The position numbers and the translations under genes are program-made. The notes below the pieces were generated by a model. That model did not search any database and was not told the origin of the DNA. It saw only the letters and a list, made by a program, of their open reading frames with translations. A DNA stretch of 64,000 nt from Hymenobacter sp. BRD67 (GTDB lineage: Bacteria; Bacteroidota; Bacteroidia; Cytophagales; Hymenobacteraceae): assembly GCF_013256425.1 (NCBI RefSeq), contig NZ_CP053904.1, positions 3,472,001 to 3,536,000 on the forward strand. The letters run 5' to 3'. This document shows positions 1 to 64,000 of this stretch, in pieces. Within the stretch, counting starts at the first letter, position 1. Each line of letters opens with the position of its first letter.

Positions 1-87
1 CCTGCCTTCATACTGGCTACAGGAAGCTTACTTGCCGGGGACCTGCCCGGCCGTAACTTGCGCCTTCATTTAGCTATCTCAACTGTA

Positions 88-1116
88 GTGCGTTCACGTT
101 TTCATTCGGCTTGGCGCGGCGCGCTGAGCCTGGGGCTGCTAGCCAGCGTCAGCCTGGCTGCCTGCCAAACCCGCCCCGGCCAGGGCGAAACCTCAGCCAG
201 CCAAGGTGGCGATTCCGGTGTTGCCCACAAGCCGGCTCCGGTCGACACGGTGAAGATTAAGCGCCTGGCCTTGCAGCGCGACTCGCTCAGGGCCGACAGT
301 ATTGTGCGCAAGAGCGGGCAGCTGCCGGGCGCTATTTTGCCCGGCCACCGCATCGTCGCATTTTATGGCAATATTCGCTCGAAGGGCATGGGTATTCTGG
401 GCCGCGAGCCCAAGGACCAGATGTTCCGCAAGTTTGATAAGGTGCTGAAGGAGTGGCAGGCTGCCGACCCAACCCTGCCCATTCAGCCGGCCCTGCACAG
501 CGTGACCATTACGGCGCAGGGTAGCGCCGGCGATGGCAAGTATCGCCTCATGAACTCAAAGAGCACCATTGAGGAAACCCGCGCCTGGGCCAAGGAGCAC
601 AACTGCATTCTGTTTATGGATGTGCAGGTGGGCCTCAGCGACCTGAAGCACGAGCTGCCCAAGCTGGCCGAGTACATGAAAGACCCGACCATTCACCTCG
701 GCATCGACCCCGAGTTTGCGATGCAAACCAAGGGCGTGCGCCCCGGCAAAAAAATCGGCACCTACGATGCCAAGGACGTAAACTATGCCATCAATTTTCT
801 GGCGCGCATCGTGAGTGAAAATCACCTGCCGCCTAAGATTTTGATGGTGCACCGCTTTACGCAGGGTATGGTGACGAATTACAAGAACATCAAGCTCGAC
901 CCGCGCGTGCAGGTGGTGATGGACATGGACGGCTGGGGCGACCCCACGCTTAAGAAGGATTCGTACAAAGCGTATATCGAGAAGCAGCCCGTACAATATA
1001 CAGGTTTCAAATTATTCTACGAATACGATATCAAACCCCGTAACTCGCACCTGATGACGCCGAAAGAGGTGCTCAGCGAGCTGAATCCTAAGCCGCTCTA
1101 CATTCAGTACCAATAA
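88..1116 (+). CDS. Hypothetical lipoprotein
   Basis: Predicted outer- or inner-membrane lipoprotein of about 342 residues with no family I recognise. Starting from the GTG at 88 gives an ideal signal: basic start, hydrophobic core and a lipobox LAAC with the lipidated Cys at residue 26. A TTG at 58 would add ten residues before it. A Ser/Gly/Pro-poor linker follows, then a globular region containing repeated hydrophobic strands such as ILFMDVQVGL, PKILMVHRF and VQVVMDMDGWGD, a spacing that would suit a TIM-barrel-like fold (inference only). The gene stands alone and ends just before a strong terminator shared with the opposite-strand efflux operon. No frame damage seen. Function unknown. Confidence 0.7.
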   Translation: MRSRFHSAWRGALSLGLLASVSLAACQTRPGQGETSASQGGDSGVAHKPAPVDTVKIKRLALQRDSLRADSIVRKSGQLPGAILPGHRIVAFYGNIRSKGMGILGREPKDQMFRKFDKVLKEWQAADPTLPIQPALHSVTITAQGSAGDGKYRLMNSKSTIEETRAWAKEHNCILFMDVQVGLSDLKHELPKLAEYMKDPTIHLGIDPEFAMQTKGVRPGKKIGTYDAKDVNYAINFLARIVSENHLPPKILMVHRFTQGMVTNYKNIKLDPRVQVVMDMDGWGDPTLKKDSYKAYIEKQPVQYTGFKLFYEYDIKPRNSHLMTPKEVLSELNPKPLYIQYQ

Positions 1117-1138
1117 ACGGCTGGCAGACCGCACGCAT

Positions 1139-1175
1139 AAAAAAGGCTTCCCGCATAATGCGGGAAGCCTTTTTT
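1139..1175. terminator. Bidirectional intrinsic terminator
   Basis: Perfect hairpin: GGCTTCCCGC (1145-1154), loop ATAAT, GCGGGAAGCC (1160-1169), flanked by A-run on the left and T-run on the right. It can stop transcription from the lipoprotein gene (+) and from emrB (-), whose stop codon lies at 1260. Confidence 0.9.
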
Positions 1176-1259
1176 GGTAAAGTATACTAACCTAGTGCCT
1201 AATAATCGTCACCTAAACAGCCACGTAGGGAAGGCTTTGCAAAAGCCGGGCCATCCTGC

Positions 1260-2830
1260 TTAGTGTGCCGCGTTAAGGTCGATTTTCTCGCCTTGCTTAG
1301 TCCGTTTTACCAGCAGGATAAGCGGTACGCAAGCCAGGAAAAACAACCCAAGCGAGGTAAATATCTGCGAGTAGGTAATCAGCGATACCTGTTTCATCAA
1401 TACACCTTCGAGCACGGCGTAAGCCTGCTGCTGGGCTTGGTTCAGCGAATAGCCTTTTGCCAGAAAGCTCTGCGTGAAGGCTTGCAGGCGCTGGGTAGTT
1501 TCGGGGTTGTAGAGCGAGATATTGGGCAGCAGGGCCACGCGGTTGGCCTGAATGGTGCGCTCGAGGTAAGTGCCCACAATGGCCACCCCAAACGAGCCGC
1601 CGAGCTGGCGAATCATGCCGGTAAGGCCCGCGGCCTGGCCGGCATCACGGCCTTGCAGGCCCGCCAGGCTCATGGTGGTGATGGGCATAAAGATGAGGCC
1701 CAGGCCCACGCCCCGCACAATGAGCGGCCAGAAGAAGTCGCTTTCACCGGCGGTGGGCGAAATCTGGGCGGCCATCCAGAAGGTGAAGCCGAAGAAGATG
1801 GCAAAGCCTACCGGCAGCATCGCCTTCTGGGGCACGCCCGCCACCAGCATTTTCCCTACAAGGGGCATCATCAGGCCCGAAGCCAATGCGCCAGGTAGCA
1901 GAATGTAGCCCGTTTGCTCGGCGGAGAAGCCCAGAATGCGCTGCGTGAAGATGGGAAATACAAACACCGAGGCAAACAAGCCAAAGCCCAGCACGAACGA
2001 CAGGAAGGCCCCTACCGCCAGGTTACGGCTTTTAGTAAGTACGCGCAGGTCCACGATGGGTGCCTTGGCGGTAAGCTCCCGCCAGATGAACCCGATGAGG
2101 CCAACGGCGGCCAGCAAGGTAAAGAGCACGATGATGTTGTCGTCGAACCAGTCTTTGGTTTCGCCCTGCTCCAGCACAAACTGCAAGGAGCCTACCCCCA
2201 GTATCAGCAAGCCGATTCCGGCCCAGTCAATCTCGCGCAACGGCTTGGGGATAGCATTCTTGATGCGCTCGGGGTCGCGGATAAACAGGATGGTGAAAAT
2301 GCTGGCCATGATGCCCACGGGCACGTTCACGTAGAATATCCAGGGCCAGTCATAATTTTCTACTATATAGCCCCGAGCGTTGGCCCGATAGTAGGGCCGA
2401 TGATTACGCCCATGCCAAACAGGGCCTGCCCGAGGGGCAGCTGCTTGGGCGGAAAAGTATCAATCAGAATAGCCTGCGAAGTAGCCATGAGCGCTCCACC
2501 CCCGATACCCTGAATAAAGCGGAAGGCCACCAGCTCCCACAGGTTGGTACTCTGGCCGCAGGCCATAGAGGCCAGCGTAAAGATTATCACCGATACGAGG
2601 TAGTAGTTTTTGCGGCCGAACTGCTCGGCCAGGAAGCCGGTCATCGGAATAACAATAACGTTGGCAATGGCATAAGAAGCTACTACCCAGCTCACTTCCT
2701 GCTGCGTAGCCGAAAGGTTGCCCATCATCTGGGTCAGCGCCACGTTCACGATACTGGTATCAATCAGCTCGAGAAGGCAGCAGAGAACTACCGTAACTAC
2801 GATAATCCATTTTCTAAATCCGGTTTCCAT
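1260..2830 (-). CDS. emrB: EmrB/QacA-type (DHA2) MFS drug efflux permease, frame broken by a 1-base deletion
   Basis: Proton-driven inner-membrane multidrug exporter with 14 predicted membrane segments, the transporter of an EmrAB-TolC-like tripartite pump. The N-terminal piece (2830 to about 2363) carries the DHA2 signature ELIDTSIVNVAL and motif A GFLAEQFGRKNYY; the C-terminal piece (from 2330) carries the remaining helices. The frame breaks at the C run 2371-2374: one more C (G on the coding strand) gives ...GPTLGGYIVENYDWPWIFY... joined to NVPVGIM, exactly the family motif C region. The repaired protein is 523 residues, the usual length. The span is 2 mod 3, as expected for one lost base. 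It is the last gene of the tolC-usp-emrA-emrB operon. Either a recent pseudogene or, more likely, a sequence error. Confidence 0.9.
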
Positions 2831-2840
2831 AAACTAGATT

Positions 2841-2941
2841 AGTTGTGAGTTAAAGGTTAAGAGTTAAGAGTTGAAAAGCAGACTGGCGGTAACGAAACAA
2901 CTATACTGGCTTCAGCTCCTGACTCTTACCTGTTAGCTCTG
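2841..2941. repeat. AT-rich imperfect palindrome between emrA and emrB
   Basis: Two arms (about 2841-2879 and 2910-2941) of the type GAGTTAAGAGTTGAAAAG pair imperfectly across a GC-rich loop. Similar AT-rich palindromes occur in other gaps of this window (4531-4606, 24741-24789, 47766-47862). Could fold in the mRNA between the two genes. Confidence 0.5.
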
Positions 2942-2942
2942 A

Positions 2943-4028
2943 TTACTTCACGGCAACAATCGCGTTTACGCTCATGCCGGCCCGCAGCGGGTGCTGCGGG
3001 TCTTCGTGGTCGAGCACGATTTTCACGGGAATACGCTGGGTTACTTTTACGAAGTTGCCGCTGGCATTATCGGGAGGCAGCAGGGCAAAGCGGGCACCCG
3101 TAGCAGCCGACAGCGACTCGACGTGGCCCTGAAACTCTTCATGCGGATAGGCATCGATTTCCAGCTTGACCGGCTGGCCCACTTTCATTTCTTCCATCTG
3201 GGTTTCCTTAAAGTTGGCAATAACCCAGGTTTTGTTGCTCGAAACAATACCTAAAAGCTGCTGGCCGGGCGATACTACCTGGCCGGGCTGCACGCTTTTC
3301 TTGCTTACGATACCGTTGCCGGGAGCCACGAGCGTCGTGTAGCTGAGCTGGAGTCGGGCATTGTCGAGGTCGGCTTGGCGCTGCTTTACCACGGCCTGGG
3401 CCACGGCTATCTGCTGCTGGGCAGCGGCCACCTGCTGGCGGGCCACGCTCACCTGGTCGGTAGCGGTGCTCCGCTGGGCAGTAGTCGACTTGAGGTTGGC
3501 CTGCACCGCATCATAATCACTCTGCGGAATAATATCCTCGTTGCGCAGCTTGGTGCTGCGCTGCAAGTCTTTTTGCAGCTTCGACAAGTTGGCTTCGCTC
3601 ACGCCGATAGTGGTTTGGGCGGTGCGCACGTTAGCTTGGGCTGTGGCTACGCCCGCCCGGGCGGCCGTCACCTGTGCCTGGGCTGCCAGCAGCGCCGCCT
3701 GCGCCGCGTTTACGCGCTGCTGATAGTCCGACTTATCGATGGTAACGAGCGTGTCGCCCTTTTTCACCGTCTGGTTGTCATCAACAAACACTTTCAGGAC
3801 CGGGCCGGCCACGCGGGGCAGAATCGGGTATACGTCGCCTTCTACCTGGGCGTCGTCGGTGCTTTCGTGCGCTTTGGCAAACTGGTAGCGCGTCCAGCCA
3901 AAGTAGCCGCCGACCAGCAGCACCACCGCCAGGATAATAAGTGCCAGCGGGTTACGCTTTTTGGGTTCTTCGAGCGGCTCGGCGACTGCGGTAGGAACCT
4001 CTTCTTGGGATTGAGTTTGGGTAGCCAT
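2943..4028 (-). CDS. emrA: HlyD/EmrA-family membrane fusion protein
   Basis: Periplasmic adaptor linking the EmrB permease to the TolC channel. The 361-residue protein has a short cytoplasmic tail, one membrane segment at about residues 28-46 (LALIILAVVLLVGGYFGW), then the conserved STDDAQVEGDVYPILPRVAG strand of the EmrA family. Next comes the lipoyl-like half motif VDDNQTVKKGDTLVTID and a long Ala/Gln-rich coiled-coil hairpin (about residues 90-225). The second lipoyl half (LVAPGNGIVSKKSVQPGQVV) and a beta-barrel follow. Length and domain order are typical. It sits between usp and emrB in the efflux operon, 112 bp before emrB. The frame is intact. Confidence 0.93.
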   Translation of the reverse strand: MATQTQSQEEVPTAVAEPLEEPKKRNPLALIILAVVLLVGGYFGWTRYQFAKAHESTDDAQVEGDVYPILPRVAGPVLKVFVDDNQTVKKGDTLVTIDKSDYQQRVNAAQAALLAAQAQVTAARAGVATAQANVRTAQTTIGVSEANLSKLQKDLQRSTKLRNEDIIPQSDYDAVQANLKSTTAQRSTATDQVSVARQQVAAAQQQIAVAQAVVKQRQADLDNARLQLSYTTLVAPGNGIVSKKSVQPGQVVSPGQQLLGIVSSNKTWVIANFKETQMEEMKVGQPVKLEIDAYPHEEFQGHVESLSAATGARFALLPPDNASGNFVKVTQRIPVKIVLDHEDPQHPLRAGMSVNAIVAVK

Positions 4029-4120
4029 TGTAAGTTGCGGGTGCTGGTTTCTTCTGATATAAGTACTGGTTACTGCTGCTTTGCCCTAACTACGTAACAG
4101 CCAGGGAGCAGCCAATGCTT

Positions 4121-4512
4121 TTACTCGCGAACGAGCAGGGTGGGACAAGGCGCGGTACGCACTACCATTTCGGCAGTGTTGCCCATTAAAAAGCGGCTGA
4201 GGCAGGTTTGGCCGTGGGCCCCGATGACGATTAAGTCGGCATGGTAGCGCTGGGCCTCGGCCAGAATGGTGGCAGCCGCCTCGCCATGCGCCAGCTCAGT
4301 GCTGACGCGGGCAACGCCGGCGGCAACGGCCGCGGCCCGATGGGCCGTCAGCGCAGCTTCGGCCTCAATGGTCTGGCCCGCCGGGGCGGGCTCCTGCACG
4401 TACAGCAGGCGCAGCTCGGCCCCGTGCCTACGGCCAGCGCGGCGGCGTAGGCCACCAGCGCTGCCGAGGCAGCCGAAAAATCGAGCGGGCAGAGAATGGT
4501 GGAGAGGGTCAT
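4121..4512 (-). CDS. Universal stress protein (UspA family), frame broken by a 1-base deletion
   Basis: Small cytoplasmic nucleotide-binding stress protein. The start MTLSTILCPLDFS at 4512 is the usual Usp beginning with the conserved Asp, and the C-terminal half has the ATP-binding signature GAHGQTCLSRFLMGNTAE (G-x2-G-x9-G-N/S). The two halves are in different frames; one extra C in the run 4420-4423 restores ...VGTGAELRLLYVQEP... and a 130-residue protein of normal length. It lies inside the efflux operon between tolC and emrA, suggesting co-expression of the pump with a general stress protein. No transporter role is implied by the sequence itself. Confidence 0.85.
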
Positions 4513-4530
4513 TTCTTTATAAAAATCACA

Positions 4531-4606
4531 GATTAAAAATCATGAATCAGAATACCTGAGCAGCAGCGAAAAGACGGCGTCTACTCTTAGTTCATGACTT
4601 CTAATT
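4531..4606. repeat. AT-rich imperfect palindrome between tolC and usp
   Basis: GATTAAAAATCATGAA at 4531-4546 pairs with the complement of 4591-4606 (13 of 16 bases), in the 100-bp gap between tolC and usp. Same style as the other AT-rich intergenic palindromes in the window. Confidence 0.45.
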
Positions 4607-4612
4607 ATTTCA

Positions 4613-5976
4613 TTACCAAATCTGCTCGCCGGTGGCGCGCTTGAGTTGGTATTGGCCGAGGGTGTAGTTGTACATAGCTTGGGCACGAGCCAGGCGGGCC
4701 TGGGCCAGTTGAGTTTCGGCATCAAGCACGTCCAGGTTCTGGCCTACGCCGTAGCGGTAGCGGCCCTGGGCGCGGGTGAGGGCATCGGTAGCCTGCGCCA
4801 CCTGCTGCAGAGCGTTGTTGTAGCGGGCCTGGCTAAACTCGATATTATTAGCTGCCTGGCGCACGTCGGCGCGAATTTGCTCCTGCGTGTCGGCAGTACG
4901 GGCCTGGCTGGCGCGGTAGCTGGCGGCAGCTTCTAAACGCTGCTTGCGGTTTTTACCACCGTCGTAGATGGGCACCGACAGCTGAGCTACGCCTACCGTA
5001 TTAAAGCGCATATCGGTGATGGCCACATTGGGCAGGATGTAGCCATTTTTGCTACCTACCTGCGCACCTACGCCGAGGCTCGGCAGGTTGCTTTTGTCGA
5101 TGAGTTTGGCTTGCAGGTCGGCGGTGGCTTCCGCATCTTTGGCCAGCTTCACTTCGGGGCGGTTGGCAGCGGCCTTGGTCAGCTCGGCTTCCAGGTTCAC
5201 GGGCTGCTGGTCGTAGCTGAGGCGGCCTTTCACCGGAATGTCGGCCTGCTGCGGCTTGTGCAGCAGACGGGCCAGTTGCACCTGCTGGTTGCGCAGCTGG
5301 TTTTGCAGGTCGAGCTTGGTGTTCTGAGCCTGGGTGATGCGTACGTCGGTGGTCGTCACGTCAAACTTGGTACTGACGCCAGCCTCCACACGCTTCTCCA
5401 TCTCATTGCGGTGCGCCACCAGCGAGGCAATCTGCTCATCCTGCACCCGTATGCTTTCGCGCATGAACAGGATATTATAATACGTTTGCGCCGCGTTGAA
5501 GGCTAGGTCGCGGCGAGCTACCAGGATATTGTCCTGTGCCGTCTGCACCTGCGAACGCGAGAGATTAGTAATGGCTTCCCGCTTTCCAAAATCGAATACC
5601 TCGTACTGCGCTGTCAGGTGAGCATCGAAGTTATTGTTGGGCGCAAATTGAAACCCGCGCCGCCAAACTCTGCGTGCGATACCGGGTCGAGACGGGTATA
5701 AGTGGCCGTGCCCGTAATCTGGGGCAAGAAGCCAGCCTGAGTCTGACTCAGGCGGCTGCTGGCTGCATTTGCCAGTTCGGTAAGATTGGTGACGCCGGGG
5801 TTGGCGTCAAGTACGGCCTGAACCGTGCCGCCCAGCGTCAGGGAGTCGCTCACCAAGCCAATTGCTTGTGAGGCAGCCGGAATACCGGGCTGGTTTTGGG
5901 CCAGCGCCGGCTGGGTCAGCAGCCCGCCCAACAGCGATAGCCCCGCAAAACCGGTAAGTTGATATCTAGAAAACAT
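4613..5976 (-). CDS. tolC: TolC-family outer membrane efflux protein, frame broken by a 1-base deletion
   Basis: Outer-membrane channel of the efflux pump (OEP family). From the ATG at 5976 there is a clean signal peptide (MFSRYQLTGF... to TQPALAQNQ), better than the longer start at 6042. Two OEP repeats follow, rich in Ala/Gln helices, such as LDLQNQLRNQQVQLARLLHK and the C-terminal LDVLDAETQLAQARLARAQA. The frame breaks at the A run 5651-5653 (T on the coding strand). One more T gives GFQFAPNNNFDAHLTAQYEVFDF, the family-typical sequence, and about 454 residues. It is the first gene of the operon and divergent from the sigma-54 regulator at 6205. Confidence 0.92.
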
Positions 5977-6204
5977 AAGCCAAGTGGCGTAGTAGTGTGC
6001 CACTGACTTACCGACTATTGTGCCAATAAGATGTTGGTACATTTATTATTTATAACTCATTCATTTAGTGATTAATAAAAAATATTTTTCTCCGATATAG
6101 CTTCACTCAAACAATAGCGCAAAAGCAGGGTTTCCTTAAATAACAGGAATTTCCCTATTTCAATTTCAGCCATTGCTCAACAGTAATTATCATCTTACCC
6201 AGCC

Positions 6205-8358
6205 ATGCCGCAGTCTAACCAAGATGAAACCCTGCTACTACACCTCAACGAGGCCATTGCGACCATCCGGGAGAAAGAGGTCCTTTTTCAGATGATTACC
6301 AATAAGCTACGGCTTATCTTCCCTTTCGACCTGATTGGCATCAACGTATTCGACAAGGAATTGCTGAACAAGCGCCTGTTTTTGCGCAACTACGTGGGTG
6401 GCTCCACACCCGGCCCGCCACCCGATGCCACAGCCAGCAATTTTTCACCTATTGCGGGCTCGCCCGTCGAGCAGCTCGTGGCCGACCCCCGGCTCCGGCA
6501 TATCAGCCTGGAAGAATACGCTGCTCACTATCCTGATTTTGAACCCTTTAATAAGCTTCGCAGGGAAGGAATTTACTATATGACAACGGTGCCGCTGTGG
6601 CTTAGTGGCCGGCTCACCGGGTTTCTTATCCTCTCGGCAGCGCGGCGGCCGGCGCTCACGCCAGCCGACGAGCGCCTGCTTGAAAAAATCGGCTCGCTGG
6701 TAGCTGTAGCCGTGGGCAACACTCTGGCCTTTGAGGAGATAGCGCGGCGCGAGCAGGAACGCAGTATGCAGCTGGCCGTTACCCACGCGCTGCTTAGCAT
6801 CAAGCAGCGCGAGCCGCTGTTCCAGGCCATAGCGGAGGCGCTGGGCAAGGTAGTACCTTTTGAATATTTTGGAATCAGAATAAATCGTACCGGCCCAACT
6901 AAAAACTTTGAGGCTTTTGCCGAATTCTCCCGTGTAGGGGCCGGGCCGCTCGAAGCGCTGGCCATCGACCGTGAGCAGCAGGCTAGCCTGGACCACCGCG
7001 GCGGCAGCTACGAACAGCTGCACAGCTTATTGCAAACTTCGGGCGTGTACACGGGAGCCGATTTTCACGCGCTGGCCGTGCGCTACCCGCGGCTGCGCTA
7101 CGTGTATGAGCACTACGGCACGCGGGCCATGCTGGTAGCCCTGCTGTGGCAGCGCCCCGACAGCCAGGCAGTTCTTACGCTCTCGGCGGCCGACCCGGAG
7201 GCTTTCAACGTTGACAACCAAGCTACTATCCAGGCGTTATTACCGCAGATTGTCTTAGCCCTGGAAAACCTGTTTGCCTTCGAGCAAATTGAGGAGCTGA
7301 AGGCGAAAGTGGAGCAGGAGCGTACCTATTTAATAGATGAGATAAATACCGACCGGCCCGCCGATGGCCTCATTGGCAATAGCCCGGCCTTGCAGCAGGT
7401 GCGCCAGCGCATTGCGCAGGTAGCTGGCACCGACGCCACCGTGCTCATCACCGGCGAAACCGGCACCGGCAAGGAAGTGGTGGCCCGCGCCCTGCACCAG
7501 GCCTCGCCCCGCCACGGCCGGGCGCTGGTAAAGATAAACTGCGCGGCATTGCCAGCGCAGCTTATTGAGAGCGAGCTATTTGGCCATGAAAAAGGCGCTT
7601 ATACCGGGGCCGTGGAACGGCGCATCGGCAAGTTTGAGCTGGCCGATGGCGGCACCATTTTCCTGGATGAAGTGGGCGAACTGCCCCTCGACCTGCAAGC
7701 CAAGCTGCTGCGGGTGCTCCAGGAAAAAGAGTTTGAGCGCCTGGGCAGCAACCGCGTGCTGCAAACCGACGCCCGCGTGCTGGCCGCCACCAACCGCGTG
7801 CTCGAAGACGAAGTGCGCGCCGGTCGCTTCCGCGCCGACCTCTACTATCGGCTAAACGTATTTCCGATTCATTTGCAGCCGCTACGCGAGCGCCCGCAGG
7901 ATATTGGGCCCTTGGTGCAGCATTACCTGGCTAATCTGAGCAAGCGGCTGGCACGCCCACCGCGGCCCATTCGCCCGGCCGACATGGCCGCGCTACAAGC
8001 GTACCCCTGGCCCGGTAACATCCGCGAGCTGGAGCACGTGCTGGAGCAGGCTATTATCGTGAGCCAAGGCCAGTGGCTCGAGTTTGGCGGCTTTGCCTCG
8101 GGGCCTGCGCTACTGGCTTTGCCGCCCGGCCCGGCTACTTACGAAGCCCCTACCGCCTCGGTAACTGGCACTCACTCGACTGCACCCATCAAGACGCTGC
8201 GTGACCAGGAGCGCGACCACATCCTAACGGCGCTGCACCGCACCGAAGGCCGGGTAAGCGGCCCTAACGGGGCAGCCTTGCTGCTGGATATCAACCCAAA
8301 AACCCTGGAGGCTCGCATGAAAAAGCTGGGCATCCGGCGCACGGTTGGCATTGTGTAG
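6205..8358 (+). CDS. GAF-domain sigma-54-dependent activator (FhlA-like enhancer-binding protein)
   Basis: Transcription activator that drives RNA polymerase-sigma54. The 717 residues hold two N-terminal GAF-like sensor regions (about 10-170 and 190-350), a short linker helix, the AAA+ domain (about 390-620) and a C-terminal Fis-type helix-turn-helix (about 665-712). In the AAA+ part I see Walker A GETGTGKE (about residue 417), the sigma-54 contact loop as GAYTGA (about 464; the classic form is GAFTGA), Walker [13 protein letters not shown] (about 483) and the arginine-rich RADLYYRL segment. No receiver domain is present, so it probably senses a small ligand or redox state directly. It is divergent from the efflux operon, its probable target. 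I saw no convincing -24/-12 element in the 160-bp gap. Confidence 0.92.
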
Positions 8359-8408
8359 CGTGCAGGGGTTAATTTGCCCCTGCTATATAGTACTTAGCTC
8401 CGACAACT

Positions 8409-9110
8409 ATGCGTACACAGCTTACTCTTTTTTTAGCTGCGGCTTCGCTGCTGAGCTTGGCGAGCCAAGCGCGGGCGCAGACAACGGAGGCCCGCAACCT
8501 GGCCACCGATACGCTGCAGCCGGCTAATGCCAAGTACCATTTTCCGGTGAGCCGGCTGGGTACGGCGGGTGGCAAGCAGCTTTATGTATTCATTACCAAC
8601 GTAAGTGAGCGCGGCAATGGCCTGGAGTTTACCTGGCGCAATCCGTTGGTGCTGCCCCGGCCCAAGCCGGTGTTCATTACCAGCGAGCAGCTGCAATGGG
8701 TGGAGCTTAGCGGCAAGTACTACGAGCCCGTGCGCCTGCCAGGCGAAAGCGCCCACGGGCTGGCACTACGCCTGCTGGTGGGCCCGCGCGTGGAGGTATT
8801 CGATGTGGCAACGCCCAAGAAAGGGGTGCCTGTTCCGCTGCCGGTGCCGGGCGCCGTACTGGTGCCAGTTGTTTGGACCGGCGCTTTCGGCGATAAGTAC
8901 AACCATGCATGGTACCTGCGCCGCCCCGGTGCCACAACTATGACGGCCGTACCGGAAGGCAAAAAGTTTGCGCCCTTCCTGGCCGATTACCTCGCCGACT
9001 CTCCCGAAGTGGCGGCCGCCATTCGGGCCGGAGCCGAAGGACACCGCTACGCCAATGTGCCCCAGCTGCTCGACGCCTACAACCACTCTGCCCAAGAAGC
9101 CGGCCACTAG
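8409..9110 (+). CDS. Hypothetical secreted protein
   Basis: A 233-residue exported protein with a clear signal peptide (LFLAAASLLSLASQARAQ, cleavage after AQA-type sites near residue 24). No known domain recognised. The body is rich in beta-prone and Pro/Val stretches (PVPLPVPGAVLVPVVW) and ends in a short helical region. It follows the sigma-54 regulator by 50 bp on the same strand, so may be co-transcribed, and meets the opposite-strand ScfR-like gene with only 5 bp between stop codons. Frame intact. Confidence 0.65.
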   Translation: MRTQLTLFLAAASLLSLASQARAQTTEARNLATDTLQPANAKYHFPVSRLGTAGGKQLYVFITNVSERGNGLEFTWRNPLVLPRPKPVFITSEQLQWVELSGKYYEPVRLPGESAHGLALRLLVGPRVEVFDVATPKKGVPVPLPVPGAVLVPVVWTGAFGDKYNHAWYLRRPGATTMTAVPEGKKFAPFLADYLADSPEVAAAIRAGAEGHRYANVPQLLDAYNHSAQEAGH

Positions 9111-9115
9111 CGGCC

Positions 9116-10617
9116 TCACCCGGCCACCAGCGCCGCTACAGCGTCCTCAAATGCGGTGCGCTCGGCGGCATGCTGCACCTGCACCGGCGGGGCGGCGCGC
9201 ACCTCGCAATCCGCCAGCGGACAGCGCTCGCAGGTTTCGTTCACTAGCTTAACCGGCAGCAGCGGGTCGGCCAGAAACCGGAGCTGCCGGCGCAGGTTGT
9301 CGTCGCAGCGCAGGCCCACGGTTACACTCATGGCCGGGGCCTCAGCCGCTCCTACGCGGGCCAGCGTAAAGCACAGGTACTCATCGTCGGTACCCAGGTA
9401 CTGCGAGCGCTGCGCAGCGGGCAGCATGCACAGCGGCGCGCCGGGCTTGGGCGGCGTGGCAGCCCGGCCTTCTGCAATCAGCCGCAGGCTTACCCAGCGG
9501 CGGCAGTAGTGCTCATTTAGCTCATTGCCGTGCGGATTGTGCAGGCGCGAGAGGTGCAGCTCCTTGGTCAGCACGTAGGTAGCCCCGGCCCGCGGCTGGT
9601 CAAATCGCAGAAAAAACAGGCTGGTCAGCCCAAAGTACCGGGGCAGCAGCGTAGCCAGGCGCTGCATTAGCATTTCCGGGCTCACGTCGTAGCGCGTTAG
9701 CAGGGCCAGCATACTTTCGGGCTGCCACGTTTCAGCGCTAAAAAATGCTCGCAGGTCGCGCACCATACTATCCTCCTCCATCAGCAGCGCGCTGGCAAAG
9801 TAGGACGCCCGAAAATTATTGAGCACCTCCTCAAACGAGCGTATTTCGAGCGTGTTGGGGCTGGCGTAGTGTCGCTCTTTCAGCTTGAGGTAATTGAAGC
9901 CCACCTCACGCCCCAGAATGAAAGCCTGCTGGCCCCGGCTCAGGTTGGGGTGTAGCAGCAGGGTGCGGGTTTTGGGCTGCAGCACCGAGCGCAGGCGGCC
10001 GGCCGCCGCCACGGGGTAGTGCGCCAGGGTGGTGCGGTCGAGCGTGTAGCCATACTCCTGCGTCAGCACCGCTTCGAGCTGGGCTACGCCGAAGGGCAGT
10101 TCGGTAGCCAGCTGCCGGCTGGCCACAAAGGCCCGCGCATCCTGCTCCAGGTCTTCGAAGTAGTTGTCGTGCATTTCCTGGTACGAGCGCAGTGCGGCCA
10201 CAAAAAAATGCTCCTGCCGCATCTCGTAGTTGCGCGCAATCTCGAAGATGGTGCTGATAAAGGCATTCATCTTGGCCGGCGCATTGGCAATGAGGTCGAT
10301 GAGCCGCGCCGGCTCCAGCCCGAACATAGCCAATGGAAACTCCTGGAGCAGCCTGGAACTTAGCAGGTCGGCCACCGGCTCCAGCCGGCGTGGCAGCTCA
10401 GCCGACGTCAGCTGGTCGTAACGTACTTCTAAGAACTTGCTCAGACTTACTATTTTATCTTCCTTAGGATATTTTTTACCTTTCTCAATCTCATTGAGGT
10501 AGCTAATCGACATGTCGCAGCCCGCGCCAGCTCGGCCGGCGACAGGCCCCGCTCCTGCCGCAGCTCGCGCAGCTTTAAACCAAAAATAAGCCGGACAATC
10601 TGGCCGTGGCTAATCAT
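9116..10617 (-). CDS. XRE-family regulator with ImmA-like and DUF2083 domains (ScfR-like), frame broken near the start
   Basis: DNA-binding regulator of the ScfR/RamB type, a family often tied to short-chain fatty-acid or glyoxylate metabolism. The N-terminal Cro-type helix-turn-helix (LKLRELRQERGLSPAELAR then MSISYLNEIEKGKKYP) is split by a lost base in the C run 10521-10523; adding it back yields a 500-residue protein from the ATG at 10617. The middle resembles IrrE/ImmA peptidase folds, but the expected HExxH is REVGF, so metal-dependent proteolysis is unlikely. The C-terminal part has the DUF2083 cysteine pattern CERCPLADCEVRAAPP. Convergent with the secreted-protein gene, 5 bp apart. Confidence 0.82.
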
Positions 10618-10911
10618 ATATTATTTTTACTATATATAAAATGTGTGTACCTGGCTGTCGGCTGGCATGGCCCGCGTCGTAGGAAAGCAACTTCTTTTTT
10701 CTTGCCGACGAAAAAGCCTACCCTACTCTCCAAATGCGATTTCTTACGGCTGCAAAGCTACCAAAAGACTGTAAAGCTTATTTTTAGCGCAGCTATTGCT
10801 GGCGTAGCGGCTACAAAATCAGCTTTGCACAGCCTTGAGCTTGAGCCATTGCTGGTTTTTGGCATAAAGTCTGTTACTACCCAGCCCAAATCCAACTAAG
10901 TAAGTGTTTGG

Positions 10912-10942
10912 AAAGCCTCTTTCGTTTCGGGAGAGGCTTTTT
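10912..10942 (+). terminator. Intrinsic terminator with no clear upstream gene
   Basis: AAAGCCTCT (10912-10920) pairs with AGAGGCTTT (10932-10940), followed by TTTT and ATATA. The T-run is on the plus strand, so it should end a plus-strand transcript that starts somewhere in 10618-10911. Confidence 0.8.
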
Positions 10943-11006
10943 ATATAGCAACACTCTACTAGTAATGCCGCGCATCCTCCCCGGCCTTGTGCAACCTTTT
11001 TAGCTT

Positions 11007-11036
11007 TTTGAGCCTTATTCTTGCACATTATTTTAG
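11007..11036 (+). promoter_or_regulatory. Probable Bacteroidota promoter of radA
   Basis: TTTG at 11007-11010, an 18-bp spacer and TATTTTAG at 11029-11036, one base from the TAnnTTTG consensus. Transcription would start about ten bases before the radA ATG at 11053. Confidence 0.45.
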
Positions 11037-11052
11037 CAAGAATCCGGGACAA

Positions 11053-12453
11053 ATGGCGAAGGCAAGAACCGTTTATTTCTGTCAGAGCTGCGGGGCGCAG
11101 TCGGCCAAGTGGATAGGGCGCTGCCCTTCGTGCGGCGAGTGGAACACCTACGTTGAAGAAGTTATTCAGAAGGAAACCGTGGCCACCACTACCGGCCAGT
11201 GGAAGCCTGCCAGCACCGTGCCCGGCGGCAACCTCAACAAAGCAGCCAAGTCGCGCCCCTTGGCTGATATTCAGCACGAAGAAGAGCCGCGCATTCTCAC
11301 GCCCGACGGCGAGCTGAACCGCGTGCTGGGTGGCGGTCTGGTACCGGGCTCTATTGTGCTCATCGGCGGCGAGCCGGGCATTGGCAAGAGCACGCTCATG
11401 CTTCAGATTGCCCTGATGATGAAGCAGCTACGCATTCTGTACGTGAGCGGCGAAGAAAGCGAGGCCCAGATAAAGATGCGGGCCGAGCGCCTGGCCGACG
11501 GCCAACACGCCAATTGCTACATATTAACTGAAACCAATACGCAGAATATTTTCCGGCAGGTAGACCAGGTGCAGCCCAACCTGCTCGTCATCGACTCTAT
11601 CCAGACCATGCATTCGACGCTGGTAGAGAGTGGGGCGGGCTCGGTGAGCCAGGTGCGCGAGTGCACGGCCGAGTTTCTAAAATACGCCAAGGAAACCGGC
11701 GTGCCGGTGCTGCTCATCGGGCACATTACCAAGGATGGCAGCATTGCGGGCCCCAAAATTCTGGAGCACATGGTCGATACCGTGCTGCAGTTTGAGGGCG
11801 ACCGGCATTTAAGCTACCGCATTCTGCGCACCACCAAAAACCGCTTTGGCAGCACCTCGGAGCTAGGCATTTACGAGATGCAGGGCACCGGCCTGCGCCA
11901 GGTATCGAACCCGTCCGAGATTCTACTTTCGCAGCGCGCCGAAAGCCTGAGCGGCATGGCTATCGGGGCTACGCTGGAAGGCAACCGCCCGCTACTGGTA
12001 GAAGTGCAGGCCCTGGTAACGCCTGCCACCTACGGCACGCCCCAGCGTAGCAGTACGGGCTTCGACAGCAAGCGCCTGCAAATGCTACTGGCTGTACTCG
12101 AAAAGCGCGCCGGCCTGCGCCTCGGCCAGCACGATGTGTTTCTGAATATCGCCGGCGGCCTGCGCCTCGACGACCCGGCGCTCGATGCGGCCGTGTGCGC
12201 CGCCGTAGTTTCCTCGCTCAATGACCTACCTATTCCGGGCGACGTATGCCTGGCCGCCGAGGTTGGCCTCAGCGGGGAGATGCGCGCCGTGCCCCGCCTC
12301 GACCAGCGCCTGGCCGAAGCCGAGAAGCTGGGCTTTCGCGAAATGTACGTGTCGCAGTTCAACGGCAAGAACCTGGCCGCCCAGGACCGCGCGGGTCTGC
12401 GCATCCAGGCGGTAAGCCGGCTCGATGAAGTGCTGCAAGGCCTGTTTGGGTAA
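11053..12453 (+). CDS. radA: DNA repair protein RadA (Sms)
   Basis: RecA-like ATPase that drives branch migration in recombination and repair. The start MAKARTVYFCQSCG at 11053 gives 466 residues, the normal size. The N-terminal zinc finger CQSCG...CPSCGEW is complete, Walker A reads GGEPGIGKST (about residue 105), the RadA-specific KNRFG motif is present (about 262), and the Lon-like C-terminal domain is recognisable (NIAGGLRLDDPALD, GEVGLSGEMRAVP-like). It follows a promoter box closely, has no partner gene on the same strand nearby and is undamaged. A longer in-frame start upstream lacks family similarity. Confidence 0.97.
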   Translation: MAKARTVYFCQSCGAQSAKWIGRCPSCGEWNTYVEEVIQKETVATTTGQWKPASTVPGGNLNKAAKSRPLADIQHEEEPRILTPDGELNRVLGGGLVPGSIVLIGGEPGIGKSTLMLQIALMMKQLRILYVSGEESEAQIKMRAERLADGQHANCYILTETNTQNIFRQVDQVQPNLLVIDSIQTMHSTLVESGAGSVSQVRECTAEFLKYAKETGVPVLLIGHITKDGSIAGPKILEHMVDTVLQFEGDRHLSYRILRTTKNRFGSTSELGIYEMQGTGLRQVSNPSEILLSQRAESLSGMAIGATLEGNRPLLVEVQALVTPATYGTPQRSSTGFDSKRLQMLLAVLEKRAGLRLGQHDVFLNIAGGLRLDDPALDAAVCAAVVSSLNDLPIPGDVCLAAEVGLSGEMRAVPRLDQRLAEAEKLGFREMYVSQFNGKNLAAQDRAGLRIQAVSRLDEVLQGLFG

Positions 12454-12703
12454 GCTAACTCAGCCGACGTTCACCTGACAAGCTGGCAAACCAATATAGG
12501 ATTCGCCCTCGAACAGCGGTGGGTAAGGCCATAATTTTCAGGAGTATTTTTTTTTACGGGGCTTGGTGTAAGATGAGCGCCAAACGTGTCTTATCTTCGA
12601 AGTCACAATTGACTTTTACCGCGAAAACAAAGTAGGTACTCAACTTCTATACTACCTGCTGGCTTGCCAAAACCACGCCTTTCGATACCCCGTTCGACTT
12701 TAT

Positions 12704-14278
12704 ATGAAATTACCTTTTACCTGTCTAGTAACTTGGGTACTATGCTGGGCGCTGGCACTTTCTGCCCAGGCTCAATCGGCGGGGGCCCGGCCGGCCGATG
12801 TGGCCGGCGCGGCGATACTCACGGGTCGCGTTACCAATCCAACTACCGATACGGTAGCCGTTTCTATTCGCGACAGCCCGTTTGATGCCAAAGAGCGCAT
12901 CAGCTATGCCCACCTCAACGAGAAAGGTGAATTTCGGCTCAGTGTTTTGCTTAGCGGCTCTACAAAAGCTGATTTAGTATACGGCGATGCGGTTGCTGAC
13001 CTATTTTTGGACCCTGGCACTGACTTGGACGTTCGTTTTAAGGGTGACGACTTGCCCGGTACCGTTAAGTTTAAGGCCAATGATGTGCCTACCGGCTTTG
13101 CTACCAAGCTCCGCAACAACGCCAACCTGACCGACGCGCAACGCCACCGCCAGCAGATGGCAAATGCCAATTCGTACCTGGCCGAATTTGACGAGCAGTT
13201 TGTTTCGAACGACGGCTTTCAGGTGCTGCCCGACAATATTCAGCTCTATGAAGCTCCCTTTGTTTCGTTTCTTGACTATCGCATCAAGCATGAGCAAAAC
13301 TTCCTGGAGGACCGGGCCGCGCGTCAATCCTTCACGATTGACTTTTATAACTATGCCAAGGCAGAAATAACTTATTCCAATGCCAACGACCGGCTTACTT
13401 TTCCCGACCTGCGCGAGCAAGTGGTGAGCACGGAAGGCCGGCTGACGATGACACCGGGCTATTACGACTTCCTGCGCGACCCCAACCTGCTCAACGACCA
13501 GACGGCCGTTAGCAACGAGCAGTTTCAGGAGTTTTTGCTCAACTATGTGCACTACATGGCGGCGCAGCAAAAGCACCTGCGCACCGACCCCGATTTCTAT
13601 CCCTTCTGCTACTCACTGGCCAGCAAGCGCCTGAATGGCACCATGAAACTGCTTACGCTGGGTCGCATCCTGCAGGAGTCGTTTCGGTTTGGGCACGTGC
13701 GGCAATCGTCGGCCATGCTCGCCGACTTCCGCAATCTGGATAGCCGCAAGCGCTTTCTGCCAGCGCTCGACAGCGATTTTAGCAAGCATAAAGCCCTGGC
13801 TATTGGTGCTCAGGCGCCCGATTTCCGGCTCCTGACGGCTACTGGCGATTCGGTGCGCCTGAGCAGTTTTCAGGGCAAGCTGGTGTACCTGAACTTCTGG
13901 AAATCAACCAACGGCCTTTGCCTGCGCGACCTGGCCTATGCCCAAGACCTGAATAAGCGCTTTGAGGGCAAGAATATCGTGTTTGTAAACGTGGCGCTCG
14001 ATGAGCTGGAGGCACCCTGGAAACAGCTCGTTACTATTAAAAAGCTGCCGGGGGTGCATGTGCGGGCAATGGGCGGTATGCGCTCAGAAATAGCTAAAGC
14101 ATATAACCTCACCGAAGTACCGACCTATTTCCTGCTGGGCGAAGATGGCACCATCCTCAACCCCAAACCCAAGCGCATGAGCAGCCGCGCCGCCGTAGAC
14201 GAAATAAACCAGTCGTTTGGCAAGGCCGGTATCTACAGCGCGGCCGTGTCGCAATTATCTGGCAGCGGAGCTAAGTAG
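12704..14278 (+). CDS. Secreted TlpA/ResA-like thioredoxin-fold protein lacking CXXC
   Basis: A 524-residue exported protein: signal peptide (LVTWVLCWALALSAQAQS), a beta-rich N-terminal region (residues about 40-120, LTGRVTNPTTDTVAVSI), a helical middle and a C-terminal thioredoxin fold (about 365-515) beginning IGAQAPDFRLLTATGD and including YFLLGEDGTILNPKP. The active-site loop is FWKSTNGLCLRD where family members have W-C-x-x-C. The first Cys is Asn and only the second (about residue 406) remains, so it cannot form the usual disulfide. The cis-Pro loop EVPTYF is kept. It may be a monothiol or binding protein. Single gene, 250 bp after radA. Confidence 0.82.
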   Translation: MKLPFTCLVTWVLCWALALSAQAQSAGARPADVAGAAILTGRVTNPTTDTVAVSIRDSPFDAKERISYAHLNEKGEFRLSVLLSGSTKADLVYGDAVADLFLDPGTDLDVRFKGDDLPGTVKFKANDVPTGFATKLRNNANLTDAQRHRQQMANANSYLAEFDEQFVSNDGFQVLPDNIQLYEAPFVSFLDYRIKHEQNFLEDRAARQSFTIDFYNYAKAEITYSNANDRLTFPDLREQVVSTEGRLTMTPGYYDFLRDPNLLNDQTAVSNEQFQEFLLNYVHYMAAQQKHLRTDPDFYPFCYSLASKRLNGTMKLLTLGRILQESFRFGHVRQSSAMLADFRNLDSRKRFLPALDSDFSKHKALAIGAQAPDFRLLTATGDSVRLSSFQGKLVYLNFWKSTNGLCLRDLAYAQDLNKRFEGKNIVFVNVALDELEAPWKQLVTIKKLPGVHVRAMGGMRSEIAKAYNLTEVPTYFLLGEDGTILNPKPKRMSSRAAVDEINQSFGKAGIYSAAVSQLSGSGAK

Positions 14279-14356
14279 GCAGGCACCCGGCCGGCGCAAA
14301 CTTCTGTGGGGGTTCGGGTGTCTGTGGTGCGGCAGATTGCCGCTATTCTCCCCTCT

Positions 14357-15378
14357 ATGCGCTCCACTATCCGCGACGGCCTTTCCTTTTTGCGTAAAGC
14401 CACGCTCAAGCGTGTGCTTAACGCCGCGCAGGTAGTATCGTCCTATATACTGAGCCGCCTCACGGGGCGGGCGCGGGCCTGGGGCCTGCCCATAGCGCTG
14501 GCCATTGAGCCAACCACCAGCTGCAACCTGCGCTGCCCGAGTGCCCCAGCGGCCTGCGCTCGTTTACGCGGCCGACGGGCATGTTGCCGGCCGAGCTGTT
14601 CAAACAAACGATTGACGAGGTAGCCAGCCGGTTGTGGTACCTCATTTTCTACTTTCAGGGCGAGCCCTATCTGCACCCGCAGTTTCTGGATTTGGTGGAG
14701 TATGCGAGTAAGAAGGGTATTTACACCGCCACCAGTACCAATGCCCACTTTCTCAACGACCAGAACGCGCGCCGCACAGTAGAAAGCGGGCTCGACCGCC
14801 TTATTATCTCGCTCGACGGCACTACCCAGGAAGTGTATCAGCAGTACCGCGTGGGGGGCAAGCTGGAAAAAGTACTGGCCGGCACCCGCAACGTGATAAA
14901 GTGGCGTAAAGAGCTGAACAGCAGCACCCCACGAATTATTTTTCAGTTTTTGGTAGTGCGCCCCAATGAGCACCAGATAGCAGATGCCAAAGCGCTGGCC
15001 CAGGCAATGGGCGTAGACGATGTATGGTTTAAGACCGCGCAGATTTACGACTACCAGCAAGGCTCCCCGCTCATCCCGACCATCGACTACTATTCGCGGT
15101 ATGCCAACAACGGTAATGGCACTTTTAGCCTGAAAAACAAGCTTGTGAATGGCTGCTGGAAAATGTGGCATTCCTGCGTGGTAACCTGGGACGGCAAGGT
15201 AGTTCCCTGCTGCTTCGACAAAGACGCCGAATACCGGCTCGGCGACCGTGAAAACGAAAGCTTCCGCACGCTCTGGCACGGCCAGAAATACCAGGGCTTT
15301 CGCCAGGCCCTGCTCAAAGGGCGCGACCAGATTGAGATGTGCCGCAACTGCACCGAGGGAACCAAGGTGTGGGGGTAA
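14357..15378 (+). CDS. Radical SAM/SPASM domain protein, frame broken inside the Fe-S motif
   Basis: Radical S-adenosylmethionine enzyme of about 340 residues. The cluster motif sits exactly at a frame break: adding one G at 14539 restores SCNLRCPECPSG, the CxxxCxxC that binds the [4Fe-4S] cluster. The core continues with YFQGEPYLHP and RLIISLDGTTQEVYQQYR, then a SPASM-type auxiliary cluster region at the C-terminus (CWKMWHSCVVTWDGKVVPCC ... MCRNC). The substrate is unknown; similar proteins mature peptides or modify small molecules, but no precursor peptide is visible next to it. The start at 14357 is chosen because the homologous sequence begins there; earlier in-frame codons are possible. 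It ends before a terminator. Confidence 0.87.
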
Positions 15379-15414
15379 GTTTGCCCACTTATTGATATTA
15401 AATAGCTTACTTAA

Positions 15415-15440
15415 AAAGGCCGCCTTAGTGGGCGGCCTTT
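15415..15440 (+). terminator. Intrinsic terminator after the radical SAM gene
   Basis: AAAGGCCGCC (15415-15424), loop TTAGTG, GGCGGCCTTT (15431-15440), followed by CTTATTT. Perfect 10-bp stem. It may also serve the opposite-strand gene ending at 15501. Confidence 0.88.
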
Positions 15441-15500
15441 CTTATTTCACTTACTAGCCTGGTCAGCCAATAGAGTGGACCTATTGGTGAACTCCGCAGT

Positions 15501-15842
15501 CTATTTCTTGCCTTTTACCAGGTTTTTGCCCAGCGACTCGACGTGCAGGATAAACTTATCCACGTCTTCATTGGCGTAGGTGCCATAGGCGGAAGAGATA
15601 GTGCCTTTCGTACCGTCTGAGGTTTCAACGGCGTAGAGAATAGCCATATCGTCGGGGTTGCTTTCTCCTTCGAAGCGGAAATAATCAATGATGGTCGTTT
15701 CCTCGGGGCTATAGGTCCGGGCGCTATCGTCGTCCATCGTGCACAGGCGACCGCCGCGCACCGTAAAATCGTGGGTATAGCCTTGGCTGTTCAGCTTTTT
15801 TTCGACCGTCACGAGACTGGTCATTTCTTCTTTATCCTGCAT
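15501..15842 (-). CDS. Small conserved Bacteroidota protein (often mislabelled PRPP synthetase)
   Basis: A 113-residue cytoplasmic protein belonging to a short Bacteroidota family with the pattern GYTHDF near the start and FRFEGESNPDDMAILYAVET in the middle, then GTKGTISSAYGTYAN. Database entries often carry the name phosphoribosylpyrophosphate synthetase, but it is about a third of that enzyme's length and has no PRPP-binding motif, so the name should not be trusted. The start could be at 15842 or at the Met six codons later. Single gene in the minus direction. Function unknown. Confidence 0.75.
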   Translation of the reverse strand: MQDKEEMTSLVTVEKKLNSQGYTHDFTVRGGRLCTMDDDSARTYSPEETTIIDYFRFEGESNPDDMAILYAVETSDGTKGTISSAYGTYANEDVDKFILHVESLGKNLVKGKK

Positions 15843-15957
15843 GGCGATGGGTATTTCGGATAACTGGAGATGAAGCGGGCCTAAAGCAGCCTGCCCCGGC
15901 TATACGGAGCCGGGGCAGGAGTAGGTTATGCAATACTACTAGTTTTTAGACCAAGTC

Positions 15958-16149
15958 TCAGCGGGCCGCCGTGCGGGCCTCAATGGTGCGCTGCAAAGCC
16001 TCAACGTCGAGAGCTGCGCCACAGGCGCCGCCGCAGCCTTTGGCGCAGCCGGCCTGGCCTTTGGCAGCAAAAGTCAGCCATACGCGCCGGCCCAGGTAAG
16101 CCAGCGCCGCGGCAAAAAGCGCAATGATGATAAGCAGCTGAGCGTTCAT
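15958..16149 (-). CDS. FeoB-associated Cys-rich membrane protein
   Basis: A 63-residue protein with one N-terminal membrane helix (LLIIIALFAAALAYLG) followed by a basic segment and a cysteine cluster CAKGCGGACG. This matches the small FeoB-associated membrane proteins found with ferrous iron transporters in Bacteroidota. No feoA or feoB lies within the window, so here it is an orphan copy or a distant partner. The ATG at 16149 is preferred to an upstream TTG. Confidence 0.75.
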   Translation of the reverse strand: MNAQLLIIIALFAAALAYLGRRVWLTFAAKGQAGCAKGCGGACGAALDVEALQRTIEARTAAR

Positions 16150-16229
16150 GATACTCAAAAAACTGTGGCCGCTGCCAGAAAGTTTACAAGGACCGTAAAT
16201 ATTAAATAAATACTATATTAACCACGACT

Positions 16230-17048
16230 TCACGACTTGTAAGACGCCTCCCAGTGGCGTTTCATTATAGACTGCATTTCATTGTGCAGCAGCGTATTGG
16301 TGGCTAGTGTTTCGCGATTGAATACCGGGTCGCCCTCGCTTAGCCACTGCGTGACCCGGCCACCCGCCTCGCGCACCAGCAAAACGCCGGCGGCCACATC
16401 ATAGGCATTGATATTGAACTCGAAGTAGCTGTCGAACCGCCCGCAGGCTACGTAGGCCAGGTCGGTCGCGGCCGAGCCCCAGCGCCGCAGTCCCCGCGAG
16501 GCCTGCATATACTCAGTAAGAATGCGCAGGTAGGCATCGAGGTGGTCGAACTTGTAGAAGGGCAGCCCGGTGGCGATGAGCGAGTCGTTGAGGGTAGCGG
16601 CCGAGCTAACGTGAATAGGCTGCTCGTTGAGGAAGGCACCGTGGCCCAGCGCGCCCCGGAAGCACTCGTCGCGGCTCACTTCGTACACCACGCCCAGCAC
16701 TGGCTCGTTGCCGCGCGCTAGGGCCACGCTTACGGCAAAGCACGGCAGGCCATGAATGAAGTTGGTGGTGCCGTCGAGCGGGTCGATAATCCAGCGGTAT
16801 TCTACGCTGGCATCGGAGTTGGCCACCGTGCCTTCTTCCGTCACGAAGCCCGCCGTGGGCAATAGCTGCTGAAGCGCTGCTACCAGCCGCTTTTCCGATT
16901 CTTTATCAACATACGACACCAGGTCGTGCAAGCCTTTCTGCTGGATTTTGCCAGGGTCGAACTGGTGTACTTCGTGGCGAATAAAGCCTCCTACCTCGCG
17001 GCAAAGGGCTGCCACGGAATGGGAGAGCTGAAGCAGGTCAGGGTTCAT
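16230..17048 (-). CDS. Inositol monophosphatase family protein
   Basis: Mg2+-dependent sugar or inositol phosphate phosphatase (SuhB/IMPase fold), 272 residues. The metal-binding motif WIIDPLDGTTNFIHG (Asp89 and Asp92) and the preceding TEEG (Glu71/72) are present. The C-terminal motif NAYDVAAGVLLVREAGG supplies the last metal-binding Asp. The substrate may be inositol-1-phosphate, another sugar phosphate or a nucleotide phosphate; sequence alone does not decide. It is the third gene of an apparent rsmI-lnt-IMPase run, 40 bp after lnt. Frame intact. Confidence 0.92.
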   Translation of the reverse strand: MNPDLLQLSHSVAALCREVGGFIRHEVHQFDPGKIQQKGLHDLVSYVDKESEKRLVAALQQLLPTAGFVTEEGTVANSDASVEYRWIIDPLDGTTNFIHGLPCFAVSVALARGNEPVLGVVYEVSRDECFRGALGHGAFLNEQPIHVSSAATLNDSLIATGLPFYKFDHLDAYLRILTEYMQASRGLRRWGSAATDLAYVACGRFDSYFEFNINAYDVAAGVLLVREAGGRVTQWLSEGDPVFNRETLATNTLLHNEMQSIMKRHWEASYKS

Positions 17049-17087
17049 AAAGAAAGCAGCACGGACCTTGGTAGTCCGCCGTTTGAA

Positions 17088-18802
17088 TTAAGCATTGTTA
17101 TTAAGCCTACGGGCTCGCAACGCCCACACTACTACGGTCACTATTCCCAGCACCGCCAACACTTGCGCGGCGTGTCCGATAAGCTCGCCGAAGCGGGCGT
17201 AGAACGTGACCTCGTGGTTGAGGTGCACGGTACCCCGGCTGGCGGTGGATATCCAGGCGGGCTCCAGCTGAAAAATTTCGCCCTTCTGATTGATGAAACC
17301 CGTGAAGCCGGTGTTGGCAGCGCGGGCCAGGTCGCGGCGGGTTTCGATGCAGCGCAGGCTACCGTAGCGCAGCAGCTGCCGATAGCCGGGCGAGTCGTGC
17401 CACCAGGCATCGTTGGTAAACAATGCGAGTAGCGTGGCCCCGTTATGGGCATATTCGCTCACAAAGTCGCCGTAGATAGATTCGTAGCAGATAATAGGCG
17501 CCGGCAGCAGGGCCGGCGCATTGGCCGGCGCGGCAAATACGGTGCGCTCGGCCTGGCTGCCGTATGAGCCCACGTAACCGCCGAGGTCGATGTGCGCTAT
17601 CAGGGCGGTGAGCGCAGGTGGTATTTTCTCGACTCCGGGCACCAGCCGCGACTTATGGTAGAAGGCAATGGGAGCGGTAGCGGAGGCAAAATATGCCCCG
17701 GCGTTGAAGGTATCGAAGTAGCCCAGGTCGTCGCGGTAGCGGGCAGTTTCGCTGGCCGTCTCCTTGCTTGGATACGAGCCGATGGTAGTGACGCCCGTAA
17801 GCAGGGCCACGCCGGGGTGCCGCCCCAGCCACGCCCGGATGCGCCGGATTTTGGGGCTGCCTTCAATCGTATTTTCCCACATCGGCTCTTCCAGGGCAGT
17901 TTCGGGCCAGATAACCAGCCGCGTAGCGGGCGTCAGGTGCTGCTCCGAGAGGGTGAGAAAGCGCGTGAGCTGCTCGTTGGGGGAGACGAAGCTGGCCCCC
18001 CTTCAAACTTCTCATTATACGGGTCGAGGTTGGGCTGCACCACTACTACTTCGGCCGTAGGGCCTTTTTCGTGGTAAGATGCCCCGATGAGGTAAGAAAG
18101 CCCAATGGGCAACACAATGACCAGGAGGGGAATAAAAATGGAACTTGGCCACCCGAAAGCTGGGCGTGCCGGGTGGCCAGAGCCGGAGGCAAGCGCAGGC
18201 GTGACACCCCCAGCATTCTCATGCTTAGTCTTTAGCAGCGGGCTCTTAATTAAGCTTCTAAAGAGCAGCATATTAACCACCCACACCCATACCGAGCCGC
18301 CCAAAAAGCCCGTGTACTCGTACCACTGCACCCACTCGGGGGCGGCGGCAAAGCCGTTACCCAGCGTGAGCCAGGGCCAGGTGAGGTCCCAGTGCAGGTG
18401 CAGCTGCTCGAAGGCAATCCAGTAGATGGGCAGCGAGAGGTAGCCCAGGCGGTTGCCCAGACGCTTTTTGGTTTGCCGGAAGGCCATGAGCGGCAGGCAC
18501 ATCAGCAGGGCATTGAGCACCACAGCCGCAATGCCGGCGGGCAGCGACGAATAGCTTACCCACCAGGTAGTAAGTGCGTTCCAGAGCAGCAGCACCCAGT
18601 AAGTATAGGCAAATACGCGGCCCTTGCGCGCATTGGCCAGGGTGAGCTGCCGCTCCATCAGCAGGTAGGGAACCCAGCCGGCGAAGAGCGCCAGGGCCAG
18701 CGGGCCTATCGGCTGCGGCGGCCAGCCGCCGCTCAGTAGCAGCGCGCTCAGGGTAGCCAGCACCAGGGGGCGCTGCCAGAAGCTACGCGGCGGGGTCGTC
18801 AT
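17088..18802 (-). CDS. lnt: Apolipoprotein N-acyltransferase, frame broken by a 1-base deletion
   Basis: Inner-membrane enzyme that adds the third acyl chain to lipoproteins. The N-terminal part has five to six membrane helices (such as TWPWLTLGNGFA). The C-terminal nitrilase domain has the catalytic set: Glu in VIWPETALEEP, Lys in FYHKSRLVPGVEKIP and Cys in ICYESIYGDFV, with FTNDAWW. The frame breaks in the C run 17996-18001 (six; seven expected): adding one gives EKFEGGASFVSPNEQLTRF and a protein of about 571 residues. The start at 18802 (MTTPPRSFW) overlaps the rsmI stop by 20 bp; Met codons at 18808 and 18814 are alternatives. Usually essential in organisms with triacylated lipoproteins, which argues for a sequence error. 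Confidence 0.92.
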
Positions 18803-19550
18803 CGGCATCACCATCGTCAGAGGCTTCGTCGTCGCGGAAGTTGTATTTGCTGCGCTCACCTTTTTCTTGTTTAGCACCTTCTACTACCAGTACAATTTCG
18901 CCCTTAATGGCTGAGCGGGCCGCCAGCGTCGTCGCCAGCTCACCCAGCGAGGCAGTCAGCGTTTCCTCAAACAGCTTGGTCAGCTCGCGGCTCACGCTGG
19001 CGGGCCGCTCCGGACCGAACACCTCGGCCAGCTGCGTCAGGGTTTTGACGATGCGGTGCGGCGACTCGTAAAAAATAAGCGTACGCGTTTCGCGCGCCAG
19101 CTCCTGCAAGCGGGTTTGCCGGCCTTTCTTCACCGGCAAAAAGCCCTCGAAGGCAAACCGCTCGGCCCCAAAGCCCGACTTGAGCAGCGCTGGGATGAGG
19201 GCCGTCGGCCCCGGCAGGCACTCCACGGCAAGGCCCCGCGCTAGGCACTCTCGCACCAATAGAAAGCCGGGGTCGGAGATGCCCGGCGTGCCGGCGTCAC
19301 TCACCAGGGCCATGCGCTCACCCTTGGCCAGGCGCTCGAGCAGGCGCGGCACTACCTGGTGCTCATTGTGCAGATGGTAAGCTTGCAGCGGCTTTTTTAG
19401 CTCCAGGTGCTGGAGCAGTCGCCCACTGGTGCGGGTATCTTCGCAGAGCACCAAATCGGCTTCGCGCAGCACCCGAATGGCTCGCAGGGTAATGTCTTCG
19501 AGGTTGCCGATGGGCGTCGGCACGAGGGTAAGGGCAGCGGCTTCGGGCAT
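18783..19550 (-). CDS. rsmI: 16S rRNA (cytidine(1402)-2'-O)-methyltransferase
   Basis: Methylates the 2'-OH of C1402 in 16S rRNA using SAM. The 255-residue tetrapyrrole-methylase-fold protein has the opening LVPTPIGNLEDITLRA, DLVLCEDTRTSGRLL and the conserved LVSDAGTPGISDPG, followed by GPTALIPALLKSGF. The C-terminus is acidic and low complexity (DDEASDDGDADD). The start at 19550 lies five bases after a TACCTTTG box, so the transcript may have almost no leader. First gene of the rsmI-lnt-IMPase run, overlapping lnt by 20 bp, which suggests coupled translation. Confidence 0.95.
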   Translation of the reverse strand: MPEAAALTLVPTPIGNLEDITLRAIRVLREADLVLCEDTRTSGRLLQHLELKKPLQAYHLHNEHQVVPRLLERLAKGERMALVSDAGTPGISDPGFLLVRECLARGLAVECLPGPTALIPALLKSGFGAERFAFEGFLPVKKGRQTRLQELARETRTLIFYESPHRIVKTLTQLAEVFGPERPASVSRELTKLFEETLTASLGELATTLAARSAIKGEIVLVVEGAKQEKGERSKYNFRDDEASDDGDADDDPAA

Positions 19551-19555
19551 AGCCA

Positions 19556-19563
19556 CAAAGGTA
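19556..19563 (-). promoter_or_regulatory. TAnnTTTG box of rsmI
   Basis: TACCTTTG on the minus strand, five bases before the rsmI ATG. Perfect match to the Bacteroidota -7 consensus; no clear -33 TTTG. Confidence 0.55.
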
Positions 19564-19648
19564 GGGTGAGGCGAAGAGGCCGCAGGTTTTCAGGCGAAAA
19601 AGGAACCGGTTAATCCTATTTCGCTCAGGCTGGCAGTATGCCAGGCTT

Positions 19649-19909
19649 TTAACTTGCCAGCTCCTTACCCTGGTAGGCAGTCGCCAGTTTATCGATGGCG
19701 GCTGCCAGCCCGTGGTCTTTGGCCGTAACCACGCGCCCGGCTGAGTGCGTGCAGAGCCGAAAGCTTACCGTGTTATAGTCGTTACTCCACCACGGGTGAT
19801 GGTCCTGAAACTCGGCTTCCTCGGCTACATCAGTCATGAAGCTAAAGGCCGTCCGGAAGTCCTTAAAGCGGAAGGCGCAGGTCAGGGCATTGTCTTGTTC
19901 GGTCCACAT
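19649..19909 (-). CDS. 4a-hydroxytetrahydrobiopterin dehydratase (PCD/DCoH family)
   Basis: Dehydrates pterin-4a-carbinolamine after aromatic amino-acid hydroxylation, or serves pterin recycling more generally. The 86-residue protein is almost entirely the PCD domain: FQDHHPWWSNDYNTVSFRL with the two catalytic His, Trp/Tyr positions and the later VTAKDHGLAAAIDKLA. It lacks about ten residues at the N-terminus found in some homologues, but short versions are common. No phenylalanine hydroxylase is nearby. Stands alone, about 85 bp upstream of rsmI's start region in the other genes' direction. Confidence 0.9.
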   Translation of the reverse strand: MWTEQDNALTCAFRFKDFRTAFSFMTDVAEEAEFQDHHPWWSNDYNTVSFRLCTHSAGRVVTAKDHGLAAAIDKLATAYQGKELAS

Positions 19910-20062
19910 AAGGGCGAGGCAGTTGTTATTAAATACTAAATATACCCCCTTCTCCTCATTACACGCCGCAGTGGTTTAGAGCGGTTTCCAAGTCGGAGAA
20001 CGGCTTGGCTGGTGCGAGCCGCCGGCTTTGGAACCCACTCTGGGAAGTCCATAAATCAGAAA

Positions 20063-20095
20063 GCTGCCCCAGCCTTCTGACAAAGCCGGGGCAGC
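20063..20095 (-). terminator. Intrinsic terminator after the small basic secreted protein
   Basis: GCTGCCCC (20063-20070) pairs with GGGGCAGC (20088-20095); on the minus strand the stem is followed by TTTCTGATTT. It lies 24 bp after the stop at 20119. Confidence 0.7.
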
Positions 20096-20118
20096 CTGAA
20101 TTACTTTACGACAATTAA

Positions 20119-20373
20119 TTAGCGGTGGCTGTAGCTATAGCCGTGGTCGTGGCGGCGAGTAGCTTCAAAGCGAGCGTGCTCAGCCACTCGCCGCTGCTCC
20201 AGGCGGCGCTCCTGGGCCATACGGTGCTGCTGCTCGTTGCGAGCCACCTCCAGACGCTGGCGCTGACGGGGCGACGGGCGATAAGGACCCTGAGCGGGAA
20301 AAGCAGCGGCCGAAGCAGCAGTAGTAACAAGCAGCGTAAAGGCTGCAACAAACGAAAGCAGGGAGGTTTTCAT
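20119..20373 (-). CDS. Small basic secreted protein
   Basis: An 84-residue exported protein: signal peptide MKTSLLSFVAAFTLLV to ASAAAFPAQ, then a short mature part rich in Arg, Gln and His (RQRQRLEVARNEQQHRMAQE, ending HDHGYSYSHR). No family recognised. The mature chain is probably a charged helix; the terminal His-rich tail could bind metal (inference). The start at 20373 is favoured because it opens the signal peptide. Monocistronic with its own terminator. Confidence 0.6.
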   Translation of the reverse strand: MKTSLLSFVAAFTLLVTTAASAAAFPAQGPYRPSPRQRQRLEVARNEQQHRMAQERRLEQRRVAEHARFEATRRHDHGYSYSHR

Positions 20374-20638
20374 GGGAAAAGCGAGTGGAAAGTGAGAAAG
20401 AAAATCAGGACGCGTCTGCCCATTGCAAGGCAAGCCCTGTGCCATATCCAGGGAAGTGCTTTCAGGGATTTTTGCTTTTGCCTTACTAATGAACAGCTTA
20501 CATTTTCAGGGAAGGTCCTGACTGTCGACTAAATGAGCAAGTGTGCCGATGAAAGCTGCTGCGGCTAAACCCAAATCAGCAAACCACAGTACACTTTCCC
20601 AGGCGCCCCGCCTTTTCAACCAGCCGCGCCTCTTACTT

Positions 20639-21151
20639 ATGTCAGTCGACCCGAACAACCGTCCCATCCGCGTCATCAACGACGATACGACCGAAGAAGA
20701 ATTTGCTGCCGGCCTGCGCATTCCCAATGCCGACCCGCCCAAGAATGAAAAAGCCCGCGGCGGCTTTGGCAACCGCGATGGCAAGGAAGGATTTGGCACG
20801 GTAAACGGCGAGGGCGAAACCGCCTTGGCCATGAATTCGAACACCGATACCCACCAGCCCGGCGACAATATGCGCACCGCCGACGAGGGGGCCGACCAGC
20901 GCCCCGACCAGGACCTGCCCAGCCCCGACTACGAGCGCGACGAGAACGGCCATCGGCCGCAGCGCGGCCCCGTTGATGAGCTTGATGCTGATGACCTGCG
21001 CCGGGGTCCCGACGAGATGGAGGATGCCGACTCGCACGTGGGCATGGGCCAGATGGCACCCAAACCTGTCAAGCCCGCCACCGGCACCGATACCAATGCC
21101 GAGCTGACTGACCCCGGTGCCCAGGACTCGGCTATCGACCAGGGATTTTAA
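20639..21151 (+). CDS. Acidic, disordered hypothetical protein
   Basis: A 170-residue cytoplasmic protein with no hydrophobic core, dominated by Asp, Glu, Pro, Asn and Gly (for example DQRPDQDLPSPDYERDENGH and DELDADDLRRGPDEMEDADS). It is predicted to be largely unstructured. The ATG at 20639 gives the cleanest start. It is followed 115 bp later by another short hydrophilic protein gene on the same strand. Hydrophilic disordered proteins of this type are often linked to desiccation or stress tolerance, but no LEA or hydrophilin motif repeats are evident, so that is only a suggestion. Confidence 0.6.
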   Translation: MSVDPNNRPIRVINDDTTEEEFAAGLRIPNADPPKNEKARGGFGNRDGKEGFGTVNGEGETALAMNSNTDTHQPGDNMRTADEGADQRPDQDLPSPDYERDENGHRPQRGPVDELDADDLRRGPDEMEDADSHVGMGQMAPKPVKPATGTDTNAELTDPGAQDSAIDQGF

Positions 21152-21266
21152 GTGCCACAGGAAAGCGGTAAGCAGCGGCTTTGGAGTGCTCCAGAACGCT
21201 TATAAGCGCTGACTGACAGCTTCCTGCTTTTTATATCATAGTATCAACTTCTTAACGCTACGCACC

Positions 21267-21479
21267 ATGTCTACCCACCATCAGGAGCAGAACCAGGAGT
21301 CGAAGACCAATAAGAATCAGGAGGGCCTGCCTGAGCAACGGAAAGCTGACGCATTGCCAGCTGGCAGCCTTGATGAAGCTACCGAAGCTCGCCTCGCCGA
21401 CGAAGCACAGGATGCAGGCACTACCCACCCCAATCGCGGCCACAACAAGCCCGAGCTTGACAAAGGCAGCTACGCCTAA
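21267..21479 (+). CDS. Small hydrophilic disordered protein
   Basis: A 70-residue protein with no hydrophobic segment, rich in Gln, Glu, Asn, Lys and Ala (MSTHHQEQNQESKTNKNQEG at the start). Like its upstream neighbour it appears unstructured; both could belong to one stress-related unit. It is followed by a strong terminator at 21500. No family recognised. Confidence 0.6.
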   Translation: MSTHHQEQNQESKTNKNQEGLPEQRKADALPAGSLDEATEARLADEAQDAGTTHPNRGHNKPELDKGSYA

Positions 21480-21499
21480 ACGCTAAGCTTTTGGCCTGC

Positions 21500-21532
21500 A
21501 AAATGCCCCGGCCGCAAGGCACGGGGCATTTT
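21500..21532 (+). terminator. Intrinsic terminator after the disordered-protein pair
   Basis: AAAATGCCCCG (21500-21510) pairs with CGGGGCATTTT (21522-21532), followed by CTTGCTTA. 11-bp stem. Confidence 0.85.
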
Positions 21533-21569
21533 CTTGCTTATATAGCATAATTACTACGTTTACAGTTCT

Positions 21570-22277
21570 GTGTCAATTTCCCGCCGCTTCGCTGCCACCG
21601 ACCTGCACGGCTGTCTGCGCACTTTCCGCTACCTGGTGGAAGAAGAGCTACGGCTGCGCCCCACCGATAGCTTATATCTGCTGGGCGACTACGTAAACAA
21701 AGGCCCGAGCAGCGGTGGGCTGCTGGCCTACCTGATGCAGCTGCAAGCTGCTGGCTACCAGGTACAGTGCTTGCGGGGCAACCACGACCAGGAGCTACTT
21801 GACGCGGCACACGGCCACGCCAAAAAAACGTGGCTCACCGAGCCCGAGCGAGCCCTGACACTCGCCAGCTTCGGCGTGGCAAGCGTTGGCGAAATACCCG
21901 AAAAATACCTGAGCTGGCTAACTGAGCTGCCCTACGAGCTGGAGCTGCCCGACTTCGTGCTGGTGCATGCGGGCTACAATTTTGCCCTGCCGCCCGCCGA
22001 AATGCACCGCGATTTTGACACGATGCTCACTACCAAAAGCTTCGTGTATGACCCGTCGCGGCTGGCCGGCAAGCGGCTGCTGCATGGCCACGTGCCCAAG
22101 CCGTTGGCCGACATCAAGAGCCAGGTGGCCGCCCGGGCTGGTGCCATCGGCCTCGATGCGGGCGCTGTGTATCGGCTCAACCCCGAGCTGCGGCACCTCG
22201 TAGCCCTCAATCTGGACAGCTGGCAGCTACACGCGGTGGAAAACCGCGAGCTCGAATACCCTATTGCCCGGCGCTGA
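21570..22277 (+). CDS. Metallophosphatase (serine/threonine phosphatase-like)
   Basis: Calcineurin-like phosphoesterase of 235 residues starting at GTG. The metal-binding motifs are present: ATDLHGC (D-x-H), LLGDYVNKGP (GDxxxxGP; Asn-Lys replaces the commoner Asp-Arg) and LRGNHDQELL (GNHD). Later HAGYNF and GHVPKP supply the last His residues. It resembles bacterial PrpA/ApaH-like phosphatases; the substrate could be a phosphoprotein or a dinucleotide. The GTG start directly precedes SISRRFAATDLHG, the normal beginning. Single gene, 90 bp before glyA. Confidence 0.87.
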   Translation: MSISRRFAATDLHGCLRTFRYLVEEELRLRPTDSLYLLGDYVNKGPSSGGLLAYLMQLQAAGYQVQCLRGNHDQELLDAAHGHAKKTWLTEPERALTLASFGVASVGEIPEKYLSWLTELPYELELPDFVLVHAGYNFALPPAEMHRDFDTMLTTKSFVYDPSRLAGKRLLHGHVPKPLADIKSQVAARAGAIGLDAGAVYRLNPELRHLVALNLDSWQLHAVENRELEYPIARR

Positions 22278-22356
22278 GCAACGACTTGCCGCCTGGTGGG
22301 CAGGTGGCCATTCTATAGTGTCTTTGAAAAGCCGCTGAGGGTGAGGTAGCCAGTTG

Positions 22357-22364
22357 TACTTTTG
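22357..22364 (+). promoter_or_regulatory. TAnnTTTG box of glyA
   Basis: TACTTTTG five bases before the glyA ATG (22370). Perfect -7 consensus; implies a very short or absent 5' leader. Confidence 0.55.
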
Positions 22365-22369
22365 AGCCC

Positions 22370-23677
22370 ATGCAAGCCACCGCCTCCACCTCCGCTACTA
22401 CTGCCGTGTACGACACAGCCATTTTCGACCTCATTGCGCAGGAGCGCCAGCGCCAGACCCATGGCCTGGAGCTGATTGCCTCCGAAAACTACGTCTCCGA
22501 CCAAGTGATGCTGGCCCAGGGCTCCATCCTTACCAATAAGTACGCCGAGGGTTTACCCGGCAAGCGTTACTATGGTGGCTGCGAAGTAGTTGACCAGGTT
22601 GAGCAGCTGGCCATCGACCGGGTGAAGGAACTGTTTGGCGTGGCCTGGGCCAATGTGCAGCCCCACTCCGGGGCCCAGGCCAACGCGGCCGTGATGCTGG
22701 CCTGCCTCAACCCCGGCGATAAGATTCTGGGCTTCGACCTCAGTCACGGGGGCCACCTTACGCACGGCTCGCCCGTCAATTTTTCGGGCAAGCTCTACCA
22801 GCCCAGCTTTTATGGGGTGGAAAAAGAAACCGGCCTCATCGACTGGGATAAAGTGGTGGACACCGCCCGCCGTGAACGCCCCAATATGATTATCTGCGGA
22901 GCCTCGGCCTACTCGCGCGACTGGAACTACGCCGCCCTGCGCCGCGCCGCCGACGAAGTAGGGGCGCTGCTGCTGGCCGACATCTCGCACCCCGCCGGCC
23001 TCATTGCCAAGGGCTTGCTCAACAACCCGTTTGCGCATTGCCACATCGTCACCACCACCACGCACAAAACCCTGCGCGGCCCGCGCGGCGGCCTCATCAT
23101 GCTGGGCCAGGATTTTGATAATCCGTTCGGCCTGAAAACGCCGAAAGGCGAAATCCGGCCCATGTCGGCCCTGCTCGACTCGGGCGTGTTCCCCGGCACC
23201 CAGGGCGGGCCGCTCGAACACGTTATCGCGGCCAAGGCAGTAGCCTTCGGCGAAGCGCTCGGCAACGGCTATGCTACGTATGTGCAGCAAGTGCAGAAGA
23301 ATGCGCAGGCGCTGGCCAAGGAGCTTCTAAGCCGGGGCTACGACATTATTTCGGGCGGCACCGACAACCACTTGCTGCTCATCGACCTGCGCTCGAAGGG
23401 CCTTACCGGCAAGCTGGCCGAAAACACCTTGGTGCAGGCCGATATCACCATTAATAAAAACATGGTGCCCTTCGATGATAAGTCGCCTTTCGTGACGAGC
23501 GGCATCCGGATTGGCTCGGCGGCCGTAACTACCCGCGGCCTGGTTGAAGCCGATATGACGCGCATCGTGGAGCTGATTGACGAAGCCCTGACCCACCACG
23601 CCGACGCCAGCCGCCTCAGCAGCGTGCGCCACCAGGTAAACGAGTGGATGCAGGCTTACCCGCTGTTTCAGGCGTAA
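22370..23677 (+). CDS. glyA: Serine hydroxymethyltransferase
   Basis: PLP enzyme converting serine and tetrahydrofolate to glycine and methylene-THF; central to one-carbon supply. 435 residues, normal size. Key parts: [13 protein letters not shown] near the start, the substrate loop [23 protein letters not shown], and the PLP-lysine motif [14 protein letters not shown] with Lys233. [16 protein letters not shown] and the C-terminal [17 protein letters not shown] are complete. A promoter-like TACTTTTG lies five bases before the start. Undamaged, followed by a 32-bp inverted repeat. Confidence 0.98.
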
Positions 23678-23716
23678 AAGCCGCCAAACCCGTATGCCTC
23701 GTAAAAGGCATCTATG

Positions 23717-23824
23717 CATTGCGAGCGCAACGAAGTGAAGCGCGGCAATCCTTCCTTGTCGTCTGCCCGTCGGCGCTTACGTGAGGGAAAGGTTGCCGCG
23801 CTTCACTTCGTTGCGCTCGCAATG
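23717..23824. repeat. Perfect 32-bp inverted repeat (REP/BIME-like)
   Basis: The left arm at 23717-23748 (starts CATTGCGAGCGCAACGAAGT) is the exact reverse complement of the right arm at 23793-23824, around a 44-bp centre. It sits between glyA and tatC and does not look like a terminator, as it lacks a T-run. Such palindromes are typical of repeated extragenic elements mobilised by RAYT-type transposases. No second copy is visible in this window. Confidence 0.85.
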
Positions 23825-23917
23825 ACAGATTATTATTAACAAATTCAGTATCTACCCGTTGACCTCCCCACTCAAAAGTTTCAGCAGAACCGCGCCGCCG
23901 CTGAAGGCGAAGCGGAG

Positions 23918-24736
23918 ATGTCTTTCATCGACCACCTGGAGGCGCTGCGCTGGCACATCATCCGGGCGGCTATCGCAGTGGTGGTGTTTTCCCTCTGCGC
24001 GTTTTTTGCCAAGACCTTCCTGTTTCACGACCTCATTCTGGGGCCGTCGCGCTCCGATTTTTGGACGTACCAGACCTTCTGCAAAATCGGGCACTACTTC
24101 GGCTCGACCGACCCATGCGAGAACCAGGTCAATTTCATTATCCAGAACCGGGAGATGAGCGGGCAGCTGAGTATGCACATCAGCACCTCGTTTATGGTGG
24201 GTATCTGCCTGGCTTTTCCTTATCTATTCTGGGAATTGTGGCGCTTTATCAAGCCCGGCCTGTATCCGCATGAGCGGGCCAACTCGAAGGGGGCGGTGTT
24301 TTTCGTATCGGTGCTGTTTGTACTGGGCTTATTATTTGGGTACTATATAGCTGCGCCGCTAAGCATTAACTTCTTGGCGTCCTACACCGTCGACCCTACC
24401 ATCCAGAACCAGATTGACTTGCAGAGCTACCTGAGCACGCTCAGTACCATGACGCTTTCCTGCGCCTTCGTCTTTGAGCTGCCGATGGTGGTATTTTTCC
24501 TGGCCAAAGCCGGCCTGGTCACGCCCGAGCTGATGACCATGTACCGCAAGCACGCCATCGTGGTGATTCTGATTATTGCGGCCATTATTACGCCACCCGA
24601 TATCTCAGCTCAGATTATCGTGACCATTCCCATTCTGATGCTTTACGAGCTGAGTATCCACATTGCCCGCGTAGTGCGCCGCAACAGCGCCGCCCGGCTC
24701 AATGAAGAGCTCCGGCTCAAAGCGGCACAAGAATAG
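23918..24736 (+). CDS. tatC: Sec-independent protein translocase TatC
   Basis: Core multispanning subunit of the Tat pathway that recognises twin-arginine signal peptides. The protein begins MSFIDHLEALRWHI, the conserved cytoplasmic E/HLEELR motif, and shows six membrane helices (for example PYLFWELWRFIKPGLYPHE and AIVVILIIAAIITPPDIS). 272 residues from this Met. A natural N-terminal extension probably precedes it: adding one T to the run 23879-23881 joins a TTG start at 23859 (MTSPLKSFQQNRAAAEGEAE) to the same frame, as in related proteins. So the gene may begin at 23859 with one lost base. No tatA is in view. Confidence 0.94.
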   Translation: MSFIDHLEALRWHIIRAAIAVVVFSLCAFFAKTFLFHDLILGPSRSDFWTYQTFCKIGHYFGSTDPCENQVNFIIQNREMSGQLSMHISTSFMVGICLAFPYLFWELWRFIKPGLYPHERANSKGAVFFVSVLFVLGLLFGYYIAAPLSINFLASYTVDPTIQNQIDLQSYLSTLSTMTLSCAFVFELPMVVFFLAKAGLVTPELMTMYRKHAIVVILIIAAIITPPDISAQIIVTIPILMLYELSIHIARVVRRNSAARLNEELRLKAAQE

Positions 24737-24740
24737 TTGA

Positions 24741-24789
24741 AAGTGAAGAGTTAAAAGCCACTTTATCTGTCTTTTGACTCTTCACACTT
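24741..24789. repeat. AT-rich palindrome between convergent tatC and a membrane protein gene
   Basis: AAGTGAAGAGTTAAAAG (24741-24757) pairs with 24771-24789 with one bulge and one mismatch. It lies in the gap between two convergent genes and touches the stop of the minus-strand gene; it could end both transcripts, though the T-run is weak. Confidence 0.55.
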
Positions 24790-26223
24790 ACTTCCTAACT
24801 CTTAACTTATAAGCTCCGGGCACAGAGGGCACCGGCTCATACGAAGAAAATATAGCAGGGAGCAGATATTTAAGATGCGGCAGCAGGCCATTCTGGTCAA
24901 GCAGATAGGCAGGCGGATGCGGACCAATATTGCGAGCCACGCGCACCACCGCGGCATACTCGTTGAGGTGCCCGAAATCGGCCTGGGCCAGCGCCCAGTC
25001 GAGGTAGGGACGGGCGGCCGGGTGCGTAAGGTAGTCGCGGCGGTCGGGGCCCAGCACCAGCACCGCCCGGCCCGCAGCCAGGCGGCGATAAGCCGGATTA
25101 GGCTGCGGCGCAAACGAGCTTTCGACCGGCAGCCGCAACAGGCCCGGCAGGCCGGGCACCAGCTCTCGGTAGCGCACTACCACGGTAGCCCGAGCACCAC
25201 CACAAACAGCAGCTCGGGAGCCCAGCTCAGCTGTCCTGGCAGGCGCTGCCACAAAAACAGGCTGAAGTAGGTGAGCGGCGGCAGCAGCAGCAGCAGCGAG
25301 CCCGGCGCCAACCCGCGCCCCACGGCCAGTACCGCCAGCACTACCAGTAGCCAGACCAGCATCAGCTGCCGAAACTTGGTTTGGAATACCAGCCCGAGCG
25401 CCGTGCTGGCAGCCCGCAGCAGCGCCAGAACCAGCAGCACGGCCGCGCCGCCCAGCAGCGGCCAGACCACCGCCGGCGGCAAGGCATCGGCAGCCGCCAC
25501 CGGCAGGCTAAAGCCCCGCTCCAGGTGCATCAGGCCAAAGTTGGGCAGCGCTCCGGCATACAGAAATACCGTAGCTAACAGGGCGTAGGGCGACAGAAAG
25601 CCGCAGATAAGCAACAGCGAGCTGCGGAAGGAATTGGCCGCGAAGATGAGCACGGCAAACAGGCCCAGCCCGACAAACAACGCCAGCGGCAGGTAGCAGA
25701 GTGCGGCCAGCCCTATCAAAAAACCCGCCCGGAACAGGCGCCGGTTGTCGTAGCCCTCGCGGGAGGTAGGCAGCAGCGCGCTGAGCGCAAAGATGAGGAA
25801 CGTATGCCCGATGAGCAGCGGCGTCAGCGTGTCGAGCTCGCTGCTCAGGCTGCCGACTACCAGATACGTGAGGGCCGCCAGAAAGCCCCGCTCGGGATGC
25901 ACATCGGCCCGGTTGAGCACGGTGTTGAAGCGTAGCGCCTGCAATAGCAGCAGGCCGAGCGCGGCGGCCCGGTACAGCACCATTGGCCGGCTCCAGGCCA
26001 GCTCCAGCACACCGGCGGCGGCGGCGGCCAGCGGGGCGGTGCCATCGTAGAGGTCACGGTAGGGCCAGGCGCCGGCCGCCACGCCCTCGCCCAGCAGCAG
26101 CAGGCGCAGCTCCGCCGCCGTGGTGGGCAGGCCCAGCCACAGCAGCGGCAGCCGAATGGCCAGCGCCAGCACCAGCAGCCCCAGCAGCTGCGCAGGAAGA
26201 GAGCTTTTAAAAAACCGAAGCAC
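24788..26223 (-). CDS. Polytopic membrane protein, GT-C glycosyltransferase-like, frame broken by a 1-base deletion
   Basis: Inner-membrane protein of about 478 residues with some ten to twelve helices and a soluble C-terminal part. The first loop reads AWPYRDLYDGTAPLAAAAAG, the kind of Asp-containing loop seen after helix 1 in GT-C (polyprenyl-phosphate sugar) transferases, but no clear subfamily is recognised; DUF6427-type Bacteroidota proteins are an alternative. The frame breaks at C run 25189-25191 (G on the coding strand). One more base joins FVVVLG to ATVVVRYRELVPG and continues to YLLDQNGLLPHLKYL. Ala/Leu-rich throughout. It is divergent from rbfA and may act in envelope polysaccharide synthesis (inference). 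Confidence 0.68.
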
Positions 26224-26385
26224 TAATTGAGTAGTGGTTTAGCGTGGTTGGCCAGGCCGTTTCAGACTAGCTGTGGGCAAAGGTCGGCGCTTAAACTGAA
26301 ATCCGGGAAAACGAAAAACAGGAAACGACCAGCCCAAAACCAGCACTGGCAACCCACGAACCCGAAACCACCCTACCGGGCGGTG

Positions 26386-26393
26386 TACCTTTG
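26386..26393 (+). promoter_or_regulatory. TAnnTTTG box of rbfA
   Basis: TACCTTTG 17 bases before the rbfA ATG at 26411. Confidence 0.5.
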
Positions 26394-26410
26394 TGGTTTA
26401 GCAACGAGTT

Positions 26411-26829
26411 ATGGAAAGCAAACGACAGCAAAAGATGGCCAGCCTGCTACAGCAGGAGCTGGCCCAGGTACTTCAGCGCGACTTGCCGCATTTGTTTGGC
26501 GGGGGCTCGTGCCTAGCATCAGCACGGTAAAGGTGACGCCCGACCTGGCCGTGGCCCGCGTGTACCTGAGCCTGCTTATCGGCAACGATGCGCCCGAGCG
26601 GCTCGAAGCCATTAAAGAACACACCAAAGAAATACGGTTTGCGCTGGGCAAGCGCATTCGCAGCCAGGTGCGCATGGTGCCCGAGCTGACGTTCTTCCAC
26701 GACGACAGCGCCGCCTACGCCGCTCACATGGACCAAGTACTCAGCCAGCTGGATATTCCGCCCGCTGGCCCCGAACAAGATGAGAACGACGAAGATACCG
26801 CCGACGAACGGCCACGTTTATTTCGGTAA
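26411..26829 (+). CDS. rbfA: Ribosome-binding factor A, frame broken by a 1-base deletion
   Basis: Small-subunit maturation factor that binds the 30S particle. From ATG 26411 the protein starts MESKRQQKMASLLQQELAQV, then LQRDLPHLFGGG; the rest (PSISTVKVTPDLAVARVYLS and later IRSQVRMVPELTFFHDD) lies in the next frame. One more G in the run 26501-26505 joins them as LFGGGLVPSISTVKVTPD, giving 139 residues with the KH-type fold of the family and an acidic tail. Such a widely conserved gene is unlikely to be truly dead. Transcribed from a nearby TACCTTTG box; next gene is a methyltransferase. Confidence 0.92.
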
Positions 26830-26888
26830 TTTTCTCCTTCTACCCGTTTTTACCATTCCCTAACGGGCGCGTACGACGCACCCTTTCT

Positions 26889-27698
26889 ATGTATTACGAC
26901 CCGATTAAACGCAGCCTGGGCAATGTATTTAACCGTTCGCCGTGGCTGCGGCGCTTGTTTTATACGTTGCTCGACCTGCTGCTGCTGCGCACCTGGCACG
27001 TGCACCGCGAGCTGCGCCAGTGGGCCAGGGGCCGCACCCGCACGCCGCTCGATATACTGGATGCCGGCGCGGGCTACGGCCAGTATAGCTACTGGCTCAG
27101 CGGCCTCAGCAGCCTGTGGCGCATTCTGGCCGTGGATGTAAAGCAGGAGCAGGTAGCCGACTCCAACAATTTTTTTCGGGCCATCAACCGGCCGCAGGTG
27201 CAGTTTGCCGTGCAAGACCTGGTGCTTTACCAGGAACCCAACTCGTTTGACCTGGCACTGGCCGTGGATGTGATGGAGCACATTCTGGAAGATGTCGAGG
27301 TGTTTCGCAACATTCACGCCTCGCTCAAGGATGGCGGCATGCTGCTCATCTCCACGCCCAGCGACCAGGGCGGCTCCGATGTGCACGCCGACTCCGAAAC
27401 CAGCTTTATCGAGGAGCACGTGCGCGATGGCTACAACATTCACGAGATTCAGCAGAAGCTGCGTACGGCTGGCTTCGAGCGCATTGAGGCCCGCTACAGC
27501 TATGGCGAGCCGGGCCAGATTTCGTGGCGCTTAAGTATGAAATACCCTATATTGATGCTGGGTAAGTCACGCTGGTTCTTTGTGCTGCTGCCTTTTTATT
27601 ACGCCGTCGTTTTTCCATTCTGCCTGCTGCTCAACTGGTTCGATGCCCGCACGCTGCACGACTCGGGCACCGGCCTCATCGTAAAAGCCTGGAAATAG
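26889..27698 (+). CDS. Class I SAM-dependent methyltransferase
   Basis: A 269-residue methyltransferase. Motif I reads LDILDAGAGYGQYSYWL (about residues 54-70), with the acidic residue after strand 2 in ILAVDVKQEQ. FDLALAVDVMEHILEDVEVF is typical of methyltransferase type 11/23. The C-terminal third contains two hydrophobic stretches (WFFVLLPFYYAVVFPFCLLL), suggesting membrane association and a lipid-linked or quinone-type substrate, as also seen in lipid or glycan methyltransferases; the substrate is not decidable. It ends exactly at the left arm of a 266-bp repeat element. Confidence 0.85.
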   Translation: MYYDPIKRSLGNVFNRSPWLRRLFYTLLDLLLLRTWHVHRELRQWARGRTRTPLDILDAGAGYGQYSYWLSGLSSLWRILAVDVKQEQVADSNNFFRAINRPQVQFAVQDLVLYQEPNSFDLALAVDVMEHILEDVEVFRNIHASLKDGGMLLISTPSDQGGSDVHADSETSFIEEHVRDGYNIHEIQQKLRTAGFERIEARYSYGEPGQISWRLSMKYPILMLGKSRWFFVLLPFYYAVVFPFCLLLNWFDARTLHDSGTGLIVKAWK

Positions 27699-27963
27699 AC
27701 CACTGCCTGGCACGGATTAGGGCGGATTTCACGGATTTTGTGGGCGGTGCGTCCGGCAGCTTTGAGCGTCCGTTTCCTATTTAGTTTGGCTTAAATTTCC
27801 CGGATTTTATGGACGGCGCGCCCTACCCGGCTCGCAGTATTTAGTATAAGGCTGAGAAAACGAAGCTGGCAGGCTGGTAAGCGCAAGCCTGCGCGTGGCG
27901 AGTGGCCGAGCAATCGTCTACAAAATCCGTGAAATCCGCTCTAATCTGTGCCAATCAGTGGTC
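27698..27963. mobile_element. MITE-like element with about 46-bp terminal inverted repeats
   Basis: The left end 27698-27743 (GACCACTG...GGATTTTGT) and the right end 27918-27963 are inverted copies of each other with about six or seven mismatches over 46 bases, enclosing a 174-bp centre with no reading frame of interest. The element fills the whole gap between the methyltransferase stop codon and the start of the LolC/E-like gene. No transposase is present, so any movement would depend on one elsewhere. Inner sequence GCGGATTTCACGGATTTTG is the most conserved part. Confidence 0.65.
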
Positions 27964-27965
27964 CT

Positions 27966-29197
27966 GTGAACGTTCCTCTCCTCATTGCCCGTCGCTACTT
28001 CCTGTCCAAGAAAAAGCGCAACATCATTACCATTATCTCCAACATCTCGATGGTGGGGTAGCTGTGGGCACGGCGGCGCTTATCATTGTGCTTTCGGTGT
28101 TTAACGGCCTCGAAGAGCTGGTACGCTCGCTCTACGGCAAATCGGACCCGAGCCTGGTCATTGCCGCCCGCCAGGGTAAGTCCTTTCCGGTTGATACCCT
28201 GCTCATTACCCGTATCCAAAGCACGCCGGGCGTCGCGCTGCTTACCGAAGTAATCGAAGACAACGCCCTGCTGCAATACCACGACCGGCAGATGGTAGTG
28301 AAGATGCGCGGGCTGTCGGAGAATTACTTTGGCCAGATTCCTATTGACTCTAATCTGATTGCCGGCGACCACCGCCTGCGGCGGGGCGAGCGCGAGTATG
28401 CGCTCATCGGCGAAGGTGTGCAGCACGAGCTGGGTATCACGCTCGATAACCGCCTGGCGCCCTTGCGCCTACTGTACCCACGCCAGGAGCCCGGCCGCAA
28501 AACGCTTAATATCAATCCTGAAAAAGCCTTTAATGAAGAGCCTATTCTGGCCGGGGGCATTTTCCAGATTGAGCAGCATCTCGACGACAGCTACCTGTTT
28601 GTGCCCCTGAGCTTTGCGCGGCGGCTGCTGGGCTACGGAGCCCGCCGCACTGCCATCTACGTGCGCATAGGTGCCAGCTTTAAAGCCGATAAGGTGAAGC
28701 AGGAGCTGCGCGAGCGCCTCGGCAAGGGTTTCACGGTGCTCGACTCCGACGAGCAGCATGTGAGCCTGCTCAAAGCCATCAAGATTGAGAAGCTGTTTGT
28801 GTTTATCACGTTTGCCTTCATCCTGCTGATTGCCTCGCTTAATATATTCTTTTCACTATCTATGCTGGTAATTGACAAGCGCAAGGATATTGCCGTGCTG
28901 CAAGCCATTGGGGCAACTCAGCAGCTCATCCGACGCTCTTTTTTGTTGGTCGGCGCGATTGTGGCGCTGGTAGGCGCGGTGGCCGGGCTGGTGCTCGGGG
29001 TTACTATCTGCTGGGTGCAGGAAACGTTTCATGTGGTAAGCATGGGTATGGCGACGAGCGTGGTCGACTCGTACCCGGTAAAGATGCAAGCCGTTGATAT
29101 TTTCTTTATTGCCCTGGCTATCATCTCGATAACCTTAGCGGTGTCTATTCGCCCCGCGCTGAATGCCGGGCGTATGGAGATTCGCGAAAACCTGTAA
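27966..29197 (+). CDS. LolC/LolE-type ABC transporter permease, frame broken by a 1-base deletion
   Basis: FtsX-family permease for releasing lipoproteins from the inner membrane. The GTG at 27966 opens VNVPLLIARRYFLSKKKRNI, the classic LolE start; after NISMVG the frame shifts. Adding a G to the run 28055-28058 gives NISMVGVAVGTAALIIVLSV and 410 residues, normal length. There are four helices: one near the N-terminus and three at the C-terminus (FVFITFAFILLIASLNIFFS and later ones). A large periplasmic domain lies between, and the RKDIAVLQAIGATQQLIRR coupling segment is present. No LolD ATPase gene adjoins it. The 5' side abuts a MITE-like repeat. Confidence 0.92.
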
Positions 29198-29325
29198 TAC
29201 CTCGTTTTCGGCGGTTGGTTTTTCGCTCTCCTCTGCGGGCCAGGCATACTTTAGCAGTGCTCCGCAGCTGACAATAGCCGACGAACCACGAAAAACGAGT
29301 AACTTGCACGCTCTCGTGCTCGGCT

Positions 29326-32325
29326 ATGAATGTTTCTACTGCGCAACCTTTTCAACTCGTTTACTCGCTGTTCGCGCACGAGTACCTGGGCCATTTATTT
29401 ACGGCGCACGTGGTGCAGCTGGGCCCCCGCGGCCAGCTCACGCTGCAGCACCAGACGATTTCGGTCAAAAATGCGCCTGAGTTTGCGGATGGCCTAGAGC
29501 GCGACGACTATGAGCTGATTGCACTCTGCGACCAGCTTCAGCAAGATGCGGTTATCAAGGAATTCTGGCCCCGCAAAATCACGCCGGCCGAGTTTTTCCT
29601 GAAAATCTACAATGCGGAGAAAGGCGACAAGCCCATGCAGGAAGCCATTGCGCGCTACGTGCAGTCGCGCCTGGGGCGGCTGCTGGCGGGCCTACAGGGC
29701 AAGCAGGTTTTCATTATGGGACGCGATGGCGAGCCCACCTGGCGCGAGCTGAAGCTGGCGCCTACGCCCGCCTCGGTGCTTTTCCACTTTCGGCGCAATG
29801 AAGAAAGCACGCACTACTTTCCGACCATCCAGTACCAGAATCAAAAGCTGGACTTTCAGTTTAAGAATGCCGTGCTGGTGTGCCAGCAGCCGGCCTGGCT
29901 GCTGGTCGATGACGTGCTCTACTGCTTTCGGCACGATGTAGACGGGCGCAAGCTGCAACCCTTTCTGAATAAGAAGTTTATCATGGTGCCCCGCGCCGTG
30001 GAGAAGAGTTATTTCCAGAAGTTTGTGGCCCCGCTCATGGAGTCGTTCGACGTGCACGCGCGCGGCTTCGACATCCGAACCGAGCGCTACCTGGCACGGC
30101 CGCAGCTTACGTTTTCCGATATGCCGGCGGGGCCGCCGGCCGGTGCCCCGGTGGTACCCGTGCGCCCGCCCGGCCCGCCCCGGCGCGGCCGGGTACCCCT
30201 GCCCAAGCCCGTAGTAGTGCCCGGCCTGGGCACCGACGAAGCACCGCTCTTTTTCACGCTCACGTTTCGCTACGGCGCCTATGACTTGCCGCTGACGCCG
30301 CCGCGCCCCATGAGCGTGCAGCTGGAAGAGGATGCAGATTCCTATATATTTCGCCGCCTACTCCGTTCGGCGAAGGAAGAAAACGAGCGGGCCGATGTGC
30401 TGCGCCAGCGCGGCCTGCCGCTCGATGCCGATGGCCACGCATCCTTACCCAAAGCCGATGCCTTCCGCTGGCTGCACGACAACGCGCCCGCGTTGTCAGA
30501 GCTGGGCTACCAGGTGCAGGGCGCGGCCTCGGCCAGCCAGGATTATTTCATTGGCCCGGTACGGGTTGATGTGGGCATTGAGGAGCGCGGCGACTGGTTT
30601 GACGTGCGCGGCACGGTGTGGTTTGGCGAGTTTGCAGTGCCGTTTATCCGGCTACGGCCCTATATTTTGCAGCGCCGCCGCGAATACCGCCTACCCAATG
30701 GCCAGGTGGCCTTCATTCCCGACGAGTGGTTTACCGACTACCTCGAGCTATTTGCTTTTGCCGAGGAAAGCGAGGGCCAGCCGCTGGCTTTGCGCCGCCA
30801 TCACCTTTCGCTGATTACAGATTTAGAGCAGGATAACCTGGCCACTGTTACGCTCACGCGCCGGCTCGAAAAGCTGCGCGACTTTGCCGCCGTGGAAGAC
30901 CGGCCGCTACCGGCAGGCTTTCGGGGCACTTTACGGCCTTATCAGCAAGCCGGCTACAACTGGCTGCGCTTTGTGCAGGACTATCACCTCGGCGGCTGCC
31001 TGGCCGACGATATGGGCCTGGGCAAGTCGGTGCAAGCCCTGGTCATGCTGATGGAGCGCAAGGAAAGCGGCGCGGCCAACGGCGCGGCTTCGTTACTGGT
31101 ACTACCTACCTCATTGGTACACAACTGGATAAACGAGGCCCGTAAATTTACGCCCAGTCTGCGGCTGCTGGCCTACACTGGTACGTACCGCACTAAGGAC
31201 GTGGCTCAGTTTGCCGACTACGACGTGGTGCTGACCAGCTACGGCATTGTGCGCCTCGACACGGAAATGCTGGCCTCGTACCAGTTCGACTACGTCATTC
31301 TGGACGAGTCGCAGGCCATCAAAAACCCCAGCTCGACAACGGCGCAGGCTGTGCGGCAGCTGCGGGCGCGGCATCGGCTCATCCTCACCGGCACGCCGGT
31401 TGAGAACAGCACCATGGACTTGTGGTCGCAGATGTCGTTTATCAACCCTGGCTTGCTGGGCACCCAGGCATTTTTCCGCAAGGAATTTGTGAAGCCCATT
31501 GAAAAGCATCAGGACGAGAGCCGCACCCGCAAGCTGCACGCGCTCATCAAGCCCTTCGTATTGCGCCGCCACAAAGCGCAGGTAGCCAGCGAGCTGCCTG
31601 CCAAAACCGAACACCTCAGCTATTGCCCGCTCACCGACGAGCAGCAGCAGTTTTACGAAGAAACCAAGAGCTTTTACCGCAATAAAATTCTGGAAACGCT
31701 CGATGGCCACGCCCCAACCCCGGCCGGCGGTACCCAGCTTATGCTACTGCAAGGCCTGACGCGCCTACGCCAGATTGCCAACCACCCGCGCCTGGCCGAC
31801 CAGAACTACGCGGGCGAGTCGGGCAAGATGCGGGAGATTCTGCGCATGATTCGCAGCGTGGTAGCCGAAGGGCACAAAGTATTGGTATTCAGCCAATTTG
31901 TACAACACCTGAGTTTGGTGCGCGCCGGCCTCGACGAGCGCCAGCTGGCCTACGCCTACCTCGACGGCCACACCCGCGACCGTCAGGGTGAGGTGGCGCG
32001 CTTTCAGGAGACTCCCGACCTGCAAATCTTCCTTATCAGCCTTAAAGCCGGTGGCGTGGGGCTCAACCTCACGGCGGCCGACTACGTCTTCATCCTCGAC
32101 CCGTGGTGGAACCCTGCCGTGGAGGCCCAGGCCATCGACCGTGCTCACCGCATTGGCCAGCAGCGGCCCGTATTCGTGTACAAATTCATCAGCCAGAACA
32201 CGGTAGAGGAGAAAATACTAGCGCTACAAAAGCGTAAGCTCAAGCTGGTCAGTGATTTGATAACGACCGATGAGGCCGTGATAAAGTCGCTGACCCGCGA
32301 GGATATTGAAGAGCTGCTGGGGTAA
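29326..32325 (+). CDS. SNF2-family DEAD/DEAH helicase
   Basis: Large Swi2/Snf2 ATPase of 999 residues that moves along double-stranded DNA. The N-terminal 550 residues have no recognised domain apart from a Pro-rich linker (about 265-300). The motor is complete: Walker A LADDMGLGKSVQALVML (about residue 558), DESQAIKNPSS (about 660) and LTGTPVENSTMDLWS. The second lobe carries VFSQFVQHL, YLDGHTRDRQ, GGVGLNLTAADYVF and RAHRIGQQRPVFVYKF (about 936). No nuclease domain is visible at the C-terminus. It lies 120 bp before the lipoprotein gene of the motor-cytoskeleton cluster on the same strand; whether it belongs to that cluster is open. It could equally be a housekeeping RapA-like factor. Confidence 0.95.
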   Translation: MNVSTAQPFQLVYSLFAHEYLGHLFTAHVVQLGPRGQLTLQHQTISVKNAPEFADGLERDDYELIALCDQLQQDAVIKEFWPRKITPAEFFLKIYNAEKGDKPMQEAIARYVQSRLGRLLAGLQGKQVFIMGRDGEPTWRELKLAPTPASVLFHFRRNEESTHYFPTIQYQNQKLDFQFKNAVLVCQQPAWLLVDDVLYCFRHDVDGRKLQPFLNKKFIMVPRAVEKSYFQKFVAPLMESFDVHARGFDIRTERYLARPQLTFSDMPAGPPAGAPVVPVRPPGPPRRGRVPLPKPVVVPGLGTDEAPLFFTLTFRYGAYDLPLTPPRPMSVQLEEDADSYIFRRLLRSAKEENERADVLRQRGLPLDADGHASLPKADAFRWLHDNAPALSELGYQVQGAASASQDYFIGPVRVDVGIEERGDWFDVRGTVWFGEFAVPFIRLRPYILQRRREYRLPNGQVAFIPDEWFTDYLELFAFAEESEGQPLALRRHHLSLITDLEQDNLATVTLTRRLEKLRDFAAVEDRPLPAGFRGTLRPYQQAGYNWLRFVQDYHLGGCLADDMGLGKSVQALVMLMERKESGAANGAASLLVLPTSLVHNWINEARKFTPSLRLLAYTGTYRTKDVAQFADYDVVLTSYGIVRLDTEMLASYQFDYVILDESQAIKNPSSTTAQAVRQLRARHRLILTGTPVENSTMDLWSQMSFINPGLLGTQAFFRKEFVKPIEKHQDESRTRKLHALIKPFVLRRHKAQVASELPAKTEHLSYCPLTDEQQQFYEETKSFYRNKILETLDGHAPTPAGGTQLMLLQGLTRLRQIANHPRLADQNYAGESGKMREILRMIRSVVAEGHKVLVFSQFVQHLSLVRAGLDERQLAYAYLDGHTRDRQGEVARFQETPDLQIFLISLKAGGVGLNLTAADYVFILDPWWNPAVEAQAIDRAHRIGQQRPVFVYKFISQNTVEEKILALQKRKLKLVSDLITTDEAVIKSLTREDIEELLG

Positions 32326-32445
32326 GGCCGGTAAAATAGGCTGCTTTAGGCCGCGCGCTGCCAGGCGGGTATATCCTCATTCCGCTAAAAGCCGTTACTT
32401 GCGTCTGTAACGGCGACAGTAGTTGCCGGCCTTTCCATCTGGCGT

Positions 32446-33762
32446 ATGCGCAACCACCTTTCGGCGGCTTTTCTGACTTTTACTCTTGGTAGCGCCCTGC
32501 TCAGCAGCTGCGGGGAAGTCAAGGACGACTCTCCCCAATCTACTACCGCTCCAACAACGGCGACAGCAAAGCCCAGAGTGGCAGCTGATACCAAGGCATT
32601 GCCCTTGCAGGCCAACGTTTTTTTGGAGCTGTCGGGCGGTATGCGGGGCTTTATGCCGCAAAACACTACGGCCACCGAGCCGACCGCTTTTCAGCAGCGC
32701 ATTGGCCAGTTGGCTTCGCGCACCAATAGCAGCCCGGCCGTGGCGGATGCGCAGTTTTGGCTCTCGCTGAATAAAGCCCCACAAAAAAGCACCTACGGAC
32801 ATTTTCGGGAGATTGTGCAGGGCGATACGCATGAGGCGGCACTGGGAACGGAGCTGCCCACAATGCTCGAAAATATCCTGGCATTGCCCGGAGCCGCTGA
32901 CAAGGTAAACGTTATTACGTCGGACTTTATATACGGCCCCAAAAATCAGGCAACCAGCGCGTTGATGAATGTAAATATCACCGACGCGCTGGCCACTGTC
33001 ACCAAAAAGCAATTGGCCGTAGCCGTGCTCGGCGAAACCTCCCGGTTTTATGGCAATTTCTTCCCGGCTGTGAAAACGCCGCACAAGCAAGTAGTGCTAA
33101 AGGGCGAGAGTATGCCTTACTACATCTGGATAATCGGGCCGGCCGTGGCCGTGGCCCGCTACCTCAACGAGGTGTTGCCCGCGCCTTCGGCCGCTACCCA
33201 GCAGGCTTATTTTGGCCTGGCCTTCCCTAGTGTGCCTTATGCGGCGGTGCTCACGCAGGTGCCGGCCACCAGCCCACTCGCACCGGGCGGTGGCGGGTCC
33301 ATTTCATACAGCGGGGCCGGGGTAAGTACGAATCTGGACGTTTCCTCCGTTAAGCAGGGCGTAGACTTTACCGTGGCCCTCGACCTGCGTCAGTTGCCGG
33401 CCGCCTGGCGCGAGCCAGCTTTTTTGGCGCACAACTTGCAGGCCCAGGTGCCCGATGGCAGCGTAACGCTGCTGCCCAACTCCATTAAAACAACCGCCGG
33501 TGTTCCCCAGCTGCAAGCTTATACCCACACGTTGCGCCTGCATCTCAGCGCCTTCCCTAAGGCGGGCGGCCAGCTCCGGCTAGCGCTGTCCGCGCCGGGT
33601 ATCCCGGCCTGGGTAGCCCAGCGCAGCACCGAAAACGATAACCAGCCCGGACCGGTGCCACACACCTACCGCCTCAGTGAGATTATGAACGGCGTACGCG
33701 AAGCTTTCCCACAGACTTTACCAGCCGTTTTCACCGCCTCTTTCACACTTGCTCAGCAATAA
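32446..33762 (+). CDS. Lipoprotein with a possible degenerate vWA-like domain (first gene of the motor-cytoskeleton cluster)
   Basis: A 438-residue lipoprotein: LTFTLGSALLSSC with the lipid-attachment Cys at about residue 22. After a Thr/Ala-rich linker the domain opens NVFLELSGGMRGFM, which resembles the MIDAS loop DxSxSM of von Willebrand A domains but with Glu for Asp and Gly for the second Ser. A later strand reads VNVITSDFIYGPKN. The C-terminal half looks beta-rich (LHLSAFPKAGGQLRLALSAP). Metal binding is therefore doubtful. It precedes a small membrane protein gene by 11 bp and seems to open a seven-gene plus-strand unit ending with a MotB-like gene. Role unknown; outer or periplasmic sensing is a guess. 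Confidence 0.72.
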   Translation: MRNHLSAAFLTFTLGSALLSSCGEVKDDSPQSTTAPTTATAKPRVAADTKALPLQANVFLELSGGMRGFMPQNTTATEPTAFQQRIGQLASRTNSSPAVADAQFWLSLNKAPQKSTYGHFREIVQGDTHEAALGTELPTMLENILALPGAADKVNVITSDFIYGPKNQATSALMNVNITDALATVTKKQLAVAVLGETSRFYGNFFPAVKTPHKQVVLKGESMPYYIWIIGPAVAVARYLNEVLPAPSAATQQAYFGLAFPSVPYAAVLTQVPATSPLAPGGGGSISYSGAGVSTNLDVSSVKQGVDFTVALDLRQLPAAWREPAFLAHNLQAQVPDGSVTLLPNSIKTTAGVPQLQAYTHTLRLHLSAFPKAGGQLRLALSAPGIPAWVAQRSTENDNQPGPVPHTYRLSEIMNGVREAFPQTLPAVFTASFTLAQQ

Positions 33763-33773
33763 CTTTCTTTTCC

Positions 33774-34184
33774 ATGCAGCAATTCTTTAACAGCCTCTAT
33801 ACCAATGGTATCGAGCTATTCTACGACCGCAAATCGCCGATGTACGGGCTTTACAAGGCCGAGATTTTTAACACTGCTGGCTTCTATACCCTGCTCACTG
33901 CGCTGGCACTGGTAGTGGCTTTTTACTATATATTCAATTATGCCGTGCCAACCCTTACTCATCAGGGTTTATATCGGCCTACGCATTGGCTGCTGGTGCT
34001 GCTGCTGGTGGCCGGCCTGGGTGCCCTGCTGGCCTACCGCGTAAGCATAGGCGCAGAAGCAGTACGCGACCCGTACATGCGCTATTTCATCATTACCAAC
34101 ACGTTGGTGGCGCCGCTGTGGTTTGTCCTCTTCTCGCTGATTTTGAAGTGGGGGTCTAATCACGCCCGCCGCACGCCATTTTAG
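33774..34184 (+). CDS. Small three-helix membrane protein of the cluster
   Basis: A 136-residue integral membrane protein with three hydrophobic segments: FYTLLTALALVVAFYYIF, WLLVLLLVAGLGALLAYRV and TLVAPLWFVLFSLIL. No family recognised. It lies 11 bp after the lipoprotein gene, so the two are almost surely co-transcribed; it may anchor the cluster's other products to the inner membrane. A 130-bp gap with an imperfect palindrome separates it from the tubulin-like gene. Confidence 0.7.
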   Translation: MQQFFNSLYTNGIELFYDRKSPMYGLYKAEIFNTAGFYTLLTALALVVAFYYIFNYAVPTLTHQGLYRPTHWLLVLLLVAGLGALLAYRVSIGAEAVRDPYMRYFIITNTLVAPLWFVLFSLILKWGSNHARRTPF

Positions 34185-34187
34185 CTG

Positions 34188-34281
34188 ATGTGCAGGATGT
34201 ATTAAGTGTGGGAGATGTGCAAATGGCACACGCTTTTTAAGTAAGCTTATCACATTCCATACGTTTTTACATTCTGCACAT
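34188..34281. repeat. Imperfect palindrome upstream of the tubulin-like gene
   Basis: ATGTGCAGGATGTA (34188-34201) pairs with 34268-34281 (13 of 14), and the pairing continues weakly inward to about 34219/34251. The surrounding gap is full of short ACATT/ATGTG words. It lies inside the cluster and may influence expression of the genes that follow. Confidence 0.55.
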
Positions 34282-34316
34282 TCATCTCATCTATCACATT
34301 TCCACATTAGAAAGCT

Positions 34317-35800
34317 TTGGCTCGTCTTTTCATCTTTGCCGTGGGCGGCACCGGCGCGCGGGTGCTACGCTCTCTCACCATGCTGCTGGCTGCTGGCATG
34401 CGCCTGCCCGATTGCGACCAGGTAGTGCCCGTGCTGGTAGACCCCGACACCCAGAACGGCGACGTAACCCGCACCGTCGACCTGCTTAAGCGCTACGCCC
34501 GCATCCACAACGCGCTACACCAGGACGGGCAGCATGTTAAAGGCGAAGGCTTTTTTGGGCAGCCGCTCACCACCCTGGCTCAGCTTAACACCTCGGGCGT
34601 GGAAGGCCTGCGCGACTCGTTTGTGTACGACTTTGGCGGCATCAATCAGTCGTTCAAGGACTTCATGCACTACAACGAGGCTTCGGTCGAGACGCGGGGT
34701 TTGCTGGACCTGCTCTTCACCCCCGATAGCCTCAATGCCAGCCTCGACCTCGGCTTTCGGGGCTCGCCCAACGTGGGTAGCGTAGTGCTGAATTCTTTGG
34801 TGCAAGCCAAGGAAATGCGCTACTTGGCCCAAAGCCTGAACACCGACGACCGGGTATTTTTTATCAGCAGCATTTTTGGCGGCACGGGCGCGGCAGGCTT
34901 TCCGCTGCTGGTCAAGAACCTGCGCGACCCTGGGGTAGACCTGCCGCAGCCTTCGGTGCGGGCCGCAGTGCCCGCCGGAGCACTGGTGCTGCTACCTTAC
35001 TTTAAGCTCCAGCAGCCTTCGGCCGAGGAGAAGAAGAACGGCCAGGATTTTATCGACTCCAATACCTTCATTACCAAAACCAAGACGGCGCTGAGCTACT
35101 ACGCCGAGCACCTGGAAGGCCTGGAAGCCATGTACTACCTCGGCGACCAGGCCGGCCAGCCGCTGCCCAACAACCCCGGCCGCGCCGAGCAGCGCAACCA
35201 GGCACACTTGATTGAGCTGCTGGGGCACTCTCGATTCCCCACTTTCTGGGGCAGCCTGCCAGTCAGCTCGACCGCGGCAGTCCGGCTTACCACGAATTTG
35301 GCTTGAAGAGCGACGAGCCAACGGTTGACTTCGGGCAGCTGCCACCCGCTTTGCGCCGCGAGGTAGCTCGGCCCATGATTCAGTTTCACTACTTCGCCCG
35401 GTATTTCCGACAGCATTTGCTCGAAGAGAAAAACGCGCCGCTTTATAAAGGCGGTAAGCTGGGCCAGCATCTGCCCGCCAGCACCGGCCCGCTGGCAGAC
35501 CTTACCGACTTCTTTACGGAGTACGAAAGCTGGCTGCGCGAGCTGGGCGTGAGCGAGCGCCGCTTCGGCGCCCTGCACCCCGACGAAACCGACTTTAATA
35601 AGATGGTAGCGGATAAGCCCATCGCTACCAGCTTCTTCAATAAAGGGCTGACCGACGATGTAATTCGCGCCGAGCTGAATGACGCTGTGGGGAAAACCAA
35701 TCTTGACAACCCCGATGCGCCCCGTGCGCTGCGCTGGCTGGTGGAAGCCTTCAACAAGGCTACCGAAAAGGTTGTCGACACCAAGCTGCAATACTCGTAG
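34317..35800 (+). CDS. Tubulin-like GTPase-type protein, frame broken by a 1-base deletion
   Basis: Predicted tubulin/FtsZ-fold nucleotide-binding protein of the bacterial tubulin-like (Tubulin_2) kind. It begins (TTG start) LFIFAVGGTGARVLRSL, a Rossmann-type glycine loop. At residues 187-196 it has FGGTGAAGFP, matching the position and shape of the tubulin signature GGTG[ST]G although Ala-Ala replaces the Thr-Gly pair. The frame shifts in the G run 35222-35225; one added G gives LIELLGALSIPHFLGQPASQ and extends to FNKATEKVVDTKLQYS, 494 residues in all. It is followed 84 bp later by a protein with an actin/Hsp70-type ATPase. Filament formation is possible but unproven. Confidence 0.78.
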
Positions 35801-35884
35801 GGCCGCGCGCAAGGCAATTTAGCTTACTAAAAATCAGAAGAAAGCTGCCGGCTAAATACCGCCAGCTACTCGCTTATAAACCTT

Positions 35885-38800
35885 ATGGCCAAGATACTTC
35901 GCCTGCACCGCACGGGTTCCAGCACTCACGAAGGCTGGGGCCGCACCGGCAAAATCGGCAAAAATGAGATTGATGGTCCCAGCGGCATTCTCGACCCCGA
36001 GGGCGGCCGGGCCGAGCGCGTGGCGGTGGCAATTCCGTCGCCCTTTGCCCGCCTGCACCTGGTAGAAACGGCGCTGGCCTATGTGGGCAGCAACGGCGGG
36101 GCCACCGACACGGTGCATCACCGGCTGGTAGGCCAGTTCTGGGACTTGTGGGAGCTGGTATTCAACTACTTTCAGCGGCGGCAGTCGGGTCAGCGCCTGA
36201 GCGTGCGCACCTGGAATAAGGCCACCGAGCTGGCCCGCCTGGAAGCCAACCCACAAACCAAGCCGCTCGCGCAGGCGCTGGCACTGTACCTCAATGGCAA
36301 GCGCTTTGCCAATCTTACGGAATTGAACCTGTTATACTTCCCTGGCGCTACTGCCCAGGAAGCGCCTCAGCTGCTGGGCGGCACTTCGCCACTCACGCTT
36401 TTTTTTCCGGCGCCGGCGGTGCGCGTCCTGCCCGTGCAGCGGCCCGAAGGCGGGGGCTACTACTTCGATGGCCGCTACGTAGCGTTGGGCCAGCGCGAGC
36501 AGGCATTTCAGGACTTCATCTACCAGCAGTTTGTGGCCGACCCGGCGCTGGCCCGGCTGGCCCCGGCAGTGCGCAATGCGCTTGATGCCAACATTCTGAA
36601 TAAGTGGGGACTGGATGGCAACGCCCAGCTGGCCGACTACCCGCTGCTCACCGACCAGGCTGGCAACCCGGTAGCCGTGGCCGGCGTGGCCGTGCGCGTG
36701 CGCCCCGATGAGGGTGTCGTGCGTAACTCCGACTTCACCATCCGGCCCAACCGCGTGCCGGTGCCCGGCTGGCCGCTGCCCAACCCGCTGCCGCTGGTGC
36801 TGCGCCCTGGCCTGCAGGTGCCGGGCAAATTTTATTACAACAACTCGCTGCTGGGCGATAGTGGCACCAAGGTGCCCGCCGCCGACGCCCGCGCCCTGGC
36901 CGACCGTACCCTGCCCGGCCCCGAGCTGGCCTACCCCTATCTCACGCTCAACGACCTGCTGGAAGAAACGCTGCTCACTGTGCCCTACGAGGTCGATAGC
37001 AGCCGCTTCGTGACCGGCCAGCTCAAAACCGCGCCCGGCTACAAACCCACGTGCTGGCCGCTGCTGCCGGTGAAGCCCCTTTACTTCGATTACTTCACAC
37101 CGGCTGAGCTGGCTACCCAGCTCACGCTGGAGCTGGACCCGGCCTGCGTGCGGGTGCGCCTACGCATTCCGGTAGCGGGCGGCTTCACCGTGGACTATGA
37201 GCGTGCCTACTACCCCAACCCGCGCACCGAAGGGCTGGGCCGTTTGCTGGTAACCAACGTCGGGCTATCGGTTTTCCCTTTCGTAAAAATCGCGGATGCG
37301 CCCCAGCTCAACGACTTTTACAAAGTAATGCTGGTCGATGCCAACAACATTGACCCCAGCCTGGTCCACAAGCCGGTAGAGCTGCAATTTGGGGTGCAGG
37401 GCCGGCTGCTGTCGGCCAGCGGCACCGAGCAGAGTGCCACCGCCTACCGCCGCACGCCCAAAACCAGCACCGACGAGGGCAGCACCTACTACGAAATTAA
37501 AGGCACGCCCTTCGACTATGTGGTGGTGAGCAGCCCCGCGCCGGCGGCCGGGCAGGCGCTCGTGGTACCAAGGTGGCGCGAGGTGCGCCAGGGTACCAAA
37601 GAGTTCCGCTTTGCCATCGACTTTGGCACTACCAATACGCACGTGGCCTACCACGACGGCCCCAGCCAGCCACCGCAGCCGTTCAATTTCGGGCCCGAAG
37701 ATTCGGCCGTGGCCTTGTTGAAAAAGTCTTCGGAGGAAACCGATTATCAGGCTTACGAGCAGCTGCACCGGGGCATTGAGGAAGACCCGGCCCACGGTAT
37801 TCAGCTGCGGCGCTGGCAGCGCTACCAGCAGCGCGAGTTTGTGCCCTCATTCGTGGGAGCGGGCGGGTCGCCCTACCAGTTTCCTATCCGTACGGCCACC
37901 AGCGAAGCGCCGGGCTTCTCTATCGAGACGCCGCGGCTGCTGGCCAACGTCAACGTGGGCTTTGGCATTAATACGGAAGAGGAAACCAACGACTCGTACC
38001 ATACCAACCTGAAGTGGGGCGATACCAGTGAGGCTGCCCGCCACCGGGTGCGGATGTTTTTCCGCGAGATGCTGCTTTTGTTCAAGTACAAAGCAGCCTT
38101 GCATGGCGGCAACGTATCAGCTACGCAGGTGGTGTGGTTCGCGCCGCTCAGCTTTTCGGCGTTCAGTCGCGACCTGTACCAGCGCGAGTGGGATACGCTG
38201 TTTAAAGAGATTTTTCACACCAGTCGCGGCACCACGTACTTGCCCGAGTCGTCAGCCCCGTATTTTTTCCTGACCCGGCGCGGGCTAGTCACGCCCGGCC
38301 CCGGCGAGAATGCGGCGTTTATCGATATCGGCGGCGGCACTTCTGACGTGCTGTTTTATTCTGACCAGACGGCCAACCCGGCGGGTCCGCGCAAGCACCA
38401 TCCGGCATTCAGTACATCGTTTCGCTTTGCCGGCAATGAGCTGTGGGGCGACGGCGCGGCCGACGTGCGCGGCACCAAAGACAACGGCCTCGTGCGCTTC
38501 GGCCTCGACAGCATCAAGGCTCACCCGCTGCCCCAGACCAAAGCCGCCGAGCTGGCCGTGAAGTGCCTGGCCGTAGTGGAAGCCAATCCGGCCTTCGGCT
38601 CGGAGGAGGTTGCTAGTCTGCTCTTTAACTATGAGCGCGAGTTTCAGTTTGGGGAGCGGCTACTGCTGGCTCAGCACCTACGCGTGCTGTTTTACCTGCA
38701 CTTTGGAGCCATCGTGTACCATCTGGGTCAGGTAACGGCCCTGCGGGGGCTGGCTGCGCCGCGCTACCTGTGCTTTACAGGGCGCGGCAGCCTCTACCTG

Positions 38801-39346
38801 CGCCTGCTGTGCCCAACCAACCTGCGGCCCTTGGAGCAGGTGGCCAGCCTCATCTTGTCGAAAGTAATGGGCACGCCCGCGCCCGCCAATTTTAAAATCG
38901 TGCTGGCCGACGACCCCAAGCAGACTACTGCCAATGGCGGCGTACTCGCCACTGGCCTCGATGCTGAAAGCACTGCGGAGGTGCCGCCCATCGTGCAGCC
39001 CGTGGGCACTGGTACCGAGGAGCAAGCTGAAAACCGGCCCCTCTACCCTACCGACATAACGGAGGACGTGAAAAATGCCGTAATCGCCAACGTGGAGAAG
39101 TGCCTCACCCTGCTCCTCACTGACCCCGACCTGGTGGCGGCAATGCACAACCTGGGCATCAAAAACCCGCCCGGCCTGGTGCTCCGCGAGCTAACCGCTG
39201 CCCTGGCCGATTCCTTTAACCTGGGCCGCCAGCGCTATGCCAACACATTGCCGGCTGGTGAGCCAATTCCGGAAACACTGTTTTTCCTGCCGCTGAAACA
39301 CGCGCTCTACGTGCTGTCGCAGGTACTGCACAGCTCGGCTAACTAA
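35885..39346 (+). CDS. Large protein with C-terminal Hsp70/actin-type ATPase domain
   Basis: A 1153-residue cytoplasmic protein. Residues 1 to about 560 form a region I do not recognise, with beta-rich and Pro-rich parts. From about 573 an actin/Hsp70-superfamily ATPase begins: phosphate-1 loop FAIDFGTTNTHVAYHDG, phosphate-2 loop FIDIGGGTSDVLFYSD (about 808) and the adenosine-type loop CFTGRGSLYLRLL (about 963). No DnaK-type substrate-binding domain follows; the last 100 residues are helical. SrfB-type proteins are one possible relative. It sits between the tubulin-like gene and a membrane protein (10 bp gap to the next start), so is firmly in the operon. Likely an ATP-dependent switch or filament partner (inference). 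Confidence 0.8.
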   Translation: MAKILRLHRTGSSTHEGWGRTGKIGKNEIDGPSGILDPEGGRAERVAVAIPSPFARLHLVETALAYVGSNGGATDTVHHRLVGQFWDLWELVFNYFQRRQSGQRLSVRTWNKATELARLEANPQTKPLAQALALYLNGKRFANLTELNLLYFPGATAQEAPQLLGGTSPLTLFFPAPAVRVLPVQRPEGGGYYFDGRYVALGQREQAFQDFIYQQFVADPALARLAPAVRNALDANILNKWGLDGNAQLADYPLLTDQAGNPVAVAGVAVRVRPDEGVVRNSDFTIRPNRVPVPGWPLPNPLPLVLRPGLQVPGKFYYNNSLLGDSGTKVPAADARALADRTLPGPELAYPYLTLNDLLEETLLTVPYEVDSSRFVTGQLKTAPGYKPTCWPLLPVKPLYFDYFTPAELATQLTLELDPACVRVRLRIPVAGGFTVDYERAYYPNPRTEGLGRLLVTNVGLSVFPFVKIADAPQLNDFYKVMLVDANNIDPSLVHKPVELQFGVQGRLLSASGTEQSATAYRRTPKTSTDEGSTYYEIKGTPFDYVVVSSPAPAAGQALVVPRWREVRQGTKEFRFAIDFGTTNTHVAYHDGPSQPPQPFNFGPEDSAVALLKKSSEETDYQAYEQLHRGIEEDPAHGIQLRRWQRYQQREFVPSFVGAGGSPYQFPIRTATSEAPGFSIETPRLLANVNVGFGINTEEETNDSYHTNLKWGDTSEAARHRVRMFFREMLLLFKYKAALHGGNVSATQVVWFAPLSFSAFSRDLYQREWDTLFKEIFHTSRGTTYLPESSAPYFFLTRRGLVTPGPGENAAFIDIGGGTSDVLFYSDQTANPAGPRKHHPAFSTSFRFAGNELWGDGAADVRGTKDNGLVRFGLDSIKAHPLPQTKAAELAVKCLAVVEANPAFGSEEVASLLFNYEREFQFGERLLLAQHLRVLFYLHFGAIVYHLGQVTALRGLAAPRYLCFTGRGSLYLRLLCPTNLRPLEQVASLILSKVMGTPAPANFKIVLADDPKQTTANGGVLATGLDAESTAEVPPIVQPVGTGTEEQAENRPLYPTDITEDVKNAVIANVEKCLTLLLTDPDLVAAMHNLGIKNPPGLVLRELTAALADSFNLGRQRYANTLPAGEPIPETLFFLPLKHALYVLSQVLHSSAN

Positions 39347-39355
39347 CTCAGGCCT

Positions 39356-40654
39356 ATGAAAATTAGCCATCGGCTCCTGTATTTGTCGCTGCTGCTGGGC
39401 GCTGGCCATTCGGGAATGGGTCAAACCGTTTCGGCCCCGAGCCCCGACGATAGCCTGAAGGGTAAAATATGGACCGCTACCGCGCGCCGTATCTGGGCCG
39501 ATACCAAGCCGCCCCAGCCTCAACCAGCCGCCTGGCCTACGGTCGAGGCGTTTGAGGACTGGCGCCTGGCAACCCCGGCCGACAAGTCGGAGCTGGGGTT
39601 ATTGCGCGGCGATGTGATAAAAAGCATCGGTACTGGCACCAAAGCCACCCCGCAACAGGTAGCGCAGGTAATCTTAACTGAGATAAGCAGGCGCCAGCAA
39701 AGTAAAAAAGGCCGCCTGACCCGCCTGAAGCTGACGGAGCTAAAAACTACCCTGGCTACGCTCACGCAGCCCAAGGCCCTGGCTACCAATCCTCAACCCG
39801 CTGATTCGACCGCACTCGCGGCCCCGGTGCCGGCCGCCGCGCCACCTACGGTAGCCGAGGACCAGCACCCCAGGCCGGAGCCGGCAGCAGCGCCACCTGC
39901 CCGGGACTATACGGTAACGGAGGGTGAGCCGCGCTACTTCGGCCTGCCGCCTACCCTGGCGGGCTTGTTGTTGCTAGTAATAGGCGGGACGGCAGGCATA
40001 GGCCTGGCTAGGGCCCTGCGCTCCAGCTCGCGGAACCGCCGCCGTCACCATGACCACCCTACCTCCGCTGAATTAGACGCTACTGCCATCATGAACTCGC
40101 AGGAATACCGCAAGCTGCACAAGCAGAATGAGAACCTCAGCACGCAGCTGAAACGCCTTCGGCAGGAGCTGGACGAGCTTAAAAAGCAGCTTTCGGGCGT
40201 GCCGGCGGCCCCAACCAAAAAAGCACCTTCACTTAAGCTCCCGCCGCCCATTGCGGCCGCGCCGTTGCCGCCTCAGGAGCTTTCCATCGAAGAGCTGGTA
40301 GGTGCGCCGGCCGAAGCGCCGACTGCATCTGCGCCCGCCGCTACGCGCTACGGCCCGGTACAGGAAACGCCCTTCGTAGAAGAGCGCAAAATTGTGGATA
40401 TGCCCCTGCCCCAGCTCGCGCTAATGCTGACGGTGAACCCGCGCAACCCCGACCAGGCCACCTTTACGCTCAATCCGCAGGTAGACCAGGCCCGCCTTAT
40501 CGGCGATGGATTGACCCGGCTGCAAAAATTCTTCGACTACGACCCGCCTATTGGGGGCCGCATTACTTCGGTGGCGGCCGTGAAAGCAGGTAAGCTTGAG
40601 CGCCACGACAACGGCTGGCAGGTAGTAGAGCGGGCGCGGCTGCTAATCAGCTAG
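39356..40654 (+). CDS. One-pass membrane protein with signal peptide and coiled coil
   Basis: A 432-residue protein with an N-terminal signal (LLYLSLLLGAGHSGMGQ) and a periplasmic helical domain (about 25-140). A Pro/Ala-rich linker and a single membrane helix at about residues 200-220 (LAGLLLLVIGGTAGIGLARAL) follow. On the cytoplasmic side are a basic stretch (RNRRRHHDH), a coiled coil (QNENLSTQLKRLRQELDELK), a Pro-rich linker and a small C-terminal domain. The layout could link the periplasm to the actin-like and tubulin-like partners. No known family. Ten bp after the actin-like gene, 26 bp before the MotA-like gene. Confidence 0.7.
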   Translation: MKISHRLLYLSLLLGAGHSGMGQTVSAPSPDDSLKGKIWTATARRIWADTKPPQPQPAAWPTVEAFEDWRLATPADKSELGLLRGDVIKSIGTGTKATPQQVAQVILTEISRRQQSKKGRLTRLKLTELKTTLATLTQPKALATNPQPADSTALAAPVPAAAPPTVAEDQHPRPEPAAAPPARDYTVTEGEPRYFGLPPTLAGLLLLVIGGTAGIGLARALRSSSRNRRRHHDHPTSAELDATAIMNSQEYRKLHKQNENLSTQLKRLRQELDELKKQLSGVPAAPTKKAPSLKLPPPIAAAPLPPQELSIEELVGAPAEAPTASAPAATRYGPVQETPFVEERKIVDMPLPQLALMLTVNPRNPDQATFTLNPQVDQARLIGDGLTRLQKFFDYDPPIGGRITSVAAVKAGKLERHDNGWQVVERARLLIS

Positions 40655-40680
40655 GCGCTCCAAAATATAGGAAATTTACT

Positions 40681-42396
40681 ATGTCATTACAATTACTTGA
40701 AATCGTTCTCATTCTGGGCCTTATTGCCTGGCAGGGGTACACATTCTTCCTCAATCGCAGTCTTATTCAGCGGGTGCAGGGCATGTACCCCGACGTGGCT
40801 CAGTTGGGCGTTGAGGCAGTAGAGGTAACGGAAAACGAATTTTCGAGTCTGCCTCCTAAAGAGCGGATTCTGCAGGGCCACAGCTCTTTTACCTGGGCTT
40901 TCTACCCTGGGCAGGAGTTTGCCATAATGCAACGGCCGGGTGACGGAACAGTGCAGGTAAGCAAATGGAATAGCACAGCTAATCAATGGGAAATCTTCAA
41001 TCAACAGCCGGAAAGCGCAGTACTTCAGTTTATTAATGCTGGCGACTTCCAGCTTGCGCATGACCTAACCAACCGGACTGCGTTTGATGCGCTGACCGTG
41101 GCTCGGCCCAGCCCCGAGTTTGCCCGCATCGTTACCGATACCAACGATTACCTGCAAGCCAATAAAGGGGCGGCGGCCGACTTCAACACCCTGCGCGATA
41201 TATCGGAGCGCGAAACTGCCCTGCTTGACCAGGAGATTGAGGCCCAGCTTTCTACGCCGCTTTACCTGGGGTTGCTGGGCACCTTTCTGGGAGCCATCCT
41301 GGGGCTGATAGCCCTAGTAAATCCTTTTGGCGCGGCACCAACCGCGGAGGCCAGCGCCACGGGTGCGTCATCGTTCAACAACGCCGACGTCACGCACTTT
41401 CTGGGCGGCATTCTCATCGCCATGAGCGGCAGCTTTACCGGCCTGCTGCTGACGCTGGCCGGCAACCAGTTGCTGAAATCGGCCCGTGCCACCCGCGACC
41501 GGCTTAAGAACGGGTACTACAACTTCCTGCAAAAGGCGCTGCTGCCCCGGCTCAACACCGACATGCAGAATAGCATGAGCAGCCTGCGGGCCGTGCTCGA
41601 CACGTTCAACCAGGATTTTTTCTCCAAGATTCAGGTTGATTTTTTTGCTAAAATCGCGGAGTTTACCCCGCTCATCAGCCGCATAACCGAGAATATCAGC
41701 ATCCAGAAAGACTTCCTGGAAAAGCTGCAAACCATCGGCTACACTGAGCTGGCCAATGCCACCATCAAGGTATTCGACCGGGTAGATGAGAGTGCCGCTT
41801 CGTTCGAGAAGTTTCTAGGCTACCAGCAGGCCCTCAACGTGGCCGTGAGCCAGGGGGCCGACACGGCGCGCACCATCACGGCCCTGCTCGACCGCCTCGG
41901 CAGTCTCGAAAAAGCGCTGAACCAGGTGCCTGGCTACCTGGCGCAGCACGACGCCCGCATCCGGGAGCAGGCCCAGTTTTTTGGCGAGCACCAAGCGCTG
42001 CTGGCTAAAATCAGCCAGGGTGTGGGGCAGGCGCTGAGCGAAGATGCCGCGCAGATGAACCAGGTGCTGGCGCGCCGCCGCGAGGAGTTTGAGCAGGAAG
42101 CCCAGGCGGCGCACGCCCAGTGGTCGGCGCACTTCCGCCAGCTCAACCAGGACAATGTGTATCAGAAAATTGTGGAGTATCTGTCGCCGTTCCAGCAATT
42201 GCCGGCGCAGCAGCAGGCCCTCAACCAGCTCCAGGAAACCCAGGCCCGCCATAGTGCCGAGGCGCTGCAGGCCCTGCAACAGCCGCTGGAGCAGAACCGC
42301 CGCATTCAGGAAGAGCTGCTGCGCCAAACCGAGCGCACCAACGCCGTGCTCGAAAAGCTCACCCAGCGCAACTGGCTTCAACGCATGGTCGGCTAA
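40681..42396 (+). CDS. MotA/TolQ/ExbB (ZorA)-like membrane protein with a long coiled tail
   Basis: Probable ion-channel stator subunit of 571 residues. An N-terminal helix (LLEIVLILGLIAWQGYTFFL), then a cytoplasmic insertion, then the paired helices typical of MotA/ExbB: PLYLGLLGTFLGAILGLIAL (about 193-212) and FLGGILIAMSGSFTGLLLTL (about 240-260) with the conserved small and hydroxyl residues. The remaining 300 residues form a long helical, Gln/Ala/Glu-rich tail (for example RRREEFEQEAQAAHAQWSAH), the layout seen in ZorA of Zorya defence systems. It is followed 6 bp later by a MotB-like gene, the matching partner. No flagellar genes are present. Confidence 0.85.
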   Translation: MSLQLLEIVLILGLIAWQGYTFFLNRSLIQRVQGMYPDVAQLGVEAVEVTENEFSSLPPKERILQGHSSFTWAFYPGQEFAIMQRPGDGTVQVSKWNSTANQWEIFNQQPESAVLQFINAGDFQLAHDLTNRTAFDALTVARPSPEFARIVTDTNDYLQANKGAAADFNTLRDISERETALLDQEIEAQLSTPLYLGLLGTFLGAILGLIALVNPFGAAPTAEASATGASSFNNADVTHFLGGILIAMSGSFTGLLLTLAGNQLLKSARATRDRLKNGYYNFLQKALLPRLNTDMQNSMSSLRAVLDTFNQDFFSKIQVDFFAKIAEFTPLISRITENISIQKDFLEKLQTIGYTELANATIKVFDRVDESAASFEKFLGYQQALNVAVSQGADTARTITALLDRLGSLEKALNQVPGYLAQHDARIREQAQFFGEHQALLAKISQGVGQALSEDAAQMNQVLARRREEFEQEAQAAHAQWSAHFRQLNQDNVYQKIVEYLSPFQQLPAQQQALNQLQETQARHSAEALQALQQPLEQNRRIQEELLRQTERTNAVLEKLTQRNWLQRMVG

Positions 42397-42402
42397 GGCG
42401 TT

Positions 42403-43167
42403 ATGAAACAAAGTAAAGACTTTTTCTGGCCCAGCTACGTCGACCTGATGACGGCGTTGTTTCTGACTATGCTCGTGCTCTTTGTGCTGAGCTACAAGCT
42501 ATTTCAGGATGAGAGCGAGCGCCTCAAGGAAGCTAATAAACAGCTAAATGCTCGCCTTGAGCAATTAGATGTTATCCAGCGTATAGAAAATTCTTTACGC
42601 ACTATGATGAGCGACAAGACATTGTTCCAATACGAGCCGAAATTCCGACGTTATACTTTAGCTAGAGATGTAGCCTTCGTTGGCGGGAAATGGGATTTGT
42701 CCTCTCCAGAGAAAGCGTTGCAACATCCTGAAGATGCAAAGTACTTGGCAGCTACTGGTGAGAAGCTTCGAATTATAGTCGATTCGCTACTAATCCTGAA
42801 GAAGAGCACACCAAAGCTTAGAGATGTTTCTTACGTACTAGCGATAGTTGGAAGTGCCTCTAATTTATATAAAGACCCATACCATCCAAAATATGACACT
42901 TACGCGTACACAAGCTATGAGAATTGGAACTATATACTAAGTTATCAAAGAGCTAAGTCATTATACGACTTTTGGAAAAATAACAACATTGTTGATTTTG
43001 ATTCCAAGAAGTACCACGACGTAGTTGAGTTAATTTTAGCGGGTAATGGCTTCGGTGGCGTAGGTAGGTATAATGAGAACGGTGCGGAATACAACACTGA
43101 GGAATGGAAGAATCAGCGGTTTTTGATTCAGATAATTCCAAAAGTTGGTCGCGTAGTTCTCAAGTGA
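42403..43167 (+). CDS. MotB/OmpA (ZorB)-like membrane protein
   Basis: Partner subunit of the MotA-like channel, 254 residues. The N-terminus SKDFFWPSYVDLMTALFLTM carries the MotB-type helix with its key Asp at residue 14, the proton- or sodium-carrying site. A charged coiled segment (about 40-65) leads to a C-terminal OmpA-like domain: YVLAIVGSAS, then YILSYQRAKSLYDFWKNN, and near the end NQRFLIQIIPKVG, matching the NRRVEI-type end of peptidoglycan-binding domains. The distance between these motifs is long, so binding of peptidoglycan is probable but not certain. From about 42540 to the end the DNA is only about 37-43% GC, unlike the first part of the gene. Confidence 0.85.
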   Translation: MKQSKDFFWPSYVDLMTALFLTMLVLFVLSYKLFQDESERLKEANKQLNARLEQLDVIQRIENSLRTMMSDKTLFQYEPKFRRYTLARDVAFVGGKWDLSSPEKALQHPEDAKYLAATGEKLRIIVDSLLILKKSTPKLRDVSYVLAIVGSASNLYKDPYHPKYDTYAYTSYENWNYILSYQRAKSLYDFWKNNNIVDFDSKKYHDVVELILAGNGFGGVGRYNENGAEYNTEEWKNQRFLIQIIPKVGRVVLK

Positions 43168-43220
43168 CTTTCACCTTACTCAGTACCAATCTCCCTGGCA
43201 CACCAGAAATATTGCAATCC

Positions 43221-43660
43221 ATGCACTTACTGCTCTGCTTCCCCGTGGCTCAGCCGCCCGACCAGGTGCTGGCCGGCTTCACCCGCGAGCTGTTTGTGAC
43301 ACTGGCCCCGCCCTTTCCGAAGCTGCATCTAATTCGCTACGACGGCAGCACCACCGGCGACACGGTCATTATCGAGCTGCAAGCCGGCCCCAAGCGCTGG
43401 CGCTGGACCTCGCTCATCACCGACAATGGCACCTTGCCGGATGGCACGCGCTACTTCGTGGACGAAGGGCAGCTGCTGCCCGCGCCGCTGCGGCAGTGGC
43501 GCCACCGCCACCTCATTGCCCCGCGCCGGGCGGGGGCAGTGTCATCATCGAGGATATTACGTTTAGCACCGGCCGCCGCTGGCTCGATGTGCTGATTTGG
43601 CCTACCATGTGGGCGCAGTTCAGTCTGCGCGGGCCAGTGTACCGGAAGTGGTTTAAGTAA
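43221..43660 (+). CDS. SRPBCC-like (START/Bet v1 fold) protein, frame broken by a 1-base deletion
   Basis: A 146-residue cytoplasmic protein. The first part (MHLLLCFPVAQPPDQVLAGF ... DTVIIELQAG) ends prematurely in the current frame. Adding one G to the run 43532-43536 continues it with GGSVIIEDITFSTGRRWLDV and a C-terminal FSLRGPVYRKWF, the helix and end typical of SRPBCC-type ligand-binding proteins. No enzyme role can be assigned. It follows the MotB-like gene by 53 bp and is convergent with the acetyltransferase gene. Returns to high GC, so it is probably not part of the motor cluster. Confidence 0.7.
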
Positions 43661-43675
43661 GAATTAACGCATTAT

Positions 43676-44140
43676 TTACAAGTCGATTATCATCTTGACG
43701 TTGGCCCGCTGGTACGGGCTGGGCGGCACGGGTACGGACCGGAAACCCAGCTTTTTGTAGAGCGTCAGGGCCGGAGTCAGCTGCGAGTTGGACAGCAGCT
43801 CGACGCGCTGCGCGCCCAACTGCCGGGCTTTTTGCAAGGCCGCCTCGCCGAGCGCCCACCCGATGCCCAACCCCTGCACTCGCGGCGACACCGCCATTTT
43901 GGCCAGCTCATACACGCCCTCGCGCTCTTTAATGAGCGCGCAGGTGCCTACCAGTTCGCCCGCATAGTCTGCCATAAAAATATAGCCGCCCGGTGCCAGA
44001 ATGTAGCCTTCGGGGTCGTCGAGCATGGCCTTATCAGGCGCCTCGAGGGTAAAATAGCGCGAAATCCACTCCTGGTTGAGCGCCCGGAAAGCAGGCTGGT
44101 GCGCGGGCTCGTAGTTCAGAATAGAAACAGTAGCAGGCAT
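43676..44140 (-). CDS. GNAT-family N-acetyltransferase
   Basis: Acetyl-CoA-dependent transferase of 154 residues from the ATG at 44140 (MPATVSILNYEPAHQ). The acetyl-CoA loop reads AVSPRVQGLGIGWALGEAAL (Q/R-x-x-G-x-G/A), preceded by YELAKMAV and followed by LYKKLGFRSVPVP, the usual GNAT order. The substrate is unknown; similar single-domain proteins act on small amines or amino acids. Divergent from rlmI by 67 bp and convergent with the SRPBCC-like gene. Confidence 0.9.
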   Translation of the reverse strand: MPATVSILNYEPAHQPAFRALNQEWISRYFTLEAPDKAMLDDPEGYILAPGGYIFMADYAGELVGTCALIKEREGVYELAKMAVSPRVQGLGIGWALGEAALQKARQLGAQRVELLSNSQLTPALTLYKKLGFRSVPVPPSPYQRANVKMIIDL

Positions 44141-44193
44141 AAGGCAGCAGGTGAAGTGACCTGAACGGGGCAAAGTTCGCCTCACCGGGGCCG

Positions 44194-44201
44194 TACCTTT
44201 G
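44194..44201 (+). promoter_or_regulatory. TAnnTTTG box of rlmI
   Basis: TACCTTTG six bases before the rlmI ATG at 44208. Confidence 0.55.
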
Positions 44202-44207
44202 CCGGCT

Positions 44208-45406
44208 ATGCCGACTTTCGCCACCATCGTCCTCAAAAACGGAAAAGACCACTCCCTGCGCCGCCGCCACCCCTGGGTATTTTCGGGCGCAATTGCCCGC
44301 GTGCAGGGCGAGCCGGCAGAGGGCGAAGCCGTGCGCGTCGAAACCCAGGCCGGCGAGCTGCTCGGCGTCGGCCACTATTCGGGCGGCGGCTCCATCGCCG
44401 TGCGCATGTTGGATTTCGGCCCCGAAGCTGAGCTGCCAACGCCCGACTTCTGGGCAAAGCGCCTGGCCAATGCCTACGCGCTGCGCCAGCGCCTTGGCCT
44501 GACCGGCACGGCCGATACCAACGTGTTTCGGCTGGTGCACGCCGAGGGCGATGGCCTGCCCGGCCTCATAATTGATGTATATGGCGACGTGGCCGTGGTG
44601 CAGGCGCACAGCGTAGGCATGTACCGCGCCCGGCCCGACATTGCGGCGGCGCTGCAAGTCGTGTTTGGCAATAAGCTGCGGGCTATATATGACAAAAGCG
44701 CTGAAACAGTACCCGGCCACACCGTAGGCGATGCCAAAAATGGCTACCTCTTCGGCGAAAGCAGCGGCCACGAGCATCTGGTGTCGGAAAATGGCCACCA
44801 GTTTGCCGTGGATTGGGAAACGGGCCAGAAAACCGGCTTCTTCATCGACCAGCGCGACAACCGCGCCCTGCTGGCCCGCTACTCGCCCGGCCGCCGGGTG
44901 CTCAATACCTTTTGCTACACGGGCGGCTTCTCGGTCTATGCCCTCGAAGCCGGGGCCGAGCTGGTGCATTCCGTCGATTCGAGCAAGAAAGCCATCGCCC
45001 TCACCGAGCGCAACGCCGGGCTATCGAGCCACCCGAGCGCCACGCCGCCTACCCCGACGACGTGCTCACCTTCCTTAAAAGCCATTCGGCCGAGTACGAC
45101 CTGCTGGTGCTCGACCCGCCCGCGTTTGCCAAGCACATGGGCGCCCGCCACGCCGCCCTCATGGGCTACAAACGGCTGAATGCGGCCGGTATCGCGCACC
45201 TGGCGCCGGGCGGGCTGCTCTTTACCTTCTCGTGCTCGCAGGTAGTTAGCCCCGAGCTGTTTGAAGGCGCAGTACTGGCCGCTGCCATTGAGGCCGGCCG
45301 GCCGGCGCGCATTCTGCACCGCCTCACCCAGCCGGCCGACCATCCGGTGAGTTTATTTCACCCCGAAGGGGCGTACCTCAAAGGGTTGGTGCTGGCAGTA
45401 GAGTAG
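44208..45406 (+). CDS. rlmI: 23S rRNA (cytosine-C5)-methyltransferase, RlmI family, frame broken by a 1-base deletion
   Basis: Methylates a cytosine in 23S rRNA (C1962 in E. coli). N-terminal PUA-like domain (LKNGKDHSLRRRHPWVFSGA), then GLIIDVYGD and TGQKTGFFIDQRDNR. The SAM site LNTFCYTGGFSVYALEAGAE and LLVLDPPAFAKH follow, then the catalytic region FTFSCSQVVS. The frame breaks at about 45032-45035; one G added there gives SSHPERHAAYPDDVLTFLKS and 399 residues, the family length. Members of this family are not always specific, so the exact cytosine is inferred. Transcribed from a TACCTTTG box with a six-base gap; followed by an AT-rich DUF3800 gene. Confidence 0.9.
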
Positions 45407-45421
45407 TATTTATTTTGAAGT

Positions 45422-46225
45422 ATGGTACTATCCTATTTCGATGAATCAGGTGACGATGGCTTTCCACGCCGTTCGTCTGACCTGTTTGTGTTAGCCAGCG
45501 TTTCTATGCTAGATACGGAATGGAAGTTTAACTTTCAAAAGTTACTTGCTTTCCGACGTGAGCTACTCGGTAAATATAACTTTCCAGTCAAGCAGGAATT
45601 TCATACGCGTGAGTTTATCCAGGATAAAAATCCTTATCATGGCAAATACGCTCCTGAAATCAGGCGCGAAATACTTTTTCGCTACATCGCCACTTTGGCT
45701 ACTTTACGTTTAAAAGGTATTGTGGTAGTAATTGACAAAACTAAAATCAAGAATCAAAAATATCCTGTATTAGAAAATGCTCTTACATATAATATTCAAA
45801 GAATAGAAAATAGCCTGTTGAAAGCTGCTGATACCAAACAACAAAGGGCTGAGCAGTTTATGATTATCACAGACGAAGGCAGAGTAGGAGCAATGACTAA
45901 CGTATCACGAAAAATACAGAAGATAAATTATATACCCTCCCAATACGAATCCTCAAGCACCCGCCAGGAAATCCGGCTACTGGTGGAAGACCCTTTGCCG
46001 AAAAATTCCGCACAATCCTATTTTATTCAGGCAGCTGACACACTAGCCTTTATCACGATGCTTTATGCTACCAAGCATTTGTGCACCAACTTAGAATGGG
46101 CTAATCGGGTAAAGCGAGTACTTGCTGAGCAGGATGCTGTATTATTGATGGAGGCAGCCATTCCAATTCTCAATACCAAAGCCAGTAGCAGTAATCGCTA
46201 CGGTATAGTTTGCTACCCTCGCTAA
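45422..46225 (+). CDS. DUF3800-family protein
   Basis: A 267-residue protein opening MVLSYFDESGDDGF, the Asp-Glu-Ser-Gly signature of DUF3800, a family with an RNase H-like fold often found in mobile or defence regions. Later features fit: VVVIDKTKI, IITDEGRV and FIQAADTLAFIT (the conserved Q-x-AD). A nuclease role is suspected for the family but unproven. The DNA is about 27-45% GC in its middle, well below its neighbours, which suggests transfer. It starts 15 bp after rlmI and ends 48 bp before a carotenoid desaturase gene. Frame intact. Confidence 0.85.
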   Translation: MVLSYFDESGDDGFPRRSSDLFVLASVSMLDTEWKFNFQKLLAFRRELLGKYNFPVKQEFHTREFIQDKNPYHGKYAPEIRREILFRYIATLATLRLKGIVVVIDKTKIKNQKYPVLENALTYNIQRIENSLLKAADTKQQRAEQFMIITDEGRVGAMTNVSRKIQKINYIPSQYESSSTRQEIRLLVEDPLPKNSAQSYFIQAADTLAFITMLYATKHLCTNLEWANRVKRVLAEQDAVLLMEAAIPILNTKASSSNRYGIVCYPR

Positions 46226-46273
46226 AAAAAACACCACCTACGGCCCATTCGGACTTTCAGTGGTTCGCCGCAA

Positions 46274-47769
46274 ATGTACGGAAAATCCAGGAGTTTGTCG
46301 AAACCTGCCGTTGCCATTATCGGCGCGGGCGTGGCGGGGCTGGCGGCTGCCGCGCGGCTGGCCATTGCCGGGCACCCGGTCACGGTATTCGAGGCCAGCG
46401 GCTCGTTTGGGGGCAAAATGCAGCAGTTTGAGCTGCCGGGCGGCTACCGCTTCGATGCCGGGCCGTCGCTCTTCACGCTGCCGCAATTGGTAGACGATAT
46501 TTTTCGGCTGGCCCACCGCGAGCCCACCGACTACTTCCGCTACGAGCGCCTCGACCCCATTACCAACTATTTTTTTGCCGACGGTACGCGGCTGACTGCC
46601 TGGGCCGACGCAGAAAAGTTTGCGGCAGAAGTGGAGCAAAAGCTTGGGGTGCCGGCGGCGCAGGTCACCAATTTTCTGGCCCGCAGCGGGCGGGCGTATG
46701 ACGCTACAGCCGGCACGTTTCTGCATAAGTCGCTGCACAAACTAGGCACCTACCTCAGCACCGAAACGCTGAAGGCCGTGGCGGCCCTGCCCAGTCTGGG
46801 TCTCACGGGCACCATGCACGCGCGCCACGCCAGCGCCTTTGGCAACGACTCCAGGTTGGTGCAACTATTTGACCGCTACGCTACTTACAACGGCTCCGAC
46901 CCGTACCAAGCCCGGCTACGCTCTCGCTCATTCCGCACCTCGAGCACGGCATCGGGGCCTTTTACCCCGAAGGCGGCATTTATGCCATTGCCCAAAGCCT
47001 GCACCGGCTGGCCGAAGAGTTTGGGGTAAAATTCCGGTTCAACGAGCCCGTGCGCGAAATCCTGACGGCCGGCGACCTCATCACCGGCCTGCGCACCGAC
47101 CAGGATGTCTACGATTTTAGCCTGGTAGTGAGCAACATGGACGTGGTACCTACTTACCGCCACTTGCTCCCGCACCAGCCCGCGCCCGAGCGCACCCTGG
47201 CGCAGCCACGCTCGTCATCGGCGCTTATTTTTTACTGGGGCATCGCCCGTGAGTTCCCCGAGCTGGATTTGCATAATATAGTATTTTCTGAATATTACAA
47301 GCAGGAGTTCGACGCCATCTTCCAGCAGCAGACCGTGGCCGACGACGTGACGGTGTACGTTAACATTACTTCTAAAAAAACGCCCACCGATGCCCCGGCC
47401 GGCCACGAAAACTGGTTTGTGATGGTGAACGTGCCCCACGACCAGGGCCAGGATTGGGAGGCGCTGACCGCCAAAACCCGCCGGGTAGTGCTAGCCAAGC
47501 TTAGCCGCACGCTGGGCGTTGAGCTTGAGCCCCTTATTAAAGCCGAAAGGCAATGGACCCCTCCCGGCATTGCGGCCGACACCTCGTCGTTTGGCGGGGC
47601 GCTGTACGGTAGCTCCAGCAACAATGCGCTGGCCGCATTTTTACGTCACCCCAACTTTTCGAGCCGGCTGAATGGGCTGTACTTTTGCGGTGGCTCAGTG
47701 CATCCGGGCGGTGGTATTCCGCTGTGCCTGCTTTCGGCCAAAATTGTAGCCGAACTCATTTCTAATTAA
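46274..47769 (+). CDS. Phytoene desaturase-family protein (probably CrtD-like), frame broken by a 1-base deletion
   Basis: FAD-dependent carotenoid desaturase of about 498 residues. Dinucleotide motif VAIIGAGVAGLAAAARLA, then VFEASGSFGGKMQQFELPG; the C-terminus has the family pattern YFCGGSVHPGGGIPLCLLSA. One C added to the run 46911-46913 restores SDPYQAPATLSLIPHLEHGI and joins both halves. Because the next gene is CruF-like (1',2'-hydratase), a 3',4'-desaturase (CrtD) role for making a flexixanthin-type carotenoid is more likely than primary phytoene desaturation (CrtI), but the two cannot be told apart by eye. An AT-rich palindrome overlaps the stop codon. Confidence 0.87.
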
Positions 47770-47862
47770 AAGTTAAAAACACAAATTAAAACTATGCTCT
47801 ATTGCTTTGATATTCATTGCAATATGCTTCATAGCTTTTGATTCGTGCTTTTTGATTTTTGA
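47766..47862. repeat. AT-rich palindrome between the desaturase and cruF
   Basis: The left arm 47766-47796 (ending AATTAAAACTATG) and right arm 47830-47862 are imperfect inverted copies (about 80% over 31 bases). The element overlaps the desaturase stop and ends 11 bp before the cruF start. Same style as palindromes at 2841, 4531 and 24741. Confidence 0.65.
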
Positions 47863-47873
47863 TTTCCTTCACC

Positions 47874-48539
47874 ATGGAGTTTTCAAATTCACCCGCTACG
47901 GCGGTTTCCACCGGGCGGCTGCGGCTGGCGCAGGGGCTGGTTTTATTATTTCACCTCACGGGCTTCGTGGGGTTGGCTTTTAGTCAGGACAAGGCCTTTT
48001 ACCTCAAATACACTCCGCTTACGCTGCTGCTCACGGCGGGGCTGCTGGCAGCATTTCAGCCCATGCGGGGCCTGGTTTTCTGGCTATTTGTGGCCCAGAC
48101 ATTTTTGCTGGGAATGGTAGCCGAGGTGGTAGGCACCAATACCGGCCTGCTGTTTGGGCACTATATCTACGGCGCCACGCTGGGGCCGCAGTACATGAGC
48201 GCGCCGTGGCTTATTGGCCTCAACTGGGTGCTGGTTACGTACCTGGCAGGCACTTTGGCAGCTTACCTGCCGGCTTCGGGGGTGGTGCGGGTGCTGGTAG
48301 GCGCCGTGCTGATGGTAGGCTTTGACCTGTGCATGGAGCCCGTGGCCGGGCGCTACGATTTCTGGCACTGGACCGGCGATTTAGTGCCGCTGCGTAATTT
48401 TCGCGACTGGTTTTTGCTGGCGCTGGTACTGCAGGTTTTATTTGTGCGCACGCCCTTTCTCAAGCGTAACCCGCTCGCACCGATGGTGTATCTAGTACAG
48501 CTATTGTTTTTCTTTGGCCTGGGTTTATTGGCTCCATGA
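47874..48539 (+). CDS. cruF: CruF-family carotenoid 1',2'-hydratase
   Basis: Polytopic membrane protein of 221 residues with about seven helices, belonging to the carotenoid biosynthesis protein (CruF/DUF422) family. It hydrates the end of a psi-type carotenoid to give a 1'-hydroxy group. Recognisable parts: FGHYIYGATLGPQYMSAPWL, GFDLCMEPVAGRYDFWHW and PLRNFRDWFLL, which hold conserved Tyr, Glu, Trp and Asp residues. Located right after the desaturase gene, so the pair probably modifies one end of gamma-carotene. The ATG at 47874 is chosen over a weak TTG upstream. Confidence 0.88.
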   Translation: MEFSNSPATAVSTGRLRLAQGLVLLFHLTGFVGLAFSQDKAFYLKYTPLTLLLTAGLLAAFQPMRGLVFWLFVAQTFLLGMVAEVVGTNTGLLFGHYIYGATLGPQYMSAPWLIGLNWVLVTYLAGTLAAYLPASGVVRVLVGAVLMVGFDLCMEPVAGRYDFWHWTGDLVPLRNFRDWFLLALVLQVLFVRTPFLKRNPLAPMVYLVQLLFFFGLGLLAP

Positions 48540-48600
48540 GTTAGCCCGAAATGGCCTGCCCTGACCCTACCTTTATTTCTTTCCGACGATTTATCCTTCT

Positions 48601-49212
48601 ATGAAATCGACTTCTGCCCTTACCCCTTCACCTCCTTCGGCCACAATGCAGTTGTTTCGGCAAGCTGGCTTTCTGGCCCCTACCAACAGCCAACTAGCAC
48701 AGGCCGAGGGCCTTACAATTACCGAGTTCAGCTCCCGCTACCCCAGCCGCGCCGATTTTGTACTGCATGCCACCCTGGCCGATATTGAGCGCCAAAAGGC
48801 CGACCACCTTCGCCTGTATGAGCACTATTCGGCAGCTGTAGAGCGCCTGTATGGGCTGCTGAACTACGCACTTATTGACCTGACCGACCTCAACCCTTTG
48901 TATTTGAATGAATTGCCTAGCTTTCCAAAAGTATGGCAAACTTTTCAGGACCATCTGGCTTCCTATTCCTCGCCCCAGCTGCAACAGCTGCTCAACGAAG
49001 GTATCCGACAGAAGCTTTTTCGGAGCGATATAAATATTCAGCTGGTTACGATTATACTTTTACAACAGCTTACCATGGTACTTACGCCCGGCGTATTTCC
49101 GGCCGCAATACCAGTGGCGGAAATATTTCGCAGCATTTTTTTGTATTACATCCGCGGCCTTTGCACCGAAGAAGGTGCCCGCCTGGCAGCCGAGCATTTT
49201 GCCCGAATCTAG
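48601..49212 (+). CDS. TetR/AcrR-like regulator with a degenerate DNA-binding domain
   Basis: A 203-residue, mostly helical protein. The N-terminal section MQLFRQAGFLAPTNSQLAQA followed by GLTITEFSSRYPSRADFVLH follows the TetR pattern (helix, turn, FxSKxxL), but the usual T-x-x-x-I-A and YxxF residues are changed. The C-terminal region (LLNEGIRQKLFRSDINIQLV) resembles TetR ligand-binding domains. It may bind DNA weakly or respond to an unknown ligand. It follows cruF by 61 bp, so could be co-transcribed with the carotenoid genes, and ends before a terminator. Confidence 0.7.
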   Translation: MKSTSALTPSPPSATMQLFRQAGFLAPTNSQLAQAEGLTITEFSSRYPSRADFVLHATLADIERQKADHLRLYEHYSAAVERLYGLLNYALIDLTDLNPLYLNELPSFPKVWQTFQDHLASYSSPQLQQLLNEGIRQKLFRSDINIQLVTIILLQQLTMVLTPGVFPAAIPVAEIFRSIFLYYIRGLCTEEGARLAAEHFARI

Positions 49213-49256
49213 CTAAAGCTTAGTCACTTATTGGCGGGGCTTACCCGCACTGCAGT

Positions 49257-49294
49257 ATCCCGCTGCCTGGCTTGCAAAGGCCTTGCAGCGGGAT
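49257..49294 (+). terminator. Intrinsic terminator after the TetR-like gene
   Basis: ATCCCGCTGC (49257-49266) pairs with GCAGCGGGAT (49285-49294), followed by TTTGGTT. It lies just ahead of the SGNH hydrolase gene. Confidence 0.8.
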
Positions 49295-49311
49295 TTTGGT
49301 TACTCAAATAT

Positions 49312-49896
49312 ATGAAAAATATAATTTTCTTCGGCGATAGCCTCACGGCCGGCCATGGGCTGCCGGCTGCGGCCAGCTTCCCTGCGCTTATTCAGGCCAG
49401 GCTGGACGCTGCGGGCCTGCCCTACCGGGCTTATAACTACGGCATTAGTGGTGAAACCAGCGCTGGCGGCCGTCAGCGCCTAGCCAGCATGCTCGCTCGC
49501 CACTCAGTAGATGTCTTTGTATTGGCGCTGGGGGCCAACGACGGGCTGCGCGGCATTGCGGTACGCGAAACCACGGCCAACCTGCGCTTTATACTGCAAG
49601 AGGTGCGGCGGCAGTTTCCCGCTGCCCAGCGCGTGCTGGCCGGCCTGCAAGTGCCGTTCGACCTTGGGCCACTGGGCCTACCGGGGCTCGGCCGCTATGC
49701 GCAGGAGTTTGGCAGCCTGTTTGGCAGCTTGGCCGGCACCGAAGGGGTAGCCTTTATCCCATCGCTGCTGGCGGGTGTGCTGGGCCGCCCCGAGCTTAAC
49801 CTGCCCGACCGTGTACATCCCAACGCCGCGGGCCAGCAGGTGCTTGCGGCCAATGTCTGGGCCGTGCTGGAGCCGCTGCTACGGGTGCAGGCGTAG
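49312..49896 (+). CDS. SGNH/GDSL-type esterase (TesA/arylesterase-like)
   Basis: Hydrolase of 194 residues acting on ester or thioester bonds. Block I FFGDSLTAGHGLP has the nucleophile Ser, block III is LALGANDGLRG (GxND), and block V is LNLPDRVHPNAAG (DxxH). All catalytic residues are present. The start at 49312 gives MKNIIFFGDSLT without a signal peptide, although many relatives are periplasmic; a longer in-frame start at 49231 adds a hydrophobic stretch but overlaps the terminator and is less likely. Single gene. Confidence 0.93.
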   Translation: MKNIIFFGDSLTAGHGLPAAASFPALIQARLDAAGLPYRAYNYGISGETSAGGRQRLASMLARHSVDVFVLALGANDGLRGIAVRETTANLRFILQEVRRQFPAAQRVLAGLQVPFDLGPLGLPGLGRYAQEFGSLFGSLAGTEGVAFIPSLLAGVLGRPELNLPDRVHPNAAGQQVLAANVWAVLEPLLRVQA

Positions 49897-50081
49897 GAGC
49901 CTGCCATCGGTGGCTGCTGCCACCAAGCTGCGGGCCGATACTACCGCCGGGTTATCGGCAAAGACCGGACTTCTCCTATGGGTAAGAGTAAATACATAAA
50001 ATCAGGCTCTTTCCGGTTGACTAATGCACCAACTTTTGCGGCACACCGGCAACTCAGGCCTAAAGCTACTCTTTGAGGTTT

Positions 50082-50864
50082 ATGATAAAATCAGCATTTA
50101 TAACTGTGGGGCTGTTGGTTAGCAGCCGCTTAAGCTACGCCCAGGGCCACCCACAATTAATTTCTGACTTTCGCCAGACCTCCGCCGTAATTGACTCTGC
50201 ATTCGGACGTTGTAGTGGAGATACGGGCCCCGGAAACTGCACCACTATTGCGCTCATTAAAGCCGCTTTGGCGGAGTTTGGGTCAATCAATGCCGTTTTT
50301 ACCTCGTTTCGACGAGCTGAGGATAGTACACGCTGCACTTTTCATGACGGCACCCGCGTGGCCGTGGGAGCCGGCGAGTTAGATACGGTACGGAAAATGG
50401 CCGGCATCAAGGCGCTGAAAGGGCAGACATCTACCTTTCAACAAGATGCCCTCACAATGTACACCCTTATCTGCAAGCGAATGTGGGTGTTGCACAAGGA
50501 CTTTACGGACCGGAACAACGCGAAAGGCGGGTGCGTGAAAAGCTTTACGAACGCGGTTTCCTTACTTGATTCTGGCTACCCTACACGTGATGCCTATCGT
50601 CTGCTGGCCTTACATGCAGTTTGGATTACTGACTATAGCCTGTTGGCTACCACACCAGCAGCCGTCATCTACTGCGGGCCGCACGCTGCTTTTTGCACAA
50701 TGGGCCAGCAAGACCGGTTTGGTACTACCTTCAACATCCATCAGGTTGAGACCATGAAAGCGGGGAAGCCTACCGCCCGCTGGATGATGGGCCGGGCGAA
50801 GAAGAACGGCCTCATCCCTGAAAGCCCCATTATAGGAGCCTACCAGCTTGCGCTGCCCGACTAA
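50082..50864 (+). CDS. Hypothetical secreted protein with seven cysteines
   Basis: A 260-residue exported protein with signal peptide (FITVGLLVSSRLSYAQG). The mature part carries seven Cys (in FGRCSGDTG, GPGNC, TRCTF, LICKRM, GGCVKS, IYCGP and AFCTM) that could form disulfides. No domain recognised. Its GC content is slightly below its neighbours. Monocistronic; a terminator belonging to the tRNA-Leu gene lies 60 bp downstream on the other strand. Confidence 0.65.
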   Translation: MIKSAFITVGLLVSSRLSYAQGHPQLISDFRQTSAVIDSAFGRCSGDTGPGNCTTIALIKAALAEFGSINAVFTSFRRAEDSTRCTFHDGTRVAVGAGELDTVRKMAGIKALKGQTSTFQQDALTMYTLICKRMWVLHKDFTDRNNAKGGCVKSFTNAVSLLDSGYPTRDAYRLLALHAVWITDYSLLATTPAAVIYCGPHAAFCTMGQQDRFGTTFNIHQVETMKAGKPTARWMMGRAKKNGLIPESPIIGAYQLALPD

Positions 50865-50923
50865 CCAGCTGATTCAGTGACGACCACAGCTGGCAACATA
50901 GGCCCCGCCTGCCTTTAAATGAT

Positions 50924-50956
50924 AAAACCCCGCTTGCAGGCCGCAAACGGGGTTTT
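50924..50956 (-). terminator. Intrinsic terminator after tRNA-Leu
   Basis: AAAACCCCG (50924-50932) pairs with CGGGGTTTT (50948-50956). Minus-strand reading ends in TTTTATC. It may also serve the plus-strand gene ending at 50864. Confidence 0.85.
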
Positions 50957-50959
50957 TCG

Positions 50960-51042
50960 TACCAGAGACGGGACTCGAACCCGTAAGCCCGTGAAGGCAA
51001 GGGATTTTAAGTCCCTCGTGTATACCATTCCACCACTCTGGC
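50960..51042 (-). tRNA. tRNA-Leu (UAA)
   Basis: Cloverleaf on the minus strand: acceptor GCCAGAG pairs with CTCTGGT, anticodon stem AGGGA/TCCCT with loop CTTAAAA (anticodon TAA at 51007-51009), a long variable arm typical of Leu tRNAs, and T-arm ACGGGTTCGAGTCCCGT. No encoded CCA. Confidence 0.95.
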
Positions 51043-51093
51043 GCGGGGCACTTTGCCATCAAAATTAACGATAAAATCGTTGCTCTTTGATAT

Positions 51094-51135
51094 AAACAAA
51101 AAAGACGCTGCAAGTACGCAACGTCTTTTTTGTTT
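51094..51135 (-). terminator. Terminator between the two tRNA genes
   Basis: AAACAAAAAAGACG (about 51094-51107) and CGTCTTTTTTGTTT (51122-51135) are perfect inverted copies. On the minus strand it follows tRNA-Gly directly and should end part of that transcript, separating it from tRNA-Leu. Confidence 0.85.
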
Positions 51136-51137
51136 GG

Positions 51138-51210
51138 AGCGGGAGACGAGGTTCGAACTCGCGACCTCGACCTTGGCAAGGTCGCGCTCTACCAACTGAG
51201 CTACTCTCGC
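51138..51210 (-). tRNA. tRNA-Gly (GCC)
   Basis: Minus-strand cloverleaf: GCGAGAG acceptor with CTCCCGC, D-arm AGCTCAGTTGGTAGAGC, anticodon stem CGACC/GGTCG with loop TTGCCAA (anticodon GCC at 51175-51177), T-arm CGAGTTCGAACCTCG. The fourth acceptor pair is A-C rather than G-C, a small oddity that may be a sequence error or a real weak pair. Confidence 0.95.
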
Positions 51211-51245
51211 TTGAGACTTGTTCGCCGCGGTGGCGAATGGTGGTA

Positions 51246-51275
51246 CAAAGGTAGGCAAAAGGTCGATACTGTCAA
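51246..51275 (-). promoter_or_regulatory. Promoter of the tRNA genes
   Basis: On the minus strand TTG (51275-51273), a 19-bp spacer and TACCTTTG (51253-51246): a full match to the Bacteroidota -33/-7 layout, about 35 bases before tRNA-Gly. Confidence 0.7.
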
Positions 51276-51466
51276 GAGCAAGGCTATTTATTTTTAATAC
51301 CCCGGGGCTTTCCGCTTCATTTTCAAGGGGAAAATTTTTTATTTTATGGCCATTGCCGGCAAGTTGCGCCTTTTTTTCATTTTCTCAGAATCCAGTTGGA
51401 GAAGAGAGACCGTAAGTGGGTCAGGTTTAAACCTCAACAATTCACTTCCTTCTTTTCCCATTCCAG

Positions 51467-52030
51467 ATGAAATTTTCTTTTGCATCGCTGGCCCTGGTGG
51501 CTCTCCTTGGCACCGCCAGCATTCACTCAGCTTCGGCCCAAAAAGCTAATACGGTCATGGTTGGCGGCGCCCCAATGTACCCAACGAAAAACATTATTGA
51601 AAATGCCGTCAATTCGAAGGACCACACGACGCTGGTAGCGGCCGTGAAGGCCGCTGGCCTGGTCGAAACGCTGTCGGGTCCCGGCCCATTTACTGTGTTT
51701 GCCCCTACTAATGAGGCCTTCAACGCCCTACCGGCTGGCACGGTCGATAACTTGGTAAAGCCCGAAAACAAGGCTACCCTCACCAAAATTCTGACCTATC
51801 ACGTAGTAGCTGGCCGCATGACGTCGGCCGACCTGATGAAAGCCATCAAGGCTGGCGGCGGAAAGGCTACCCTCACCACCGTGAGCGGCGGCACCCTGAC
51901 GGCGATGATGAAAGGCCCGAAAACCATTGAACTGAAAGACGAGAAAGGTGGTATCGCCACCGTAACCATTGCCGACGTTATGCAAAGCAATGGTGTTATC
52001 CATGTAATAAATAAAGTATTGATGCCCTAA
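51467..52030 (+). CDS. Secreted fasciclin-domain protein
   Basis: A 187-residue exported protein with signal peptide (ALVALLGTASIHSASAQ) and one fasciclin (FAS1) domain. Conserved pieces: LVAAVKAAGLVETLSGPGPF, TVFAPTNEAFNALPAGTVD, ILTYHVVAGRMTSADL, and the end motif DVMQSNGVIHVINKVLMP. FAS1 domains mediate adhesion or surface association. A Met-rich short region (MVGGAPMYPTKNI) precedes the domain. Single gene with its own strong terminator. Frame intact. Confidence 0.95.
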   Translation: MKFSFASLALVALLGTASIHSASAQKANTVMVGGAPMYPTKNIIENAVNSKDHTTLVAAVKAAGLVETLSGPGPFTVFAPTNEAFNALPAGTVDNLVKPENKATLTKILTYHVVAGRMTSADLMKAIKAGGGKATLTTVSGGTLTAMMKGPKTIELKDEKGGIATVTIADVMQSNGVIHVINKVLMP

Positions 52031-52049
52031 CCGGCGTTATTACTGACCC

Positions 52050-52096
52050 ACAAAAAATCACTGGCTACCCAAAATGGGTAGCCAGTGATTTTTTGT
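52050..52096. terminator. Strong terminator after the fasciclin gene
   Basis: A perfect 21-bp stem: 52050-52070 pairs with 52076-52096 around loop AAAAT, with A-run and T-run on either side (core CACTGGCTACCC / GGGTAGCCAGTG). Confidence 0.92.
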
Positions 52097-52183
52097 TTCG
52101 TGCGGCAGCGTTTTGACGACTGGCCTAAGGGTGCTATCTTGGTTCGCCAATTCTGTTTTTCATCCTTTTCCCACCCCCATTCT

Positions 52184-52780
52184 ATGTTTATTTCTACTCG
52201 CTATTGTATTTGTACTTTTTTGTTATTTCTCAGCTGCCTGCTTATTAGCCAACGTGCTGATGCCCAGAAGCTGCGGGAAACAAAATTTGAAAAAGGATTT
52301 ATTGAAAAAGGCCAAAAAACTGGTATTTGGGAATACTATGGGTACACGCCTTCGGGGGAAAAAGTAGTGCTGCAGCGCTACGACTACGACAAGCAAAAGC
52401 TGCTGTATTTCCGGCCGGGCCCCGACATCACGTGCCACGCGGAGGTAAGCCCCGGCAAGTGGAGCTACGTGCATCCCGACCAGCCGCCTTTGTTTGTGGG
52501 CGGCGACGCTACGCTGTCGCAATACACTACCCAGCTGAATTACCCCCAGGCGGCTATTTCCCGCAATATTCAGGGTAAGGTAGTGGTTGGCTTTCTGATA
52601 GATACGCTGGGACATACCAGCAATCATCACCTGGTGCAGCGCATCGGGGGCGGCTGCGATGAGGAAGCCCTGCGCGTAGCTCAGCTGGTGCCCAATCAGT
52701 GGATACCGGCCCGCGTGGGCCACCGGGCCGTGCCGGTGGAGTACGAGCTGCCGCTCAACTTTCGGCTTGCCCAACCCTGA
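52184..52780 (+). CDS. Secreted protein with TonB C-terminal domain
   Basis: A 198-residue protein with signal peptide (FLLFLSCLLISQRADAQ), a region with MORN-like wording (GFIEKGQKTGIWEYYGYTPS) and a C-terminal TonB domain (LNYPQAAISRNIQGKVVVGF ... VPNQWIPARVGHRAVPVEYE). It has no cytoplasmic anchor, so it cannot act as a classical energy transducer; such secreted TonB-C proteins are common in Bacteroidota and of unknown role. The MORN-like part suggests membrane or protein contact. Followed 26 bp later by a lipoprotein gene. Confidence 0.83.
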   Translation: MFISTRYCICTFLLFLSCLLISQRADAQKLRETKFEKGFIEKGQKTGIWEYYGYTPSGEKVVLQRYDYDKQKLLYFRPGPDITCHAEVSPGKWSYVHPDQPPLFVGGDATLSQYTTQLNYPQAAISRNIQGKVVVGFLIDTLGHTSNHHLVQRIGGGCDEEALRVAQLVPNQWIPARVGHRAVPVEYELPLNFRLAQP

Positions 52781-52806
52781 CCCCCTTGTGGCCGTAGCAG
52801 GGCGCT

Positions 52807-53346
52807 ATGAAAGCATCCTATAGTAAGTCACTGTGCGGACTTCTGTTGAGCGCACTGCTCACAGCCTGTGACTCGACACCCCGCGAGCGCCAGGAAATAG
52901 TGCGTCAGGAAATGAGCAAGCTCGATACTGCGGCACATACTACCGGCCGCACCCTGAGCCGCCTGGGCCACCAGACAGCCCGCTTCGACTCGGCCAACCA
53001 TGCCCGGCGGGCCGTGCCATTGGCCCCGCAAAAACAAAGAATCGTGGACCAGGAGCTGCTGGGCAGCTACGCCGGGCAAGTGAGCAGCCTCACGCCAGCC
53101 ACTATTGCCGGGGCTTATGGGCAGCTGCTGCGGGCTACCCGCGTACGCCAGGGCACCTGGCAGGCCCGCGACTGGGATTATGCCCAGGATACTTATCGAC
53201 GCCTGAATGCTCAGCTGGCCCGCATCCGCCTGGACCTGCCCGCCCGTGACGAGCTGCGCATCCGCGCCTGGCAAGCCGAGTTTACGGCCCTGCGGGCCAA
53301 GCGAACGGCCCAGGACCTGCACGCCGCCACGGCTACCAAAAAATGA
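52807..53346 (+). CDS. Hypothetical lipoprotein, helical
   Basis: A 179-residue lipoprotein with a clear lipobox (LLLSALLTAC, Cys at about residue 21). The mature part is charged and helical (RERQEIVRQEMSKLDTAAH; YRRLNAQLARIRLDLPARDE), with no recognised domain. It may be co-transcribed with the TonB-C gene before it and the DUF2007 gene after it. Ends in a Lys-rich tail. Confidence 0.68.
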   Translation: MKASYSKSLCGLLLSALLTACDSTPRERQEIVRQEMSKLDTAAHTTGRTLSRLGHQTARFDSANHARRAVPLAPQKQRIVDQELLGSYAGQVSSLTPATIAGAYGQLLRATRVRQGTWQARDWDYAQDTYRRLNAQLARIRLDLPARDELRIRAWQAEFTALRAKRTAQDLHAATATKK

Positions 53347-53419
53347 TTATGGCCCACCGCTTGTTAGAGACTGGGATGGGCCGGCTTCAGTATCTTCTCC
53401 GGCAACTGACTGTTCCGCT

Positions 53420-53878
53420 ATGACAACTAACTCTACTACTTCCCGGTCGGACAATATTATCGTGCTCGACTCGTACTACGAGCCGCTGGCTGCCCATCTG
53501 GCCCGCACGCGGCTGGAAGCGGCTGGCATTCCGTGCTTTCTTACCAATGAGAACCTGGTATCGCTCAATCGGATGTATAGCCCCGTGGCGGGTGGCGTGC
53601 GGCTGCACGTGTATGCGCGCGATGCCAGCAGGGCAGCCGAAGCGCTGCGCGAGCCGGCCGTGATGCAAGCCGTGCGCGGCGGACTAGCTGAACCTGCCGC
53701 CGCCCCGACAACGCAGCCCGTGACAAACTGCCCGCGCTGCGGCTCCGACGAAGTGAGTTTCGACGCGGCTGCCCGGCCGGGCGCGGCTCACTGGTTTGTG
53801 GCCCTGCTGTCGCGGCTGCGGCGTTATCCGCTGCAAGGCCGGGCCTATCATTGCTTCCACTGCGGCCTCAATTTTTGA
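53420..53878 (+). CDS. DUF2007 domain protein with zinc ribbon
   Basis: A 152-residue cytoplasmic protein. The N-terminal part (LDSYYEPLAAHLARTRLEAA, GIPCFLTNEN) matches DUF2007, a small domain thought to take part in signalling. The C-terminus has a zinc-ribbon pair, CPRCGSDEVSF and YHCFHCGLNF. It therefore probably binds one Zn ion. The ATG at 53420 is chosen; longer upstream starts overlap the lipoprotein gene. Followed by an SDR gene after 41 bp. Confidence 0.8.
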   Translation: MTTNSTTSRSDNIIVLDSYYEPLAAHLARTRLEAAGIPCFLTNENLVSLNRMYSPVAGGVRLHVYARDASRAAEALREPAVMQAVRGGLAEPAAAPTTQPVTNCPRCGSDEVSFDAAARPGAAHWFVALLSRLRRYPLQGRAYHCFHCGLNF

Positions 53879-53919
53879 AAAGCGGCAAACCCGACGCTCC
53901 GGCCGGCAGTTTAAGCCAT

Positions 53920-54630
53920 ATGCACACACACAAAGTCGCTCTTATTACGGGAGCTAATAAAGGACTGGGCCTGGAAATAGCCCGCCAGCTGGGCCAGCAG
54001 GGTATTACGGTGGTACTTGGGGCTCGCCCCGGCAAGGCCGATGGCCCGGCCGCCGAGCTGCGCCAGCAGGGCCTGGACGCGCACGCGCTGCGGCTCGATG
54101 TGACCAATGCTGCCGACATAGCAGCCCTGCCAGTCTATTTCGAGCAAACATTCGGCCGGTTAGATATTCTAATAAACAATGCGGGCGTGCAGCTAGATGA
54201 AGGATTTGATATCAGCCCTGACACGCTGCGGCAGGTATATGAGACCAATACTATTGCCCCGTACGCTATTACGCGGGCGCTGCTGCCGCTGCTGCGCGAG
54301 GCCCCGGCCGGGCGCATTGTGAACCAGAGCAGCATTCTGGGTTCGCTCACGGCTATCAGCCAGGGGCAGGGCGGCAGCTGGGCCACGCCGGGATACACGT
54401 CCTCCAAGGCGGCCCTGAATATGCTGACCGTGGTGCTGGCCCAGCACCTGTCCGACACGAATATCAAAGTGAATGCCGCGCACCCCGGCTGGGTCAAAAC
54501 CGACCTGGGCGGCTCCAATGCGCCGCTCGACGTGAGCGAGGGTGCCAAAACGGCCGTGCGCCTGGCGCTGCTGCCCGCTGATGGGCCCACCGGCGGCTAC
54601 TTCCACGATAGCGAGCACCTGCCCTGGTAA
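53920..54630 (+). CDS. Short-chain dehydrogenase/reductase
   Basis: NAD(P)-dependent oxidoreductase of 236 residues, carbonyl-reductase-like. Cofactor loop ALITGANKGLGLEIARQL (TGxxxGxG), DILINNAGV (NNAG), catalytic Ser in NQSSILGS, and Tyr-x-x-x-Lys in GYTSSKAALN. AHPGWVKTDLGG is typical of the plant-type carbonyl reductase subgroup. Substrate unknown. The start at 53920 (MHTHKVALITG) is the family start. Frame intact. Confidence 0.93.
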   Translation: MHTHKVALITGANKGLGLEIARQLGQQGITVVLGARPGKADGPAAELRQQGLDAHALRLDVTNAADIAALPVYFEQTFGRLDILINNAGVQLDEGFDISPDTLRQVYETNTIAPYAITRALLPLLREAPAGRIVNQSSILGSLTAISQGQGGSWATPGYTSSKAALNMLTVVLAQHLSDTNIKVNAAHPGWVKTDLGGSNAPLDVSEGAKTAVRLALLPADGPTGGYFHDSEHLPW

Positions 54631-54678
54631 GCAAGCTACTGGTAGCAACTATTTATAGCAAAATGCCATCTTTACTGC

Positions 54679-55843
54679 ATGATGCGGTACGGATGGCATT
54701 TCTGCTGGTGGCTGCTGGGCTTGCTGCCCCTGTGTGCGGAGGCACAGGTTCGCAAGGGCGGCGATGGCCTTGTGGGAGTGTACTACGATGGCCGCAACTT
54801 TGAGCGCAAGGTACTGACCCGGCACGACCCGGTCATTAACTTCGACTGGCATCAGCAGCCCCCGTGCCTGGCCTGGCGGCCGAGGATTTTTCGGTGCGCT
54901 GGACGGGCTGGCTCGTGCCGCCAACTACCGGCCGCTACGTGCTACACCTCAGCGTAGACGATGGTATCAGGCTATGGCTCAATGGCCGCGAGCTGCTGAA
55001 TGAGTGGCAGGGGCAGCCCCTTAGCTACTATCAGCTGGCCGTGAACCTCAATGCCGGAGAGCCTTACTCGCTACGGATAGACTACTGCCAGTATTCCTTC
55101 TCCACGCGAATGCGGCTTGCCTGGGAGACGCCCGCCGTACCTACTACCCCCAGCAGCTGGCGCAACCTCTGGGGCATAATCGAAGAGCAGGCCGGGCCCG
55201 CTGTTATTCCGACGCGCTACTTATTTAGTCAGCTGCTGTTGGCCAGCGCGCCGGCCCGGTCGACACCTCCTGCTCAACCAGCAGCCCCTGCGCAGCTCCG
55301 TACGGCTGAGGCGCCCGCCCCGCGACCAGCTTCACCTACTAAAACAGTTCTGCTTGCAGAACCGGCAGCTGCCCCCTGAAGACGCATTCCCGGAGCTACC
55401 TGGCACTGGCAACTGCCCCTCCGCCGGTTACCCGCCCAACTCCTACCGAAGTTCCAGCCGGGCCGGACCAGACAAATGTCCTGGCCGCGCGCCTGGCTGC
55501 CGGGCAAGCCGTAACGCTGCCTGACTTGTATTTTGAGCAAGGCCGGGCCGATTTATTGCCACCCGTGCGGGCCCGCCTCGATACATTGGCGGCGGCGCTG
55601 GCCCAGCGCCCTGCTCTGCACCTGGAAGTGCAGGGCCACACCGACAACCAGGGCGACCCTTTTATCAATCAACGGCTTTCGCGGCAGCGGGCCGAAGCCG
55701 TGTGCCAGTACCTGGCCACGCAGGGAGTGGAGGCTGCCCGGCTGCGGGCCGTGGGCTACGGCGGCACCCGCCCGGTAGCCGACAACAACCAGCCCGACCA
55801 GCGCCCGCGCAACCGCCGGGTGGTGCTGCGGCCACTACCCTAG
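54679..55843 (+). CDS. PA14-OmpA fusion envelope protein, frame broken twice
   Basis: Two one-base losses split this gene: in C run 54859-54863 and in C run 55372-55376. With both restored it reads as one 388-residue protein: signal peptide (WLLGLLPLCAEAQVR), a PA14-like carbohydrate-binding domain (about 25-165; WTGWLVPPTTGRYVLHLSVD, DGIRLWLNGRELL), and a Pro/Ala linker. The C-terminal OmpA peptidoglycan-binding domain follows (LPDLYFEQGRADLLP, LEVQGHTDNQGD, RLRAVGYGGTRPVADN, RPRNRRVVL). It could anchor the cell wall to a glycan. The span is 1 mod 3, as two lost bases require. Convergent with the hydrolase gene, 6 bp apart. Confidence 0.82.
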
Positions 55844-55849
55844 CGCGCC

Positions 55850-57357
55850 CTACTGCGCCGCAGTGACTACGCCCCGGCGGCTCCGACTGCGCAGCGGCGT
55901 AAGCGCCTTGGGGCGCGGGGCGGGGCGGCGCACCGTTACGGGCTGCTGGGTTTTAAGCAGGCGCGAGCGCTCCAGCAGCCAGTCGCGCAGGTACGTGAGG
56001 CCCTGAGCAGAAAAGGCGGCCTGCCGCTCGCCCCCCACAATGGGCCATTGGGCGGGGTCATCCTGAAACAAGTGGTTGACGCCGGCCAGGCGATGGGCCT
56101 GCACTGCCTGACCTGACTGGCGCAGGCCTTTTTGCAGCAGCGACATGTTGCGGCCGGCAGCCACCTGCAAATCGGCGGTGCCGTTGAGCAGCAGCACCGG
56201 GCAGCGCACCAATGGCAGGCGCGTGGCGGGGTTAAAATCGAAGAAGAACCGTGACCACGGCGAAGACAGCTGGGCGGCGCGGGCGCGGGCCATAGGCTCA
56301 TCAAGGCCCGTGTTGCTGCTACGCAACAAGCTGATAATCTTGGTCCGGGCGGCCGTTTGGTTGGGCGTCTGGCGCACAGTTTCTACCAATTGGTCAAATA
56401 ACCCCTGGGCCGCTTTTACCTGCGCTCCATCGGCGCCGATAAGGCGCATAATCTCGCCCTGCTGACGCCGCAGCACATCGCGGCCGGGCTGCCCGTAGGC
56501 AGCCAGCGAAACCACAAAATTGGGTGCCTCCAGCGGCTCGGAAGCGGCCAGCAGCGCAACGTTGCCTCCTTCGCCGTGGCCCAGCAGGCCCACTTGCTGC
56601 GGCGCAATAAGGGGCCGTCCGCGCAAAAAAGCCAGGGCTGCCTGGGCATCGGTTACAAACTCGGGCGTGGTAGCGCGGCTATAGTCGCCGCCCGACTTCC
56701 CCACGCCCCGGTCGTCGAAGCGCAGCACGGCAATGCCGCGCCGGGTGAGGTAATCGGCCAGTATACCAAATAAATGGTAGCCCTGCACATCGGCTTCGCG
56801 GTCTTGCGGCCCCGAGTCGGAGAGCAGCACCACGGCCGCAAACGGCCCTCCCCGCTGGGCACGGTGAGCGTGCCGCTAAGCTTGATTTTCGCTATAGCGT
56901 TGGGAAAGGTCACTTCCGACTCGCGGTAGGGCGGCGTAAGGCGGAGCTTTTTGGCAGCCTGCGCAGCTACCGGGGCAGTGCTGCGCTCCAGCACCAGGTC
57001 GGTTTTGAGGCCCGGCTGCTGCCAGGTACCGCTGAGCTTGTCGCCACCAGCCAGCACCTTCCCCACAAAGCTGCTGCCCGCCTGCTCGATGCGCAAGGTC
57101 AGGTTATCGTCTTTGAGCTCGACCTCAACGGGCATGCGGCTGATGCGCTGCTGGGGTACGTCCAGGGCCGCATAATACGTGCCGTTGCTGAGCGGCACAA
57201 TGGTAATAGCCAGCGTAAGCGTGCCGCCGGGTACTTTTAGCGGGCCCTGCCACTGTCCGTTCAGGCGGGGCGGCTCGGCGGCAGGGCGGCCAGCAGCGCC
57301 GGATGCTACCCCAACGGCCCACGCAAACAGTATCAGGAAAAGTAAGGATTTCTGCAT
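55850..57357 (-). CDS. Secreted alpha/beta hydrolase-fold protein, frame broken and Ser nucleophile replaced
   Basis: About 502 residues: signal peptide (FLILFAWAVGVASGAAG), a beta-rich N-terminal domain (LNGQWQGPLKVPGGTLTLAI), and an alpha/beta hydrolase domain (VLLSDSGPQDREADVQGYHL, GIAVLRFDDRGVGKSGGDYS). The frame breaks at C run 56846-56848; one base restores EGPFAAVVLLSDSGP. The nucleophile elbow is GLLGHGEGGNVAL, where GHSEGG is expected, so the catalytic Ser is Gly. The His region is AGVNHLFQDD. Unless the codon GGC is a sequence error for AGC, the protein may be inactive or a binding protein. Confidence 0.85.
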
Positions 57358-57609
57358 AAATTTTCACTCTGTGAAGGGTTGCGAACGGCACGCGCACAAC
57401 ACCCTGCAAAATACCGGCGAACAGCCGCTTCAGCCCCGTTTGGGTGGCTGGGCTACTTACTGCTTTCATAAGCTTTTCGGTTTTAGAGAGCGCTAAATCA
57501 GCGAGTTGCCCGCTCCAGCTGGTGCGTTAATAAATTGCCCGCAGCCGGCTCGCTGACCACGCCGCAGGCTTTTGCGTAAACGCGGGCATCGTTCCTATTC
57601 TTTTCTACT

Positions 57610-58503
57610 ATGCCAGCCCGTCAACCTGCTCCGCCGAAGCGCCCTACTGCGAAAGACATGAAGGAGCACGCCCAAAAGCTCCCTTACCCTGCCAGGCAGG
57701 CCGACATGAAATTTCAGCCGCAGAGCAGCCTGGCTGCGTACCGCGCCGCCGGCAAGCTCGAAGGCAAGGTGGCGCTTATTACCGGGGCCGATTCAGGTAT
57801 CGGCCGGGCCGTGGCTATTGCCTTTGCGAAGGAAGGTGCTGACGTAGCCATTCTATTTAATGAAAACCAGGAAGATGCCCAGGAAACCAAGCGCCTCGTT
57901 GAGCTGGAAAAGCGCAGGTGCCAGGTGCTGCAGCTAGATGTGCGCGACCGGGAGCAGGCCTTCCAGGCCGTGCGGCTGGTGCGCCAGGAGCTGGGCGGCC
58001 TGAATATCCTGGTCAATAATGCCGCTTTTCAGATGGCCCAGGAGAAGTTTGAAGACATCCCGGAAGCCCAGATTCGGCGGGCTTTCGACACCAATATCAT
58101 GGGGTATATGTGGATGGCGCAGGCCGCTATTCCGCACCTGCAAAGCGGCGACTGCATCATCAATACGGGTAGCATTGTGGGTATTGTGGGCATTCCGATT
58201 CTGGTCGATTATGCCTGCACAAAAGCTGGTATTCATGCGCTTACGAAGTCGCTGGCGCTGTACTTGGGAGAGCGCAACATTCGGGTAAACTGCGTAGTAC
58301 CGGGGCCAGTCTGGACGCCCAACATCCCGGGAACCATGCCGCGCTCCGAGATTGAGAAGTTTGGGCACGAGGTAGCGCTCAAACGCCCCGGCCAGCCCGA
58401 GGAGCTGGCGCCCGCTTACGTGCTGCTGGCCTCGCAAGACGGTTCCTTTATGACCGGGGCGCTGGTGCACGTAACAGGTGGCAAGCTAAGCAGCGACGAA
58501 TAA
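57610..58503 (+). CDS. SDR-family oxidoreductase (YhxC/YghA-like)
   Basis: NAD(P)-dependent dehydrogenase of 297 residues with the long N-terminal extension of the YghA/YhxC group (QKLPYPARQADMKFQPQSSL). Cofactor loop ALITGADSGIGRAVAIAFAK, LNILVNNAAFQ, catalytic INTGSIVGI and DYACTKAGIHALTK (Tyr, Lys), then VNCVVPGPVWTPNIPG. These proteins are often stress-induced; substrates are unclear. Followed by a possible terminator and then the GMC dehydrogenase module. Confidence 0.94.
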   Translation: MPARQPAPPKRPTAKDMKEHAQKLPYPARQADMKFQPQSSLAAYRAAGKLEGKVALITGADSGIGRAVAIAFAKEGADVAILFNENQEDAQETKRLVELEKRRCQVLQLDVRDREQAFQAVRLVRQELGGLNILVNNAAFQMAQEKFEDIPEAQIRRAFDTNIMGYMWMAQAAIPHLQSGDCIINTGSIVGIVGIPILVDYACTKAGIHALTKSLALYLGERNIRVNCVVPGPVWTPNIPGTMPRSEIEKFGHEVALKRPGQPEELAPAYVLLASQDGSFMTGALVHVTGGKLSSDE

Positions 58504-58536
58504 GCGCAGCGCAAACATCTGCGCTAGTTTACCGTT

Positions 58537-58594
58537 CAGGTTGAAGCAGGGCAGTTAAGCACCGGCTTACTCGCTTTGCTTCAACCTGTTTTCT
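58537..58594 (+). terminator. Possible terminator after the SDR gene
   Basis: CAGGTTGAAGC (58537-58547) pairs with GCTTCAACCTG (58578-58588), followed by TTTTCTT. The loop is long (30 bases), and the next ATG is only ten bases downstream. Confidence 0.5.
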
Positions 58595-58598
58595 TGCT

Positions 58599-59167
58599 AT
58601 GACCTCTCAGGAACTGCTGCCTACGGCGCACGTATCGGCGGCTACCCGTGCTGCCCTCACCGAGCGCCTGGCCGAAACCGGCGCGCCCTACACCCCGCAG
58701 TTTCTGGCTCCCGAAGCTTATCAGCTCCTTGTAGCCGTAGCCGCTCGCCTGCTACCCCAGTCCGAGCGCCCGGTGCCCATTCCGCTGGCCCCGGCCGTAG
58801 ACCGCCGCCTGGCGGAGGGCCGGGCCGATGGCTGGCGCTACGATGCCCTACCCCCGACCGTGAAGCCTATCGCCTCGGCCTGGGCGGAGTGCAGGAAATA
58901 GCGCAGGCGCTATTTGCTACTGCTTTTGAGCAGCTCGCCGGCGATAAGCAGGACGAGGTGCTGGGGGCCCTGGCCGGCGGCAACCCGCCCGGTGTTACCT
59001 GGCAAACGCTGCCCGCCGACCGTTTTTTTGAAGAGCTGCTGGCCGAGCTGACCGAAACCTACTATGCCCACCCTTGGGCGCAGGATGAAATCGGCTACGT
59101 AGGCTACGCCAACATGCCGACCTGGACTAGAATCGGGCTGAATGAAAAAGAACCCCGCGAAGCATAG
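58599..59167 (+). CDS. Gluconate 2-dehydrogenase subunit 3-family protein, frame broken by a 1-base deletion
   Basis: Small partner subunit of a membrane-type FAD sugar dehydrogenase. 189 residues after adding one C to the run 58851-58855, which joins YDALPPDREAYRLGLGGVQE to the C-terminal half (RFFEELLAELTETYYAHPWA, GYVGYANM). Unlike many relatives it has no twin-arginine signal, so the complex may be cytoplasmic here. The next gene is the GMC catalytic subunit 35 bp later. The family pattern YYAHPWAQDEIGY is kept. Confidence 0.88.
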
Positions 59168-59202
59168 CCATTTCCCTATTCTGACCACCGTCTTAGAAGC
59201 TT

Positions 59203-60893
59203 ATGCCCGACGAAGAAATTGCTGAGGAAGGTATCCTTAGCCCTGCCGAGCCCGCCGTTCAGGACCCTTTACTGCGCGAGCTGCTGGCCGAAAGTGCGCC
59301 TTTGACTGCTCCTATTGACACCCCGCTGGAAAAGCCGCAGCCCGTGCCGGCTGCCAGTGAGACGGTCGACTGCATTGTTATTGGCCTGGGGGCGGGCGGC
59401 GCGCCGCTGCTGGCCCGCCTGGCGCAGGCCGGGCTCAAGGTAGTGGCGCTGGAGGCCGGCCCTGGCACAATCCGCAAACCGACTTCGCTACCGACGAAAA
59501 AGCCCAGGACTTTTTATTTTGGAATGATGAGCGGCTGGCGGCCGGCCACGACCCGCTGGCCATGGGTAAAAACAACTCTGGTACCGGCGTGGGTGGCTCT
59601 ACCCTGCATTACACGGCCTACACGCCCCGCCCGCTGCCCGACGACCTGCACCTGCGCCGCGATTTTGGCAAGGGGGAAGACTGGCCCCTTACCTACGACG
59701 ACCTCGCCCCGTACTTTGAAGAAGTTGAGCAGTTTTTAGGTATTTCAGGGCCAACGCCTTATCCCTGGGGGCCCGCCCGCCCCAAAGGCTACGCTCTGCC
59801 GCCGCTGCCCCTCAACAGCGCCGCGCAGCTAATGGGGCGTGGGGCCGAAAAACTCGGTATTCTCACTTCGCCGGCCGCCAACGCAGCCCTGGCCAGCCGC
59901 TACTACCAGGAGGGCGTGGGCTGGCGCGAAGAATGTATCAAGTGCGGCTTTTGCCAGGCCGGCTGCGCTAATGGGGCAAAAGCCAGCATGGATGTCACCT
60001 TTATTCCGCTAGCCGTGAAATACGGGGCCGACATTCGGCCTAATAGCTTCGTAACCGAGATAGAGCGCCACGCGGACGGGAATATTAGCGCTGTTATATA
60101 TAAACAAAACGGCCAGACGCATCGACTGGCCTGTAACCACCTGTTTTTATGCGGCGGCTCGGTGGAAACGCCCCGGCTGCTCCTGCTCAATCAGCTGGCT
60201 CTCACCAGCGGCCAGGTGGGCCGCAACCTCATGGCCCACCCGGGCGTGCAGGTGTGGGGCACGTTTGCCGACGAGGTGCGGCCGACCAAGGGTATTCCGG
60301 GCGGCTTGATTTCGCAGGATACGCACCGGCCCAAGGATGCCGACTTTGCGGGCGGTTACCTCCTGCAAAGCATTGGCGTAATGCCGGTTACGTTTGCGGG
60401 CCAGGTAGCGCGCGGGCGCAAGCTCTGGGGCCAGGCCCTGCGCGACTATATGCGGCAGTTCAATCACATTGCGGGCATCAATATCCTCGGCGACTGCCTG
60501 CCGCACGCCGATAACTACCTGGAGCTGAGCGAGGAACAGGATGCCCGCCAGCTGCCCAAGCCGCGCCTGCACTTCACGGCCCAGGAAAACGAGCTGCGGA
60601 TGAATGCCCACGCCGAAAAAACGATGCGGGCCATTTGGGAAGCAGCCGGCGCTACCGACATCTGGGCCTTTGGGCGCTACGCCCATGTTATTGGCACGGC
60701 CCGCATGGGCCTGAGCGGCGACGATGCCGTGGTGGACCGCGATGGCCGGGCCTTCGACGTACCCAACCTGTACATCTGCGATAACTCGGTGTTTCCGAGC
60801 GCGCTCAGCGTAAACCCGGCCCTCACCATCATGGCCCTGAGCCTGCGCACGGCCGACAAGTTTTTGGAGAGGCAGAAAAGGCGGGACCAATAA
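59203..60893 (+). CDS. GMC-family oxidoreductase with a four-Cys cluster, frame broken by a 1-base deletion
   Basis: FAD-dependent sugar or alcohol dehydrogenase, 563 residues after restoring one C at 59460-59462 (LEAGPWHNPQTDF). FAD loop CIVIGLGAGGAPLLARLAQA, then NNSGTGVGGSTLHYTAY, and GRYAHVIGTARMGLSGDDAV. The C-terminal active-site region is CDNSVFPSALSVNPALTIMA with the His/Asn pair. A cysteine cluster CIKCGFCQAGC (C-x2-C-x2-C-x3-C) at about residue 245 could hold an iron-sulfur centre, as reported in FAD glucose dehydrogenases of this type. It pairs with the subunit 3 gene before it and probably passes electrons to a membrane cytochrome not encoded here. Confidence 0.93.
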
Positions 60894-60969
60894 AGCAGCT
60901 TACAATGAGAGGGCGCAACCATCAAGCTCCTTTCTTACTGGCTCACTGCTCATCGCTAACTATTTCTTT

Positions 60970-62304
60970 ATGAAGTCTTTTCTCACCGAGATAAAAGAGC
61001 ATTTCGGCAGCGGCAACTACGAAGGTGATGAGTTTGGCGGCGCCACCGGCCACAACGGCAGCGGCCTGCCGACAGGCCTGCCCAACAACTTCATGTTTGC
61101 CACCGGCATTGAGTGCAGCTACCCTACCATCGACCACGGCCGAACCCGGCGCGACCTACTAGCCGAATGCGACCATTACAACCGCTACCAGGAAGACCTG
61201 GGCCTGGTAAAAGAAATGGGCCTGAAAGTGCTACGCTACGGCCTGCCCTACTACAACATCCAGCTCAGCCCCGAAAAATATAACTGGGAATTTGCCGACC
61301 TGGCGATGGCCGAGATGCAGCGCCTGGGCATTACCCCGATTCTGGATTTGATGCACTTTGGGGTGCCCGACTGGCTGGGTAACTTTCAGAACCCCGAGCT
61401 GCCGGTACACTTTGCGGCTTACTGCGAGGAGGTAGCCAAGCGCTACCCCTGGGTGCGCTACTACACGCCGGTAAACGAGATTTATGTCACGGCCAAGATG
61501 AGTGCCAAAGACGGCAGCTGGAACGAGCAGCTGAAGACCGACAAGGCATTTGTCACGGCGCTCAAACACACCGTCGCCGCCAGCATTATGGGTACGCAGC
61601 GCATTGCCAAGCACCGGCCCGACTGCATTATCGTGCAAAGCGAGTCGGCCGAGTTTACCCACGAGCTGCGGGCCGAGCGCACCCCCGCCGTGCAGCTGGA
61701 AAACAAGCTGCGCTTTACGGCCCTCGACCTGCTCTATGCCCATCAACCCGAAGGTGAAGTAGTAAACTACCTTTACGACAATGGCATGACGCGGCGCGAG
61801 TACGACTGGTTTATGGCCGGCGAGCCGCCCGGGTACCAGGTAATGGGCAACGACTATTACGGCCGCAACGAAAAGATTGTGCTGCCCAACGGGGAAATCT
61901 GCACCAGTATGGACGTGCTCGGGTGGTACACCATTACCCACGACTACTACCAGCGCTACCAGAAGCCCGTGATGCACACCGAAACCAATGTGCTCACCGC
62001 CAGCGAAGGCCCTACCTGGCTCTGGAAGCAGTGGGTCAACATCTTGCGCATGCGCAAGGAAGGCGTACCTGTGCTGGGCTTTACGTGGTACTCGCTCATC
62101 GACCAGATTGACTGGGACAAGGGCCTGGCCCAAAAAACCGGCACCGTAAACGCCTGCGGCCTGTTTGACCTCGACCGCAAGCCCCGTGCGGTAGCGGAGG
62201 CCTACAAGATGCTGCTGCGCGAATATGGCCAAATTACTATTGTTCCGCACGGCGAGCTGTTTGAGGTAACTACCCGGCCGGCTACGCTGAAGGTAGAGGT
62301 GTAG
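60970..62304 (+). CDS. Glycoside hydrolase family 1-like protein
   Basis: A 444-residue TIM-barrel glycosidase, closest to beta-glucosidase (GH1)-like proteins. The acid/base motif is TPVNEIYV (Glu170), the nucleophile region is MHTETN (Glu338), and the N-terminus has FMFATGIECSYPTIDHGRTR with LMHFGVPDWL downstream. Both catalytic Glu are kept, although the surrounding residues (NEI instead of NEP, TETN instead of ENG) are divergent, so substrate and even activity are uncertain. No signal peptide. It follows the GMC gene by 76 bp on the same strand and may be in the same unit for sugar handling. Confidence 0.82.
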   Translation: MKSFLTEIKEHFGSGNYEGDEFGGATGHNGSGLPTGLPNNFMFATGIECSYPTIDHGRTRRDLLAECDHYNRYQEDLGLVKEMGLKVLRYGLPYYNIQLSPEKYNWEFADLAMAEMQRLGITPILDLMHFGVPDWLGNFQNPELPVHFAAYCEEVAKRYPWVRYYTPVNEIYVTAKMSAKDGSWNEQLKTDKAFVTALKHTVAASIMGTQRIAKHRPDCIIVQSESAEFTHELRAERTPAVQLENKLRFTALDLLYAHQPEGEVVNYLYDNGMTRREYDWFMAGEPPGYQVMGNDYYGRNEKIVLPNGEICTSMDVLGWYTITHDYYQRYQKPVMHTETNVLTASEGPTWLWKQWVNILRMRKEGVPVLGFTWYSLIDQIDWDKGLAQKTGTVNACGLFDLDRKPRAVAEAYKMLLREYGQITIVPHGELFEVTTRPATLKVEV

Positions 62305-62329
62305 GCCCGCCAGCTGGCGGCTGGCAGCC

Positions 62330-62337
62330 TATTTTTG
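62330..62337 (+). promoter_or_regulatory. TAnnTTTG box before the membrane protein gene
   Basis: TATTTTTG six bases before the ATG at 62344. Confidence 0.5.
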
Positions 62338-62343
62338 CGAACG

Positions 62344-63534
62344 ATGAATTCAGCAGCCTTTTCCAGATGGCAGGCGGCATGGGGTTGGCTGGCCCGCTAC
62401 CACGGGTGGCTGCTGGCCGGCTGGTGGGCGGTGGTGCAGGCCGGTTGCTGGCGCTACTACCACGGGCCGCATCTGCTGGGCGATGGCTTCAGCTACGTGG
62501 AGTACGCCCGGCAGCTGGCCGACACGGGTACCCTAGGCGGCGGCCACTATGGCTACTATGCCGGCTACTCACTCTTTATCAGCCTCTTCCTAAAAACGGA
62601 GCTGGGCCTGATGGGTGCGGGCCTGGCCCAGGTGGCGCTGTCGGGGCTGGCGGCGCAAGCGTTTTACGCGACCGTGCGGCGGCTTACGGGCGGCTACTGG
62701 CCCACGGCGGCACTGGCTACGGCCGCGCTCGTAAGCTGGGTGGAGGTGCAGGCTTTCAACCCGTTTATCCTGACCGAGTCGCTGTTTACCAGCTTCCTGC
62801 TGTTCGGCCTGTGGGCGATGGCGCGGGTGCGCGACCGGCGCAGCGGCGCAGTAGCGGCGGCCATTCTCTGCTACACGGCAGCTATCCGGCCTAATGGCTT
62901 TGTGGCCCTGGCCGCCGCAGCCCTTGTGGGCCTGCATCACTTGTGGCAGCAGGGCCGGCGCGGCTGGGCGGTGGCGTGGCTGCTGGTGCTTGCGGCCCTG
63001 GCCGGGGCAGCCCTCAACCACATTATTACGGCGTTTAATCTTCTTGCTACCTATGCGGCAGGCACGGTCATCTTCGATTATCCGCCCACGGCGGTAGAGC
63101 GGCCGGCCAGCCTGGTCATACCACCCGCGGCCTGGTTGCCTGTCAGCCAGCTGAGCTGGTTTATAGCGCATAATTTTGGCTATTTCAGTAAGTTATGCCT
63201 ACTAAAAGCCATTTATTTTTTGGGCTTTCCCAGGCCCTGGTATTCTACCTTGCACCGGGTGTGGGTGGCAGTCAGCCTGGTGCCCCTCTACACGCTGGCC
63301 GGGCTGGGTTTGCTGAAGCGCCCGGGCGCGTACCAGGCGCCATACTATGCGGGGTTGACTATTGCCCTGCAAATCAGTGTAGTGATGATGACAGTGGAAG
63401 AGTGGGGAACGCGCTTTTCCGGTCCTTTTATTCCATACTGGCTGCTGCTGGCAGCGCTGGGGCCCAGCCCACGCTACAGCGGTGGCTGGCCAGGGCTAAC
63501 CGATGGGCCGCCCCGCCCAGTAAGCAGACGGTAA
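62344..63534 (+). CDS. Polytopic membrane protein, glycosyltransferase-like
   Basis: A 396-residue inner-membrane protein with about nine helices. The first periplasmic loop reads GPHLLGDGFSYVEYARQLAD, an Asp-containing loop like that of GT-C transferases, followed by GYYAGYSLFISLFLKTELGL. A later loop FILTESLFTSFLLFGLWAMA and AAIRPNGFVAL are also typical of ArnT/PMT-like relatives. No defined family by eye. Might add sugars to a lipid or cell-surface glycan. Transcribed from a TATTTTTG box with a short leader. Frame intact. Confidence 0.68.
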   Translation: MNSAAFSRWQAAWGWLARYHGWLLAGWWAVVQAGCWRYYHGPHLLGDGFSYVEYARQLADTGTLGGGHYGYYAGYSLFISLFLKTELGLMGAGLAQVALSGLAAQAFYATVRRLTGGYWPTAALATAALVSWVEVQAFNPFILTESLFTSFLLFGLWAMARVRDRRSGAVAAAILCYTAAIRPNGFVALAAAALVGLHHLWQQGRRGWAVAWLLVLAALAGAALNHIITAFNLLATYAAGTVIFDYPPTAVERPASLVIPPAAWLPVSQLSWFIAHNFGYFSKLCLLKAIYFLGFPRPWYSTLHRVWVAVSLVPLYTLAGLGLLKRPGAYQAPYYAGLTIALQISVVMMTVEEWGTRFSGPFIPYWLLLAALGPSPRYSGGWPGLTDGPPRPVSRR

Positions 63535-63627
63535 TGCCTGGCTAGTACTTATTGCTACCCCGCCTGCCACTCTGTAACTTGCGAACATAACTCTACTTTC
63601 TATACTTCTGCTTATCGCGCTATTTTT

Positions 63628-64000
63628 ATGAGATTTATCGTTTCGCTGCTGTTGCTTGGACTACTGCTGGCGGGACGGCATTCGGTGGCCCAGCACCTCG
63701 TCCTTAGCGGGCAGGTAGTAGAGGCCATTTCGGGCGAGCCGATTCCGTTTGCGTCCATCTTCGTACCAAGAACTAGCACCGGTATCACGGCCGATGTGGA
63801 CGGCCGCTTCAAGCTGACCGTGACGGGCGCACCGGATTCGCTGGCGGCCTCGGCGCTAGGCTTTATTACCCAACGCAAACATCTGAGCAACCAGGAGCAG
63901 CAGTCTGTCCTGTTTCGGCTGCGCAAGGGCAGCGGCGTGGCACTGGCCGAGGTAGTAGTAAGCTCGCGGCAGCCCGAAAACCCAGCCTTCCGCATTTTGC
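63628..64000 (+). CDS. DUF5686-family outer membrane protein, 5' part only
   Basis: The first 124 residues of a gene cut by the window end. It has a signal peptide (FIVSLLLLGLLLAGRHSVAQ), a carboxypeptidase-regulatory-like/CarboxypepD beta-sandwich (LVLSGQVVEAISGEPIPFAS, STGITADVDGRFKLTV). The last residues are ENPAFRIL, the start of the DUF5686 domain typical of large Bacteroidota outer-membrane barrels. The start ATG at 63628 follows a TATTTTT stretch. Function of the family unknown. Confidence 0.8.
   Translation, partial: MRFIVSLLLLGLLLAGRHSVAQHLVLSGQVVEAISGEPIPFASIFVPRTSTGITADVDGRFKLTVTGAPDSLAASALGFITQRKHLSNQEQQSVLFRLRKGSGVALAEVVVSSRQPENPAFRIL

What the first reader, a model, noticed from the sequence alone, without database searches (positions are those of the whole stretch)
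42540..43167. AT-rich C-terminal domain grafted onto a GC-rich MotB-like gene
The first 130 bases of the gene have normal GC; from about 42540 the coding sequence drops to about 37-43% GC by hand count and stays so to the stop codon, then normal GC returns in the next gene. The change coincides with the border between the membrane helix and the OmpA-like domain. This looks like exchange of the outward-facing domain, as expected for a part under selection by phage or cell-wall variation.
Basis: seen in the sequence. Interest (0 to 1): 0.6.

Follow-up and report, generated by a model that had tools for sequence, protein, structure and literature searches.

The report
Swapped outer domain of bacterial motor
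In this Hymenobacter bacterium the outward-facing half of a motor anchor protein has been replaced by a version from outside its genus while the membrane half stayed the same, a very clean natural domain swap whose purpose is not yet known.

Summary
The gene 42403-43167 encodes a ZorB/MotB-like stator protein of a Hymenobacter. A sister genome (G010) is colinear over the window. Its DNA matches to 42509 and again from 43221; between, 711 bp here face 592 bp there without alignable DNA. Residues 1-36 (membrane helix) are identical, the rest 26% identical, while the neighbouring ZorA tail is 99%. G010 carries the domain of its clade (80-85%), so the window genome is the recipient; its domain is 22-33% identical to all 117 others of the genus. 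It groups with another genus of the family (53-54%; support 100/100), whereas ZorA groups with G010 (100/98); AU tests reject the alternatives. No close donor, viral relative or second copy was found. The domain also changed allele in at least two other lineages, and one genome differs in the whole seven-gene operon at the same place. The ZorA/ZorB-like pair is in 118 of 120 genus genomes, so this is not an ordinary accessory defence island. Exchange is as good as shown; that phages or wall chemistry drive it is untested.

The parts
42403..42509 (+). Retained native part of the ZorB/MotB-like gene: N-terminus and membrane helix, residues 1-36
   Evidence: Colinear with G010 up to 42509; identity 1.00 to G010; helix from residue 9
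42442..42444 (+). Asp14, counterpart of the ion-conducting Asp of ZorB
   Evidence: Profile alignment to ZorB chains 8qyd_F and 8vvn_B puts D14 on D26 and D24; D24 of ZorB is called crucial for defence (PMC11890865, passages); invariant in the 10 sequences
42510..43220 (+). Replaced block: linker helix, OmpA-like domain, stop codon and spacer; 711 bp here, 592 bp in G010, no alignable DNA
42511..43164 (+). Foreign extracytoplasmic domain, residues 37-254
   Evidence: 0.26 identity to G010, 0.22-0.33 to all 117 other genus proteins; 53-54% to genus g3, against 34% for G010 in the same search; tree 100/100 with g3
42616..43146 (+). OmpA-like core, about residues 72-248
   Evidence: Predicted model, mean pLDDT 70; best matches ZorB 8qyd_F E 2.9e-6 and 8vvn_B E 3.5e-4, then YiaD/OmpA/MotB domains
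40681..42396 (+). ZorA/ExbB-like partner: three membrane segments (judged by eye) and a long tail
   Evidence: 97% identical over 571 aa in G010; no ZorA match for this protein in PADLOC, none above cut-off in Pfam or NCBIfam; its g3 ortholog hits ZorA3 at 2.2e-4
40831..41079 (+). Optional loop domain of the ZorA-like protein (residues 51-133)
   Evidence: Long loop in window, G010, G080, G072 and in G122, G128, G129, G158; short in the other 17 of 25 rows aligned
39356..40654 (+). Operon gene: membrane protein with coiled coil (by eye), no family above cut-off
35885..39346 (+). Operon gene, 1153 aa; ATPase-like motifs of the actin/Hsp70 type seen by eye only
   Evidence: no Pfam, PADLOC or NCBIfam match; motifs recalled
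34317..35800 (+). Operon gene, weakly tubulin-like; one frame of 494 aa in G010, split into two ORFs here
   Evidence: Pfam Tubulin E 0.0092, below cut-off
32446..34184 (+). Operon genes: lipoprotein-like protein (by eye) and small membrane protein
   Evidence: found in the same order in relatives; no PADLOC match

Best explanation
The gene is a chimera. In the ancestor of this genome, after its split from G010, homologous recombination replaced the DNA from codon 36 to the start of the next gene by DNA from a relative of lower GC, of the lineage of family genus g3 or an unsampled neighbour of it. The membrane helix with its ion-binding Asp, and the ZorA-like partner it sits in, stayed native; the extracytoplasmic anchor (linker helix plus OmpA-like domain) became foreign. 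Shown: the block, its borders, the direction, the affinity of the imported domain. Inferred: that recombination used the conserved helix-coding stretch and the downstream gene as flanks; that the protein works as the stator of an ion-driven ZorAB/MotAB-like motor, with the exchanged domain gripping the cell wall or another envelope part; and that the anchor is a module which can be changed without changing its motor. Estimated: exchange 0.97; ZorB-like stator 0.85; exchange adaptive rather than neutral 0.5.
For: Sharp junctions at 42509/42510 and 43220/43221 against a colinear genome; among the gaps between the long matches over 64 kb it is the only one with more than 150 bp on both sides. ZorB 1-36 identity 1.00, ZorB 37-end 0.26, ZorA tail 0.99. 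G010 domain 0.80-0.85 to G107, G106, G058, G081, G055; window domain at most 0.33 to the 117 others. ZorB-C tree: window with G128+G129 100/100; ZorA tree: window with G010 100/98. AU: window held with 13 kin in ZorB-C p 2e-28, window+G010 p 7e-5; window+g3 in ZorA p 9e-28. Lowest of 114 genomes in relative GC; change point. Frame intact, 254 codons. Same operon in g3. Fold and family: PADLOC ZorB 1e-7, Foldseek, VIA-align Z 10.1 to 8vvn_B. Further allele changes: G071+G086 p 7e-61, G073 p 4e-34.
Against: The donor itself is not found: the nearest domain is only 53-54% identical in 204 family and 390 drawn order genomes. The window row sits on a long branch (0.6) and the tree output warned that long branches meet around it. 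The groups in the AU tests were named after the trees were seen. Models have middling confidence (pLDDT 70-73), and Z 10 is modest for a model with a long helix. The His-Thr-Asp stretch of ZorB's OmpA-like domain is kept in neither the native nor the foreign domain. Mosaicism is not limited to this domain: G050 and G112 have 91-92% Hsp-like (part compared) but 72% ZorA identity to the window.
Confidence: 0.88

Rival explanations
1. The domain diverged in place by fast evolution under strong selection, with drift to AT.
For: The domain is outward facing and variable in the genus; G080 has an AT-rich domain (GC3 0.44) that is still 74% identical to G010's, so AT drift without far import may exist.
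Against: DNA identity is about 97% on one side of a single base and not alignable on the other; the domain is nearer to another genus than to its own.
Confidence: 0.02
2. Assembly chimera or contamination.
For: The assembly has one-base differences from G010 that break frames nearby and is rated 94% complete, 1.6% contaminated.
Against: The block lies inside a 4.4-Mb contig with both flanks colinear to G010 for over 20 kb each apart from the gap at 45407, joins in frame, ends just before the next gene and keeps the invariant residues of the family.
Confidence: 0.02
3. Exchange by a programmed system (silent cassettes, inversion, shufflon) within the genome.
For: Domain-level switching of outward parts is known from such systems (recalled).
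Against: Only one match to the block and one to the domain in the window's own genome; the genome is rated 94% complete, so a missed cassette is possible.
Confidence: 0.02
4. The exchange is real but selectively neutral: a stator anchor tolerates various OmpA-like domains, and this was a chance event. (Not exclusive with the best explanation, only with its adaptive reading.)
For: One such event in 64 kb against G010; other parts of the operon are mosaic too; partners did not need to change.
Against: The same domain changed allele in at least two more lineages; no background rate was measured.
Confidence: 0.4

Closest known systems
Zorya ZorAB (ZorA5:ZorB2 motor; PMC11890865, abstract and passages seen)
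   Same: ZorB-like N-terminus with the essential Asp, OmpA-like outer domain, partner with a long tail; best Foldseek matches are ZorB chains
   Different: No ZorC or ZorE match among the seven operon genes or the next gene; SNF2 helicase adjacent in only 3 of 14 loci; pair present in 118 of 120 genomes, whereas Zorya is an accessory system (recalled); far below NCBIfam's ZorB1 cut-off (22.2 against 400 bits)
MotB/PomB/MotS flagellar stators
   Same: Helix plus OmpA-like domain; MotS, MotB and PomB periplasmic domains among fold matches
   Different: No flagellar gene was recognised in the operon; the partner has an ExbB-like layout with a long tail (by eye)
FtsZl1 operons (PMC2875224, passages seen)
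   Same: Tubulin-like gene together with OmpA-family proteins
   Different: No vWA protein or kinase recognised here; tubulin match is weak (E 0.0092); MotA, TolQ, ExbB and Hsp70 have 0 occurrences in that paper's main text
Mosaic genes made by interspecies recombination (e.g. pneumococcal PBP genes; listing only)
   Same: Homologous replacement inside a gene by DNA of another species
   Different: Here one border falls at the membrane/periplasm boundary, and the imported part is only 26% identical to what it replaced

Membership tests
Zorya | ZorB: helix with conserved Asp and OmpA-like domain | tested here: met
   PADLOC ZorB E 1.1e-7; D14 on D24/D26; fold
Zorya | ZorA partner | tested here: inconclusive
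   No ZorA hit for the window protein, weak ZorA3 hit for the g3 ortholog, 2.2e-4
Zorya | ZorC+ZorD or ZorE genes in the same operon (recalled definition) | tested here: not met
   Operon proteins and the next gene scanned without ZorC/ZorE match; the nearby SNF2 protein matches ZorD (7.5e-118) but DpdE better, is below NCBIfam's ZorD cut-off (234.9 against 1500), and is adjacent in 3 of 14 loci
OmpA-like peptidoglycan-binding domain | Fold | tested here: met
OmpA-like peptidoglycan-binding domain | Wall-binding residues | tested here: inconclusive
   In the profile alignment to 8vvn_B, R183 and R239 fall on Arg, but the His-Thr-Asp stretch is Ser-Ala-Ser here and Arg-Ala/Thr-Ala in the native domains
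Gene mosaic by recombination | Sharp borders, conflicting trees of the parts | tested here: met

The most novel reading that the evidence does not exclude
The operon is an undescribed, nearly universal ZorAB-like surveillance machine of Hymenobacter and its family, in which an envelope-sensing anchor is coupled by an ion-driven motor to cytoskeletal-type ATPase/GTPase proteins, and its sensor domain (and sometimes the whole operon) is repeatedly replaced across species because phages or rivals select for new versions.
Probability: 0.25. Interest if true: 0.75.

Novelty: new variant of a known kind. Interest (0 to 1): 0.5.

Why it matters
It is a clean natural experiment: two genomes with ZorA-like proteins that are 97% identical carry anchors that are 26% identical outside the membrane. 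If both work, the outer domain of such motors is a plug-in module, and the pair can show what it grips. It also points to an operon with weak tubulin-like and actin/Hsp70-like features and a ZorAB-like core, most of whose proteins have no above-cut-off name in Pfam or NCBIfam, and which varies by exchange although almost every member of the genus has it.

Tried and rejected
Donor hunt: family (204 genomes), order (390 drawn, overlapping with the family), viral contigs (six peptide patterns; 12 stretches matched, none a relative) and plasmids (one Parabacteroides record, 29.7%) gave no close donor. Pfam gave no match above cut-off for the ZorA-, ZorB-, Hsp-like and 39356 proteins. The SNF2 helicase upstream was considered as a ZorD and rejected as an operon member (at least about 5 kb beyond the lipoprotein-like gene was in view in each of the 14 loci). 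The AT-rich ZorA loop was considered as a second graft; it is an optional domain also present in G010 and other genera, so not part of this event. Literature, judged from titles and starts of abstracts: no paper holds both Hymenobacter and Zorya; searches for ZorB/MotB or OmpA-like domain exchange (with 10 of 254 listed, 77) and for the operon listed nothing that describes either; only that library was searched. In one search only the alignment is used; the per-30-base counts, the G010 translation and GC printed there are wrong (start position not found) and were discarded; one search replaces them. The trees use 41 of 118 genus genomes with a match and 5 of 6 other family copies fetched (the first copy of G158 was left out). 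Four genomes lack ZorA in the stretch fetched and were left out of pair and GC comparisons; four others with a split or partial ZorA (G014, G018, G090, G096) were kept.

Full report
What is there. The window lies in a Hymenobacter chromosome (inferred from the record titles of the nearest loci; G000:C1:3472001-3536000). The gene 42403-43167 encodes 254 aa with a ZorB-type N-terminus (PADLOC ZorB E 1.1e-7). The AlphaFold model (pLDDT 70) is one long helix 9-68 followed by an OmpA-like fold; its best Foldseek matches in the PDB are the ZorB chains 8qyd_F and 8vvn_B, then YiaD, OmpA and MotB-type domains; VIA-align puts 8vvn_B first at Z 10.1, a modest value for a model with a long helix. A native-type protein (L006) gives the same picture. 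Asp14 aligns with Asp26/Asp24 of those ZorB chains; D24 of ZorB is described as crucial for defence (PMC11890865, passages).

Composition. 42540-43167 is 40.4% GC. The first 137 bases are 46.7%, but their third positions are near normal, and a dip there is usual in relatives. The best change point of synonymous GC3 is codon 43 (42529), p 0.0096 within the gene and 2e-4, the floor of the shuffles, for ZorA+ZorB. Among 114 genus genomes with both genes in view, the window has the lowest GC of the outer domain relative to ZorA (-0.174; the other 113 have mean +0.009, sd 0.027). G080 (-0.130), G072 (-0.098) and G073 (-0.088) follow, so an AT-rich outer domain is not unique to the window.

The junctions. 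Genome G010 is colinear with the window at 91-96% DNA identity. Homology ends at 42509 and resumes at 43221: 711 bp in the window face 592 bp in G010 with no alignable DNA. Before the junction, 42403-42509 has 3 differences in 107 bases (counted by eye in the alignment), and the last 900 bp are about 98% identical (bins). The other gaps between the long matches in 64 kb are an extra 1009 bp in G010 at 10898, short spacers at 15375 (124 against 140 bp) and 60897 (46 against 110 bp), and 901 bp in the window against 113 at 45407-46307 (an AT-rich DUF3800 gene). The block is thus the only one with more than 150 bp on both sides; divergent stretches inside the long matches were not listed.

Direction and origin. 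ZorB residues 1-36 are identical in the two genomes and residues 37-end 26% identical; the ZorA tail is 99% identical. G010's outer domain is 80-85% identical to those of G107, G106, G058, G081 and G055, as expected from their ZorA; the window's is 22-33% identical to those of all 117 other genus proteins. The window is the recipient. Its domain matches G128 and G129, the two genomes of another genus of the family (g3; fetched loci 48-49% GC), at 53-54% over about 212 residues; in the same search genus members reach 40% at most and G010 34%. The trees conflict accordingly: ZorB-C puts the window with G128+G129 (100/100), the ZorA tail puts it with G010 (100/98). AU tests reject the window with 13 kin in ZorB-C (p 2e-28), window+G010 (p 7e-5), and window+g3 in ZorA (p 9e-28). 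Caveat: the groups were named after seeing the trees and the window row is long. G128 carries the same operon, so a homologous donor exists. The true donor was not found. There is no second copy in the window's genome as held, which argues against silent cassettes.

Recurrence. Of 894 genome pairs with ZorA tails at least 80% identical, 21 have outer domains under 60%: 8 pairs hold the window, 10 further ones hold G071 or G086, and 3 hold G073. So there are two more lineages with a changed allele; the data reject holding them with their ZorA kin (p 7e-61 and 4e-34), and also reject their allele group in ZorA (p 1e-7). Their DNA matches run further in, to about residue 85 in G071/G107 and G073/G025 and about 95 in G086/G107, so the junction at codon 36 is not a fixed site. 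At operon scale, G027 has flanks 81-94% identical to the window's (methyltransferase-like, ABC-like, SNF2, next gene, rlmI) but operon proteins at 28-53%, apart from the ZorB N-terminus at 94%: the whole operon differs at the same place, in which direction is unknown. ZorA is mosaic too: G050/G112 have 91-92% Hsp-like (part compared) but 72% ZorA identity. The outer domain is therefore one exchange unit among others.

The operon. Seven genes: lipoprotein-like, small membrane protein, weakly tubulin-like protein (Pfam Tubulin E 0.0092, below cut-off; split into two ORFs here, one of 494 aa in G010), a 1153-aa protein with ATPase motifs of the actin/Hsp70 type seen by eye only, a coiled-coil membrane protein, ZorA-like, ZorB-like. 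Upstream stretches were fetched for 14 loci: 13 show the lipoprotein-, tubulin- and Hsp-like genes; the fourteenth (G128) shows the first two and the rest is in L209. The ZorA- and ZorB-like genes are in 118 of 120 genus genomes. The SNF2 helicase at 29326 is adjacent in 3 of the 14 and so not part of it. PADLOC finds only ZorB-type matches of note in the operon.

How it probably works. By homology the pair is an ion-driven stator whose outer domain anchors to the cell wall or another envelope part. R183 and R239 fall on Arg of the ZorB chain, but its His-Thr-Asp stretch is absent in both native and foreign domains, so the ligand may not be standard peptidoglycan. Since the ZorA-like partner in the window and G010 is nearly the same, the new domain must work, if it works, with an unchanged motor: this would make it a plug-in module. 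Whether the change is adaptive is open.

Verdict. The observation and the exchange are confirmed; the cause is unproven. The event is a new case of a known process (in-gene recombination) in what looks like an undescribed relative of the Zorya/MotAB motors.

Noticed in passing
window 45407-46307: AT-rich DUF3800 gene (45422-46225) in a stretch of 901 bp where G010 has 113; relatives in 19 of the other 203 family genomes, none close (33% at best).
   Followed up: partly
window 35222, 43520, 45032, 46914: One-base differences from G010 break the frames of the tubulin-like, the next, the rlmI-like and a desaturase-like gene (names partly by eye); three of the four lie beside C runs and may be sequencing errors.
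   Followed up: partly
L228 and L088 (G027): Whole operon differs at the same chromosomal place: flanks 81-94% identical to the window, operon proteins 28-53% apart from the ZorB N-terminus.
   Followed up: partly
window 41610-42509: The 900 bp before the junction are about 98% identical to G010, against about 92% for the 27-kb match they end.
   Followed up: no
L073 (G080): Outer domain of ZorB is AT-rich (GC3 0.44) yet 74% identical to G010's domain: low GC without far import.
   Followed up: no
window 40831-41079: Optional loop domain of about 80 residues in the ZorA-like protein, present or absent among close relatives.
   Followed up: partly
L213, L214 (G158): A family genome with two divergent copies of the operon.
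   Followed up: no
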